Origin: Agelas oroides
Lineage: Eukaryota > Porifera > Demospongiae > Agelasida > Agelasidae
DNA: 64,000 nt
Direction of reading: 5' to 3'
NCBI GenBank assembly: GCA_949130485.1
Contig: OX422197.1
Coordinates: 6,862,991 to 6,926,990 of the forward strand
The notes below the pieces were generated by a model. That model was not told where the DNA came from. It saw nothing but the letters and a program-made list of their open reading frames with translations, and searched no databases. Of this stretch, positions 1 through 64,000 are shown piece after piece. Numbering within the stretch: the stretch's first letter is position 1; each line of letters starts with the position of its first letter. A program made the translations under genes and the position numbers.

Positions 1-28
1 TGCATGTGTGTGCGGCGTGCGTGCGTAG

Positions 29-109
<81 letters not shown>

Positions 110-118
110 TGTGTTTGA
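1..118. repeat. (TG)n microsatellite
   Basis: Almost pure TG dinucleotides with a few GC, TT and CATG interruptions. Confidence 0.95.
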
Positions 119-370
119 AAACTACTTGTCTTGACTAATAAGAAGAGCCTTGCTTTCAAGCATAATGTGTGCAATTTGAATATGCTCCACCTCCCCCCCC
201 AATTTGTTGCCTCTGCACCAAATGGACTGCTTGTACAATAATGGGAACTAATACAAGACCTGGTGAAATCATCTCCGTCTGGAATACCTCCTTATGAAGT
301 TCTGTTCTTTTTTAAGCAGTACTTCTGGACAGAAATGCTTACGCCAGTGTAGCAAATCGATACATGTGTA

Positions 371-806
371 TAGCCTCATTCCCAGGCTGTTCTCACCTCC
401 AGTTCTTGAATCACTTACAGTATGCAGAAATGGAGGGGAAGGCCTGAGAGATTTCATCCTGTGCACTGTGATGTGATGTAGTAATAGATAGACACACATG
501 AGGGGTGGTGCCCAACGAAGAATCCTGAGGCCGTTCTTGTAATATCTTGTCCAAGAACTTGAGACTGCAACGTTTGAACGACAGTGTCAATACAGCTCAT
601 TGTTCCATTGTTCAGTAGACTCTCGACTGATCAATGCCAAGTTTGTGAGTTACAATGATTGGGCACCACCCCCATCTTTCTACCCTCTGTCTACCTGACG
701 TCATCACACGTGATGAAATCTCCCAGGCCTTCCTCTCAGTTTTTGCATACTGCAAGTGATCAATACTGGAGCCAGAATATGCAAAAACGGCCTGGGAATG
801 AGGCTA
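371..806. mobile_element. MITE, TAGCCTCATTCCCAGGC family
   Basis: Ends TAGCCTCATTCCCAGGC and GCCTGGGAATGAGGCTA. The inverted arms extend imperfectly for about 100 bases (CACTTACAGTATGCA on the left arm is mirrored on the right). No transposase. Most abundant element type of the window. Confidence 0.75.
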
Positions 807-1308
807 ACATGTGTACAAGATTTTGGTACAATTAAGGTTCTGTTCCCAAATTGTGTTGATAGCAGTACCAGCTCTGTTTTAGGTATTGCACTTCCCATCA
901 CACTCAATTTAGCCGTTGGTATTTCTGTTGCCACGTGTTTGTAATGCAGGAATCACTTTCCTCAATGAAAGTCCTCTTCCACAATGGTGCCGGGGAGAGA
1001 ACTGATCACTTTGAAGTAGTTGGTAGAGCAAACATTGTTTGATATATTCCCTGTTCAACTAGCTACCCCCTTTCAGGAGGAGCAGGAATTTGGTGGGAAT
1101 TCCTTGACTGTTTCAATATCAGACCCACTGTCTGGAGGAGATAGCCAGCCTCATGTAATCCTCTGGGTACCAGAAAAACACACAGGTCATCAAGGTGGGT
1201 GGATCCACAGAGGGAAATTGTGGACTTCTTTTACGTGTAGTAGTTGGTGTTGAAGGTTGAATTGTCAAGAAACATGTTTTGTTTTATGCCTCATTTATGT
1301 GTTGTCGC

Positions 1309-1466
1309 TCCCTCTCCCCCCTTCCCACTCCGTCCCTCATCTCTTCCCTCCTCTCCTCTCTCCCCTCCTCTCCTCTCCCCCCTCCTTACCTCTTTCCCTC
1401 CCCCTCCCCTTCCCCTTTCCCACTTCCCCTCTCCCATCCCTCTTCTTCCCCTCTCTCCTTCTCTAG
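1309..1466. repeat. Pyrimidine-rich (CT)n tract
   Basis: CCTCTCC/CCTTCC-type low-complexity sequence. Open frames here are compositional. Confidence 0.9.
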
Positions 1467-2173
1467 CTACCCAGTCGGCAAGCCCTTCACTCCGATTTTT
1501 CTGCTGAGCTGAAGTTGGAGGGAAGGTATGTACACGGTTGACATGCATGCATGGTGGTCTCTAGCTAGTTCCCTGTTCACGTGTTATGTTGTGTGTTTCA
1601 TTCTTACAACAGGGTAACTGCTATGTTCCACCGACAAGGAGACACGGACGGTGAAACTAGCCAAGAACCAGCTCCTGGGCTCTGTTAAAGGATGTTCACA
1701 TGATTGCTGTGTACAGTTGGCTGGCAGACTTGCTGCTGGTACGTTTCAACTGTATTACACTGGTATTATGCAAGTAGCCTTGAGCCCAGGCACATTGGAG
1801 CAGGGCCGTAGCAAGGTATTTCAAGGTGGTGTGGCCAAAGTGTACATACCACATGTAGAATCTAAGGGGGTCTGGGGGCCATGCTCCCCCAGAAAAATTT
1901 TGTTAAACTAGACGCTAGGAGATCGCTTCTGAGGCCATTGTTAGACCACAAATGTCATTATGTTCTGCAATTCTTATCAAACAGAATTTCAATAGTTGCT
2001 ACACGTACACTCTGTGAGGTAGTGGTCGCAGATTGGGCGTAACTTAGTGCACATAGTAGCTGCATATATGAGAGGCATACCCCGCAGCCAAAAAATTGCT
2101 TGGAGATCGCTGCTTAGCTGTGATCATCGGCAAGCAGGATTCTGATTCACATTGCATGCGTGTACTGAATGAG

Positions 2174-2272
2174 TAGTCTTGTTCCCAGGCTCCCGCCCAG
2201 CTTTCCATCGCTGGCAGTACATCACGTCATGCAAATGATGGAAAGCTGGGCGGGAGCCTGGGAGCGAGGCTA
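2174..2272. repeat. 99-bp near-perfect palindrome (hairpin MITE)
   Basis: Arms TAGTCTTGTTCCCAGGCTCC and GGAGCCTGGGAGCGAGGCTA continue inward through CCAGCTTTCCATC/GATGGAAAGCTGG to a short loop. Shares its ends with the TAGCCTCATTCCCAGGC family. Confidence 0.8.
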
Positions 2273-2614
2273 GTGTTTCGGATTCTGCGTATGAACTTAG
2301 CTGCGTGCACGTGCTGCAGGCAGCACGGGCTTTGTCGCAATAAGCAATGGCCATCGAGTAAACCAAAATGACTGAAAATCCTAACGCAACGTTACCATTT
2401 TTTCAGTGAAATTTACACGATCCGTTTTCTCAGGTTGCTAGTTCTTATACGTGTGACTTCATGTGTATTCAAAGTGCGCATGTGCACGTTCACGAAAAAG
2501 TGGTCGGGCCAAAACCCAACCAGCCCGACCGCTTGCTACGGCCATGTGGAGGTCCTGGAAACATGATTAGGAAGCAAATTTATAGATATCTATATACGAG
2601 GTTGTGTATAGGGG

Positions 2615-2885
2615 AGAGCCTAGTCTCGCTCCCAGGCTCTCTCCACTGATCATGAGGAAGGTTAGGTGAGAACCTATCCTTGCTCCCAGGCTCCCTCCAC
2701 TAGGGAGGGTTAGTTGAGAGCCTAGTTTCGCTCCCAGGCTCTCTCCACTAGGGAGGGTTAGGTGAGAACCTAGGCTCACTCCCAGCGGCTCTCTCCACTG
2801 ATCATGAGGAGGGTTTTAAGTGAGAACCTAGCCTCGCTCCCAGGCTCTCTTCACTAAGGAGGGTTAGGGGGAACCTGGAACAAGG
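2615..2885. repeat. Tandem repeat of about 60-70 bp, about 4 copies
   Basis: Unit contains CTCGCTCCCAGGCTCTCTCC and AGGGAGGGTTAGGTGAGA. It looks like tandem amplification of a MITE end. Confidence 0.8.
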
Positions 2886-3389
2886 CTAGTTAAACCCAGT
2901 CTGAGAGTTGGTTAAACCCAGACTTTTTTTCATTCCGGATTTTGTGAAGCTGTGAGACAAAATCTGAAATGGAAACCTAGGTGTGAAGCTACCATTGCCC
3001 TCGATCCCTTGTGTACCCTTTCCCGCTTCTCACCTTCTCAGCTACTCTCTTTCTCTTTCCTTTTTCTCTCTTCCCATAGACAATAAAACAACAGAGAGGA
3101 AGAAGACTTATGAGATGAGGGGGGAGGAAAGAGCCCCATGATATTTTTGTTCTCTGCAGGAATGAAGTTTGAAATTCATCAGTACCAGGAACTGTCATGT
3201 CAACCCCCTGTCAGTATGAAATGAATTGATGTAACCTGAGTTTTAATGACCACATTTAGCTGTTGGAGGTACTCAATGTGAACTTACACTGGCATCACAA
3301 GTCCACAAGGAACTATTCCAAATATAATACCATTCTGAAGAATTTCTGTTTGTTGGTCAGCATGCGGAAGTAAAGCCTAGTACGAAGAG

Positions 3390-6300
3390 AACAAGCCAAA
3401 ACATTAATGTGGACAAACACTAAATTCTATATTCTCTGCTTCTAACATTCTGAAGAGTTTCTCTTTGGTAGTCAGCATGCAGAAGTAAAGTGTACAAAAA
3501 GATCCAGCCTGAGAGTTGAATGTGGACAAACACTAAATTCTATATTCTCTGCTTCTAACATTCTAAAGAGTTTCTCTTTGGTAGTCAACATGCAGAAGTA
3601 AAGTGTACAAAAAGATCCAGCCTGAGAGTTGAATATGGACAAACACTAAATTCTATATTCTCTGTTTCTAACATTGTGAAGAGTTTCTCTTTGGTAGTCA
3701 GCATGCAGAAGTGAAGTGTACAAAAAGATCCAGCCTGAGAGTTGAATGTGGACAAACACCAAATTCTATATTCTCTGCTTCTAACATTCTAAAGAGTTTC
3801 TCTTTGGTAGTCAACATGCAGAAGTAAAGTGTACAAAAAGATCCAGCCTGAGAGTTGAATATGGACAAACACTAAATTCTATATTCTCTGTTTCTAACAT
3901 TCTGAAGAGTTTCTCTTTGATAGTCAGCATGCAGAAGTAAAGTGTACAAAAAGATCCAGCCTGAGAGTTGAATGTGGACAAACACTAAATTCTATATTCT
4001 CTGCTTCTAACATTGTGAAGAGTTTCTCTTTGGTAGTCAACATGCAGAAGTAGAGTGTACAAAAAGATCCAGCCTGAGAGTTGAATGTGGACAAACACCA
4101 AATTCTATATTCTCTGCTTCTAACATTCTGAAGAGTTTCTCTTTGGTAGTCAGCATGCAGAAGTAAAGTGTACAAAAAGATCCAGCCTGAGAGTTGAATA
4201 TGGACAAACACTAAATTCTATATTCTCTGCTTCTAACATTCTAAAGAGTTTCTCTTTGGTAGTCAACATGCAGAAGTAAAGTGTACAAAAAGATCCAGCC
4301 TGAGAGTTGAATGTGGACAAACACTAAATTCTATATTCTCTGCTTCTAACATTGTGAAGAGCTTCTCTTTGGTAGTCAGCATGCAGAAGTAAAGTGTACA
4401 AAAAGATCCAGCCTGAGAGTTGAATGTGGACAAATACTAAATTCTATATTCTCTACTTCTAACATTGTGAAGAGTTTCTCTTTGGTAGTCAACATGCAGA
4501 AGTAAAGTGTAAAAAAAGATCCAGCCTGAGAGTTGAATGTGGACAAACACTAAATTCTATATTCTCTGCTTCTAACATTGTGAAGAGTTTCTCTTTGGTA
4601 GTCAACATGCAGAAGTAAAGTGTACAAAAAGATCCAGCCTGAGAGTTGAATATGGACAAACACTAAATTCTATATTCTCTGCTTCTAACATTCTAAAGAG
4701 TTTCTCTTTGGTAGTCAGCATGCAGAAGTAGAGTGTACAAAAAGATCCAGCCTGAGAGTTGAATATGGACAAACACTAAATTCTATATTCTCTGCTTCTA
4801 TATAACGTTGTGAAGAGTTTCTCTTTGGTAGTCAACATGCAGAAGTAAAGTGTACAAAAAGATCCAGCCTGAGAGTTGAATATGGACAAACACTAAATTC
4901 TATATTCTCTGTTTCTAACATTGTGAAGAGTTTCTCTTTGGTAGTCAGCATGCAGAAGTGAAGTGTACAAAAAGATCCAGCCTGAGAGTTGAATGTGGAC
5001 AAACACTAAATTCTATATTCTCTGCTTCTAACATTGTGAAGAGTTTCTCTTTGGTAGTAAACATGCAGAAGTAGAGTGTACAAAAAGATCCAGCCTGAGA
5101 GTTGAATGTGGACAAACACCAAATTCTATATTCTCTGCTTCTAACATTGTGAAGAGTTTCTCTTTGGTAGTCAGCATGCAGAAGTAAAGTGTACAAAAAG
5201 ATCCAGCCTGAGAGTTGAATATGGACAAACACTAAATTCTATATTCTCTGCTTCTAACATTCTGAAGAGTTTCTCTTTGGTAGTCAGCATGCAGAAGTAA
5301 AGTGTACAAAAAGATCCAGCCTGAGAGTTGAATGTGGACATATACTAAATTCTATATTCTCTGCTTCTAACATTCTAAAGAGTTTCTCTTTGGTAGTCAG
5401 CATGCAGAAGTAGAGTGTACAAAAAGATCCAGCCTGAGAGTTGAATGTGGACAAACACTAAATTCTATATTCTCTGCTTCTAACATTGTGAAGAGTTTCT
5501 CTTTGGTAGTCAACATGCAGAAGTAAAGTGTACAAAAAGATCCAGCCTGAGAGTTGAATATGGACAAACACTAAATTCTATATTCTCTGCTTCTAACATT
5601 CTAAAGAGTTTCTCTTTGGTAGTCAGCATGCAGAAGTAGAGTGTACAAAAAGATCCAGCCTGAGAGTTGAATGTGGACAAACACTAAATTCTATATTCTC
5701 TGCTTCTAACATTCTGAAGAGTTTCTCTTTGGTAGTCAGCATGCAGAAGTAAAGTGTACAAAAAGATCCAGCCTGAGAGTTGAATGTGGACAAACACCAA
5801 ATTCTATATTCTCTGCTTCTAACATTGTGAAGAGTTTCTCTTTGGTAGTCAGCATGCAGAAGTAAAGTGTACAAAAAGATCCAGCCTGAGAGTTGAATGT
5901 GGACAAACACCAAATTCTATATTCTCTGCTTCTAACATTGTGAAGAGTTTCTCTTTGGTAGTCAGCATGCAGAAGTAAAGTGTACAAAAAGATCCAGCCT
6001 GAGAGTTGAATGTGGACAAACACTAAATTCTATATTCTCTGCTTCTAACATTCTGAAGAGTTTCTCTTTGGTAGTCAGCATGCAGAAGTAGAGTGTACAA
6101 AAAGATCCAGCCTGAGAGTTGAATGTGGACAAACACTAAATTCTATATTCTCTGCTTCTAACATTGTGAAGAGCTTCTCTTTGGTAGTCAGCATGCAGAA
6201 GTAAAGTGTACAAAAAGATCCAGCCTGAGAGTTGAATATGGACAAACACTAAATTCTATATTCTCTGCTTCTAACATTGTGAAGAGTTTCTCTTTGGTAG

Positions 6301-9300
6301 TCAGCATGCAGAAGTAAAGTGTACAAAAAGATCCAGCCTGAGAGTTGAATGTGGACAAACACTAAATTCTATATTCTCTGCTTCTAACATTGTGAAGAGT
6401 TTCTCTTTGGTAGTCAGCATGCAGAAGTAAAGTGTACAAAAAGATCCAGCCTGAGAGTTGAATGTGGACAAACACCAAATTCTATATTCTCTGCTTCTAA
6501 CATTGTGAAGAGTTTCTCTTTGGTAGTCAGCATGCAGAAGTAAAGTGTACAAAAAGATCCAGCCTGAGAGTTGAATGTGGACAAACATTAAATTCTATAT
6601 TCTCTGCTTCTAACATTGTGAAGAGTTTCTCTTTGGTAGTCAGCATGCAGAAGTAAAGTGTACAAAAAGATCCAGCCTGAGAGTTGAATGTGGACAAACA
6701 CTAAATTCTATATTCTCTGCTTCTAACATTGTGAAGAGCTTCTCTTTGGTAGTCAGCATGCAGAAGTAAAGTGTACAAAAAGATCCAGCCTGAGAGTTGA
6801 ATGTGGACAAATACTAAATTCTATATTCTCTGCTTCTAACATTCTAAAGAGTTTCTCTTTGGTAGTCAGCATGCAGAAGTAGAGTGTACAAAAAGATCCA
6901 GCCTGAGAGTTGAATGTGGACAAACACTAAATTCTATATTCTCTGCTTCTAACATTGTGAAGAGTTTCTCTTTGGTAGTCAACATGCAGAAGTAAAGTGT
7001 ACAAAAAGATCCAGCCTGAGAGTTGAATATGGACAAACACTAAATTCTATATTCTCTGCTTCTAACATTCTAAAGAGTTTCTCTTTGGTAGTCAGCATGC
7101 AGCAGTAGAGTGTACAAAAAGATCCAGCCTGAGAGTTGAATGTGGACAAACACTAAATTCTATATTCTCTGCTTCTAACATTCTGAAGAGTTTCTCTTTG
7201 GTAGTCAGCATGCAGAAGTAAAGTGTACAAAAAGATCCAGCCTGAGAGTTGAATGTGGACAAACACCAAATTCTATATTCTCTGCTTCTAACATTGTGAA
7301 GAGTTTCTCTTTGGTAGTCATCATGCAGAAGTAAAGTGTACAAAAAGATCCAGCCTGAGAGTTGAATGTGGACAAACACCAAATTCTATATTCTCTGCTT
7401 CTAACATTGTGAAGAGTTTCTCTTTGGTAGTCAGCATGCAGAAGTAAAGTGTACAAAAAGATCCAGCCTGAGAGTTGAATGTGGACAAACACTAAATTCT
7501 ATATTCTCAGCTTCTAACATTCTGAAGAGTTTCTCTTTGGTAGTCAGCATGCAGAAGTAGAGTGTACAAAAAGATCCAGCCTGAGAGTTGAATGTGGACA
7601 AACACTAAATTCTATATTCTCTGCTTCTAACATTGTGAAGAGCTTCTCTTTGGTAGTCAGCATGCAGAAGTAAAGTGTACTAAAAGATCCAGCCTGAGAG
7701 TTGAATATGGACAAACACTAAATTCTATATTCTCTGCTTCTAACATTGTGAAGAGTTTCTCTTTGGTAGTCAGCATGCAGAAGTAAAGTGTACAAAAATA
7801 TCCAGCCTGAGAGTTGAATGTGGACAAACACCAAATTCTATATTCTCTGCTTCTAACATTCTGAAGAGTTTCTCTTTGGTAGTCAGCATGCAGAAGTAAA
7901 GTGTACAAAAAGATCCAGCCTGAGAGTTGAATGTGGACAAACATTCTATATTCTCTGCTTCTAACATTCTGAAGAGTTTCTCTTTGGTAGTCAGCATGCA
8001 GTAGTAAAGTGTACAAAAAGATCCAGCCTGAGAGTTGAATGTGGACAAACACTAAATTCTATATTCTCTGCTTCTAACATTGTGAAGGGCTTCTCTTTGG
8101 TAGTCAGCATGCAGAAGTAAAGTGTACAAAAAGATCCAGCCTGAGAGTTGAATGTGGACAAACACCAAATTCTATATTCTCTGCTTCTAACATTGTGAAG
8201 AGCTTCTCTTTGGTAGTCAACATGCAGAAGTAAAGTGTACAAAAAGATCCAGCCTGAGAGTTGAATATGGACAAACACTAAATTCTATATTCTCTGCTTC
8301 TAACATTGTGAAGAGTTTCTCTTTGGTAGTCAGCATGCAGAAGTAAAGTGTACAAAAAGGTCCAGCCTGAGAGTTGAATGTGGACAAACACCAAATTCTA
8401 TATTCTCTGCTTCTAACATTGTGAAGAGTTTCTCTTTGGTAGTCAGCATGCAGAAGTAAGTGTACAAAAAGATCCAGCCTGAGAGTTGAATGTGGACAAA
8501 CATTAAATTCTATATTCTCTGCTTCTAACATTGTGAAGAGTTTCTCTTTGGTAGTCAGCATGCAGAAGTAAAGTGTACAAAAAGATCCAGCCTGAGAGTT
8601 GAATGTGGACAGACACTAAATTCTATATTCTCTGCTTCTAACATTGTGAAGAGCTTCTCTTTGGTAGTCAGCATGCAGAAGTAAAGTGTACAAAAAGATC
8701 CAGCCTGAGAGTTGAATATGGACAAACACCAAATTCTATATTCTCTGCTTCTAACATTGTGAAGAGCTTCTCTTTGGTAGTCAACATGCAGAAGTAAAGT
8801 GTACAAAAAGATCCAGCCTGAGAGTTGAATATGGACAAACACTAAATTCTATATTCTCTGCTTCTAACATTGTGAAGAGTTTCTCTTTGGTAGTCAGCAT
8901 GCAGAAGTAAAGTGTACAAAAAGATCCAGCCTGAGAGTTGAATGTGGACAAACACCAAATTCTATATTCTCTGCTTCTAACATTCTGAAGAGTTTCTCTT
9001 TGGTAGTCAGCATGCAGAAGTAAAGTGTACAAAAAGATCCAGCCTGAGAGTTGAATGTGGACAAACAATAAATTCTATATTCTCTGCTTCTAACATTGTG
9101 AAGAGCTTCTCTTTGGTAGTCAGCATGCAGAAGTAAAGTGTACAAAAAGATCCAGCCTGAGAGTTGAATGTGGACAAATACTAAATTCTATATTCTCTGC
9201 TTCTAACATTCTAAAGAGTTTCTCTTTGGTAGTCAGCATGCAGAAGTAGAGTGTACAAAAAGATCCAGCCTGAGAGTTGAATGTGGACAAACACTAAATT

Positions 9301-11335
9301 CTATATTCTCTGCTTCTAACATTGTGAAGAGTTTCTCTTTGGTAGTCAACATGCAGAAGTAAAGTGTACAAAAAGATCCAGCCTGAGAGTTGAATATGGA
9401 CAAACACTAAATTCTATATTCTCTGCTTCTAACATTCTAAAGAGTTTCTCTTTGGTAGTCAGCATGCAGAAGTAGAGTGTACAAAAAGATCCAGCCTGAG
9501 AGTTGAATGTGGACAAACACTAAATTCTATATTCTCTGCTTCTAACATTCTGAAGAGTTTCTCTTTGGTAGTCAGCATGCAGAAGTAAAGTGTACAAAAA
9601 GATCCAGCCTGAGAGTTGAATGAGGACAAACACCAAATTCTATATTCTCTGCTTCTAACCTTGTGAAGAGTTTCTCTTTGGTAGTCAGCATGCAGAAGTA
9701 AAGTGTACAAAAAGATCCAGCCTGAGAGTTGAATGTGGACAAACACCAAATTCTATATTCTCTGCTTCTAACATTGTGAAGAGTTTCTCTTTGGTAGTCA
9801 GCATGCAGAAGTAAAGTGTACAAAAAGATCCAGCCTGAGAGTTGAATGTGGACAAACACTAAATTCTATATTCTCAGCTTCTAACATTCTGAAGAGTTTC
9901 TCTTTGGTAGTCAGCATGCAGAAGTAGAGTGTACAAAAAGATCCAGCCTGAGAGTTGAATGTGGACAAACACTAAATTCTATATTCTCTGCTTCTAACAT
10001 TGTGAAGAGCTTCTCTTTGGTAGTCAGCATGCAGAAGTAAAGTGTACAAAAAGATCCAGCCTGGGAGTTGAATGTGGACAAACACCAATTCTATATTCTC
10101 TGCTTCTAACATTCTGAAGAGTTTCTCTTTGGTAGTCAGCATGCAGAAGTAAAGTGTACAAAAAGATCCAGCCTGAGAGTTGAATGTGGACAAACATTAA
10201 ATTCTATATTCTCTCCTTCTAACATTCTGAAGAGTTTCTCTTTGGTAGTCAGCATGCAGAAGTAAAGTGTACAAAAAATCCAGCCTGAGAGTTGAATGTG
10301 GACAAACACTAAATTCTATATTCTCTGCTTCTAACATTCTGAAGAGCTTCTCTTTGGTAGTCAGCATGCAGAAGTAGAGTGTACAAAAAGATCCAGCCTG
10401 AGAGTTGAATGTGGACAAACACTAAATTCTATATTCTCTGCTTCTAACATTCTGACGAGTTTCTCTTTGGTAGTCAGCATGCAGAAGTAAAGTGTACAAA
10501 AAGATCCAGCCTGAGAGTTGAATGTGAACAAATACTAAATTCTATATTCTCAGCTTCTAACATTGTGAAGAGTTTCTCTTTGGTAGTCAGCATGCAGAAG
10601 TAAAGTGTACAAAAAGATCCAGCCTGAGAGTTGAATGTGGACAAATACTAAATTCTATATTCTCTGCTTCTAACATTGTGAAGAGTTTCTCTTTGGTAGT
10701 CAGCATGCAGAAGTAAAGTGTACAAAAAATCCAGCCTGAGAGTTGAATGAGGACAAACACTAAATTCTATATTCTCTGCTTCTAACATTGTGAAGAGTTT
10801 CTCTTTGGTAGTCAACATGCAGAAGTAAAGTGTACAAAAAGATCCAGCCTGAGAGTTGAATGTGGACAAACACCAAATTCTATATTCTCTGCTTCTAACA
10901 TTCTGAAGAGCTTCTCTTTGGTAGTCAGCATGCAGAAGGAAAGTGTACAAAAAGATCCAGCCTGAGAGTTGAATATGGACAAACACTAAATTCTATATTC
11001 TCTGCTTCTAACATTGTGAAGAGTTTCTCTTTGGTAGTCAACATGCAGAAGTAAAGTGTACAAAAATATCCAGCCTGAGAGTTGAATATGGACAAACACT
11101 AAATTCTATATTCTCTGCTTCTAACATTGTGAAGAGTTTCTCTTTGGTAGTCAGCATGCAGAAGTAAAGTGTACAAAAAGATCCAGCCTGAGAGTTGAAT
11201 ATGGACAAACACTAAATTCTATATTCTCTGCTTCTAACATTGTGAAGAGTTTCTCTTTGGTAGTCAGCATGCAGAAGTAAAGTGTACAAAAAGATCCAGC
11301 CTGAGAGTTGAATGTGGACAAACACTAAATTCTTC
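3390..11335. repeat. 113-bp satellite array, about 70 units
   Basis: Unit runs GTGGACAAACACTAAATTCT ... GATCCAGCCTGAGAGTTGAA. Units are highly similar, with recurring variant bases (GTAGAG or GTAAAG; CTAAAG, CTGAAG or GTGAAG; CAACATG or CAGCATG) that form higher-order blocks. A diverged unit begins near 3,340 and the last ends at about 11,335 in unique sequence. The many ORFs on the minus strand only reflect the period and do not look coding. Confidence 0.97.
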
Positions 11336-11666
11336 TCTGCCTCGATCCCATCACTCCAGTGTGTGACCCAGTAGCAAGAGCATCTCACCACCATTCAAGT
11401 CCGTTTCACAGGTTATTAAAGTTTGATCCCCAGCAGCATGGATATCTTAGTTTCTACTGATTCTGCAAAGAAAAGCCTTCAATCACATCCGCCATTCTGG
11501 TGTCCCACAGATAATAATTCCAATGCAGCACGTATATCTACACAATCCAGTTTGGAAAGATTGTTCCACTGCATGGATACGCATGCATGCAAGTCTGTCT
11601 GCGCTGCCTCGATTGTGTGGGTGGGGCTCATGATTGAAATTCCAACGTTGATTTGTTTACCCAAAG
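11336..11666 (+). promoter_or_regulatory. Putative promoter/5' UTR region of gene A
   Basis: Homologous to 56,335-56,620 upstream of gene B, including the CATCACTCCAG block, the TGATCC block, the CGCCATTCT block and the GT-box. Shared flanks ahead of both start codons suggest promoter or 5' UTR. No transcription start can be fixed. Confidence 0.4.
11616..11628 (+). promoter_or_regulatory. GT/CACCC-box-like motif upstream of gene A start
   Basis: TGTGGGTGGGGCT lies 51 bases before the ATG and is kept in the gene B flank and in two duplicated flanks at 44,367 and 52,191. It resembles binding sites of Sp/KLF zinc-finger factors. No TATA box was recognised nearby. Confidence 0.35.
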
Positions 11667-11789
11667 ATGGCGTCGGGAGGTGGAACTGGAGACAAAAGTG
11701 CACCTCCTCTCCCCGACCATGCTGAAGCTGATCCGAAAGGAGGTGACCCTAAGAAGCCTGTGAAACGTTCTGATTTTAAGTTAGGAGGG
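11667..11789 (+). CDS. Gene A exon 1 (start codon, N-terminal 41 residues)
   Basis: Begins ATGGCGTCGGGAGG in context CAAAG-ATGG and encodes a Gly/Pro/Lys-rich polar segment starting MASGGG and ending KRSDFKLGG. The donor is GG|GTAAGTG, phase 0. The start is supported by the paralogous exon at 56,621, which shares the MASGG start, the Pro-Val-Lys stretch and the SDFK motif before its own phase-0 donor. The segment looks disordered and has no recognised domain. Confidence 0.7.
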
Positions 11790-14700
11790 GTAAGTGTCCG
11801 TAGCAGTATAATACTAAGCTGCCCCAAGGATTGTCATCAAGCAGACTGTTTAGTCCCGCAAGCCAGACCCATGCACTTCTTCTCTAGGTAGTAGGTAGGA
11901 TGGCAGTGATGCATGCACGTACATATACTAGCCTCACAAGCCACACCCTCACACAAATGCTGGGAAGGGGGGTGGAGGGTGTTAGTCTCGCAAGCCAGAC
12001 CCACTTCCGCAAAAAGAGGGAAGGGTCTGGTGAACTGCGTATACAAGCCGTGTCCCACTGGAATGCAATTAGCTGGATGATGTATCAGAGATTTTCAAAT
12101 AATGCACTCTTGAATTAATACCTGTTGCGGAGTAAGCACACTCCCTGAGAAGTATAGTCAAAGTGTTTTTACAACTCATGCAGTAGCAGAAAAGATGTCC
12201 TAGCTCTCTTTCGCCGTTTTCAAGACTGCTATTGCTACTCAAACAGTGATGTAATGCGTCATGTGACAAAATACTGCAACGTGATTGGACCGCACTGTAC
12301 AGTGCGGCGGGACACGGCTTGTATACGCAGTTCTCCAGACCCTTCCCTCTTTTTGTGGAAGTGGGTCTGGCTTGCGAGACTAGGAGGGTGTGTGGGTGTG
12401 ACCTGCAAGACCATGCATGTGGACACACTGTTGAACTGCACCTCCAGCAAGGGATAGTCACATCTTACCTGCAGAAGTAGGATCAAAATGAAATCAGACA
12501 ATCAACATACACTTTAAGAGCTTCCAAGGAATGATGACTGCCACTGACTCATGCCCAGTGCGTGAGACTTACACCCAATGTGTAGGTCTGTAGTCTCATG
12601 GGCCAGACTCTCCCCATGTGAGATTCTGGCCCATGAGAGCAGATCATGACAGATCAACAAGACCATGACAGATCAACCAGATCAACAACATTATTTTTCT
12701 TAGATACTGCAGGGGTGTGGCTACTATTTTGTCATTTTAACGACCGAAAGAGTGACTATATTGCCAATCAAGATGCTTGATTTTGGTTTCGAACACTTAC
12801 CCGTTGTCTAGTGTCCCACAGTGTGGCTATCCTAAAACTAGACTGGTCGTCAAGTCTCCTTGTCCTAGTGGAGTTGATCCCTCATCATACTAGTGTCCTA
12901 CAGTGTGGCTGTCCTGCAATTCTCAAGTCTTCCCTAGTGGAGCGTGGCTCTTTGCACTTGTTGTATGATGAGGTTTTGACAGACTCTTGTAGCCCACACC
13001 CGGGGGAAATCAGGAATTCCATTTATGGTGGCTAGGACAAAATCTGTTTTACCCTCAGAAAACCACAGTATTACTTAACAAAAGAAGGAAGGGCGTGTTG
13101 AAGGAGAGGGTTATTTAGAGAGTAACATAAGGATGTAGAGTAGACAAGGAAGTACTTGTTATCATTGTCACTAACTGCTGCATGTGTGTGAGTCAGATTG
13201 CTGGTCCAGTGGACCTCCCTCCCAGTGACACACACTCACACACCCACTGCCTGGGGAGGACAAACTGTAGCTCAGTCAGCCTTCTCTTCTAACAGACTCT
13301 ACTAGACTCTAACAAATTTGTTGGATCATGTGATGCGTGGCGTCCTCTGATATGCTACGTATGGTTGAATAACATGTTGTGTAGAGTGGACACATGTTTA
13401 TATTGCTCACTGCCTCTCTCCCCTCACTGATTACCCCAGAATCTCTCTCTGGTAGACAAGTGGAGCAAGCTAGTAAGTTTCTGACCACTCTTGTGTTGTG
13501 ATTATCTGGTGTAGAAACACTTTTGTCCCCATCATAAATGATCACCATCACAAATGGCCACACAGTGCCAGTGATGCTGGTGGCAGGAATGTGGGTACAA
13601 GTTAGCCTCATTCCCAGGCCACTCCCACCCCAGCTTTTGATCACTTACAGTATGGGGGGAAGGCCTGGAAGAGTTTCACATGTGATGTATACTGACACTG
13701 ATGTCACAGAATCTGTAGAAACCTTTCTAACCTGCTACAATGAAGCTAAAGAAACTAGACAAACTCCAGACGAGAGGAAGGACCTACCTCTAAAACATAC
13801 CCAGAAGATTTGAAACAAAACTGCTAAGAGACAGCTGTGATAGAAAGCTTACAAGTTAGTAAAGTGCTTGTATGTTCTGTCCAGTGAGCCATCACACTTG
13901 GACGTTTCAGTACTTGTATCTCAGCACCCTTCAAAGGTAGGGCTTATACTTGTGATAGGTTTTATTCACTCAGTGCAGCTCTCAGCTGGCTGTTGTACCA
14001 CCATCTTTGTAGCTGCAACAGAGTGTGAGATACAGCTCAATGGCCTCCGATATTTTGAACAGCTGACATTTTGTGATGTGTGTGGTATGCATCTTCTTTG
14101 TATCCTCCTCACCAAGAGAATATCTCTGTTTGGACAGTTGAAGCTACGAGAGTGTGTCGTACCTCGTGTTATGAAATGACAGAACAAAACACAACAGGAA
14201 GCCTCACCCTAACTTCTGGTTATTGTCAAGTTCTTTTCTTCTTCCCACTTGATGTTGCACTACAAGTGAAAACCTTCCAACCCTCCTCCTCTCTCATACT
14301 GCAAACTATCAAAAGGATGGGCGTGGCCTGCATGATAACGAGGCTAGGTTGAAGTGTAGTCAGTAGAGAACAGTTTCACAATTATATCTGCACATGATCA
14401 TGTGGGTCCTGATTTGGTACCCTCGTGATCAGCAATTCAGGGTATAACATATCCATATGCAGTGAGTGTATTGGGTGTAAAGGTTAGGGATTGGCATTGT
14501 TTGTGATTGCTGTGATGTTTCATAATCTTTCACCATGGTTATCATTAGCCTTGTTCCCAGGCCTCCCCCATTTTGCTGTGATGTTTCATAATCTTTCACC
14601 TGGTTATTGTAGTACTAGGATTAACGTAAACTGGAAAAATTTTGGTATTAAATGTTTTGTAGGCCTGTGCAGCAACAAAAGTTAAACTCATGAAGACTTT

Positions 14701-17700
14701 CATGAAAAAAATTCAGCCTGAATATGAGCCTCATAGCCAGCCCTTCAGATTCACTTATAGCACTAACATGTGGTAGCTATAAGTGCTGGTAGCAATAAAC
14801 ACTGGGGTAGAATACCTTAGTAACGAACTAGGCTACAGTGAGAGTGTAGTGCGTTCATTTCACAATGTTGATTCACAGCGGTGTCCAAAGGGTCATTGAC
14901 TATCTACTCTTTTCCGTGCATGCCTGTGGTAAAGCCGTAAGCTTGAATGACACTCAATCTAATAATTTCATCTGTAAAATATGTCCTTAACATTCATTTG
15001 ACATGCTTTTAACATAAATTTTCAACTTAAATATTCTTTGATTTACAAATACTGAGATATCGTTGAATAAAGACCTGGTTATCATTAGTTTGTTCCCAGG
15101 CCTCCCCCGTTTTTGTACCTTCTGTTTGAGTTTACAAAAATACACGGAAATGGAAAAGTGGAGAAGGCCTGGGATCATTCATCACGTTAGTGAATGCAAG
15201 GTGTACGTAGGGTGAAGAAGCTGATATTCAGATGTATACGTACTAAGCTGTTCCTTATCAGTCGAGACAAGTTGGTTTGACCGCATGAATGTCTGGAGTC
15301 CTGATCAGGAGTGGAGTGCTGCGAATGAACAATTTAGTGCATTGTTTGAGATTGCCCCCCACTCCCCTACGTCCATCTTGCATCCACCTGACATCACTCA
15401 CTGACCTTTTCCTTTTTTCACCACTCTTCTGCTTACATGGATCTGTGTATTACTGTGAACACAAACGGAAGAGTAAATAACAGGGCTGGCCTAGGAATGA
15501 GGCTAGGTGATTGTAGCACTGAGGTTATTGTTGGACAATGATCTGAGGTGCGGGCACATTTACTTGGGGAGGGGGAGGGGCTGACATTATGGAGGCTGTG
15601 AAGGTGTTGATCATCAGTGTGAAGCACAGGAAACATTTCAGCATGATTTGAGCTATCATATCATGAAGCACTCTTGGTGTGTTATAGTGTTTTTGGTCTG
15701 CTCTTAGCTACTGTCACTGTAAGACCAAGATAATAGTCAACCTCATCTTACACACCAGCTGAGTGTGGGATATTTATACTAGCACATTGATGGACATTGT
15801 AAATATTGGAGGGAGCTATAGCCCTCTATGCTGTGATACAGGTGAAAATATTATCTACTGTACATGTGTGGAGTGGGTGTTATGAGGGTGTTATCATTGT
15901 CTGTCTCCCCTCACTGATTCTCCCAGAACATTGAGAAGAAGATACAGTTCCTGGTAGGTTCGAGTACAGACATGGTTGTTGGTAGCCACCAGCTAAACTG
16001 CACACAGCCATTGTTATTGTTGTAATCACATTCCTCACTGAAGTATGTCAGATGATAGTAGTTACTAGCATGAGGTGGACATGTGTTGGGGGTGTGTCCT
16101 TCATGTTTCCACTCCCCTCTCCTCTACTGCCCCAGACTCCTTCAAGACGTGAAGCTGTAAAGGAGGACATTACAAAGGTATGTGAGTCCATGTCAGCCTG
16201 CAGTGAGGAGCATGTTACATACAGACCTTATGTGAATGATGTCACATGCTATATCTCTGGATGTTATGTCATCAGCTGCGGCCATCTTGAGTGGCAAAGA
16301 ACAATGGTGAACTGTACAGTGTGACCTGTCAATTGCCTCTGTTTGCAGGAACACATGAACCTAGCTTTATTGTCACTCTGAATGCACAAGATGTCAACAT
16401 GGCCTGCATTTGACTGAAGCCATTAAGCTTACGTACCTGCATGTTTGCTGAAAGTTGTGAACTCACAAACCACACTGCTATACCATTGAAATACTGCATT
16501 TTGCCACTCAAAATGGCCACTTAGTATCCACAGTTTCAGTTTACTGTTCACTGTCCATTCACTAGCAGTAACATAACTGCATGAGGTCTATCTCCTGTTC
16601 ACTCCTGTCTCCCCCCACACACAGTGGAAGCAGCTCACAGAGCAGGAGAAGAAGAAGGTAGGTACAATCCTCACATTATAAAGCTAGCTCCTGGAAATCC
16701 CTACCCTCGTACCCAGGCCTCCAACCCAGTGTTTGTCACTTGCAGTACTAAAGGCCAGGTATTAATCATCTCATGCACTGATGTACCTGGATGTTAGGTG
16801 GACGTCTGGAGGCATTGTAAATCCCAGAAAATCCCAAACTGGTCTTTAGCCTAGATGTTTACAGCACTGTTGCAATTGCTCGAGTTTTAGCTAACTTGGT
16901 ACTCAGCTACTGGCCTTGACTGAAAAACGACATTTTAGGAATGTGCCACACCTCCAGACATTCACCTGATGTCCAGGTGTGTCACTGCACGTGATGTGTT
17001 TTACTGAGCCTTCTCCTGGTTTAGTGCTGCAAGTGGCAGAAGCTAGTTTGAAGACCTGGGTACAATGCTACCACTGACCATGTGTATGGTACAACTATTA
17101 GCTGTTGTTGACATGGTTACAACATGTGCCAACACAATGTAAACAAACATCCTTATGGTAGCAAAACTAATTCCAATCACAGAATTCATATTGGAATTTT
17201 AAGTAACTGTACAGGTGAAGGTATGAATTTGTAGCCTCGTTCACAGACCTTCCCCGCCTCTACTATTTGATTGCTTCCACTATGCAAATATGCACAGTAC
17301 AAGCCCTTGATTGTAATGTCTGTTCAAGGACTGGAAGGCCTGAATGTTCACAACGCAGTGCTAATACAACTCATTGTTCAGTACACTTGAGACTGATTAA
17401 CACAAAGTTGGAATTATAACAGTCAGGCACTGCCTACCTTCTGTCTACTGACGTTACATGACATCACCACACATGATGAGATCTCCCAGGTTTTCCCCCT
17501 CTGTGTTAGCATACTAAAAGCAATCAAATACTGGAAGTGGGGAAGGCCTGGGAACGAGACTAAGGAACTTGTTCATATTGCTAGTAGTTATGTATCTTAC
17601 ATGTGTGTGTCGTCCATTTGCTCGTGCAGTGTGGGAAATGATGAGTATGCATTATATAGTGACGTGTGCTGATAGAGCTTGAATGTTTGAGGGGCTTGTA

Positions 17701-20700
17701 AATAGACCTGGCCTTCCCATCCATACACCATTTCACCTTGCATGTGTATGCCACAGCAGGGTAAACCAATTGGTTGTGTCTGTCAGTCAGAATAGAATTT
17801 TCAGCAGTTTTTTTTATGTTGCCGGAAGTCCCTGCACAAACTGTCCTCATACCCAGACGGCAAAATCACCATCTGCAGGATTGTGTTTACATACACTACT
17901 ATTCGCTACTATAGCTATGTTTTTTGTTACAAGAGGAAGGTGTGTAGGGTAAGTGCTCTCCTGGGCACTTCTAGTTGTGTTGTAAGAACCAAATTTTCAG
18001 GGTTTTTTTACTATCGGAAGTCCCTGCACGGACTGTCCTCGTACACAGATGGCAAAATGTTTGTCTGGGTATAAAACTGTGAGTGAAATGGCAAGACCCA
18101 GCCATTTCAGAATGTGTAGACTACTGCTTGTTACTAGCTACGTGTTTAGTAGTTTCAAGAGATGGCTAAATGCTCTTCTATAGGCAGTAATTATCACAGT
18201 GAAAGAACAGTATGTGATGCTATGTTTGACTCCCACACTGAGATTACAAGCATGCATGCAAATCAGAGACATCAATGTCAAATCTTGTATTGGTCCATGT
18301 TGCTGGCTGTGAGTGTGCACCTTTTCATAGTAGCTATCATGCACCATGCCAGGTACCCTCATTAGTTCACGATGGTACTGATGGTCACATGTAGTATTAG
18401 GTACCACTAGTTCACGATCGTACTGATGGTCCCATGTAGTATTAGGTACCGCTAGTTCACGATCATACTGATGGTCACAGTGTTAGTGTGTTTGGTTACT
18501 GCTTGATTACTGTGTGGTAGTGTGTACATGTTTATGGTGTGTACATGTTCCCATGTTCTCTCCATTTATTAGCTGCTGAGACAAGAGGAGAGAGAAGGAA
18601 CACAACGTCACAGACAGGTATGTGTGTGTGTCAGTGGACGTAGGTTGTCCTTGTGTTCATCAGTGTGAGTGGTGTTGTTAGGCCTGCTGGTTGAGATGAA
18701 CTGTGAGCATCCATTTCACTGCTTCACCTGCTGCTGTGTTTCTTGTTCCACCTCCAGGGTGTCCAAAGACGTTTTTCAGTGGTAAGTACATTCAACAGTA
18801 CATGCTGCATAGTGAGCAAAACTCACACAGTATGTGACTACTATAGATGGCAGATGGTGAGTGTTATGTGAAATTAGGCAGAAGAGAGTAGAAGCATGCA
18901 ATGACCACAAACATTCAAACAGCTAAGCACCTGGTGCAGTGTATGTCAGGTCAAACTAGTAAAAAGGAACAACCATGTCAGTGCTTCTTATGGATGATGC
19001 TGATGTATTCAAGACCACTGGGTACTGTGTGTGTGGCAGACATTGGAACATGTGCAGACACATAGTTCTATGTGTTCCATCATAGATAATAGACCACTGA
19101 AACGGGATTGGAAACAGACAAAAAATTTACGGACAAACTCGGGCAAAACGCCAATGATGTCACGTTGAATCCTCGTTCCGGTGTTTCGGTTAGAAGGTGG
19201 TGCCCACTAACAGGTGTACGATCGTTTATCTCCCGCGCGGGTCATCGAAGTAGAGGTTCTTGTGCATTTACTGATATACCACGGTATCTACAACATTCTG
19301 GTAGAAAATTGTACTATGCACAGTTGTGAATTGATTTTTATGCAATGTAGAAATGCTAAAATAATAGTTTCGTAGTTTTTCCTGGAAAATAAACAAGGCT
19401 ACCCAATGATGCAAGCTGTCATAAAGTGTAACCATTAGCAAAGAATGTAACTGAGTGGCTTATTTCTTTGTGATACAGTACACAGTTTGATGGGAGGTCT
19501 TGAAAAGTGTAAATAATGTGAAAACTCTTGTAGTTTTCTAGAGAGGTCTGTACCCTGGTTTAGGTAAAGTCTGCTGGTACAGTATTAGCAGTACATAGGT
19601 CAATGTAATGCTGACAAAACAATAGAGCTGCAGTAATTGTGTGCACTTTTCTCCAGCTTTCTGAACAGGTGCCTCCAGCTCATGCAGAGGACATATCAAT
19701 CTGTCTTAGTCGTCTTCAGGCCTGCTGATAATTTTCAGGACTCGTGAATATCCCTCCATCGCAATAGCAGTCTGCCAGAAGCCATTTGACATTCGGGGAA
19801 AGAAGAAACACACATAACCGCCGCTCTCGAACAGTCGTCTACTGCCAATGCAGTGTGCGTCAGATCACGTGACCGAAATGATGATTCGACGTAAACTTAT
19901 TGCCGTTTCCAATCCCTGTTCATAGCTCTATTATCTATGGTTCCATTACTTGCTTGTTATGTATGCAGTACCCGGCAGTTGACATCCAGAGTCCATTTTT
20001 ATCTGCCTTGCTTCTGGAACTTGTCATGTTTTACTGTCAGACAATTGAACTGCTTACTTCCACTTTGCTGAATGTTGGGACCATTTGAGCTTTGACCCCA
20101 ATGTGTGGTTGTTGTGTGCTCCTACTCTCCCTCCACTTCTCTCACATTGCATGCTCCTGACAGTACATACTGCACAAACTATTTTCATTATTTCATAGTG
20201 TCAGTAAACATTCAGCATTCTGCCATTTATACTGGTACTTGAGAGGTTTGATGTTGATTACCGTATAGCGGGTATTTTTCGTGGGGGTGTATTCTTCGTG
20301 TTTTTCTCAGTCGAGTGGGGTCCACGAAAAATTAACCCAAGAAAATGTGTGACTCGTATCCCCGTGCGTGTAGTTCTACAGACAGTTGTGTCCATGAAAC
20401 ACGTCGCTGCTACAATAGCTATCCTGCCAATAATACTGCACAACTCTCCGTTGCGAGCATCTCTGGTATCAACTATAGCTAGCTTGCTTTGCGCTTGGTG
20501 GATGTCAATTTCCTTTCCGCGAAAATTTAACCCGCGAAAATTTTCCATAATACAATAGATCGTGGTTCCACAAAAATTTTGCCCTGCGAAAAATACCCGC
20601 TATACGGTACTAGAAAGACAGTATAGACACTTATGAACAGTGATGCAAGTGCTGAGAAATAAGTCTAAGGGAAACATCTGGGATTCGGCTGAGATTTGAA

Positions 20701-23700
20701 CTCAAGACGTTCTGAATACTAGTCTTACCACTAAGCCACTGGGACCCCTGGACAGGGGAGTGGAAGACAAGCTACCTGTAGCAGCAATGCCTGAGGAGCT
20801 CAGCTGAAGTTTGTTTGATTCACACTCTCCCTCAAGTATTTAGTATTCAGAAGGTCTTGGGTTGAAATCCCACCTGGATCCCAGATATTTTCCGTGGGTT
20901 TCTTTCTCACTCTCTCAGCACTTCTGTCACTATACTAGCACTCTTTGAAGTTGCCTAGTAGCTACCCCTCTCCCTACTTCATGTGTCAGTACAGCTCTCC
21001 CCACACCCTTGGTTTGATACAGTCCTTCATGTGCCACACCTCCTGCATGTACTGGGGAGACACCACTGTACATTATTGGTAGGGGTGCAGGGTCGGTGGA
21101 GACAGCATACAGTGTACTACCATAGCTGGGTCAGTCTCCATTGTGAAGGCTAAGCATGTAGATTTACTGTAGGTGTGGTCTAGGTAGTTGCATGCTAGGT
21201 AGAAACACCACTAACAAGTAGCCTCGTTCCCAGGCCACTCCCCCCTCCAGTGTTTGATGGCTTGCAGTGTTTTGTTTACGTGGTAGGAGAGCCTGTGGAG
21301 GAGGCTAACTAACAAGAGTGCTTCCTTCTTCATGTGCACTGATCATGCATCAGTCAGTGTATAATGAATTGAAAAGTGCATAACCACGCCCACCTTAGTG
21401 AGGTGGATGTTAACGACCCTGCACATTGGTGTAGTGTGAATTAAGATCATCATGAAGTTGGTATTGAGTATGGTGTACTACATTTAATGTAAATTTTTAG
21501 CAGGAATGTATTTTTGTGAATTTGATTTTCCACAGGTAGATAGTTAGTTTCCACAGTTAGTTTCAGTTTCATATATAGTTCATAGTGTCCAATTGCTTTC
21601 ATTATCACAAAAGGACATACACTGTCTAGTACCAGTGGTACTAGTGCTGGTACTTACTGACTCGGACACAACTGTTTGTTGGCCTCTTCTGTAGCTCACT
21701 GTAGCCTCACTGCTGGTAAAGTAGAGGACTTCTTGAGGTATCTCGTGGCAGCTGTAGTTCTGTCTGACATTACCTCTTTAGAAAATGTTTAACAACTGGC
21801 AAAACTCAATGCATACAACCTGGCTGTGATTGATATGAATGATGAATTTGCTGACCTTTGAACCAGCAGTCATTCATGTAGACTCATACATTCTACACAT
21901 AAATTTCTGGCTTTAGGGTACGACGTGCTTGGCAGCTTAAGTGTCTTTGTAGTTTATATTGACAAGAGGATGATACAAGTGTTCCAGTATTCATTCATGT
22001 AGACTCATACATTCTACACATAAATTTCTGACTTTAGAGTGTGACTTGTTAGACAGTTTGATGGGCCCTTGTCTGTAGTGTATGAATAGACAATTGACAA
22101 TGGGATGATACAAGTACTGTTTCTTGTGTATTCTATTTAATGCTGACCGTGCTGTTTGTTTGTGTACTTGAACTGTATCTAAGTTTAGTAATTAACTAGT
22201 TGTCTCTCCTCATCTTTTGCGCCCCCTCCCTGTACTTGAGCTACCCTCTCTCCTCCTCTAGCTGCCATGTTTATTTGAGTCAAGAGACACACGTCTGACC
22301 AGACAATTACAAACTGTGTTTATAAATGTGCTAGCAAAGGACTTTGACCTTCCCCAGTCTCATACCCAGACTACCTAGTCTGGATATGAGACTAACCTTC
22401 TCGTGGGCCATGTAGCTGTTAGATACAAGTGTAGTGATACAAGGAATAGCCTTGATAGAGTCTCCTCAGTATCTCACATTGTGGTAGGTATAGAGCAAGA
22501 TGATCATGTAGTAAACAGTATATTGATCATCATGGTGTAAACAATGTGTGTCCCACTTGTGACCTAATCCTGCCTTCATCTCCCCTCCAGCTGATACAGC
22601 GCTACTCACAGGTACGTACTGTACGTGTGTGTTCCTCTTGTGTACTAATCAGTAGCAGTGTCATGGTAACCAACCACAAGAGTGTGGCTAATGTCATGGT
22701 ACAATATTGTGGCCCATTGTTCTAGTGAATGTATCATTATGAGCCTTAGAATGTGTAGCTAATTGACAGGGACTTCCCCATCATTGAATACCATAATGTA
22801 TCATGACACATGGAATGATATGGGAAGGGGTCTAGCTGTGCGTGACTTACTGGATCAGTACCTCTCTAGCAATGGCACATAATAGACATTCAGTACACAG
22901 AAGTGAAGGAGTAGAGTATTTGGATTGATATTTCCCACCGTACACCTGTGGAATGTGATATTGGTAGATTTGTATGGTTGTGTAGTTGTGGGACTAGAAA
23001 TGGTGTGCGATATTCATTTCACTTTCATTGTCCACCTCCTCCTCTCCCTCTCCGTTACCTTCCACTGTAGCTCAAGGAAAAGGCTGAGCAACGACAAAGA
23101 GAGCTGGAGGAGGTAAGCCAAGATTGTGTGTCAACAATGGTGTGCTGGGCTGTACCCCACTTACACCTAGTTGGTAATTTTATGTGTTCCGAAAACAATC
23201 AAAGTTAGTGTTTGTGAGAGTTTTGTGGTTTAATTTTTATGGTCATGGAATTATTCTACACAACTTGAAAAATCTGACTTTCCACACTTGTGCCAGTCCT
23301 GGATAGAAACTGAATATTATTCTGTTGCATATTTTGCGCTCATCACTGAGTTTGAACCACTGTATTGTTGAATTTCCATTGAGGGTGGGGCTCATCGTAG
23401 GTGTACGAATATCTGATGTGTCTGTGAAGTGCATATGAGCCCCGCCCCTAGTGGAAGTCCTGCAATACAGCTCATTGAAGGTGGTGATGTACTCAAAATA
23501 CACAATGTACTAATATTTGAGAGGACTGCCACATTTATGGTAGCTCAGTGCATAGTCTTGTGAAGCCACATGTGTGAGCTATAGTCTGGCTTTGTGAGAC
23601 CACTCAATGTCAGTACGGTGGCTTTCACTGTATGAGAGGGTAGAGACAGAGGTACACCTGTGGTGGTGGACTGTGTGAGAGGGTAGAGACAGAGGTACAC

Positions 23701-26700
23701 CTGTGGTGGTGGACGGTGTGAGAGGGTTAGAGACAGAGGCACACCTGTGGTGGTGGACTGTGTGAGAGGGTAGAGACAGAGGTACACCTGTGGTGGTGGA
23801 CTGTATGAGAGGGTAGAGACGGAGGTACACCTGTGGTGGTGGACTGTATGAGAGGGTAGAGACGGAGGTACACCTGTGGTGGTGGACTGTATGAGAGGGT
23901 AGAGACAGAGGTACACCTGTGGTGGTGGACTGTATGAGAGGGTAGAGACAGAGGTACACCTGTGGTGGTGGACTGTATGAGAGGGTAGAGACAGAGGTAC
24001 ACCTGTGGTGGTGGACTGTGTGAGAGGGTTAGAGACAGAGGCACACCTGTGGTGGTGGACTGTATGAGAGGGTAGAGACAGAGGTACACCTGTGGCGGTG
24101 GACTGTATGAGAGGGTAGAGACAGAGGTACACCTGTGGCGGTGGACTGTATGAGAGGGTAGAGACAGAGGTACACCTGTGGTGGTGGACTGTATGAGAGG
24201 GTAGAGACAGAGGTACACCTGTGGTGGTGGACTGTATGAGAGGGTAGAGACAGAGGTACACCTGTGGTGGTGGGTACCTGTTGTAGGAGAGGTGCTTGTG
24301 TGTACCAGAGAGCCTGGAAACCATGGCAATCCCTTATGGTGTTGTTGTATCAAGGTATACTGGTGTGATTGTCAGGGCCTTACCAAGGTGTTTCCCGCAA
24401 GGAGATAGACCATGTCCGCTCTGATAAAAGTTGGCAGCCAACTTCATTAGCATTTGAACTGCACCATATGCGGGAGTGTTACAACTACACACACTAATTC
24501 ATATACCATATTAGGAACAAGATCTGGTTTAGGTCTTTCTGTATGAAATGTGCAAAAATTAATGTCCAGTAAAAGTTACCAACCATACTGCTTTAGTTAA
24601 CCACCATAATATGGTATGTTGTTGAGGGGTATTGAAAAAACACAAAATTACAAGTTCCGTGCAAGTGTATTTTCTCCTGTGCTATGACTCACTCCTAGCC
24701 TCGGCAGTGTTAGTGAGGTAGGGTTGATGTTCTCTGTGTGTTCCTTGCTGTGGCCGCTACTTTGTTAGTGAGGTAGGGTTGATGTTCTCTGTGTGTTCCT
24801 TGCTGTGGCCGTTACTTTGTTAGTGAGGTAGGGTTGATGTTCTCTGTGTGTTCCTTGCTGTGGCCGCTACTTTGTTAGTGAGGTAGGGTTGATGTTCTCT
24901 GTGTGTTCCTTGCTGTGGCCGCTACTTTGTTAGTGAGGTAGGGTTGATGTTCTCTGTGTGTTCCTTGCTGTGGCCGCTACTTTGTTAGTGAGGTAGGGTT
25001 AATGTTCTCTGTGTGTTCCTTGCTGTGGCCGCTACTTTGTTATGTAGTTCTTGTCATTTAGCTGCATGATGACAGTTGACATCTTCAGTAGATAGTTTTC
25101 AGTACTGGGCTCTCGTCTCCCTTTCTATACACTAAATATTTAGCTATCTATGGGTAGAATACCTTGGTAAATTCAGCGTATATACTTGCAGCATGGTCGT
25201 GCTGGTCGTGCTGTCTGGCGCCAGTAGCTAACATTGCCAGGGGTCATCTGTTAGCTGAACTAACTCCTCCGTTATTATATGTAGCCATTTTGTGTATGGG
25301 AAAGAGCATAAACCATAGGCTGAACTTTGTCAGCAAAACAAACCGCATCAGGTACGGGGCTAAACAAACCAGTTCTCAGCCTCTCCAGGTATCACAGCAA
25401 TAAAAGCACAACAGCAATGTAGAGTCTTAGCTGGCTAACAATATTGGAAGATACAAATGAACCCGATTGAGGTAGCTTATATAGCTACTACAGAGGTCAG
25501 ACAAGTGCAAATTTGCAATTATTGTGGGTGCAGCTTCCATTTTGTTTTGCTGTTACGTTTTGTTTTTTTGATTTACTAACATCCCATCAGTGGCCATTAA
25601 TGAACAGTAAAATGATCGAGTGTCCCGCAACACTTGGTATTAACCCCCTCCTTCCTCATTGTGTTAAACAAGTTTGTTTTAGCCTCATCCCCAGGCCCCA
25701 CCTAAAAAATCAGGAATAGGGCCTGCAGCTGGTCACACTTGTAGAAAATATTTTGTGTGTTGAGTCAGCAGTCTTGTTTGGGATAGACAAATCAGATTCA
25801 TCCATTACCAATCACTGAGTTCTTGACCATGTGAAATATATATGTGTGTCCTGAATAGAAGCAGATCTGTTTCATATTTCGAGTGCCTCACCACATTTGA
25901 AGCACTGTATCACTAAACTTTCATTATGGGCGGGGCTCATACACACTTCATGGAAACATTAGTTATTCATGCGTCTACACGAAGCACGTATGAGCCCCAC
26001 CCTTAAAGGAAGTTTAGTGATGCAGCACTTTGAACATGGTAATGTGCTTGAAATACACAATGGAATGATTCTATCCAGACTGCCACACATAGTGTTACCC
26101 TCCTCCTCCCCCTCATTGTGTTCACTGTTTAGAGGTGTGTCATAGTTAGGAAGTAGTTTGTATGTTGTCATCAGTGCAGTACAAGTGGGTGTGGCAGTGA
26201 AATAAGCATTCATATCTGATGGGATGAGGCTAAGTTCACCATGATCCATGTTGCAGTCACGTCATCTTATTATTTTTAACCATCGGCAGCGTGATAGTTA
26301 AATACATTGGACCATTCAGTGTGGCTGGTCATGTGAAGTGGCTTATTGGCCAAATGGTTGAGGGAAAGAGCTAACTTAGGGTTAGGTTTATGGCTGGGGC
26401 CAGGGGATGCACAACATTTTTTCCCTCTGGTCTTATGAAATGTGATTAACATCTTTGTCTTTGTTGGTTCGGTAGTCTCGTATGGGTATTCAGTAAGATG
26501 ACGTAACCACAACATGGATTGCGGTGAACGTAGCCTCTCCCATATGTGATGGTAGCAATAAGGTTGGTTGACAAAGCATTTCACCAGCGTCATTCCCAGG
26601 CCCCTCCCAAACCTAGTTTGATTGTAGAACAGAGAGGACCTGAAATAATTAATCACATGGGTGATGTAGAGGATAGAGAGAAGGTAGAGAGGACTTAGTG

Positions 26701-29700
26701 GAATGTAGGCAGATCGTCAACTGTGCCCACACATGCAGTTATGCAATTGACAGTCATGTAGCTGTGTTCTGACAGGGAAGTTTTTTTGAGCAGTGTAGTA
26801 GTGAAAGTTTGAGGAAAGCCCGGAAAGGTGCATTCTTAGGGTTTGTTATCACTTTGAAAGCAATTCTCTAAAGGGTGCGTATGGCATTCAATTTGCCAGG
26901 TGAGCGAGGAAGTTAGCATAATTTACTAGTTTGTGTACACTCACCCATATGACTTGCCGTACTACCAGACAATGCAGTGTGGTCCTGTTCAGTCCCCGGC
27001 CGTAACACTTTCACAACTAACCAAGTGTATAATTTAGACGAAACTTAGGCTCATTCCCAGGTGAGCTCCTGGTCAACAAAACAATCAACAAAGTGTGGGG
27101 AATTTGAGTTGTTTGCCCACATGCAGTTAAGTTCTCTCCACCTGTGACGTTTCTCAATCACGTGTTAAATTTTACCATGCAGGCTTTCCTTTTTAGAATT
27201 TTGTCATTCACACATGGGAAGGCCTGGGAATGAGGCTAGTATTCAAATACTGAATTGGGGTAAACTACATTCACCTCCCCTCACTCTTCCCCCCCAACTC
27301 TGAGTGGCTAGTCCCATTCTGTGATGTGCTCATACAACACATCATATTGCCCTCCCACCTCATTGTGTTGTGTTTGTAGAGATGTGTTTTAATTAGAGAG
27401 TAGTTTACAGTACAGTTGGTGTGGTGTTGAAATCTCTTGATATTGCACACACATGGTCAGGATTTTTAGAAGCTAGGGAGGCACCAGAAACCTGGGGAAG
27501 GGTGCAGCAGCTCTGCTGATTTTCAAAGCCTTAGAAGAGCTCAGATGACTATGTCCAATCAAGTGGTAGTATTAACCTTGTTTCAGACTGAGAGTTTGAC
27601 ACCATATAAGGACATGTCCATGACATTATCATGTGTCCCAGCTCCATCATGTGTTGTTTAACACACTGTCACAAACGTAGCCTCGGCTCTTCCCACTACC
27701 CCTCCAGGAGAGCCTGGGAACAAGACTATCATGAACTAGTACCGACCATGCTCTGCACCAGCAAATCAAACACAACAGTGACACTTACTGATGGTAGAGT
27801 TTATGTGATGCTAGGCATATCATATAGATTCTGAATTTTTGGCCCTCCAAAGTGGTGTTCGTACGGAACCCCTCACTCCCCTCCCCTTTCCTCTCTGTGG
27901 GCTCAAATCTACTGATGTCACTCCCACAACAGAAATGACAGAATGTACATTCATACATCTGCCAGTAGCAGTGAAGTTAGTGGGATGGGATGGATAGAAC
28001 ATTTCCAAATTTGAGGATTGTATTCATGTGCCCTCCCACCTCAAATGTTAACTCTAGATTATGAATACACAATCTGAGAAGGTGCATAGCGAGGAAGGTT
28101 TCCAGGAAATTCTCTTTAGAGAAGGCACAAACAAATTTAGATCAAGATTGGTTTTGTTGCTGGTTTCACATGCTGAATTTTATGGACTTGTCACACACAC
28201 GAATTGCCGTTCAGGGTAGCCGTTGTGCTGTGATGATGAGCAGATTTGTATAAACCTATATAGTAGGGTATGCTGGTGGATAGCAAGCCAGATACAGGCT
28301 GACCATATGTATCACTAGTAGCTAATGACATGTCTTCACTTGGATTGAGCTTGAGTAGTAATTACTCTAAATGTAGCCAAAGTACAAACATTTACCAGTG
28401 TCTTCCCTCCCTCCCTCCCTCCCTCCCTCCCTCCCTCCCCCTCCCTCCCTCCCTCCCTCCCTCCCTCCCTCCCCCTCCCTCCCTCCCTCCCTCCCCCTCC
28501 CTCCCTCCCAATAATCTTGCATGTGTCCTCCGAATGCACACAACTCACACACGCACACACACATGCAGGCACACACACGCACACTTGCACACACGTGCAC
28601 AAATTCCGCACACGCAAGCACACGGACGCACACACATATACAAAGACACACAGACACAGACACACGCGCACACACACAAAGATACGCACGCACCCACACA
28701 CACACACACGAGTTCAACCAAAAGAACATTCCACTAAGTATCCAATACCCAATATCCTACATGTGTGTGTCCCCTTTCCGCCCCCTCCTTCCTCCCCTCT
28801 CCCTGTCCCTCCTCTCCTCCCTTCCCCTCCTTCCTCCCTCCCCCCTCCCTCACTCCTTTCCCCTTCCTTTCTACCCCCTCCTCCCACTCCTCTCCTTCCT
28901 CTCAGAGTAGCTCAGGATATCCTTTTAAGGTTATTGAGTGCACTCCTGAGACAATTTAGCACATTTACACTGCTGCTTCCTTCATGATTTACACTTTGGG
29001 ATTGGGCTCTGATATTTGATAATATTGACCAATTTTTGGATATGATATTGTCCCACTGGAACTGCTGCTTCTTGATTTACACTTGGGGGTTAGGCTCTCC
29101 CCACTCCTTCCTCGCCTTTCCACCCACTCCTTCCTTCCCCTGCCCCCAGTCCTTCCTCTCCCCTCCCCCCACTCCTTCCTCCCCCCTGCCTCCACTCCTT
29201 CCTCTCCCCTCCCCCCACTCCTTCCTCTCCCCTCCCCCCACTCCTTCCTCTCCCCTCCCCCCACTCCTTCCTCTCCCCTCCCCCCACTCCTTCCTCTCCC
29301 TTCTCCCCACTCCTTCCTCTCCCCTCCCCCCACTCCTTCCTCTCCCCTCCTCCCACTCCTTCCTCCCCCCTCCCCCCACTCCTTCCTCCCCCCTCCCCCC
29401 ACTCCTTAGTCTCATGCTCAGGCCCCACCTGAGAGGGTCTGGTGACATTCGACCGATCCCTCGGGCTTTATTAACATTGATTGCTTTCTGCGGAGAATTT
29501 TCCAACCACCAATCACATTGCAGAAAACACAATCTGTAGTGCAACACCGGAAATCCTTGGCTACTTCAACATGATGACACAGCACTTTTTGGGCATATAA
29601 ATTAGTTATCAGTTTGCAACTATGCATACACTAAGCTTTGAATTGTTAATTAACAAAGCCTGAGGAGTCAGCTGAATGTAACCAGACCCTCTCCTCGCAG

Positions 29701-32700
29701 TTGGGGTCTGGGCACGAGACTACCCACTCCTATCCTCCCTACCCCCTCCATGCCCACTCCTTCCTCCCCCCTCCTCCCACTCCTCTCCTTCCTGTCAGAG
29801 TAGCTCAGAATATCCTTTAAGGCCACTGATAGCATTCCTGAGCCAATTTAGCACTCCTTCCTCCCCCCTCTGTGCCCACTCCTCCCACTTCCATACGTGC
29901 CCCCTCCTTCCCCCCACTTCTTCCTCCCCCCTCCCCCACCCCTTCCCCGCCCACTCCCCAATCCTTCCCCTCTCCCCACTCCTCCCCCCCACTCCTCTCC
30001 TCCCCCTTCTGTGCCCCCTCCCTCTAATCCTCTCTTCCCTCTTGAGAAGCTCAGAATATTCTTTTAAGGTCATTGATTGCAGTTTTGAGCCAGATTTACA
30101 CTTTGAGATTGGGCTCTATTTATCATGACATTTTTAACCAACCTTTTGGATGTGATATTGTCCCACCCTCCTGTCCCGGCCTTCTCCTTTTCTCCTCCCC
30201 CCTTTTTCTCTCTCCTCTCCACCTTACACTCTCCCTCCCTCTCTTCCTCCCCACCTCCTTCCTCTCTTTCCCTCCCCCTTCCTCATCCTCCTCCTTTCTC
30301 CCCTCCTTTCCTCTTCCTCCTCCTCCTCCCCTCTTTCTCCCTTTTTCTCCCCTTTCTCCCTTTCCTCCTTCCCCTTTCCTCTCCCCCTTCTCCCACCCAC
30401 TTCCCCCCCCCCCCCCCCCCCCGTTCTTTTTCTCTTCCCCATGTTTCTTTCCCGTTCTCTCCTCCCTCTCAGAGGAGCTCAGAATATTCTTTTAAGGCCA
30501 TTGATTACATTCCTGAGCCAATTTAGCACATTCACACTGCTGCTTCCTTCATGATTTACACTTGGGGATTGGGCTCTATTCATCATGATATTTGATATTT
30601 TTGACCAACTTTTTGGATGTGATATTGTCCCACCCTCCTGTCCTAGCCTTCCCCTTTTCTTCTCCCCCCTTTCCCTCTCTCCCTCTCTCCTCTCCACCTT
30701 ACCCTCTCCCTCCCTCTCTTCTTGCCTACCTCCTCTCTTCCCCTCCCCCTTCCTCCTTTCTCCTCTCCCTTCCTCTTCCTCCTCCTCCTCCCCTCTTTCT
30801 CCTCCTCCCCTCTTTCTCCTCCTCCTCCCCTCTTTCTCCCTTTTTCTCCCCTTTCTCCCTTTCCTCCTTCCCCTTCTCCCCCCCACTCCCCCCCTTCTTT
30901 TTCTCTTCCCCATGTTTCTTTCCCGTTCTCTCCTCCCTTTCTTTTCCCATCCGGCCATCTTCCTCCCCTCCCCTTTCCCTTCCCTCTCCCTTTACCCGTT
31001 TCCTCTCCACTCCATCCTCTTCCCCCTTTCCCATCACATCCTTATTCACCCCCCCCCCCACTTCTCCCCTTCCGCCCTTCCCTTCAAACAGTAGCACTTA
31101 CATTTGCAGCAATATCCTTGACAACCACCATGATATAATGATTAGCCGCAGCATTTTTTCCTCACAGGCAGCCTTCAGTAATTTCAATGATGGTTTTCCA
31201 ATCAGTTTCGGTAGCAAATCCCTTCTTTCCACAGCATGCTGACCATTCAGACAATGGGTTAAAATGGTCTAGAGGATAATTATAGTCCCTGCCTTCTAAA
31301 TGGAATGCTGTTCAGAGCCAATTATTGCTAAATGCTTACATTGAAAAGCAGTGACACATGGGGCTAGTGTGACCCACTATCAACTTTAGTGTTTGGTGAC
31401 ATTGTGAGGGGGTGGAGTGTGTGGACGTACATGTATTACATGATTCAATGTATGTGTTTATGGAAGTGTACCACCTAAAGAAAAAGAAAGGTGACCAAAT
31501 TTGACATTGAGCTTTAGGTTAATGGGAGGTTCCCCCTTTCCCTTCACATCCTCATTCACCCCTTCCTCCCCCCCCCCCCCCCCCCCCCCCCGACTTCTCC
31601 CCTTCCGCCCTTCCCTTTCAAACAGTAGCACTAAAATTTGCAGCAATAACTTTTTTGACAACCACCATGATATAACGATTAGCCGCAGCATTTTTTCCCT
31701 CACAGGCAGCCTTCAGTAATTTCAATGATGGTTTTCCAATCAGTTTCGGTAGCAAATCCCCTCTTTCCACAGCATGCTGACCATTCAGACAATGGGTTAA
31801 AGGATAATTATAGTCCCTGCCTTCTAAATGGAATGCTGTTCAGAGCCAATTAGTGCTAAATGCTTACATTGAAAAGCAGTGACACATGTGGCTAGTGTTT
31901 ACAAGTGTGACCCACTGTCAACTTTAGTGTTTGGTGACATTGTGAGGGGGTGGGATGTGTGTGGACGTACATGTATTACATGATTCAATGTATGTATTGA
32001 TGGAAGTGTACCACCTAAAGAAAATGAAAAGTGACCAAATTTGACATTGAGCTTTAGGTTAATGAGAGGTTGCCCACAGTTGAGTGTCCTCACAGCAGTC
32101 ACTTTGTAGCAGAAGTGGCCCAGTGTGAGTACAGACATACATTGCTGTAATGGTATCAAGCTTGTGTGGAGAGATACATGTCAGAGGAGATGCTGTTTGT
32201 TCTCTTGTTCTCTCCTCAGAAAAAGGCATCAATTCAGCAGGAGATAACAGGCCATCTCAGTCACAGAGAATTGGAGGCAAAGTTGAGTGAGATGGAGGGG
32301 GAGATCATGAGGGCTAAACAGGAGCAAGAAAAGTGGCAGATGCAGATAGACATCCATAAGCTACTACTCCAAGATACATCTCAAGAGCAAGATAAAGGTA
32401 GGACACATGGCACCAGTCATGTTCAAAGGACATGTGTAAAATTGTACTGCTGATTATAGTAACTAGTTCAGTAGTTTCCTACTGTAGGCACTCTAATCTA
32501 ATCTCAAACCAAGAATTTCCAATAATGGGTTACTCTACTGAGACTAATTTGCTACAAGAGCGCATAAGAACTGGTGGCTTGTGTAAAAGCGTGTAACTCC
32601 AATAGAAGCCCGTAGTCTGGTCAAAATTATTGAACCGTACTAAAAATAGAACACCTGGTCACATGCTTAGCAACAATGCCTTATGATCCACGCACCATAC

Positions 32701-35700
32701 CCAGTACATGTTACTATTTTTAGTACTGGGGATAAATTCCAACTGGTTTCAAATTTTACAGAGTTACACGCTCTTACTGTAGCTGCCTGTTCTTATGCAC
32801 TCTTGTTGCTATTATTGCATTACACAAGAACTGCCGTAGAACTACATGTATCCTCGTTGCCAGGCCCATCTGAAAATCAGGAAAGGGCATGATCACAGTC
32901 CCATATGTGCTGAGTCAGCATTATGTAGCAAAGAACAATGATTACATACCTTACATGAGACCATTTGGTAGCCAGCTACTGTTGATAATGGTGGTACAGA
33001 GTGTGTGAAAAGACCTTGCCAAGGGGTGACTGGAGGCTACTCCTGGAAGGTGAGAGTAGCAGTCCAAGCACACGAAATTTGGAAATTTGAGGCCTACAGG
33101 AAGTCTTCTAGCCTAGTTTCCAGTCTTGAAACAAGGGTACCATAGAATTTCTAATAATTCGTACACCCTATTAATTCGTACACCCCCCCTTTTCAGGGAA
33201 AAACGGTAATTTACGTACTCTAATTTATTCGTACATGTAAAAATGAAATTATTATTGTGTACAGCGTCCACAAATGCGAATGAACACATTCTTTTGGCTC
33301 TTGGTTCTGATCGTAAGGGCAGGGACAATGTCGAAATAAGCCGGGGTAGGGGTCAGTCCGCGTGTTCCCGCAGGTTTATTCGTGTGAAGCCTCGCGAGAC
33401 TAACATTCAGCGAATGCTGTAAGTTCATTCTTCGATGTCGGCTAAGAGTCTTAGTGCGACTGACATTTTTATGTGAAGTGTAAGTTGTGGAGCCTCATAA
33501 ACTTCAAGTTGCTAGCCCAGCGTAGGCATATGTATACATGTATGTATGCATGTAGATCGAAGCCAAAGTTACTTGTTACTAGTTGTTATACATAATGGCA
33601 GCTAACTGAAGCTAGAAAAGTACCTGAGGGTGGGGGTCTGGTCACACTTGCAAACTTGTGAAAGGCTGTTTTGGTCACACTTGTAACCTTCTCGTAAGCA
33701 CTGACCTAGCATAGAGTTAGTCTAGTGAGTTAGATCCTCTCTTTGTGTGGGCTAACGACTGCAGCGGTAGGCAATGTATGGAGACCATGAGTTTAACACA
33801 GGTATTCGTAATTTGTCACATGACTACACACGAGTAGCTTGTGAACTTCTTAAAAGGCTGTTTCAGAGGAACAAAAGAGTTTCTTCAAAAAGAAAAGAGA
33901 TTTGTCATGTCTTATTGGAATATTCCAGGAAGTTATCTTGCCTGTCACAGAAGTGACCAAATAAAATACATTCAACACACGCTGGAAGGTTGCAAGTGTG
34001 ACCTGTAGCCCCAACCTTCCCTGTTTTGTTTAAGATACAGGCCTGGGAACTATGTAAAGGTTTCTTTTACCTCTATTTGTAATTTTTTTTGCAGTGTACT
34101 TACACATGTGCACCTTGCTCTGTGTGTGTCCCATCAGCAATGAAAAACCACAACTACCCATGTGATTAGATGTGTACAAATACACATGCGAATTAGAAGA
34201 TGTACCATACACACTCACTAATATGCCTATTGCAGTGAATGCACAGTCACCCTCCCTCTCTTTTACCCCTAAGTTCTTACAAAGGTCATTTTTCACTTGT
34301 TTAATTACCCTGTGGTGAGCACCTTGTAGAATGGTATCTTGTGCATGCTGATCATGTGGTGTGGTATCACACATGGTTAGTGTGCTATTCACGTGGCCCG
34401 GTGTCACATGGTTAGTGTGCTATTCACGTGGTGTGGTGTCACATGGTTAGTGTGCTGTTGATATGGTGTGGTGTCACATGGTTAGTGTGCTGTTTGTATG
34501 GTGGGTGTCACATGGTTAGTGTGCTGTTGATATGGTGTGGTGTCACATGGTTAGTCTGGTGTTGATATGGTGGGTGTCACATGGTTAATGTGCTATTCAT
34601 GTGGTGTGGTGTCACATGGTTAGTGTGCTGTTGATATGGTGTGGTGTCACATGGTTAGTCTGCTGTTCACGTGGTGTGGTGTCACATGGTTATTCTGCTC
34701 GTAGTAAGGTGTTGGTAGTACCATAAGCTGGGGGGAAACTTTTTTTGCCTAATAAATTATTCCGGGTTTCTTTGTCCATAATTTAAGTCTACATAATGAA
34801 CAAGACCTCCAAGGATACCATGCATGTTCCATTCATGGCTCTGGCTACCACCATTATTGGTCAACAAGTTCTTACATGTGAAGGACAGCAAACCAATAAC
34901 TGACTATGCCACTGTGGCTGTCACAAAGGAAAGCATTTAAAATTTTGTGGTTGGCATGGGTATTATTTAATAAAACGGAAAATTTTTCTAGCATGTTCTT
35001 GAGCATTCAGCGTAGGAGGGTGCCTTAGACACTACGTTCTTTGAAGCACTTAAAGTGCTGTATTGCTGAAATTATATGTAGATTTTTTAATATTCATTCT
35101 GCAAATATTCATCACTTCTTTCATAATACCCACATGTTCATGAGAATGTCTGATAATCACGTTCATGGTTATTTACAAGCCACATCCTTGCTACAGTATC
35201 ACTGAATGGGGCGATGAAGAATCAGTGATCAATTTTAGTACCATACATGGTCATGCATGGGCACACACACACATAATCCAGAGGATCTCATGGAAAGTCG
35301 CAGGATCTTCCATAGACTTTCTTTCACAGAGGTTCTACACAGTCTAGAGGAATATCTCAGGACCTCCCATAGGCCCCCCTCGTCAAAGAGACCTTCACAC
35401 AGTTCCTGAAATTTCCATGAACTCTGGCCTCCACATCGTCCAGAGTATCTCATGGGAAGTCATAGATTCTCCCATTGATTTCCTCTTCACATGGGTATCC
35501 ACATAGTCCAGAAGACTTCCCTTAAGGTTCCGCTTTATGGAGACCTCCACACAACCCAGAGGGTACCAGTAGCAGACCCAGGATTTTCCATGGACTTCTC
35601 TTCACAGGGTTCTCCACACAATCCAAAGGATGTCATGGAAAGTTCCAGACCTCTCATGGGCTTCCTCTTCACAAAGATCTCTACACAATCCAGAGTTCAT

Positions 35701-38700
35701 TGGAAGTCCAGATAGGATGGGATGTTATGTGATGTTCACAATACATCATACAGCAAATTTTCTGCTACTTTAACTCACAAAGGGACCGAAGATTGTGTCC
35801 CCTCAATCTTATCTCTTTATGAAAACAATTATTACATCACCAGGATGTGCTGACTACAAGCTATAGTAATAAGTATACCTAGACACTAAACCAAGAAACA
35901 TGAGACTCCAGAAACTCTGACATGTCGTCAAGTATACCCCAACACACGTGTACTTCAATATATGCTGCCACTTCTGATTGCAATCAAACTTTTGTCATTT
36001 CTGGACAAATCCATTCAATTCTCTCAGCCCAGCGTAAGTGCAGCAGCTACCTCATCGGCAGTTTCCTTCTAAATGCTCACAGTACATATAGAGGATTGTG
36101 AGGGTTGGTGGTTGTCTGGTTGCCGTAGCTGAGTGGCAGAGCACTGGCGGCTCAAGCCAGAGGTGTCCTGGGTTCAACTCCCGGCAGCTGCTGGTCTTTT
36201 CACTTTCCTCTATTTTCGCCTCATAACATTCTAGGTGGTAGTGACACATATTGCATTTATCAACACTTCAACAGCACTATGATGCACGACTGGTATTAAA
36301 ACATCAGAGTAGGATGGATGGTATTATTTCTCCTTTAGTATTAAACGAGCAAAGTAACCACACCCCAAGATGTTCATAGGAGGTTAGTGCTGCAGGCTTA
36401 CCTTGGCTCAAACACTTTAGAGTTCAGTACTATACATAGGTGAAATCTTTGTTAGTAGGCTTTAGGAAAACAAAGTTCACTGCTACTTAGCTACAAGACC
36501 TGAAGTAGAAAGCCTTAGCGTTTAGAGTTTTGTGGTTTCTTAAAAAAGCTTTACCCTCAAGGGAGGAGCCGGACATCAGTTTATCAATCGTGAATAGAAA
36601 GGCACGCCTTCACCTGCTTTGTACTCGCGCATTGCGTGCATAATAACAGCCCAAAGCGCTGTAGCGCGCTCAATACACGCAATGATTTTATACGTAGTAT
36701 ATTGAACGTGTGACGTCACGTATGCGGAAAAATCGCTTCGGGAGTCACTGTGAGGGGTGAGGGTGGTGTAGCTGGTGAAGGGAAGAGTTGTTGCTTTACC
36801 AAAGTTTCATTCATGGGGTAAGTGCACCATGCCATTAACGAATATCAACTCAGATTGGATGTTCAACGCTTCCTCCGGCCTGTGTATTATATTGGGTTAT
36901 ATTAATTAGTTATATTATTTACGCGGGTCCTTTAAGTTGCATCTTGGGGTTATTCTTGGGGTTATTCTTGGGGTTATTCTTGGGGTTATTTGTGGGTCCT
37001 TTAAGTTGCATCTTGGGGTGTAACCAGGTGTATGTACCGTTTTTTTTTTTAACCAAACCAAGCTTTGGTGAAGGTGTATCAACAGGATTGTCCATATCAG
37101 GATAACTTCCAGACTTCACCAGACTTCAGAACTACCTGGTTAGTAATGACAGGATGAGCAGGAGAAGGGTGGCCAGAAATTACATGAATATCAACTACGC
37201 CACTCAATCAGCACGGGTGATGGGAACTTCACTACTAGCACCACTAGATTTAGACTCCAAGGACACAAGTGGACTGCAGAGCATAGTCCTTCTTTGGATG
37301 AACTTAGTAATTAGTAATGAGCAAATGTGATACATCTACCCCAAACAAAAACCTGACTCAGCACATATTAAATTGGAAATTTTGCAAGTGTGATCAGGCC
37401 CTTGTTCCGGCTGTAAGGCAGGTCCTGGGAAGGATGAGATTACTTTAGTATAGTGTCAGTGCCTGTTCCTTTTGAGTACAAAGGTGCATTTACATCGTGG
37501 ATGAGACATTGGTGATACTGAGAAATGGCAACCCCAACAACAACTGCTCATTCTTTTCCTGTACCCAGTTTTATCTGAGGTCAAGGATTCCACAAGTATC
37601 AACGAATACAGACACCCAGAAATGAACACGACCACTATTCAGTAGCTTTTTCGAAGAGGAAAAGTGGGCACTTAGCTACCATGGAAACGTCAAAAGAATA
37701 TTGCTTGTTTGTCTTGGTCATCTAGTATTTCGCTTTTTGATGGTTGTGTGCTAGAATTTCAAGAACTTGGAAGCAGAGCATTCTTCAGCAGCTTGGTGAA
37801 GTATTTCATCCTTGCTGTCACTGCTATCTCTTAAACTTCAACTTGCTGATGCAAAGGGTTAGTGCCAATGGCTTATTAAGTTGCCAAATGCAAGTCACAG
37901 TGCACCATTAAAAGGTATTTTCTGATTATGACCTTACATTACAGTTGGGATGATTAATTTTTATTGTTGCGTTCCATTATTATTATTACTTGAGTGACTC
38001 GTATTAAATGCACCAGAATAAAGCCAGTCAGAAGTGCACCTGCATACCAGGTATAGTATACACTTTCACTTTTAGGACCGTATATGGTCATGCATGCGTA
38101 CCCCAATCCCAGGTTCTATACTAATGGTAAGGAAATTTCAGCTCAGTTGTTTGGGTTCCTCCAACAGCAGCATTGCGTCGTGTCACTTTTCATGATCAGA
38201 CCACCAGCACTTTGAATCAGGCCACTACTACACTACTACCTTACTGAATGATTTGATGAATCAAACTTGCCATTGCACAGAACCAAAGTGTCTGAAGAAT
38301 CCAGAATCTCACTAGCTCAAACTCTGATTGACAGCAAGAGGCCAGCCTCAGTTGTACGACCTCCATCCCATCTTCGTCTGCTGCACAACTAGCATTGTCC
38401 TTGTCTAGCAAATTTGTGACCACCTCAAGAATGCCCCACAGTGAATATTATGAGAAGGGCAAACTCCGTGGCATAACCCCTTACAAACCTTGTGAGCTTG
38501 ACTCACACGATGCAGTCACATCCAAGAGAAGGCAATCGCACACACAGGTCATACACATACATCTCCTTTTCACTCCAGAAAGTATTCTAGCCTAGCTGTC
38601 ACAACAAGCTTGCTACAACTGTAAACTGCTCTAGCTTTTCGTCAAGCTGAGCAGGAGAAAGGTGGCCAGAAATTACATGAATATCAACTATACCACTGAA

Positions 38701-41700
38701 TCAGCTGAGAACTTCACCACTGGCACCAGACTTCTCTGAGTGCACAAGCGGACTACAGAGCATGTTCTTCTTACTATGAATGTTCAACTCAGATTATCAG
38801 TCTGCGAGTCATAGATAGCTTCCTCTCACATAATTAGTTGTGATCTCTCCTATCCCAATTGAGATGCTTACATAACAACAGCAAGAACATTTCCCTTCAA
38901 ATGGAAATTAATGTGTACCATGAGATGAAAATCTTATAAGTGTGTACTTTAGATTGCCATATTTGCACAGGGGTTAATGAAGTATAGACCTTGCCTAGCC
39001 GAGTGGTGTTTCTATTTCCTTGCGTGACATGTTAGCGGGCTATGATTTCTTACCCTGAGAATCTAGAGGCATCAGTTGGGGTGCCAAGTGTGTACATTTA
39101 TAGCTTGGGAAACAACTGTGAGAAGCATGCCCATAATTTTTGTGCTCTCTCTTGTACACTCCTTCAGCCATGACATCAATTTACTACTAACATCTAGCTG
39201 GCTTTTATATGTCTCCTTGTTTGTACTCATGCAGCACTTTTCTTCTTACAATTCAACCCTGACTTTTAAGTTGAGCTCCTGTTGTGACACAGCTGCTTCT
39301 CTTGATCCCAACCAGTTTACCTAATATGATCTAGTAACAGTGTAGTACCGGATGATCTTGGCACACAAGTACTATACTTCCTCACTGTTGTACTGCAGAG
39401 ACAGTTTAGTGGGAGGCAGTCTGTCATCAAACATAAGATCAGAAGTAGTATATGAAGCACTTGACTTCAACTCATCTTTCAACTAATACACAATACTCAA
39501 CTCTTTAGCTCCATTCACCGCTGCTACCCTTATTGTGTCTCTCTCCTTTACCCTGTGCATTGTGCATTGCCTTTGCTTTATTGAGTTCTCCTGGTCTGGG
39601 TGTGCCATGATTGGAACATTCACATTATGTTTATGATTGGAGCAGGAGCTTATGAACCATTTGTGGTGCTCATAAGCTCCTAGTTGGAGTGATACACAAA
39701 GGTGTACAGATAATTGGGCAGATATCCACAACTGGAACCTCTCGCTTGATCCTGTAGCTGGTTCTGCTCATGTATATAAAACCATTTCATACAAAGGTAC
39801 TGAAGAGTGTACCACCTGCACTCTCATCCTAGTGTAGGCTGACAGTGTATGGTAGGGGCTCCCCATAAGTTGAACTTCTTTTCAGTGTGCCAGTCATCCA
39901 AATGTGACTTTCTGTTACATACTTATTCATGGTCTCTCCTCTGACTGTAAGGAAACAATTGTTGGCGTTCATTAATTATTCTACAACCCACTGTTTGGAT
40001 GGTATGTATGGTACCCTGTCATTATAGAAACTGGATACTTGTTCTCCCACAGATTCCAAACGGTTGTTGGAAGAAGCCCTACGAAAGGGAACCATTCTCG
40101 CCCGAATAAACAAGTGCATCCTTACCGGCTCAGCGGGAACCGGCAAAACACACGTCATGCACCTACTGCTGGGACTGAAACCACCAATCGTTCGCTGCAG
40201 CACACCGTGTGCTAAGGCTCCCATCCGTGTTGTGAGCACGATAAGAATCAAGTGCGAAGATGAAAGGTGGGTGGTGGTAGACATAAAAGAGCTAGAAAAC
40301 ATACTAGCTAGTGTTATTCCAGTTCTTTGGGATGCTCTTCCTGAGGAAGAGGAAGTTCAAGCTCGATCGTTTGAGTCTCTATTCCAACAGCAGCAATCAA
40401 GTGGTGTTACCCACGATAAGGCTACACCCACTTCCCAGGATTCACCATCATCGACCTCCCAGGATCAGACAACCACCTCAACTTCAGATGCTCCAAAACA
40501 GGCCACTACTAGCTTACTGGATGATCTGGTGAAGCGATTGAATCAACTTGCCAAAAGCACCGAAGAGTCAGAAGAATCCAGAGATTTTAGTAATGCGAAC
40601 TGGATTCACCTGATTGACAGCGGTGGCCAGCCACAATTCTATGACCTCTTTCCCATCTTCATCCGCCATGCCACTAGCATTCTTCTTGTCCAGCGACTTT
40701 GTGATCGCCTCAACGACCGTCCCACAGTGGAATACTATGATGGGGATGGTGCACTGCTTGGTATACCCTATCTATCCCTCTTCACAAACCTGGAGACTGT
40801 GATGTGCTTGGCTCGCACAATGCACTCACATCCAACAGAAGGCAAGCATCCAAAGATCATGGTAGCTTGCACACACAGGGATATGGAGGGAAAATGTTCT
40901 GAAACACGAGCCGAGAAGAACAAGACACTCTTCAATCTTCTCCATCCTCTCTTTCCCGATGACCTAGTACTCTATGGAGATGCACTGGAGCCCATTTTCC
41001 CTCTGAATGCAAAAGAGCCAGATGAAGAAGACAAGAGAGTTGCCAAGCTTCTCAGGCAAGCAATCGAGAGCTCTGCCCCTGATCCAGTGGAAATCCCACT
41101 TTGGTGGTACTTCCTGGAGATAGGACTTGCAAGACTAGCGGCTATGCTAGGCAGAAGGATTCTGAGTCGAAAAGAATGTCTCAGTGTAGCCCACAACTTG
41201 AGGTTCCCTGAGGAGGAGTTCCGTGCTGCGTTGCAGTATTTCGATAAACTCAACCTCTGCCTTTACTATCCCACTGTGCTTCCAGACGTGGTGTTCAGTG
41301 ACCCGCAAGTGCCACTGGACAAGGCTTCCGAACTAGTGCAGCAAAGTTACAAGCTTAGGGAAGGTAAACAAGGTAAGAAGTCTCAGGGTCCACAAGAAGC
41401 TTTAGAAGCCAAGTGGCTCAAGTTTCGCGATCAAGGTATTGTTCGCTGTGAGTTTCTTGAGAAGTTTCCCAAGCACTATAGAGATAGGCTGTTCACTCCA
41501 AGTGATGTCCTCCTTCTTTTTGAACACCTTCTGATTCTTGCTCCCCTCACAAAGGGTGACTATTTCATGCCATCACTTTTGCAGATTATTCCCACTGAGG
41601 AACTTAACAAACACGACATTTCTTCTCCAGCAGCAGCTCCACTTCTCATCCACTTCTCTCACGGTTGGCCTCGCAATGGAATTTTCTGTTGTCTAGTGGT

Positions 41701-42827
41701 GTACCTGATCAACCACTGCCAGTGGCAGGTCGTACTTCCTGGCAAAGGATCTCCCATTCTCACTGCCAGGAACTGTGTCAAGTTCAGGCTACCAAACCAT
41801 CCTTGTACAGTTACATTAATAGACTCTTTCGCTCACTTCGAAGTTTATGTCAAAAGCTCGTTCTTTTGTGAGATCTGCACCAAGGTTTGTCCCAGCATTC
41901 GGAACTCCATATTTAATGGGATTGATGCAGCTTCTAATACACTTCGATACAATAATGCAAAGCCATCCCCAGCTCTTTTTTGCCACCACTCTGACAGTGA
42001 CAATGGTCAGACCAGCAGCAATACCACCACCCTTCCACCACATGCAGCCACTATCACAAATGACCATGAGTACTGGCTATGTACCGTGGACGCCGATGTT
42101 AGTGGAAAGCTGACTGAGATGGAGAAAGTTTGGCTCCAACCAGAGGCAGCCTCAGCAGGTAATGACTATAGCTCATTTTGTTAGTTCCTTTGTGAGAGGT
42201 TCAGTTTTGTTTCTTGGCTTACGTTCTTCATTGCTGTGATTCCATTCTTTACACTCTTAATAAATCCTCACATTTCCTAGGTGATGAAATGATTGCCTTT
42301 AAGGCTGAACACCATCATTCCTCTGCACAAGTCTCCCAACACAAAGGTAAGGTAAATGTGTATAGCTATTTGACTGTTAAAACCTAGTCATTTTTACTAA
42401 GGCAGCAGGGCTAGTTTTGGCATACGATATATTGTGTGCAGAATGCTACGTACTCTGAACTGGTGTATGCCCTGTACTACTGTACCTAATTTAGGACAAG
42501 TACTCTCTCCTCACAGCTCCACCACAGCACCTGGGGAAGCTTCACTCTACTCCGGAACTAGGGGATCTTATGAACACCGTCGCTGCAGAGCTTCCTGGAA
42601 AATGGAGAGAAATGGCGATTGGGCTGGGGCTAGATTTTGCTGACATTAGTCGTATTGAAGCTGACATCCCAACTCACAAGTCTACCCCCTGCTACCTTGC
42701 TGTATTTGACACATGGAAGAACAAAGGCACCGAGGACTACACGTGGGGCACTCTCCTCAAAGGTCTCAGGACTCCCTTAGTTGGTGCACAGAAACTTGCA
42801 AGCACTATTGAAAGCCAACTTGCATAA
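11667..42827 (+). CDS. Gene A: coiled-coil / Roc-like GTPase / COR-like / Death-domain protein, 13-exon model
   Basis: Model joins 11667-11789, 13440-13472, 15927-15953, 16136-16177, 16625-16657, 18573-18617, 18758-18781, 22591-22611, 23071-23112, 32220-32397, 40053-42158, 42281-42346 and 42517-42827. Every junction is GT-AG and phases agree throughout: 0 up to the coiled-coil exon, then 1. The total is 3,051 nt, or 1,016 residues plus TAA. Domains by residue: polar N-terminus 1-41; charged helical/coiled-coil region about 42-200; Roc-like GTPase about 208-530 with P-loop GSAGTGKT (215-222), DSGGQ (378-382) and THRD as the base-specificity motif (463-466); COR-like block about 538-623; Death domain about 931-1016. 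Family knowledge: Roc-COR proteins are GTP-binding switches, and a Roc-COR plus Death-domain order occurs in DAPK1; Death domains recruit partners in death and immune signalling. No kinase, LRR or NACHT signature was seen. No signal peptide or clear membrane segment, so probably cytosolic. The exact microexon set is uncertain and others may be missed. Confidence 0.78.
11983..12382. mobile_element. 400-bp MITE with inverted arms of about 75 bp
   Basis: Ends TAGTCTCGCAAGCCAGACCC and its reverse complement. The arms continue through CAAAAAGAGGGAAGGGTCTG and TGTATACGCAGTTC. It sits in intron 1 of gene A; a fragment of the same end occurs near 44,570. No transposase. Confidence 0.85.
12383..13439. 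other. Intron 1 of gene A, 3' part
   Basis: Contains a small palindrome at 12,594-12,638 (TCTCATGGGCCAGA and its complement). From about 13,165 it is nearly identical to gene B intron 1 (57,830 onward). No further exon found. Confidence 0.6.
13440..13472 (+). CDS. Gene A microexon 2 (33 nt, phase 0-0)
   Basis: CCCCAG acceptor after a pyrimidine tract, donor CTA|GTAAGT. Encodes [11 protein letters not shown]. The paralogue at 58,101 encodes RLSSVDKWSKL between almost unchanged intron sequences. Short amphipathic helix-like peptide. Confidence 0.62.
13473..15926. other. Intron 2 of gene A
   Basis: Near copy of 58,134-60,525. Contains MITE arms at about 13,601-13,680 and 14,547-14,570 and the full element at 15,086-15,505. 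A conserved open stretch at 14,669-14,776 was considered and not accepted as an exon. Confidence 0.6.
15086..15505. mobile_element. MITE, TAGTTTGTTCCCAGGCC variant
   Basis: Left end TAGTTTGTTCCCAGGCCTCC, right end GGCCTAGGAATGAGGCTA. Present at the same place in gene B (59,691-60,110), so it was inserted before the duplication. Confidence 0.7.
15927..15953 (+). CDS. Gene A microexon 3 (27 nt, phase 0-0)
   Basis: TCTCCCAG acceptor, donor CTG|GTAGGT. Encodes NIEKKIQFL. The matching exon of gene B (60,526) is 45 nt and encodes a largely different peptide, although the upstream intron is almost identical. The difference is an 18-nt in-frame indel plus many replacements. Confidence 0.58.
16136..16177 (+). 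CDS. Gene A microexon 4 (42 nt, phase 0-0)
   Basis: GCCCCAG acceptor, donor AAG|GTATGTG. Encodes [14 protein letters not shown]. In gene B (60,753) the first half differs at four residues with no synonymous change, while the last 18 nt and the following intron are almost unchanged. Confidence 0.62.
16625..16657 (+). CDS. Gene A microexon 5 (33 nt, phase 0-0, invariant between paralogues)
   Basis: CACACAG acceptor, donor AAG|GTAGGT. Encodes [11 protein letters not shown], a charged helix. All 33 nt are identical in the gene B exon at 61,277, unlike the other paired microexons. Confidence 0.65.
17232..17562. mobile_element. MITE, TAGCCTCGTTC variant
   Basis: Left end TAGCCTCGTTCACAGACCTT, right end AAGGCCTGGGAACGAGACTA; arms share CCTCTACTATTTGATTGC-like sequence. 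Shared with gene B (62,178-62,524). Confidence 0.7.
18350..18482. repeat. 45-bp minisatellite, about 3 copies (gene A)
   Basis: Unit contains GGTACCGCTAGTTCACGATC and ACTGATGGTCCCATGTAG. The same array in gene B has about 12 copies. Confidence 0.9.
18573..18617 (+). CDS. Gene A microexon 6 (45 nt, phase 0-0)
   Basis: TTTATTAG acceptor, donor CAG|GTATGTG. Encodes [15 protein letters not shown], a Glu/Arg/Gln helix. The gene B counterpart (63,948) is 33 nt: it keeps LLRQ and the final Gln but differs between by in-frame loss and replacements. Confidence 0.6.
18758..18781 (+). CDS. Gene A microexon 7 (24 nt, phase 0-0)
   Basis: CACCTCCAG acceptor after a TTTCTTG tract, donor GTG|GTAAGT. Encodes GVQRRFSV. 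The gene B counterpart would lie beyond the window, so support comes only from splice sites and frame. Confidence 0.5.
19081..19940. mobile_element. Non-autonomous DNA element, about 860 bp
   Basis: Arms CATAGATAATAGACC and GGGATTGGAAAC at the left, mirrored at the right end as GTTTCCAATCCC and CTATTATCTATG. No transposase frame inside. Confidence 0.65.
20261..20607. mobile_element. 347-bp MITE with perfect TIR and TA target sites
   Basis: TIR CCGTATAGCGGGTATTTTTC is repeated as its exact complement at the right end, flanked by TA on both sides (20,259 and 20,608). Internal CGCGAAAATT-type repeats. TA duplication suggests mobilisation by a Tc1/mariner-like transposase. No coding capacity. 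Confidence 0.88.
20625..20758 (-). mobile_element. tRNA-derived SINE, minus-strand copy
   Basis: On the minus strand it reads TGGCTTAGTGGTAAGAC (A-box-like), then GAGTTCAAATCTC (B-box), then a tail with TTTCTCAGCACTTGCATCAC. The acceptor stem does not pair, so it is not a working tRNA gene. Confidence 0.65.
20840..20960 (+). mobile_element. tRNA-derived SINE, truncated plus-strand copy
   Basis: Contains GGGTTGAAATCCC (B-box-like) followed by the same tail, GGATCCCAGATATTTTCC and CTCTCAGCACTTCTGTCAC, in opposite orientation to the copy at 20,625. The A-box part is missing or degraded. Confidence 0.6.
22591..22611 (+). CDS. Gene A microexon 8 (21 nt, phase 0-0)
   Basis: Strong CCCCTCCAG acceptor and CAG|GTACGT donor. 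Encodes LIQRYSQ. It preserves frame but is too short to prove from sequence alone. Confidence 0.5.
23071..23112 (+). CDS. Gene A microexon 9 (42 nt, phase 0-0, coiled coil)
   Basis: Pyrimidine tract then CACTGTAG acceptor, donor GAG|GTAAGC. Encodes [14 protein letters not shown], a strongly helical Glu/Lys/Arg/Gln segment compatible with the coiled coil of the next exon. Confidence 0.62.
23290..23532. mobile_element. MITE with inverted arms of about 100 bp (GGGGCTCAT centre)
   Basis: Arms run from GTGCCAGTCCTGGATAGAA inward to GGTGGGGCTCAT and back as ATGAGCCCCGCCCC to GGACTGCCAC. A second copy lies at 25,844-26,094. Confidence 0.75.
23625..24272. repeat. 43-bp minisatellite, about 15 copies
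   Basis: Unit contains GGTAGAGACAGAGGTACACC and TGTGGTGGTGGACTGTATGA. Because 43 is not a multiple of 3 and the unit lacks stops on the minus strand, long minus-strand frames repeat every 43 residues. No independent coding evidence. Confidence 0.96.
24709..25045. repeat. 55-bp minisatellite, about 6 copies
   Basis: Unit TTAGTGAGGTAGGGTTGATG ... TGTGGCCGCTACTTTG is nearly perfect, with single-base variants. Confidence 0.96.
25844..26094. mobile_element. MITE, second copy of the 23,290 family
   Basis: Arms with GCACTGTATCACTAAAC and GGGCGGGGCTCAT are mirrored by ATGAGCCCCACCC and GTTTAGTGATGCAGC; the right end CCAGACTGCCAC matches the first copy. Confidence 0.75.
28405..28510. repeat. (CCCT)n microsatellite
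   Basis: Pure CCCT/CCCCT units. Confidence 0.97.
28540..28710. repeat. CA-rich degenerate microsatellite
   Basis: CACACA with GCA, GAC and TAC interruptions, directly after the CCCT tract. Confidence 0.9.
28770..31080. repeat. Pyrimidine-rich zone with duplicated spacers and poly-C runs
   Basis: C/T-rich + strand including a minisatellite of about 23 bp (CACTCCTTCCTCTCCCCTCC) at about 29,115-29,405 and a 20-base C run at 30,403. Spacers at 28,910-29,060, 30,040-30,175 and 30,470-30,640, plus a shorter one near 29,800, share CAGAATATTCTTTTAAGG and GGATGTGATATTGTCCCAC-type sequence, so whole blocks were duplicated. Interrupted by the MITE at 29,407. Confidence 0.9.
29407..29722. mobile_element. 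MITE, AGTCTCRTGCYCAG family, copy 1
   Basis: Ends TAGTCTCATGCTCAGGCCCC and GGGGTCTGGGCACGAGACTA; inner arms GAGAGGGTCTGGT and ACCAGACCCTCTC. Relatives at 44,923-45,977 and 52,515-52,828 share the interior. Confidence 0.85.
31000..32075. repeat. Direct tandem duplication, unit about 540 bp
   Basis: CAGGCAGCCTTCAGTAATTT near 31,167 recurs near 31,703, and AATTTGACATTGAGCTTTAG near 31,498 recurs near 32,038. The second unit carries a 24-base C run (31,568-31,591). Confidence 0.9.
32220..32397 (+). CDS. Gene A exon 10 (coiled coil, 59 residues, phase 0-1)
   Basis: TCTCCTCAG acceptor, donor AAAG|GTAGG. Starts [20 protein letters not shown] and continues with heptad-like Leu/Met/Ile spacing among Glu, Lys and Gln ([18 protein letters not shown]), so a coiled coil is likely. 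The single leftover base exactly fits the GTPase exon at 40,053, which supports assigning this N-terminal series to the same transcript across a 7.7-kb intron. Confidence 0.75.
32555..32805. mobile_element. 251-bp hAT-like MITE
   Basis: TIR CAAGAGCGCATAAGAAC at the left; right end GTTCTTATGCACTCTTG. Arms extend through GTGTAACTC and GAGTTACACGCTCTT. Flanked on both sides by TTGCTA (32,549 and 32,806). Shares its ends with the 29-bp insertion in gene B. Confidence 0.82.
34340..34695. repeat. Minisatellite of about 35-37 bp, about 10 copies
   Basis: Unit includes GTGTCACATGGTTAGTGTGC, followed by TGTTGATATGGTGTG or ATTCACGTGGTGTG alternatives. Confidence 0.9.
35270..35705. repeat. Degenerate tandem repeat of about 60-65 bp, about 7-8 copies
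   Basis: Recurring CCACACAATCCAGAGG followed by CATGGAAAGTC and CTCTTCAC blocks at roughly regular spacing, with many substitutions. Confidence 0.75.
36119..36192 (+). mobile_element. tRNA-like sequence (SINE head or tRNA pseudogene)
   Basis: A-box-like TAGCTGAGTGGCAGAGC, a paired anticodon-like stem CTGGC/GCCAG, and a T arm with GGGTTCAACTCCC. Two mismatches in the acceptor stem, no U at the position before the putative CTC anticodon and a long variable loop argue against a working tRNA. A tail resembling a SINE body may follow to about 36,255. Confidence 0.5.
36935..36992. repeat. 12-bp tandem repeat, about 5 copies
   Basis: Unit TTGGGGTTATTC, flanked on both sides by the sequence GGTCCTTTAAGTTGCATC, itself duplicated. 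Confidence 0.9.
37153..37293. repeat. Dispersed repeat, copy 1 of 2
   Basis: GAGCAGGAGAAGGGTGGCCA, CATGAATATCAACTA and ACTGCAGAGCAT blocks recur in order at 38,646-38,775, just after the GTPase relic, suggesting one local duplication produced both. Confidence 0.75.
38158..38552 (+). pseudogene. Decayed partial copy of the GTPase exon
   Basis: Matches about 40,381-40,882 of exon 11 through the Ser/Thr-rich loop, the G3 region and the segment ahead of G4, for example GATTGACAGC, CCATCTTCRTC, CCACTAGCAT-like and CCCACAGTG blocks in the same order. It has many indels, no open frame, no P-loop part, and the DSGGQ codons are changed to D-S-K-R. It lies in the intron just before the intact exon and on the same strand, so it probably arose by local partial duplication. 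Confidence 0.72.
38646..38775. repeat. Dispersed repeat, copy 2 of 2
   Basis: Counterpart of 37,153-37,293, with short deletions. Confidence 0.75.
40053..42158 (+). CDS. Gene A exon 11 (Roc-like GTPase and COR-like region)
   Basis: TCTCCCACAG acceptor; the exon reads through 698 uninterrupted codons to donor GCAG|GTAATG, phase 1. P-loop GSAGTGKT at 40,127-40,150, G3-like DSGGQPQF from 40,616, G4-like THRD from 40,871. Between G1 and G3 lies a Ser/Thr/Gln-rich insert (about 40,380-40,510) that should be a disordered loop. After the GTPase, the stretch around 41,096-41,350 ([44 protein letters not shown]) resembles the COR winged-helix region. The last third has a Cys-rich region and a final [10 protein letters not shown] block whose family was not recognised. 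No frameshift or internal stop. Confidence 0.9.
42281..42346 (+). CDS. Gene A exon 12 (linker, 66 nt, phase 1-1)
   Basis: CATTTCCTAG acceptor, donor AAAG|GTAAGG. Encodes a short linker, [20 protein letters not shown] and a little more, rich in His/Ser/Gln, between the GTPase/COR exon and the Death domain. Phase-symmetric, so skipping it would not disturb the frame. Confidence 0.72.
42517..42827 (+). CDS. Gene A exon 13 (Death domain, stop TAA)
   Basis: CTCCTCACAG acceptor, phase 1, open to TAA at 42,825. Shows a Death-domain pattern: [20 protein letters not shown], then [12 protein letters not shown], then [11 protein letters not shown] and [20 protein letters not shown] at the C-terminus. 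The conserved Trp residues and six-helix spacing match Death domains, homotypic adaptors in apoptosis and NF-kB-type signalling. It ends right at the domain border, as in many Death-domain proteins. Confidence 0.88.
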
Positions 42828-43340
42828 AAATGTAGTGCTGACAAGTTAACAACCAGTCACTTCTTTTGTATCTTTTTGACTAAAATTAATTGTACATTCT
42901 AATGTTCATAATACTTGTGCTTTTGGTTTTAAAATACAAACATGCAGTTTGTGTATTGGCGATTGCAAGTGCATATAATTATCCCTTAAATGATGATTGC
43001 AATCAGCAACATAAAGTAGAACATGTCATGTAAGAAATGTGCATGAAGGTAGACTCATGTTTAGAGCCATTGAATGGCTTGTGTACCAAGTTAGCAGAGG
43101 TTTAGGGATGAAGTATATAGATACAATACTTTTATAGACCTCATCCAGGGGGCATGGCTTCAATCCAATTTATGACAATTCTGTACCCCAAACAACTCAA
43201 ATCTGAAATATAATTAGCCTTATGAAAAATTGTCATACTTTGGCTCTAAATAAGGAGTTCTAGGGTGAGTTGCCATTTACCATAGAACTGTCACTCACCC
43301 ACCTCCCCCTGTCCCACCCTTTGTACAAGTGCAGCCCCTG
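42828..43340 (+). other. 3' flank/UTR of gene A
   Basis: AT-rich sequence with no coding signal. No canonical AATAAA was seen in the first 270 bases; AATACA at 42,933 is a possible variant poly(A) signal. The transcript end cannot be fixed from sequence alone. Confidence 0.3.
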
Positions 43341-44215
43341 GAACTGTTTCTGAAATCAAAATGGACAACTATGTGGGACAAAGGGTGATCAGCAAGATGC
43401 AATGAGCTGATTCTCATACCCAGTCACATCAGGTTTTTATACCGTGACCTGGTCACAGCTGGTTGTAACAACATGGCCTGGTTCTCACACTCTGACCTGG
43501 GCACAGCTGGACATGTTGCATTGTTGGAGAACGGACAACTGTCATGAAGTAAATGGGCCCCTGAAGTAGGTGATCCCCTGGCCCATTTAAACTGGAGCAA
43601 TTGCTCATCCTGGCAATATACTCCGGAGTAACGGATCCCCCTTGAAGTAAATGGTCCCCCACTCAACCCCTCAAACTAGAGTTTAAACTTTGGTGCAGAT
43701 GTTCCCTCAGGCTCAAGTAGAGTCTACACACATTCACCATCCACGTGAATAGGTTTAAAGTCATGGCTGTACAACTTTAATCCTAAAGTAAATGTTTGAC
43801 TCTTGTATGGTCCAATCATTGAAGCTATCTGGTTGCAGGATAATAGAGGTATGAATGATGCAGCATCTGTGGCACAATTTGCATACAAAAATGTATTTTA
43901 GAACACTTTTTCTTGTTGGAGCATCGGTTGGGACAAAAGCCTGGTAGGACCCACAAGGTAATGATTGCAAGAAGGGGGGAAATTTACTTAGAGGGGGACC
44001 ATTTACTCCGAAGTAGTCAAGTAGACTATCTGTATCCCCGGGGATCACCTACTTCGGGGGTCGGTTTACTTTGTGACAGGACCATGCTTGTTTGGAATGA
44101 GCCCATCTACTACAGAGTGAGTCCATAGGGAGTCACACTGAGGTTGAAATTATATGATCATACTTGGAACTCACTGACACACTTCACAGTGCTAGCTACC
44201 ATCCCACAAATGAAG

Positions 44216-44520
44216 ATGCAGCCCATTCTCACCTGGGGTTACTCCTGGGGGAGTGGCTGGGGCTGAGAGGGGACCGCACCTCGCGACAACTACGCCTCTG
44301 AACTGAAAGAGATGGATCGTGGAGCCATTCAGGTGGACAGCTGCTCGCATTTCTTGTGATGACGTATGTGGGTGGGGCTGCTGGGCGTGAAATGGAACTG
44401 CAAAGCAGTTGCATAGACGATAGTACGTAGCTATGCTGTGAACCGAATTCAGAAAAGCTGGAGCTGATCAAAGAGGAGATCCACTGAAGATGGTGGCTGC
44501 ATGTAAGTATCTACCTGTAT
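44216..44520 (+). other. Duplicated promoter-like module with possible remnant first exon
   Basis: Contains the GT-box at 44,367 and ATGGTGGCTGCAT|GTAAGT (44,490-44,502), which looks like a tiny first exon with a consensus donor. The longer frame across it has a TGA. It may be the 5' end of a lost family member or simply decayed flank. Confidence 0.3.
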
Positions 44521-44652
44521 CAGTGTTTGATGGGTTGGAAATGTTTTAAATTATGTAGCTAGTGGCACTAGTCTCGCAAGCCAGACCCAACCAACCCCAG
44601 CGCGGATCGCTTTCGGTATGGAATTCGCCACATGAACCGCTGTGAAAAAAGC

Positions 44653-44942
44653 GAATCCCGTTCAGAAAAGCTGCGGCTGATCAAAAAGGAGATCCACTGG
44701 AGATGATGGCTGCATGTAAGTATCTTTCTGTATCAGTCATTCAGTGTTTGATGGGTTGGAAATGATGTAGCTAGCTAGTGTCACAAGGCACATGACATGC
44801 AGCATGACTTCTTCCCATCCCGTGAATCAATCCCAGGTCAAGTCATGGTGGGATGGAGGATGTGGAGAGGTAGAGAGTCTGGTCTGTAAGACTGTAGAGG
44901 TATGTGGAGGCATGGCATAACCTAGTCTCATGCCCAGACCCA
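44653..44942. repeat. Recent duplicate block, copy 1
   Basis: Differs from 52,252-52,531 at only a handful of bases over roughly 280, much less than neighbouring duplicated sequence. Confidence 0.85.
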
Positions 44943-45977
44943 ACCCAACTCAGGTGCATTAAGGACCGACTACTTCCCTTAAAACTGTGAGGCAGTGTAA
45001 GTCACACTGGATTCATACTATGATCTTGATACTTGGTGAGAGCTTACCCGCCATCAAACTCTATCTAATTATGACGTCATTTTCGACCACGCCCACATCC
45101 TTCTCCTAAGTGAAGAGAAAATATGTCGTCGGAAAGATTGCAAAGCCTGGAGCAGTTCCCACTAGTGCTGCGGCCTCTACTTTTGCTACAGCCAAGAGCA
45201 ACAACAGTAGTAACTAGATCCCACTGGGGATCCAATTTCTACCTGTAGGGAAAATACAAGAGTTTGTGTCTCACTGATTCAATCATTTTTCGATGACAAA
45301 TCACGTCATAGCTCTTTCAAATCTTCATCCTTCGTGTTCCCCAGGGAGATTCTATAAGAACATACGACGGTGAAACCAACCAATGCAGTAAACTTGGATT
45401 TTTCGGTGTGGAACTGCTCCGGGTAAGCGTCACACGAAGGGCAGCACCGAAGTTAACGCTTTATAGTGCTGGCTCCGCGATTCAATTGTAGGCGAAGACT
45501 GTTTATTTCTACACTGAAATACCCTCCATCGTAGGTGCCAACTAGCGACTTACACACTGGATGGTCGATACTTTGATGGCAGAAACAGGCACTGAACTTA
45601 GCTACATCGATCACTAGTTTCCGCAGATCAATAATACACTTCCATAATCTTCTCCGCATTACATAAAACCATTTAGTCACGCCTTAATGCACCTAAGAAG
45701 AGGAGAGGGTCTTGTGACATTTGACCGATCCCTCAGGCTTCATTAACCTTGATTGCTTTGTGGAGAGCTTTTCCATCTGCCAATCACATTGCAGAAAACA
45801 CAAGTGTAACACCAGAAATTCTTGGCTACTTTAGCACGATGACACAATACCTTTTTGGCTGTTGATTTGTTATCTCAACAACTATGATACAGCAAACTAT
45901 GAATTTTTAATGAAGCCCGAGGAATCAGTCAATGTCACCAGATCCTCTCCTCGCTGGTAGGGTGTGGGCACGAGACT
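44923..45977. mobile_element. MITE, AGTCTCRTGCYCAG family, copy 2, split by an insertion
   Basis: Left end TAGTCTCATGCCCAGACCC at 44,923, right end GTGTGGGCACGAGACT to 45,977. Its interior is interrupted by the 749-bp element at 44,949-45,697, as shown by the uninterrupted copy at 52,515. Confidence 0.82.
44949..45697. mobile_element. 749-bp non-autonomous element nested in a MITE
   Basis: Ends CTCAGGTGCATTAAGG and CCTTAATGCACCTAAG are inverted repeats. AA on both sides fits a 2-base duplication against the empty site CCCAAGAGG at about 52,544. No transposase frame. Confidence 0.78.
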
Positions 45978-46425
45978 GGGTATAACCCAGTACAAGTTGT
46001 TTGCAACAGTACACAAGGAGTGGTCACTCTCACAAGTCGATAAGCGCCGTACTTAACGTTTGCAACTGGGCTTGTTGTGACCCCATATACTAAGGAAATA
46101 GGAGTAGCTTACCTATTGCTCCATAATTTTACTACCATGAAAAAGCAACAAATGTCATTGTAAATATTTACTAATTCATGAAGTCACAAACCGCTTTTGC
46201 CAAAGTCACAAAGTCATGGTAAATTTTGCCTAAGTCACGAAGTCAAATCACAAGAACATTTTTTTCCAAAGTCACGGAGTCATCAGCAGGTCTAGCAGTG
46301 CAGTCAATGTGGTCATGGGGACACAGTAAAATTTGAGTGGCCACTCAAATTTTACTAACTTAAGTACTGTGCCAATGTAAGTGACCACCTCTTGGTACAT
46401 TAGCCGCCATGTGCTATTATATAAG

Positions 46426-46570
46426 TATCACCATAGTACAAAGCTACACCGGAAATATCATGATTTTGTTTCTGTCATTATTGTTACAAGGGTGCAGCAT
46501 GATTAACAGTACAGATGGCAACAAACGAGTGATATTTTTTCCGGTATAGCTTTGGTACTATTGTGGTAAT
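46426..46570. mobile_element. Hairpin MITE, TATCACCATAGTACAAAG family, copy 1
   Basis: Left arm TATCACCATAGTACAAAGCT is answered by AGCTTTGGTACTATTGTGGT; the most diverged of three copies. Confidence 0.7.
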
Positions 46571-46816
46571 GATTTTATCATACGAACCTTCAATTTCATT
46601 GCCCGCTCAGATGTAGCACACATGACTTGAAGTACCTGATACGGATTCTCATGTGACTTGAAGTAAAAAAAAATATAGCTCTGCACACAGCTGCAAGTCT
46701 TCTCCATTGACCCCTCTACATTCACGTGTTAGACGTATGATAAATGGTATTTATACTAGCCCTAACCTACACTTCAACCTATATACATCACTGTATAGCA
46801 TGAAGGTCGGGACACT

Positions 46817-46977
46817 TTCACTAGGAAAACTGGGGCCTAATTATAAAGCATATTGGCATGTTACAACTTGGTAGCTAGTTTGTTGGTGTCATGGCTTGCA
46901 CTGATAATGTGGTATGTTTGTAATTGATACCTACAATTACTGACAGTATGTCAACTGGCCCCAGTTTTCCTAGTGAA
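46817..46977. mobile_element. 161-bp MITE with perfect TIR
   Basis: CACTAGGAAAACTGGGGCC and its exact complement GGCCCCAGTTTTCCTAGTG form the ends, with one further matching base pair or two outside. AT-rich interior. Confidence 0.82.
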
Positions 46978-47056
46978 TGTGTTCAGACCCTATTTTTCAA
47001 CAGTGCTGCAAGGCGTGTGTAAAACATTTGGTCTGGGGACGAGACTACTCAGTACC

Positions 47057-47136
47057 TAGCCTGATTCTTAGGCCACTCCCAGATTGTATCTCACAGTCGT
47101 GGAGACCAATCTGGGCGTGGCCTGGGAACGAAGCTA
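47057..47136. mobile_element. 80-bp palindromic MITE, TAGCCTCATTCCCAGGC family
   Basis: Arms TAGCCTGATTCTTAGGCCAC and GTGGCCTGGGAACGAAGCTA continue as TCCCAGATTG and CAATCTGGGC, close to a complete hairpin. Confidence 0.72.
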
Positions 47137-47575
47137 CTTGGTACCTTCTGTACCTTTGAGGTCATCGTCAAATGGAAGCAAGTTTATCGGACACAATTCT
47201 CTAATTTAATGTGGTGTCACTGGTGTGCAATATTTCAACTCAGTGAGACCAGTTACGCTGGTCACATGGTCTTGTACCATATTGATTGAGGGGCGTGTCA
47301 CCCCACAGTGTGTGCAGTGATTGCTGTTGTGTGTTGACACTTCACACAGCAAGAACAAACCTTCGTGGCAATGTTTCAGCAGGAGACCATCTTCTGTTTT
47401 GTATGTCCTTACAGCACTCCTGGTTTCAGTCAGACCGCTGATGATGATGTCGTTTGTAGTACAAACAACAGCAGTTGCTACACAGAAACACTCATTTCAT
47501 CTGGTGTGCATTATTTCAGCTCTGGTGAGACCAGTTATATTGTACCTGAAATGGGACTATATAAGTATCACCATA

Positions 47576-47714
47576 GTACAAAGCTATACTGGAAAATATC
47601 ACCATTAATTTTTATTGCTGTTGGCTGTATTGTTACAAGTGCACAGTGTGAGTAGCAATGCCAAAGAATAAACAAGTGATACCTTTTATGGTACAACTTT
47701 GTACTATGGTGATA
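47576..47714. mobile_element. Hairpin MITE, TATCACCATAGTACAAAG family, copy 2
   Basis: Arms TATCACCATAGTACAAAG and CTTTGTACTATGGTGATA are perfect complements. Confidence 0.75.
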
Positions 47715-48302
47715 ATGATTTTAGCATACAAACAAACCTCCAATTCATTTTGTGTTCAGCCATACATGTAGCTCACATGACTTGTAAAGCAATAGTTACA
47801 TTCCCCAGACAGGGCAGCATGAGCCCAAGGGCAATTCTGACACAAATTTCTGTCATTAAATCACTCATACCAAAGTATCTGTGTCCGGACCATTACTGCG
47901 AACCATGTAGCTACAACGGCTCTGCTTCTGTCCTCAAATGGCCTCAGAGTAATCTAATTTCTCTAAACATTTCCTGGGGGAGCATGCCCTACTCTTGCAT
48001 GCTTATGCATGCATACATACACATCAGACACCCATGTAACCCCACTTCTGAAAATCCTGGCTACGGGCCTGTATATGGTATAGATTAATATCAGTACCAA
48101 CTCTGATTTAGCTATTTCCCCTTTCCATCACACCCACTTCATCCATTAGCATTCCAAAATTACTTTCATCAATGGGGACCCTTTTTCTGGGGAACACTTG
48201 ATCACTTTCAAGTGATGTGTGTTGGACCGCTGGTAATTAACCTCCTTGGCTATTTCTTGAAACCCATTGCCTGGACAGAAGAGTTAGCCTCATTCCAAAT
48301 AC

Positions 48303-48472
48303 TCCTCAGGGTAGACTTGCTCTCTGGTCCAAGTGAGGAGGAGGGAAAGTTCACCTTGTTTTCACTCTCACCTGGGAACAAGGTTATCCTCAGGGTAGAC
48401 TTGCTCTCTGGTCCAAGTGAGGAGGAGGGAAAGTTCACCTTGTTTTCACTCTCACCTGGGAATGAGTTTATC
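48303..48472. repeat. 84-bp tandem duplication, 2 copies
   Basis: CCTCAGGGTAGACTTGCTCT ... TTCACTCTCACCTGGGAA occurs twice in a row; the repeated 28-residue minus-strand peptide is a by-product. Confidence 0.9.
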
Positions 48473-48615
48473 CTCTGGGTAGACATAGGTTCATCAGGGT
48501 GGGTGGGTCCACAGAGAAAAATGACCCCGTCATTGTTTGATTGGTCGTGAATGTTGAGTAGTCAAACAGGTTTGTAATGTGAGTGCCACCTTCATGCCCC
48601 CACTCCACTTTCATC

Positions 48616-49010
<395 letters not shown>

Positions 49011-49249
49011 TGGTTTGCAGAGGCAGTCACACAACATAAAATCAGTTTTTCATGAGGTGAGTGCCGATTAGTCTGGGGCTTGCTCTGGTGTTGCTTAGCA
49101 ACTAGTTGTACCACATAGCAGCAGCATTAAAGCCAAGGTACAACTAGGAATGAATAAAGTAGCCAAGTGTACATGGGATTTCTACTCCATGCCAACTTCA
49201 GTTATAGCCCCTTGCATCGTGATACTTGGCCAGAATTGGACCAATGCCC

Positions 49250-49646
49250 TAGCTTCCAGGCCTTCCCACTGACCAGTTTTTGATTGCTTAGAGTGTGCAA
49301 AAATGGAAGGGGAAGGCCTGGTCCATTTTATCATGTGAATGATACCTAGGTAGACAGGTGGGGGGGGGGGGAGGTCCCCAACCAAATGAATGTATTTCAC
49401 ACACGAGTTCTTTGTCCTGAACAATAAACGATAAGTTTTCTGCTTTGCAACCAGTTGAAACTCCAGTGCTTGGACTGACAGTGCAGGAAATGGTCTCAAG
49501 TTAGTTCTTCAGTTGGTGACCCTTCCCCCTTCTAGGTAGACATTGACATCACTCACATGATAAAATGGACCAGGCTTTCCCCATCCATTTTTGCATACTG
49601 TAAGTGATCAAAAACTGGACGGTGGGAAGGCCTGGTAACAAGGCTA
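49250..49646. mobile_element. MITE, TAGCCTCATTCCCAGGC family, full copy
   Basis: Left end TAGCTTCCAGGCCTTCCCAC, right end GTGGGAAGGCCTGGTAACAAGGCTA in part; arms share GACCAGTTTTTGATTGCTTA-like sequence. A 12-base G run (about 49,361) lies inside. Confidence 0.7.
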
Positions 49647-49734
49647 CCATTGCTCTCCTTTCCTATTTCTCTCTACATTTTCCCTCTCTTCCCTACCTCC
49701 TCTCCCCCCTTTTTCCCATGATGTCACACCTTTT

Positions 49735-49822
49735 GAATAATAAGTTTATACCTACTTTATCTACTCCTGTTTCATATACTCTAGTTTCGTCTACTGTTTC
49801 ATCTACTCATCTACTTCTATGT
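49735..49822. repeat. CTACT-rich repeat, reverse-oriented relative of the 50,483 minisatellite
   Basis: TTTCATCTACT and TTTCGTCTACTG units are complements of CAGTAGACGAAA units at 50,483-50,712. It is the left half of an inverted pair around the 348-bp MITE. Confidence 0.7.
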
Positions 49823-49829
49823 GCAGTAG

Positions 49830-50177
49830 CACTGTAAAAAATTGGAGGTTGATTTAACCCTAAAAAGGTCATCTCAGTTGCAGTCTGCATTCATCCAGGT
49901 CCAGGTGGTGGTCCACCTCCTTTTGCAAGGGTTTAGTGTTAAACCAGTCCAGTGAAGGTTTCTAGCAAACAATGAATTGGGTTGCAAAATGAAATTCATT
50001 TTGTGATTGCATTTTTGCCCCAAAAAGGGGTGTAACTCTCGCTATATTCATGCCATATTGGAACTTTGAGTAGACAAAGGCTGTAACCCTAAACTGTGGT
50101 AAAAGTGTGAGGTGGTATAGATCCTGCAACTGAGGTAACCCATTTTGGGTTAAATTAACCTCTAGTTTTTTCCAGTG
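49830..50177. mobile_element. 348-bp MITE with inverted arms of about 55 bp
   Basis: Left arm CACTGTAAAAAATTGGAGG and ATCTCAGTTGCAG, right arm CTGCAACTGAGGT and TTTTTTCCAGTG. TAG occurs on both flanks, a possible 3-base target duplication. Confidence 0.8.
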
Positions 50178-50482
50178 TAGTGTACCTGTATTATGCCCTC
50201 CTCCATTTAATGTGCAGTGCAACAGTGATTTTGTTGTGCCACCTTCCACATGGCTATTGTCCATGGCTGATCCTCACTGTACACAGACCACTATACCCTC
50301 ATGGTACTCTATCATAATTATGTGATGTCGGAGCATGTCACATAAAAAAGATGCTTCAAAGAAAAGTGAAAACTTAGTACTTGTACCTGTCAACCAGTGG
50401 ATGTTCTCAAACACTTTAAAAAAAAGTGTGGTAAACCAAACTTTAATAACACAATCATATGTGCATACTGAAAATGACATTG

Positions 50483-50712
50483 AGTAGATGAAACAGCAGT
50501 AGACCCAACAGCAGTAGATGAAACAGCAGTAGACACAACGGAGTAGACGAAACAGCAGTAGACGCAATGGAGTAGACGAAACAGCAGTAGACGCAATGGA
50601 GTAGATGAAACAGCAGTAGACACAATGGAGTAGACGAAACAGCAGTAGATGCAACAGAGTAGATGAAACAGCAGTAGACACAATGGAGTATAGATGAAAC
50701 AGCAGTAGACAA
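50483..50712. repeat. 29-bp minisatellite, about 8 copies
   Basis: Unit AGTAGACGAAACAGCAGTAG + ACRCAAYGG, with Y/R variants at fixed places. Confidence 0.95.
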
Positions 50713-51894
50713 AGCAACGGTGTAAGAACTAGGATGTTACTTTGTAATTCTCCTCTGCAGGAAGAGAAGTCTGAATTACAGGAACATCGTGGGACTGGCA
50801 TCAATCCATGTGTGTGAATGTCACAATAATAATGAAGAAATGGTTTGGAGATGCCTCCTCATCGAACCTGAGCTCCATCTCACTGCATTATTTTTACATG
50901 TAGCTGTTGGAAGTGCTCATCATGATTAAGGATTAAGAATATGAATCTTGGCACACATTCCACAAGAAATATGCATGTATCATTCTGAAAATGTACCATT
51001 CTGAACAATTTCTGGTCAATAAGGTAGTTCAGGGTAATACTTTCAGTAGTGGTGATAGAAAGAGCTATGCTACAAAAGTGCACATGCATGCAAGTACACA
51101 TAGGTCACTTCTTCACCTCCCTATATCTTGTGGGCAACTTACCTCAAAGTAAACCGTCCCCTGGGGACAACTTACTTCGAAGTAAACTTGAAGTGATATA
51201 TGCCTCCCCACACTTGTGCAAAGGATAGTCAATGTCAACCTTGTGCTAATGTAGTCAGATCACTAGCCATCATGAATGCCATAAAAGAAGCAGCATACTG
51301 TGCTAATGCATTGTAGTCATGGATCTCGAATAATCAGAAACAATTCTGGCACCAGTAGACAGAGGAGAGATGGTTGCTCTGAATAGTGCATGTATTGTGT
51401 ACTACATAGGCTAACTAGTACTAACATTTTATTGAAATAATTATCATTGCCTTGTTGACCGTTTTCTTTGAGGTAGCTAGAATACTCTTTACTTATCTCT
51501 TCATATACTTACTATGAAGTACATCGCTGGACATTACTGTTTGAAGTAAGTTGCGACCTGGACAGTTTACTATGAAACAAGCTGTCCCCTCACAAGGGGG
51601 GGCAAGCTACTTCAAGGGAGACACTTTAATCTGAAGTATCCAGGGAACAACTTACTTCAAAGTTTCCCCCTGGACACCTTACTTCAGGAGGCAAGTTACT
51701 TTGTGACAAGGCTGGGCTTGGGATTCCACTCCACGCACAGTATCGATGTATGGGACTGGAAGATGCTAACATAATGCTGCTAACACCTTGTCTTATTCCT
51801 GAAATCAAAATGGACAACTATGTGGGACAAAGGGTGGTCAGCAATATGCAGTGAGCTGGTTCTCATACTGTGACCTGGTCACAGCTGGACATGT

Positions 51895-52320
51895 TGGAAT
51901 GAACCCATCTACTACAGACTGCAGTCACACTGGGAGGATACTGGATGTGAGCAACAGTGAGGTTGAAATTATACGATCATAGGCACTTGCAACTCATACT
52001 TCACAGTGCTACGACCCCACAATGAAGACGCAGCCCATTCTAACTTGGGGTCACTCCTGGGGGAGGGTGGCTGGGGCTGAGAAGAGGACCGCACCTCACG
52101 GCAAGTTTGCAAACTACGCCTCTGAACTGCGAGAGATCGATCGTGGAGCCATTCAGGTGGACAGCTGCTCGCATTTCTTGTGATGACGTTTGTGGGTGGG
52201 GCTGCATGGGCGTGAAATGGAACTGCAAAGCTGCTGCACAGAGAATAGCACGTTCAGAAAAGCTGCGGCTGATCAAAAAGGAGATCCACTGGAGATGGTG
52301 GCTGCATGTAAGTATCTTTC
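51895..52320 (+). other. Second promoter-like module with possible remnant first exon
   Basis: Counterpart of 44,090-44,520, with the GT-box at 52,191 and ATGGTGGCTGCAT|GTAAGT at 52,295-52,307. No downstream exon was recognised. Confidence 0.3.
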
Positions 52321-52531
52321 TGTATCAGTCATTCAGTGTTTGATGGGTTGGAAATGATGTAGCTAGCTAGTGTCACAAGGCACATGACATGCAGCATGAC
52401 TTCTTCCCATCCCGTGAATCAATCCCAGGTCAAGTCATGGTGGGCTGGAGGATGTGGAGAGGTAGAGAGTCTGGTCTGTGAGACTGTAGAGGTATGTGGA
52501 GGCATGGCGTAACCTAGTCTCATGCCCAGAC
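52252..52531. repeat. Recent duplicate block, copy 2
   Basis: Near-identical to 44,653-44,942. The match ends inside the MITE where copy 1 is interrupted. Confidence 0.85.
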
Positions 52532-52828
52532 CCCACCCAAGAGGAGAGGGTCTTGTGACATTTGGCCGATCCCTCAGGCTTCATTAACCTTGATTGCTTT
52601 GTGGAGAGCTTTTCCATTCGCCAATCACATTGCAGAAAACACAATCTGTAAGTGTAACATCAGAAATTCTTGGCTACTTTAGCGCAATGACACAATACCT
52701 TTTTTGCTGTTAATTTGTTATCAGTTCTCAACTATGATACAGCAAACTATGAATTTTTGATGAAGCCCGAGGAATCAGTCCAATGTCACCAGATCCTCTC
52801 CTCGCTGGTAGGGTGTGGGCACGAGACT
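52515..52828. mobile_element. MITE, AGTCTCRTGCYCAG family, copy 3
   Basis: Continuous 314-bp copy with ends TAGTCTCATGCCCAGACCCC and GGGTGTGGGCACGAGACT. Serves as the empty-site reference for copy 2. Confidence 0.85.
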
Positions 52829-53117
52829 GGGTATAACCCAGTACAAGTTGTTTGCAACAGTACACAAGGAGTGGTCACTCTTCACACAACAAGAACAAAC
52901 CTTCATCGCAATGTTTCAGCAGGAGACCATAATAACTCTTCCTTCTGTTTTGTATGTCCTTACAGCACTCCTGGTTTCAGTCCGACCCGCTGATGATGAT
53001 CTCGTTTGAAGTACAAGCAACAGCAGTTGCTACACAGAAACACTCATTTCATCTGGTGTGCATTATTTCAGCTCTGGTGAGACCAGTTATAATGTACCTG
53101 AAATGGGACTATATAAG

Positions 53118-53261
53118 TGTCACCATAGTACAAAGCTATACTGGAAAATATCACCATTTTATTGCTGTTGGCTGTATTGTTACAAGTGCAAAGTATGAGT
53201 GGCAATGCCAAAGAATAAACAAGTGATACTTTTTATGGTACAACTTTGTACTATGGTGATA
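53118..53261. mobile_element. Hairpin MITE, TATCACCATAGTACAAAG family, copy 3
   Basis: Same arms as copy 2 with one change (TGTCACC). It sits at the paralogous place in the second duplicated series. Confidence 0.75.
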
Positions 53262-53544
53262 ATGATTTTAGTATACAAACCTCCAATTCATTGTGCGTTC
53301 AGACATACATGCAGCAAGACTACTGCACATACCTACACGGCTTCCTCATTGACTCCTGTACATTCATGTGAGACGTATGATAAAACTGGCATTGTACCTC
53401 TTCCTCCATGAGAAAGAGCCTGGGTATAAGGTTATGATAAAGCAAAGTGGTCTTGTTGGTGGGCAACTGTCCATTACCTTATATGGAAGTCTTTTCTTCC
53501 CATGCAGGAATAGCAGGAAAGTTTCCTGCCAGAACAGCCACTAT

Positions 53545-53560
53545 CGGGTATGTGTGTGTA

Positions 53561-53600
<40 letters not shown>

Positions 53601-53705
53601 GGTGTGGGTGTGTGTGGGTGTGTGGGTGTGTGGGTGTGGGTGTGTGTGGGTGTGTGTGGGTGTGTGGGTGTGTGTGGATGTGTATGGAAGGTGTGCTGTG
53701 TGTTG
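53545..53705. repeat. (TG)n and TGTGGG-type repeat
   Basis: TG dinucleotides passing into GTGTGGGTGTG units. Confidence 0.95.
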
Positions 53706-53734
53706 TGTGTTGTACCTGTTGTTTGTCACAGTTT

Positions 53735-53870
53735 AACCTCGTTTCCAGGCCTCCCAAGTTTCCTGACCTTCCTCATTTCCTGCTTTTGCTCGTTTCCTGG
53801 CCTCCCTCATTTCCTGGCCTCCCTCATTTCCAGGCCTGCCTCATTTCCAGGCCTCCTTTGTGTGTTTGTG
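53735..53870. repeat. Tandem MITE-end repeat, unit about 17 bp
   Basis: CTCATTTCCTGGCCTCC-type units in tandem after TTTAACCTCGTTTCCAGG, apparently amplified from a TAGCCTCATTCCCAGGC end. Confidence 0.75.
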
Positions 53871-54240
53871 TTGCACAGAAGCAGAAGAACAGTGAAGAAT
53901 GGGGAAGACTTGGACACATTCATCACATGAATGATGTCAGGTGGACACAAGGTTGATGTAGGAGGGAGGGGGGGGGGACAGTTGCACTTGATCATCTGTT
54001 TGAGTATGAATTGGTTCCTTCATGTACGTTATTCTTCCCTCTTCTCTCTCCCCTTTTCTCCTCCCTTCTTCCATCCTCATCTTGTCCTTTCTCTCCCCTC
54101 CCTCTGCTGCACACACACACACACACACACACACTGGTCAGGACTTTAGACGTTTGCATGGTTGAAAACTACTTGTCTTGACTGGTAAGAACTTTAGTGC
54201 GTGCAATTTGAATATGCCTTCCTACCTTCCCTACATCCTC

Positions 54241-54445
54241 CTCATGTCCCCTCCTGTTTCTTGTCTAGTGGCCAAAGCCGCTACGGCTGCTACGGTTCCT
54301 ACGCCACTGCACCCCCCCCCCTCCTACATCCACCTCATGTCCCCTCCTGTTTCTTGTCTAGTAGCCAAAGCCGCTACGGCTGCTACGGTTCCTACGCCAC
54401 TGCACCCCCCCCCCCCCTCCTACATCCGCCTCATGTCCCCTCCTG
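54241..54445. repeat. Tandem duplication of about 93-96 bp with poly-C
   Basis: CTCATGTCCCCTCCTGTTTC starts at 54,241 and 54,334, and a third partial copy at 54,430. GCCGCTACGGCTGCTACGG lies in each full unit. Confidence 0.9.
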
Positions 54446-54921
54446 TTTTTTGCCTCCATACCAAATGCACTACTTGTACAATAATGGGACAAACACAAGA
54501 CATGGTGAAATCATCCCTGTTCAGAATACCTCCTTCTAAAGCTAGTGTTATGGACAGAAATGCTTACACCAGTGTACCAAATTGATACTTGTGTATATGA
54601 TCCTGGTGTGAGGTTTTGTGCCAAGTACAATTATGCCAGCCTCATCTTGACGAAATGGGAGTTATGATGTGTGCAGTAGTGTTGGCACTCCCCCACCCAA
54701 CAACCCAATTTCTGTTCCAAATACCAGCTTTGTTTTTATGTATTTCCCTGCCCTACAGCCAGTTCAACCATTGCCATCTGTTGCCATGGGTTTTGAGGTA
54801 CAGGAATCACTGGTAGTCCTCTTTCATTGTTCTGGCCTGGCTTGGAATATTCCCAGACCCATTAAAAAAATAGCAGGCCTGCATTGAAATGAGGCTAGGA
54901 TATTCTCTGTTTGCCTAGCTA

Positions 54922-55148
54922 CATAGGCACCTGCAGAGCTGTGTGGGTACCCGGGCAAGACTTGGCTACGCCGCATTTGATGTGCAATTGCGGAAAGCAT
55001 ATTTTGTCACTACACTCACTGCACGCTATACATACGTCTGTGCATGCGTAAGCACGCACAGACCACGTGTCTTCGGGTCCGGTCCTCGTGATATGAGTAC
55101 GCATGATTCAAAATAACCCGGGCAATGGCGGGCCTGCAGGTGCCTATG
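54922..55148. mobile_element. 227-bp hAT-like MITE with perfect 8-bp target duplication
   Basis: TIR CATAGGCACCTGCAG and CTGCAGGTGCCTATG are exact complements. CCTAGCTA occurs directly on both sides (54,914 and 55,149). An 8-base duplication is typical of hAT transposition. GC-rich interior, no coding frame. Confidence 0.9.
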
Positions 55149-56149
55149 CCTAGCTACCCCCCTTAGAGAACCACTGATTTGGTGGCAATCTCTTGGCTGT
55201 TGCAATATTGGGTACACAGGTTATCAAAGTGGGTGTGGCTACAGAGAGAAATGACAGACCTCTGTTACATGTAGCACCTGGTATTGAATTGATGGTGAAT
55301 GTTGAATTGTAAAGAAGCATGTTTTGTAACATGGATGTTTCTTTTGTGTGCGTTATCCCTCCCTCTCCTTTCTCCCCCCCCCCCCATTTTTCCTTTCTCC
55401 TCTCCTCTTCTCCCCCTCCCCTGCTGTACACACACACACACAGTGGTTTGGAAGGCAGACACACCATAGTAAGAATGACTTGTTATTGTGCTCCAGTTTG
55501 TCGCAGGTAAGCTGGACTGTCCTTGCTCTGATGTTGCTAACTTCACAACCATGGTATATACATTGAGGTCATCACAGCCAAGTGTACACATGGTTAAACC
55601 CAGACTTTCCATTCCAGATTTTGTGAACCTGCGAGACTAAATGTGGAATGGAAAACCTGAGTTTGAAGCTGCCATTGTCCTTCCCTCTATTGTCTTCCTC
55701 ATCTCTCTCTCCCATTGTTAATCTCTCTCCTCTCTTTTCTCTCCGCTCTCTCCTTGTCTTGCAGCTCCAAAGTTATGAGACAAAATCCAGTACGTAGCTA
55801 ATGCCTATGTTCAAGGCTACCATTGCCCTGCCTCGTACGTACTCTTTCTCTCTTCCCGTCCCATTGTCCAAGTCTTCTTTGGCTTTCCTCTCCTCCCTCC
55901 CCCCCTCCCATAAGCCTTCCTCCTCTCCCTCTAGTTGTCACCTTCCCTTTCCCCACTGTGATGTTACAACTTGTTTTTCAAATTGTTTTCTGCAGAAAAG
56001 AAGTCTGAAATTCATTGTTGGTAGGAAATGTCGGTGTGTCACTGTGGCTAACCCACCAAGTACAATGATGTTGTTATGGTGTTTATAACCTCAGTTTTAT
56101 CTCCTGGTATTGTCTGTTTATATTATACCATACTACTTAAGTCCATAAG

Positions 56150-56345
56150 AAATGTTTGGTCGTGCATGTACTATTCTGAATAACAGTGCCATTCTGAAAA
56201 TGAAAAAAAAACACATTTTGTACGAATTTTTTCAGTTTAGTAAGTAGCATGGAGAAGTGAAGCCTACAAAAGATCCAGCCTGAGAATTGAATGTGGACAG
56301 ACCCAGATTCCATAATATTCCTCTGCTTCAACACCATCACTCCAG
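56150..56345. repeat. Single ancestral-type unit of the 113-bp satellite (gene B flank)
   Basis: AAAGATCCAGCCTGAGAATT, GAATGTGGACAGACCCAGAT and CTCTGCTTCAACACCATCAC match one unit plus the right junction of the gene A array (11,250-11,360) in order. Confidence 0.82.
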
Positions 56346-56559
56346 GATGTGAGTCAACAACAATTGATCATGAGAGCAGCTCACCATCACGTTTGATCCT
56401 GGCTGCAAGTTTCTAGCTAACTGTGCAAAGGAAAACGTCCACCATGCGCCATTCTAGTTCCCCACAGACAATACACCGAACGAGCATGCATGTTCCGTAT
56501 GCACAATCCAGCTCAGAGCGATTCGTCGATGCATGCCAATGATCTGCAGGCCTCAATTG

Positions 56560-56572
56560 TGTGGGTGGGGCT
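56560..56572 (+). promoter_or_regulatory. GT/CACCC-box-like motif upstream of gene B start
   Basis: Same 13-base motif as in gene A, 61 bases before the gene B ATG, inside otherwise moderately diverged flank. Confidence 0.35.
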
Positions 56573-56620
56573 GCATGTTTTAAATTCCAACATTGATACT
56601 GTTTACCAAGATCAAGCAAT

Positions 56621-56695
56621 ATGGCGTCTGGCGGGAAAAGTGATACCAAGGAGCCTGTGAAGCTTTCCGACTTCAAATCTATAGGAGGATTGATT
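56621..56695 (+). CDS. Gene B exon 1 (start codon)
   Basis: Begins ATGGCGTCTGGCGGG and encodes MASGGKSDTK followed by EPVKLSDFKSIGGLI, donor ATT|GTAAGTG, phase 0. It is 48 nt shorter than exon 1 of gene A, mainly lacking the Pro/Asp-rich middle. The region just upstream is also homologous between the two genes. Confidence 0.65.
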
Positions 56696-59600
56696 GTAAG
56701 TGTCCAGCATAAGCAGAGTAATTGTTTTTTGTTGATAACATCAAGCAGTACAGCACTAATTGACAGTTTGACAAATTATGTTAACATGAAGCAGTGTCTG
56801 AGTCGACAAGGAAACCATCTACTGCTCTCAACACAGGGGCTTGACTGTTGTGTAACTGTACTGGCTGATTACATTGTTGTCAAGCTCCTTGTCCCAGTGC
56901 TAGTAACAGAGCGTGATCTCTTGCTGAACTGAGCATACTGGTAGCCCACAGAGGGGGTTGGCTGTCACGCAACTAACTACACCTTTGAATTGAGCTTGAC
57001 TCGGCTCTTACAGGCCACAGCGCGGTGCACCGCTAGAACAAAAGCTGTTTAAGGAAGTTAAAAGTGTAGTAATTCACTGGAGAGTGAAACAGTATAATAA
57101 CAAAGTAACACGTATGTCACCAGTCATCTGGTAGGTGCCATTGCCCAAAGTATTAGCACATGAATTGAGTGAACTACTGGATCATGAACAATAAGTTGAA
57201 CTGTTGCTACCAGCGTCCTGTTGTGTTGGCAATTAGGCTAAAGCACAATTTGTTCATAAATAAAATCGACGCTTCAAATACATCAACGTGTTTATGACTT
57301 ATCATATAGTGGGTAGGCATATGTGTGGCTTGCTCAGGCTCGCCCCAATCACTGAAAACAGTAGCACACTATCTACTTTCTGCAATACCTCAGTAAACTT
57401 TATACCTTACCAGTTACACACATGAAGTTTTGTTAGTCATGGACTGTTCAGTAGTGGCAAATAGTATGCAGGGTTTCGTACAGAGGAGGGACATACATGT
57501 GTGTGTAAATGGTATATGGTTGAAGAGCTGGAGTACAGATGGGGAAGGGCATACAACTGTTGATTTTAGCTCTCTTTTAACAAACTTGGGGCAAGGCCTT
57601 ACCTTACCCTTACCCAGAGCTGTCCCACTGCTTGTAATTGGAGAGTTAGGACTTGGGCCTCCCATCCTGCAGTTTTTTAAGCCAGCATTCACTGGACGTA
57701 CATGTGTGTGTAACTGGTATGATTGAATAACAGAGAGTAAGACAGGGAAGGGCATGTTATCATTGTCACATGACATAGATTACATTCCATTGTGTCATGG
57801 ACAATGATGTTCATGGAGCTAGCTGACCTGTAACTGCTGCATGTGTGTGTGAGTCAGATTGCTGTTCCAGTGGACCTCCCTCCCAGTGGCACACACTCAC
57901 ACACCCACTGCCTGGGGAGGACAAACTGTAGCTCAGTCAGCCTTCCCTTCTAACAGACTCTACTAGTCTCTAACAAATTTGTTGGATCATGAGATGCATG
58001 GTGTCCTCTGATATACTACGTATGGTTGAATAACATGTTGTGTAGAGTGGACACATGTTTATATTGCTCACTGCCTCTCTCCCCTCACTGATTACCCCAG
58101 CGTCTCTCTTCAGTGGACAAGTGGAGCAAACTAGTAAGTTTCTGACCACTCTTGTGTTGTGATTACAGTGGTGTAGAAACACTTTTGTCCCCATCATAAA
58201 TGATCACCATCACAAATGGCCACACAGTGCCAGTGATGCTGGTGGCAGGAATGGGAGTACAAGTTAGCCTCATTCCCAGGCCACTCCCACCCCAGCTTTT
58301 GATCACTTACAGTATGGGGGGAAGGCTTGGAAGGTTTTACATGTGATATATACTGACACTGACATCACAGAATCTGTAGAAACCTTTCTAACCTGCAACA
58401 GTGAAGCTAAAGAAACTGGACAAACTCCAGACGAGAGGGAGGATCTACCTCTAAACATACCAGAAGATTTAAAATAAAACTGCTAAGGGACAGATATGAC
58501 AAAAGGCTTACAAGTTAGTAAAGCACTTGTATGCTCTGCCCAGTGAGCTATCACACTTAGACGTTTCGGCACTTGTATCTCAGCACCCTTCAAAGGTAGG
58601 ACTTATACTTGTGATAGGTTTTATTCACTCAGTGCAACTCCCAGCTGGCTGTTGTACCATCTTTATAGCTGCAACCAGAATGTGAGATACAGCTCAATGG
58701 CCTCCGATATTTTGAACAGCTGACATTTTGTGATGTGTGTGGTATGCATCTTCTTTGTATCCTCCTCACCAAGAGAATATCTCTGTTTGGACAGTTGAAG
58801 CTACGAGAGTGTGTCGTACCTCGTGTTATGAAATGACAGAACAAAACACAACAGGAAGCCTCACGCTAACTTCTGGCTATTGTCAAGTTCTTTTCTTCTT
58901 CCCACTTGATGTTGCACTACAAGTGAAAACCCTTCCAACCCTCCTCCTCTCTCATACTGCAAACTATCAAAACAGATGGGCGTGGCCTGCATGATAACAA
59001 GGATAGGTTGAAGTGTAGTCAGTAGAGAACAGTTTCATAATTATATCAGTACATGATCATGTGAGTCCTGTTTTGGTACCCACGTGATCAGCAATTCAGG
59101 GTATAACATATCCATGTGCAGTGAGTGTATGGAGTGTAAAGATTAGGGATTGGCATTGTTTGTGATTGCTGTGATGTTTTTCACCAAGGTTCTTTAGTAC
59201 TAGGATTACTGTAAGTTGGGGAAATTTTGGGTATTAAAATGTTTTTGTAGGCCTGTGCAGCAACAAAAATTAAACTCATGAAGACTTTCATTAAAACTTT
59301 TCAGCCTGAATATGAGCCTCGTAGCCAGCCCTTCCGATTCACTTATAGCACTAACATGAGGTAGCTAAGTGCTGCTAGCAACAAACACTGGGGTAGAAGA
59401 CCTGAGTATGAACTAGGCTACTGTGAGAGTGTAGTGCGTTCATTTCACAATGTTGATTCACAGCGGTGTCCAAAGGGTCATTGACTATCTACTCTTTTCT
59501 GTGCATGCCTGTGGTAAAGCCGTAAGCTGCTTGAATGACACTCAATCTAATAATTTCATCTGTAAAATATTCTAAAATTATGCAAAATGTCCTTAACGTG

Positions 59601-62600
59601 CTTTTAACATAAATTTTCAACTTGAATATTCTTTGATTTACAAATACTGAGATATCGTTGAATAAAGACCTGGTTATCATTAGTTTGTTCCCAGGCCTCC
59701 CCGTTTTTGTTACCTTCCGTTTGAGTTTACAAAATTACACGGAAATGGAAGAATGGCTAAAAGTGGAGAAGGCCTGGGATCATTCATCACGTGAGTGAAT
59801 GCAAGGTGTACGTAGGGGGGAGAAGCTGATATTCAGATGTATACGTACTAAGCTGTTCCTTATCAGTCGAGACAAGTTGGTTTGACCGCATGAATGTCTG
59901 GAGTCCTGATGAGCAGTGGAGTGCTGCGAATGGACAATTTAGTGTATTGTTTGAGATTGCCCCCCACTCCCCTACGTCCATCTTGCATCCACCTGACATC
60001 ACTCACTGACCTTTTCCTTTTTTCACCACTCTTCTGCTTACATGGATCTGTGTATTACTGTGAACACAAACGGAAGAGTAAATAACCGGACTGGCCTAGG
60101 AATGAGGCTAGGTGATTGTAGCACTGAGGTTATTGTTGGACAATGATCTGAGGTGCGGGCAAATTTACTTGGGGAGGGGGAGGGCTGACATTATGGAGGG
60201 TGTGAAGGTGTTGATCATCTGTGTGAAGCACAGGAAACATTTCAGCATGATTTGAGGTATCATATCGTGAAGCACTCTTGGTGTGTTATAGTGTTTTTGG
60301 TCTTAGCTACTGTCACTGTAAGACCAAGATAATAGTCAACCTCATCTTACACACCAGCTGAGTGTGAGATATTTATACTAGCACACTGATGGACACTGTA
60401 AATATTGGAGGGAGCTATAGCCCTCTATGCTATGATACAGGTGAAAATATTATCTAATGTACATGTGTGGAGTGGGTGTTATGAGGGTGTTATCATTGTC
60501 TGTCTCCCCTCACTGATTCTCCCAGAACGCCTCCGACGTTGAGAAGGTGTTGGACAAGGATTGGCGAGTGGTATGTCAAAGCACAGACATGTTTGTTGGT
60601 AGCTACCAGCTAAACTGCACACAGCCATTGTTATTGTTGTAATCACATTCCTCACTGAAGTATGTCAGATGATAGTAGTTACTGGCAGGAGGTGGACATG
60701 TGTTGGGGGCGTGTCCTTCATGTTTCCACTCCCCTCTCCTCTACTGCCCCAGGATCCTTCATGGCATGAAATTGTAAAGGAGGACATTACAAAGGTATGT
60801 GAGTCCATGTCAGCCTGCAGTGAGGAGCATGTTACATACAGACCTTATGTGAATGATGTCACATGCTATATCTCTGGATGTTATGTCATCAGCTGCGGCC
60901 ATCTTGAGTGGCAAAGAGCAATGTTGAACTGTACAGTGTAACCTGTCAATTGCCTCTGTTTGCAGGAACACATGAACCTAGCTTTATTGTCACTCTGAAT
61001 GCACAAGGTGTCAACATGGCCTGCTTCTGACTGAAGCCATTAAGCTTACGTCAAGAGTGCATAATAATTATGCGCTCTTGGCTTACGTACCTGCATGTTT
61101 CCTGAAAGTTGTGAACTCACAAACCACACTGCTATACTATTGAAATACTGCATTTTGCCACTCAAAATGGCCACTTAGTATCCACAGTTTCAGTTTACTG
61201 TTCACTGTCCATTCACTAGCAGTAACATAACTGCATGAGGTCTATCTCCTGTTCACTCATGTCTCCCCCCACACAGTGGAAGCAGCTCACAGAGCAGGAG
61301 AAGAAGAAGGTAGGTACAATCCTCACATTGTTGCTGGTGGCCTATTGGTTAAAGCACTGGACTGCGGATCGAAAGGTCCAGGGTTCCAGTCCCACTAGCA
61401 GCAGAGATTTATTTCTCTTCTCGGTGCACTCAGCCCTACCTCAAAAATTGAGTAGAAGGTTTTCTTTCGCGTCCTTCGGAGGGGACGTTAAGCCGTCGGT
61501 CCCGGGGAACCCCTTAAAATTAGCCTAAGTGCTATTGGGGATTTCCTCGTTAACTGGGTCATCCCAGGTAAAACCAAAAAAAATTAAAGCTAGCTGCTGG
61601 AAATCCCTACCCTCGTACCCAGGCCTTCTACCCAGTGTTTGTCACTTGCAGTACTAAAGGACTGGTATTAATCATCTCATGCACTGATGTACCTGATGTT
61701 AGGTGGACGTCTGGAGGCATTGTAAAATCCCAGAAAATCCCAAACTGGTCTTTTGCCTGGATGTTTACAGCACTATTGCTTAAGGTTTAACTAGCTTGGT
61801 ACTCAGCTACTGGCCTTGACTGAAAAACAACATTTTAGGAATGTGCCACGCCTCCAAACATCCACCTGATGTCGAGGTACGTCACTGCATGTGATGTGTT
61901 TTACCGACCCTTCTCCTGGTTTAGTGCTGCAAGTGGCAGAAGCTAGTTTGAAGACCTGGGTACAACGCTACTGCTGGCTGTGTGTATTGTACAACTATTA
62001 GCTGTTGTTGACATGGTTACAAAATGTGCCAACACTTAGCAATGTAAACAAACATCCTTGTTAACTTGTACACCACAAAGGTTTCTTCGTATCTTATTAG
62101 AGCTTACATGTACATGTAAGCACTTCATGCTAACGATGCGACTGTGCCACTGTATGTCGGGTGATAGTATGAATTTGTAGCCCCGTTCGTAGGCCTTCCC
62201 CGCCTCTACTATTTGATTGCTTCCACTATGCAAATATTTACAGTACACAACAAACAATCTTGAGCCCTTGATTGTAATGTCTGTCCAAGGACTGGAAGGC
62301 CTGAATGTTCACAATGCAGTGCTGATACAACTCATTGTTCAGTACACTTGAGACTGATTAACACAAAGTTGGAATTATAACAGTCAGGCACTGCCCACCT
62401 TCTGTCTACTTGACGTTACATGACTTCACCATACATGATGAGATCTCCCAGGTTTTCCCCCTCTGTGTTAGCATACTAAAAGCAATCAAATACTGGAAGT
62501 GGGGAAGGCCTGGGAACGAGACTAAGGAACTTGTTCATATTGCTACAAGTTATATATCTTACATGTGTGTTGTCCATTTGCTCGTGCAGTGTGGGAAATG

Positions 62601-63980
62601 ATGAGTATACATTATATAGTGACGTGTGCTGATAGTGCTTGAATGTTTGAGGGGCTTGTAAATAGACCTGGCCTTCCCATCCATACACCATTTCACCTTG
62701 CATGAGTATGCCACAGCAGGGTAAAGCAATATGGTTGTGTCAGTCAGTCAGAATAGAATTTTCAGCAGTTTTTTTTATGTTGCCGGAAGTCCCTGCACAA
62801 GCTGTCCTCATACCCAGACGGCAAAATCACCATCTGCAGGATTGTGTTTACGTACACTACTGTATTTGCTACTATTTTTTTTTTGTTTGAAGAGGAAGGT
62901 GTGTAGGGTAAGTGCTCTCCTGGGCACTTCTAGTTGTGTTGTAAGAACCAAATTTTCAGGGTTTTTTTAATATTGGAAGTCACTGCATGGACTGTCCTCG
63001 TACACAGATGGCAAAATCTTTGTCTGGGTATGAAACTGTGAGTGAAATGGTAAGACCCAGCCATTTCAGAATGTGTAGACTACTGCTTGCTACTAGCTAC
63101 GTGTTCAGTAGTTTCAAGAGATGGCTAAATGCTCTTCTATAGGCAGTAATTATCACAGTGAAAGAACAGTATGTGATGCTATGTTTGACTCCCACACTGA
63201 GATTACAAGCATGCAGGGTAGAATGTAACTCTAATGCCCGGCCTCCATTCAAATCAGAGACATCAATGTCAAATCTTGTGTTGGTCCATGTTGCTGGCTG
63301 TGAGTGTGCACCTTTTCATAGTAGCTATCATGCACCATGCCAGGTAGCCTCATTAGTTCACGATCGTACTGATGCTCCCATGTAGTATTAGGTCCCGCTA
63401 GTTCACGATCATACTGATGGTCCCATATAGTATTAGGTACCGCTAGTTCACGATGGTACTGATGGTCCCATGTAGTATTAGGTACCGCTAGTTCACGATC
63501 GTACTGATGGACCCATGTAGTATTAGGTACCGCTAGTTCACGGTCATACTGATGGTCACATGTAGTATTAGGTACCGCTAGTTTACGATCGTACTGATGG
63601 TCACATGTAGTATTAGGTACCGCTAGTTCACGATCATACTGATGGTCCCATGTAGTATTAGGTACTGCTAGTTCACGATCATACTGATGGTCACATGTAG
63701 TATTAGGTACCGCTAGTTGACGATGGTACTGATGGTCCCATGTAGTATTAGGTACCGCTAGTTCACGATCATACTGATGGTCCCATGTAGTATTAGGTAC
63801 CGCTAGTTCACGATCATACTGATGGTCCCATGTAGTATTAGGTACCGTTAGTTCACGATGGTACTGATGGTCACTGCTTGATTACTGTGTGGTACTGTGT
63901 ACATGTTTATGGTGTGTACATGTTCCCATGTTCTCTCCATTTGTTAGCTGCTGAGACAAGACAGGAGTAGAGGAAGACAG
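56621..63980 (+). CDS. Gene B: tandem paralogue of gene A, 5' half only
   Basis: Exons by homology and splice sites: 56621-56695, 58101-58133, 60526-60570, 60753-60794, 61277-61309 and 63948-63980. All end in phase 0 and follow the same order and similar spacing as gene A. The first 81 residues of the model lie here; the GTPase and Death-domain exons, if present, would be beyond the window. Function is inferred only from gene A. Introns between these exons are near copies of those in gene A, but the exons themselves are much more diverged. Confidence 0.65.
56696..58100. other. Intron 1 of gene B
   Basis: Holds a partly inverted, partly direct repeat with CATGTGTGTGTAA and ACCAGTTACACACATG around 57,410-57,720. 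From about 57,830 it matches gene A intron 1. Gene A has the 400-bp MITE in this intron; gene B does not. Confidence 0.55.
58101..58133 (+). CDS. Gene B microexon 2 (33 nt)
   Basis: TTACCCCAG acceptor, CTA|GTAAGT donor. Encodes RLSSVDKWSKL. It differs from the gene A exon at 7 of 33 bases, while about 90 bases of upstream intron differ at about one. Confidence 0.62.
58134..60525. other. Intron 2 of gene B
   Basis: Near copy of 13,473-15,926, with MITE arm 58,265-58,340 and the full element at 59,691. Confidence 0.6.
59691..60110. mobile_element. MITE, gene B copy of the 15,086 element
   Basis: Same ends and internal sequence as in gene A, with scattered substitutions and small indels. Confidence 0.7.
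60526..60570 (+). CDS. Gene B microexon 3 (45 nt)
   Basis: TCTCCCAG acceptor, GTG|GTATGT donor. Encodes NASDVEKVLDKDWRV. Only the initial Asn and a (V/I)EK core match the 27-nt exon of gene A. Confidence 0.58.
60753..60794 (+). CDS. Gene B microexon 4 (42 nt)
   Basis: GCCCCAG acceptor, AAG|GTATGTG donor. Encodes DPSWHEIVKEDITK. The changes against gene A are T to D, R to W, R to H and A to I, all non-synonymous; the second half is identical. Confidence 0.62.
61044..61088. mobile_element. 29-bp palindromic insertion with 8-bp target duplication
   Basis: GCTTACGT at 61,044-61,051 and again at 61,081-61,088 flank a 29-base palindrome with arms CAAGAGTGCATAAT and ATTATGCGCTCTTG. Gene A has the uninterrupted site AAGCTTACGTACC at about 16,424. 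The arms match the ends of the MITE at 32,555. Confidence 0.85.
61277..61309 (+). CDS. Gene B microexon 5 (33 nt)
   Basis: Encodes [11 protein letters not shown], identical in every base to gene A. The SINE at 61,330 begins only about 20 bases after its donor site. Confidence 0.65.
61330..61584 (+). mobile_element. tRNA-derived SINE with conserved-type central domain
   Basis: Head with A-box TGGCCTATTGGTTAAAGC and B-box GGTTCCAGTCC, then a body with CCTTCGGAGGGGACGTTAAG and CCGTCGGTCCCGG, ending in an A-rich tail. The GACGTTAA ... GGTCC core recalls the central domains of animal V- or Meta-type SINE superfamilies. Absent from the same site in gene A (about 16,676), so it inserted after the duplication or was lost there. 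Target duplication unclear (ATT at most). Confidence 0.82.
62178..62524. mobile_element. MITE, gene B copy of the 17,232 element
   Basis: Same position in the paralogous intron, with a few small indels relative to the gene A copy. Confidence 0.7.
63345..63872. repeat. 45-bp minisatellite, about 12 copies (gene B)
   Basis: Expanded counterpart of the array at 18,350. Units vary at CGATC/CGATG and TCCCATG/TCACATG. It lies about 75 bases before microexon 6. Confidence 0.95.
63948..63980 (+). CDS. Gene B microexon 6 (33 nt)
   Basis: TTTGTTAG acceptor, CAG|GTATGTG donor. Encodes LLRQDRSRGRQ. It is 12 nt shorter than in gene A, and in frame. The next exon lies beyond the window. Confidence 0.58.
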
Positions 63981-64000
63981 GTATGTGTGTGTGTCAGTGG

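Follow-up and report, generated by a model that had tools for sequence, protein, structure and literature searches.

Why should the small coding exons of near-identical tandem genes differ from copy to copy more than the introns that surround them? The question is raised by a tandem array that spans the window—the whole 64,000-nucleotide stretch analyzed here—and that carries the microexons e2–e9 in six copies and e2 alone in a seventh (c5, of which 10 kb was examined and which is excluded from pair counts). A preliminary description had compared two of the genes, A and B, and proposed diversifying selection, exon swapping, or homogenization of the introns as causes. Here we describe the gene, compare its copies exon by exon and codon by codon, and weigh these explanations against one another. 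In this cluster of near-identical animal genes the copies differ most at a few residues that share one side of a predicted helix, a pattern suggestive of a molecular recognition surface that is being diversified.

Gene A lies on the forward strand, as do all exons given below, and runs from e1 through eight phase-0 microexons of 21–45 nt, a coil exon (e10), the exon for a P-loop GTPase, and a linker exon to a Death-domain exon; these join as one frame of 1016 amino acids, with AG/GT at every intron. The putative first exon, e1 (11667..11789), begins with ATG and encodes 41 amino acids in phase 0, in a frame that is open up to a GT and joins e2 in frame. It is the least secure of the exons because its peptide found no other match at E 1e-3 in the searched stretches (200 kb plus c5, c6, and c7). 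The eight microexons range from 21 to 54 nt across copies—all 49 exon copies of e2–e9 have a length divisible by three, none contains a stop codon, GT follows in 49/49, and AG stands at the aligned border in 46/49 (for e2, AG/GT in 7/7 copies).

The exon differences claimed between A and B were reproduced throughout. Exon 4 (16136..16177 in A, 60753..60794 in B) differs at 7 of its 42 bases, with four replacements (T/D, R/W, R/H, A/I) and no synonymous codon; when about 150 bp on each side is included (342 bp), there are 13 mismatches, 7 of them exonic. Exon 2 (13440..13472 and 58101..58133) also differs at 7 bases, out of 33, five in replaced codons and two synonymous. Length changes are found in e3 (15927..15953, 27 nt; 60526..60570, 45 nt), where an 18-nt in-frame indel separates the pair and other copies reach 54 nt through in-frame indels along with replaced residues, and in e6 (18573..18617, 45 nt; 63948..63980, 33 nt), which has a 12-nt in-frame indel. 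Exon 5 (16625..16657 and 61277..61309, 33 nt) does not differ between A and B and is identical in all six copies. Exons e7–e10 of B lie outside the window.

Alignment of four copies bears out the claim that exons diverge more than introns: 47 of 211 exon columns vary, compared with 655 of 8342 intron columns (p 1.4e-10; ungapped columns of A, B, c1, and c2 aligned with MAFFT, with 24,230–25,850 omitted as unreliably aligned). The contrast sharpens for columns that hold at least three different bases, at 13/211 in exons and 11/8342 in introns (odds ratio 50, p 1.7e-15). In the same alignment e2, e3, e6, and e7 are more variable than every ungapped intron window of equal length, the values for e3 and e6 being based on gap-free columns only (7/27 and 19/45); the variability of e8 is reached by 0.12% of intron windows, that of e4 by 0.34%, and that of e9 by 6%, and e5 shows no change at all. 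All six copies show the pattern, as does the seventh for e2, and it reaches beyond the exons first described to e7, e8, e9, and e10. Over the 80 codons of e2 and e4–e9 in six copies (e3 was omitted for its indels), mean pN is 0.158 and mean pS 0.090, with intron divergence near 0.046, or about 4.6% per pair. In 15/15 pairs pN exceeds both pS and flanking-intron divergence; pS is roughly double the intron rate, which it exceeds in 13/15 pairs.

The excess is focused on single codons. Three or more residues occur at 16 of the 80 codons: codons 1, 4, and 7 of e2 (6, 6, and 3 different residues in seven copies), 1 and 4 of e4, 6, 9, and 13 of e6, 1, 2, 5, and 8 of e7 (18758..18781, 24 nt), 1, 4, and 5 of e8 (22591..22611, 21 nt), and codon 1 of e9 (23071..23112, 42 nt), the tail of which is conserved. 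Pairwise difference at these codons is 0.655, 0.631, and 0.193 at positions 1, 2, and 3, and in nine of the 16 the third base is uniform across all copies. At the 45 codons with an invariant residue, third bases differ at 0.046, which is the intron rate. Counted as steps on the intron tree, positions 1 and 2 of the 16 codons change 2.28 times per column and introns 0.146 times (751 columns); the 16 codons were chosen for being variable, and the unselected counterpart—all 80 codons—gives 0.625, 0.55, and 0.287 at positions 1, 2, and 3. Intron bases no more than 12 bp away from an exon stay at background (0.133 steps, 181 columns). A plain count of variable columns over the 80 codons shows no excess of positions 1 and 2 over position 3 (p 0.22); variable third-position columns are commoner than intron ones (18/80 vs 108/870, p 0.016), and third bases of codons adjoining hypervariable ones are also raised (0.36 steps, 22 columns). 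The doubled pS, together with this extra change at third positions and in neighboring codons, means that part of the change is linked or old.

The variable residues recur with the period of a helix. Scanned from 60 to 180 degrees, variability has its best angle at 100 degrees in e6–e9, where the period runs across three splice joins (p 1e-4), in e7–e9 (p 6e-4), and in 44 residues of e10 (p 9e-4). All eight residues of e7–e9 with three or more states fall inside a 140-degree arc (p 0.0013 in a permutation across the first 20 residues); for e10, the arc test covered a 17-residue stretch picked by the analyst. The period is not significant in e2 (p 0.24), e4 (p 0.15), or e4–e6a (p 0.46). The suggestion that the N-terminal coil bears a surface for recognition or pairing gains some backing here, with a strong helical signal in e6–e9 and e10 and none in e2, e4, or e4–e6a on their own.

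The coil exon e10 (32220..32397, 178 nt) continues the pattern: A and c2 differ at 11 nonsynonymous and 2 synonymous codons of 59, most replacements lying within 32331–32375, and B and c1 at 7 nonsynonymous and no synonymous codons of 52. The P-loop GTPase exon (40053..42158) is a conserved open reading frame, Roc/COR-like by eye. Between A and c2 its differences fall 7, 6, and 14 at the three codon positions in 2103 nt—the GTPase of these two copies evolves normally and is conserved—and protein identity is 98% for A–c2 and 75% for A–c1. Candidate GTPase motifs (P-loop, DxxGQ, and NKxD-like), THRD among them, can be read in A by eye; 3/3 copies keep DSGGQ and THRD, and c1 has GYAGAGKT. The Pfam Roc model scores 12.2 bits in A and 13.1 bits in c1, below its cut-off of 27 bits, and no Pfam model for COR matches after the GTPase at E up to 0.5; one stretch is tentatively read as COR-like. 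A PDB search with a three-copy GTPase profile gave one match (E 0.49) and no credible relative, and a single-sequence structure model of the GTPase was discarded (mean pLDDT 34, pTM 0.21).

A 66-nt linker exon (42281..42346), in frame and flanked by AG/GT, leads to the last exon (42517..42827), which contains the stop codon. Here the Death domain PF00531 scores 23.3 bits against a gathering cut-off of 22.6 (E 7e-5). Of the earlier label "Death-domain GTPase", then, the Death half stands above the Pfam cut-off, and the GTPase half is carried by motifs read by eye. In c2 the C-terminal exon resembles a Death domain to the eye, but Pfam, PDB, and pairwise comparison gave no support, and it is therefore termed different. 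The class of e10 and the C-terminal exon are the larger-scale module differences between copies.

We consider recurrent, strong diversifying selection on one helix face—the face of a putative recognition helix attached to a death-signaling GTPase—to be the probable and best explanation. Among the causes named beforehand, diversifying selection agrees with nonsynonymous change exceeding synonymous and intron change in every pair, and with the focus of that excess on single codons. The sequence features behind this reading are the single-codon excess, the helical phasing in e6–e9 and e10, and the conservation of the GTPase between A and c2; counting against it are the invariant e5, e9 near background, the lack of a helical period in e2 and e4, and the raised pS. 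The genes probably encode a cytosolic switch protein, with a predicted N-terminal helix built from the phase-0 microexons and e10, followed by the Roc/COR-like P-loop GTPase and the Death domain. By acting on codons along a single helix face, selection would let otherwise similar proteins differ from paralogue to paralogue in their binding surface. This face may bind a changing partner, such as a microbial ligand, an allotypic self marker, or the coil of another paralogue; binding would switch the GTPase, and the Death domain would relay a cell-death or immune signal. More tentatively, the array could be a germline set of helix "barcodes", each private to its paralogue, in an innate immune or allorecognition locus where every microexon helix recognizes its own partner or its own kind; specificity on one helix face would then be combined further by skipping of the symmetric microexons and by shuffling of e10 and C-terminal classes.

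Two of the proposed causes concern how sequence is exchanged between copies, and both fit less well because the third bases linked to the variable sites mostly stayed put. Concerted evolution with balancing selection, in which selection keeps old variation and gene conversion homogenizes introns and framework codons, would account for introns that are similar among copies and for homogenization that is uneven along the unit: A and c2 are 95% identical over 13,172–15,818 and differ by at most 2.4% in 24 of 34 500-bp bins of 25.8–42.4 kb. It also predicts linked old change, as seen in the doubled exon pS. Most bases adjoining saturated sites are unchanged, however—including the uniform third bases in 9/16 hypervariable codons and the introns nearest to the exons—and we regard intron homogenization around old alleles as unlikely to be the main cause. 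Replacement of short segments from donor copies is less likely again. The array resembles ASSET-type gene families in having introns alike and exons diverged, and in-frame block differences in e3 and e6, together with a short e6 and an e10 class common to B and c1, fit such switching. In those families, however, whole segments switch; here the changes in e2, e4, e7, e8, and e9 are single codons between unchanged ones, with block differences in e3 and e6 and larger-scale module differences in the e10 class and the C-terminal exon. A short-word BLAST of e2–e10 copies against the compared loci of the array (e10 queries from A and c2) returned a single 15-bp match besides the exons already known.

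Neither targeted mutation nor artefact appears at all probable. A mutator that spares third bases, like a diversity-generating retroelement acting at AAY codons, would be in keeping with several codons of the form NNT, NNC, or NNG with a fixed third base; we are aware of no animal system of this kind. Adenine-templated variation was not found: 66/240 exon columns are invariantly A, and adenine-directed change would therefore need to spare most A sites. That the segments are not exons, or that alignment inflates their differences, is just as improbable; exon status is assigned from sequence rather than transcripts, but the tests on ungapped columns, the splice signals, the frame kept in 49/49 exon copies, and the helical period across three splice joins all speak against an artefact.

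Among intracellular receptors, LRR and WD40 repeats are the best-known seats of hypervariable recognition. If diversifying selection is the true explanation, a death-signaling GTPase that carries its diversity on a single face of a helix encoded by microexons would represent a further solution to this recognition problem. Should the animal be a colonial or sessile invertebrate, the locus would offer a concrete candidate for the recognition of pathogens or of self and nonself, and the residues to test are named. The locus also provides a clean natural comparison of neutral, framework, and selected sites, which are here separated by one base.

Several described systems are close in one respect or another. 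None of the literature matches listed had a title or abstract opening that concerned a hypervariable helix in Death-domain GTPases. Brown-algal LRR-ROC-COR (ROCO) genes shuffle 72-bp LRR-repeat exons within a gene and have selected sites on one face of the recognition domain (PMC11378527); they share with gene A a Roc-type GTPase—below the Pfam cut-off here—and an N-terminal recognition part of many small in-phase exons, but our locus has helix exons of 21–45 nt, codon-by-codon diversification between tandem genes, and a C-terminal Death domain. In the Podospora HNWD NLRs het-d and het-e, WD40 repeats vary inside one gene and an NTPase switch protein triggers incompatibility (PMC12222747). The likeness is a near-identical framework in which diversifying selection targets a few hypervariable codons at a predicted interaction surface, whereas variation here is among tandem paralogues and on a helix. 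The PRDM9 zinc-finger array likewise joins a homogenized framework to hypervariable helix residues, which in PRDM9 are contact residues (PMC11703093); that is a DNA-binding repeat array, unlike the coil of a signaling GTPase. As in HNWD and PRDM9, hypervariable codons sit at fixed sites within a homogeneous framework. Death-like and TRADD-N expansions of marine animals, including the sponge Amphimedon, are lineage-specific with variable partner domains, and AP-GTPases are described as apoptotic switches (PMC8195603); those expansions are described in terms of domain shuffling, in contrast to codon-level diversification of a helix face. Schistosome micro-exon genes (MEGs), whose products are secreted or gland-associated, have a reported dN/dS slightly above 1 for three MEG mature regions (PMC4350168). 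Small symmetric exons are common to both, and in gene A they make up 267 of the 568 nt of e1–e10; unlike those of schistosomes, the microexons here feed a GTPase with a Death domain.

The exon structure of gene A is a model, in which the predicted exons join into a 1016-aa frame with a single, terminal stop and AG/GT at every intron. Exon e1 (11,667-11,789) is its weakest part; the microexons e2 to e9 all have lengths that are multiples of three and lie in phase 0, and they are followed by a coil exon, e10 (178 nt; 32220-32397), a putative GTPase exon with motifs read by eye (40,053-42,158), a 66-nt exon, and an exon for the Death domain (42,517-42,827). At 23.3 bits, the Death domain (PF00531) passes its cut-off of 22.6, and Roc falls below its own (12.2 against 27 bits).

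A search with window positions 13,400-18,700 against the 259-Mb genome (141 contigs) returned best candidates only, so its counts are lower bounds: the tandem family on contig C15 has at least genes A and B, both inside the window (C15:6862991-6926990), c1 (from C15:6779254), c2 (from C15:6827247), the fragment c5 (C15:6962687-6963704), c6 (from C15:7126170), and c7 (from C15:7170538). In c5, e2 is intact and distinct from the other copies, and no further microexon was found in the 10 kb of sequence surrounding it. All comparisons are between paralogues of one genome, with c6 and c7 compared as far as e9. Across the 49 exon copies of e2-e9, every one has a GT donor and a length divisible by three, none contains a stop codon, and 46 have AG at the aligned acceptor border; an in-frame AG sits 3 nt upstream of that border in e4 of c1 and c2, and 9 nt upstream in e3 of c6.

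The preliminary description held that the microexons of A and B diverge more than their flanking introns; its exon counts were re-derived and are correct, and chance is excluded as the source of the excess—variable columns make up 47 of 211 in exons versus 655 of 8342 in introns. Columns with at least three different bases in the four copies compared number 13/211 in exons versus 11/8342 in introns, a test from which many e3 and e6 columns were dropped owing to gaps. Exon e5 does not vary at all, and e9 stays close to background. For six copies (e2 and e4-e9), mean pN is 0.158 and mean pS 0.090, with flanking-intron divergence at about 0.046 (mean of 15 pair values, range 0.030-0.064); pN exceeds both pS and the intron value in all 15 pairs; in 13 of them pS is also higher than intron divergence.

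Sorted by number of residues among copies, the 80 codons of these exons comprise 45 that are invariant, 19 with two residues, and 16 with three or more. Third bases of the invariant-residue codons differ at 0.046, the same as introns; for the 16 hypervariable codons the values at positions 1, 2, and 3 are 0.655, 0.631, and 0.193, and nine of these codons keep one third base across all copies. When steps are counted on the intron tree, the 16 take 2.28 per column at their first and second positions versus 0.146 for introns (0.133 for intron sequence up to 12 bp from an exon), a contrast inflated by the choice of codons for their variability; all 80 codons together give 0.625, 0.55, and 0.287 by position. 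Codons adjoining the 16 show 0.14, 0.27, and 0.36 steps (22 columns each), and a mild rise therefore extends to these neighbours.

Nonsynonymous change exceeds the intron rate, which relaxed constraint cannot account for. Segments swapped in, or alleles of old age, would be expected to carry linked neutral change alongside the exon differences; some is present, as seen in pS, but it is far below the change at the selected positions. The comparisons show selection acting on a putative helix face, the first step of the proposed mechanism. Helical periodicity was assessed at angles between 60 and 180 degrees, taken every 5 degrees, with permutation p values (eight tests in total, among them the e10 tail and a combined test). 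Variability along e6-e9, joined in splice order, has its best angle at 100 degrees per residue (p 1e-4); e7-e9 (p 6e-4) is also periodic, as is e10 for variation inside its two classes (p 9e-4), with no significant period in e2 (p 0.24), e4 (p 0.15), or e4-e6a (p 0.46). The period is continuous over the joins e6/e7/e8/e9, and thus also supports the splice order. The eight residues of e7-e9 with three or more states lie inside an arc of 140 degrees (p 0.0013), and the within-class variable residues in a 17-residue stretch of e10 inside one of 180 degrees (p 0.0039). Charged, aromatic, and small residues all occur among the variable ones, a mixture that does not resemble a coiled-coil core.

Two classes of e10 are found, one shared by A and c2, the other by B (C15:6938847-6939003) and c1 (C15:6797953-6798109). 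Of 59 e10 codons, A and c2 differ nonsynonymously at 11 and synonymously at 2, with less clean flanks (17 mismatched and 15 gapped positions among 398 columns upstream; 23 and 45 among 436 downstream); between B and c1 the counts are 7 and 0 among 52 codons, and the flanks share about 98% identity. The putative GTPase exon, compared for A and c2 as the sole pair, has 7, 6, and 14 differences by codon position in 2103 nt—in sequence terms, a normal constrained pattern. A and c1 have the Death exon in common (86% identity over 94 aa). The C-terminal exon of c2 (C15:6855606-6855893) follows a GTPase that shares 98% identity with the one in A; this exon has no meaningful pairwise match to the Death domain of A, being Death-like by eye only, and suggests that predicted output domains have been swapped within the array. 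The pairing of two e10 classes with different predicted C-terminal exons is a module shuffle across tandem units.

On the most parsimonious interpretation, the genes encode a switch protein whose N-terminal recognition helix has been diversified; a central GTPase would act as the switch, and the C-terminus would serve as an adaptor in death or immune signalling. The ligand, the switching, and the death output are proposed from known Death-domain and Roc GTPase biology. Judged on part of each source, the family may work like HNWD NLRs (PMC12222747), PRDM9 (PMC11703093), and brown-algal ROCO genes (PMC11378527)—ROCO membership is unsupported here, with Roc below its cut-off. On the same partial basis, the likeness to MEGs (PMC4350168) is one of exon form, and ASSET (PMC2474615) differs in that change here is mostly codon by codon.

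The window has several other features. A minisatellite of about 8 kb (3328-11333) has a 113-bp unit and shifted self-alignments 93-97% identical. In the e2-e3 intron, 15094-15505 has many genome-wide copies in both orientations, its long matches showing about 67-77% identity, and is probably a mobile element. A 45-bp tandem repeat before e6 (63354-63872; 18363-18480) differs in copy number between paralogues. At 26286-26293, an apparent 8-bp microinversion makes A the reverse complement of c1, from which B and c2 differ by one base in the alignment. The intron before e10 shows strong strand asymmetry at 28001-32000, where the GC skew is -0.50 and stretches of low complexity are rich in pyrimidines.
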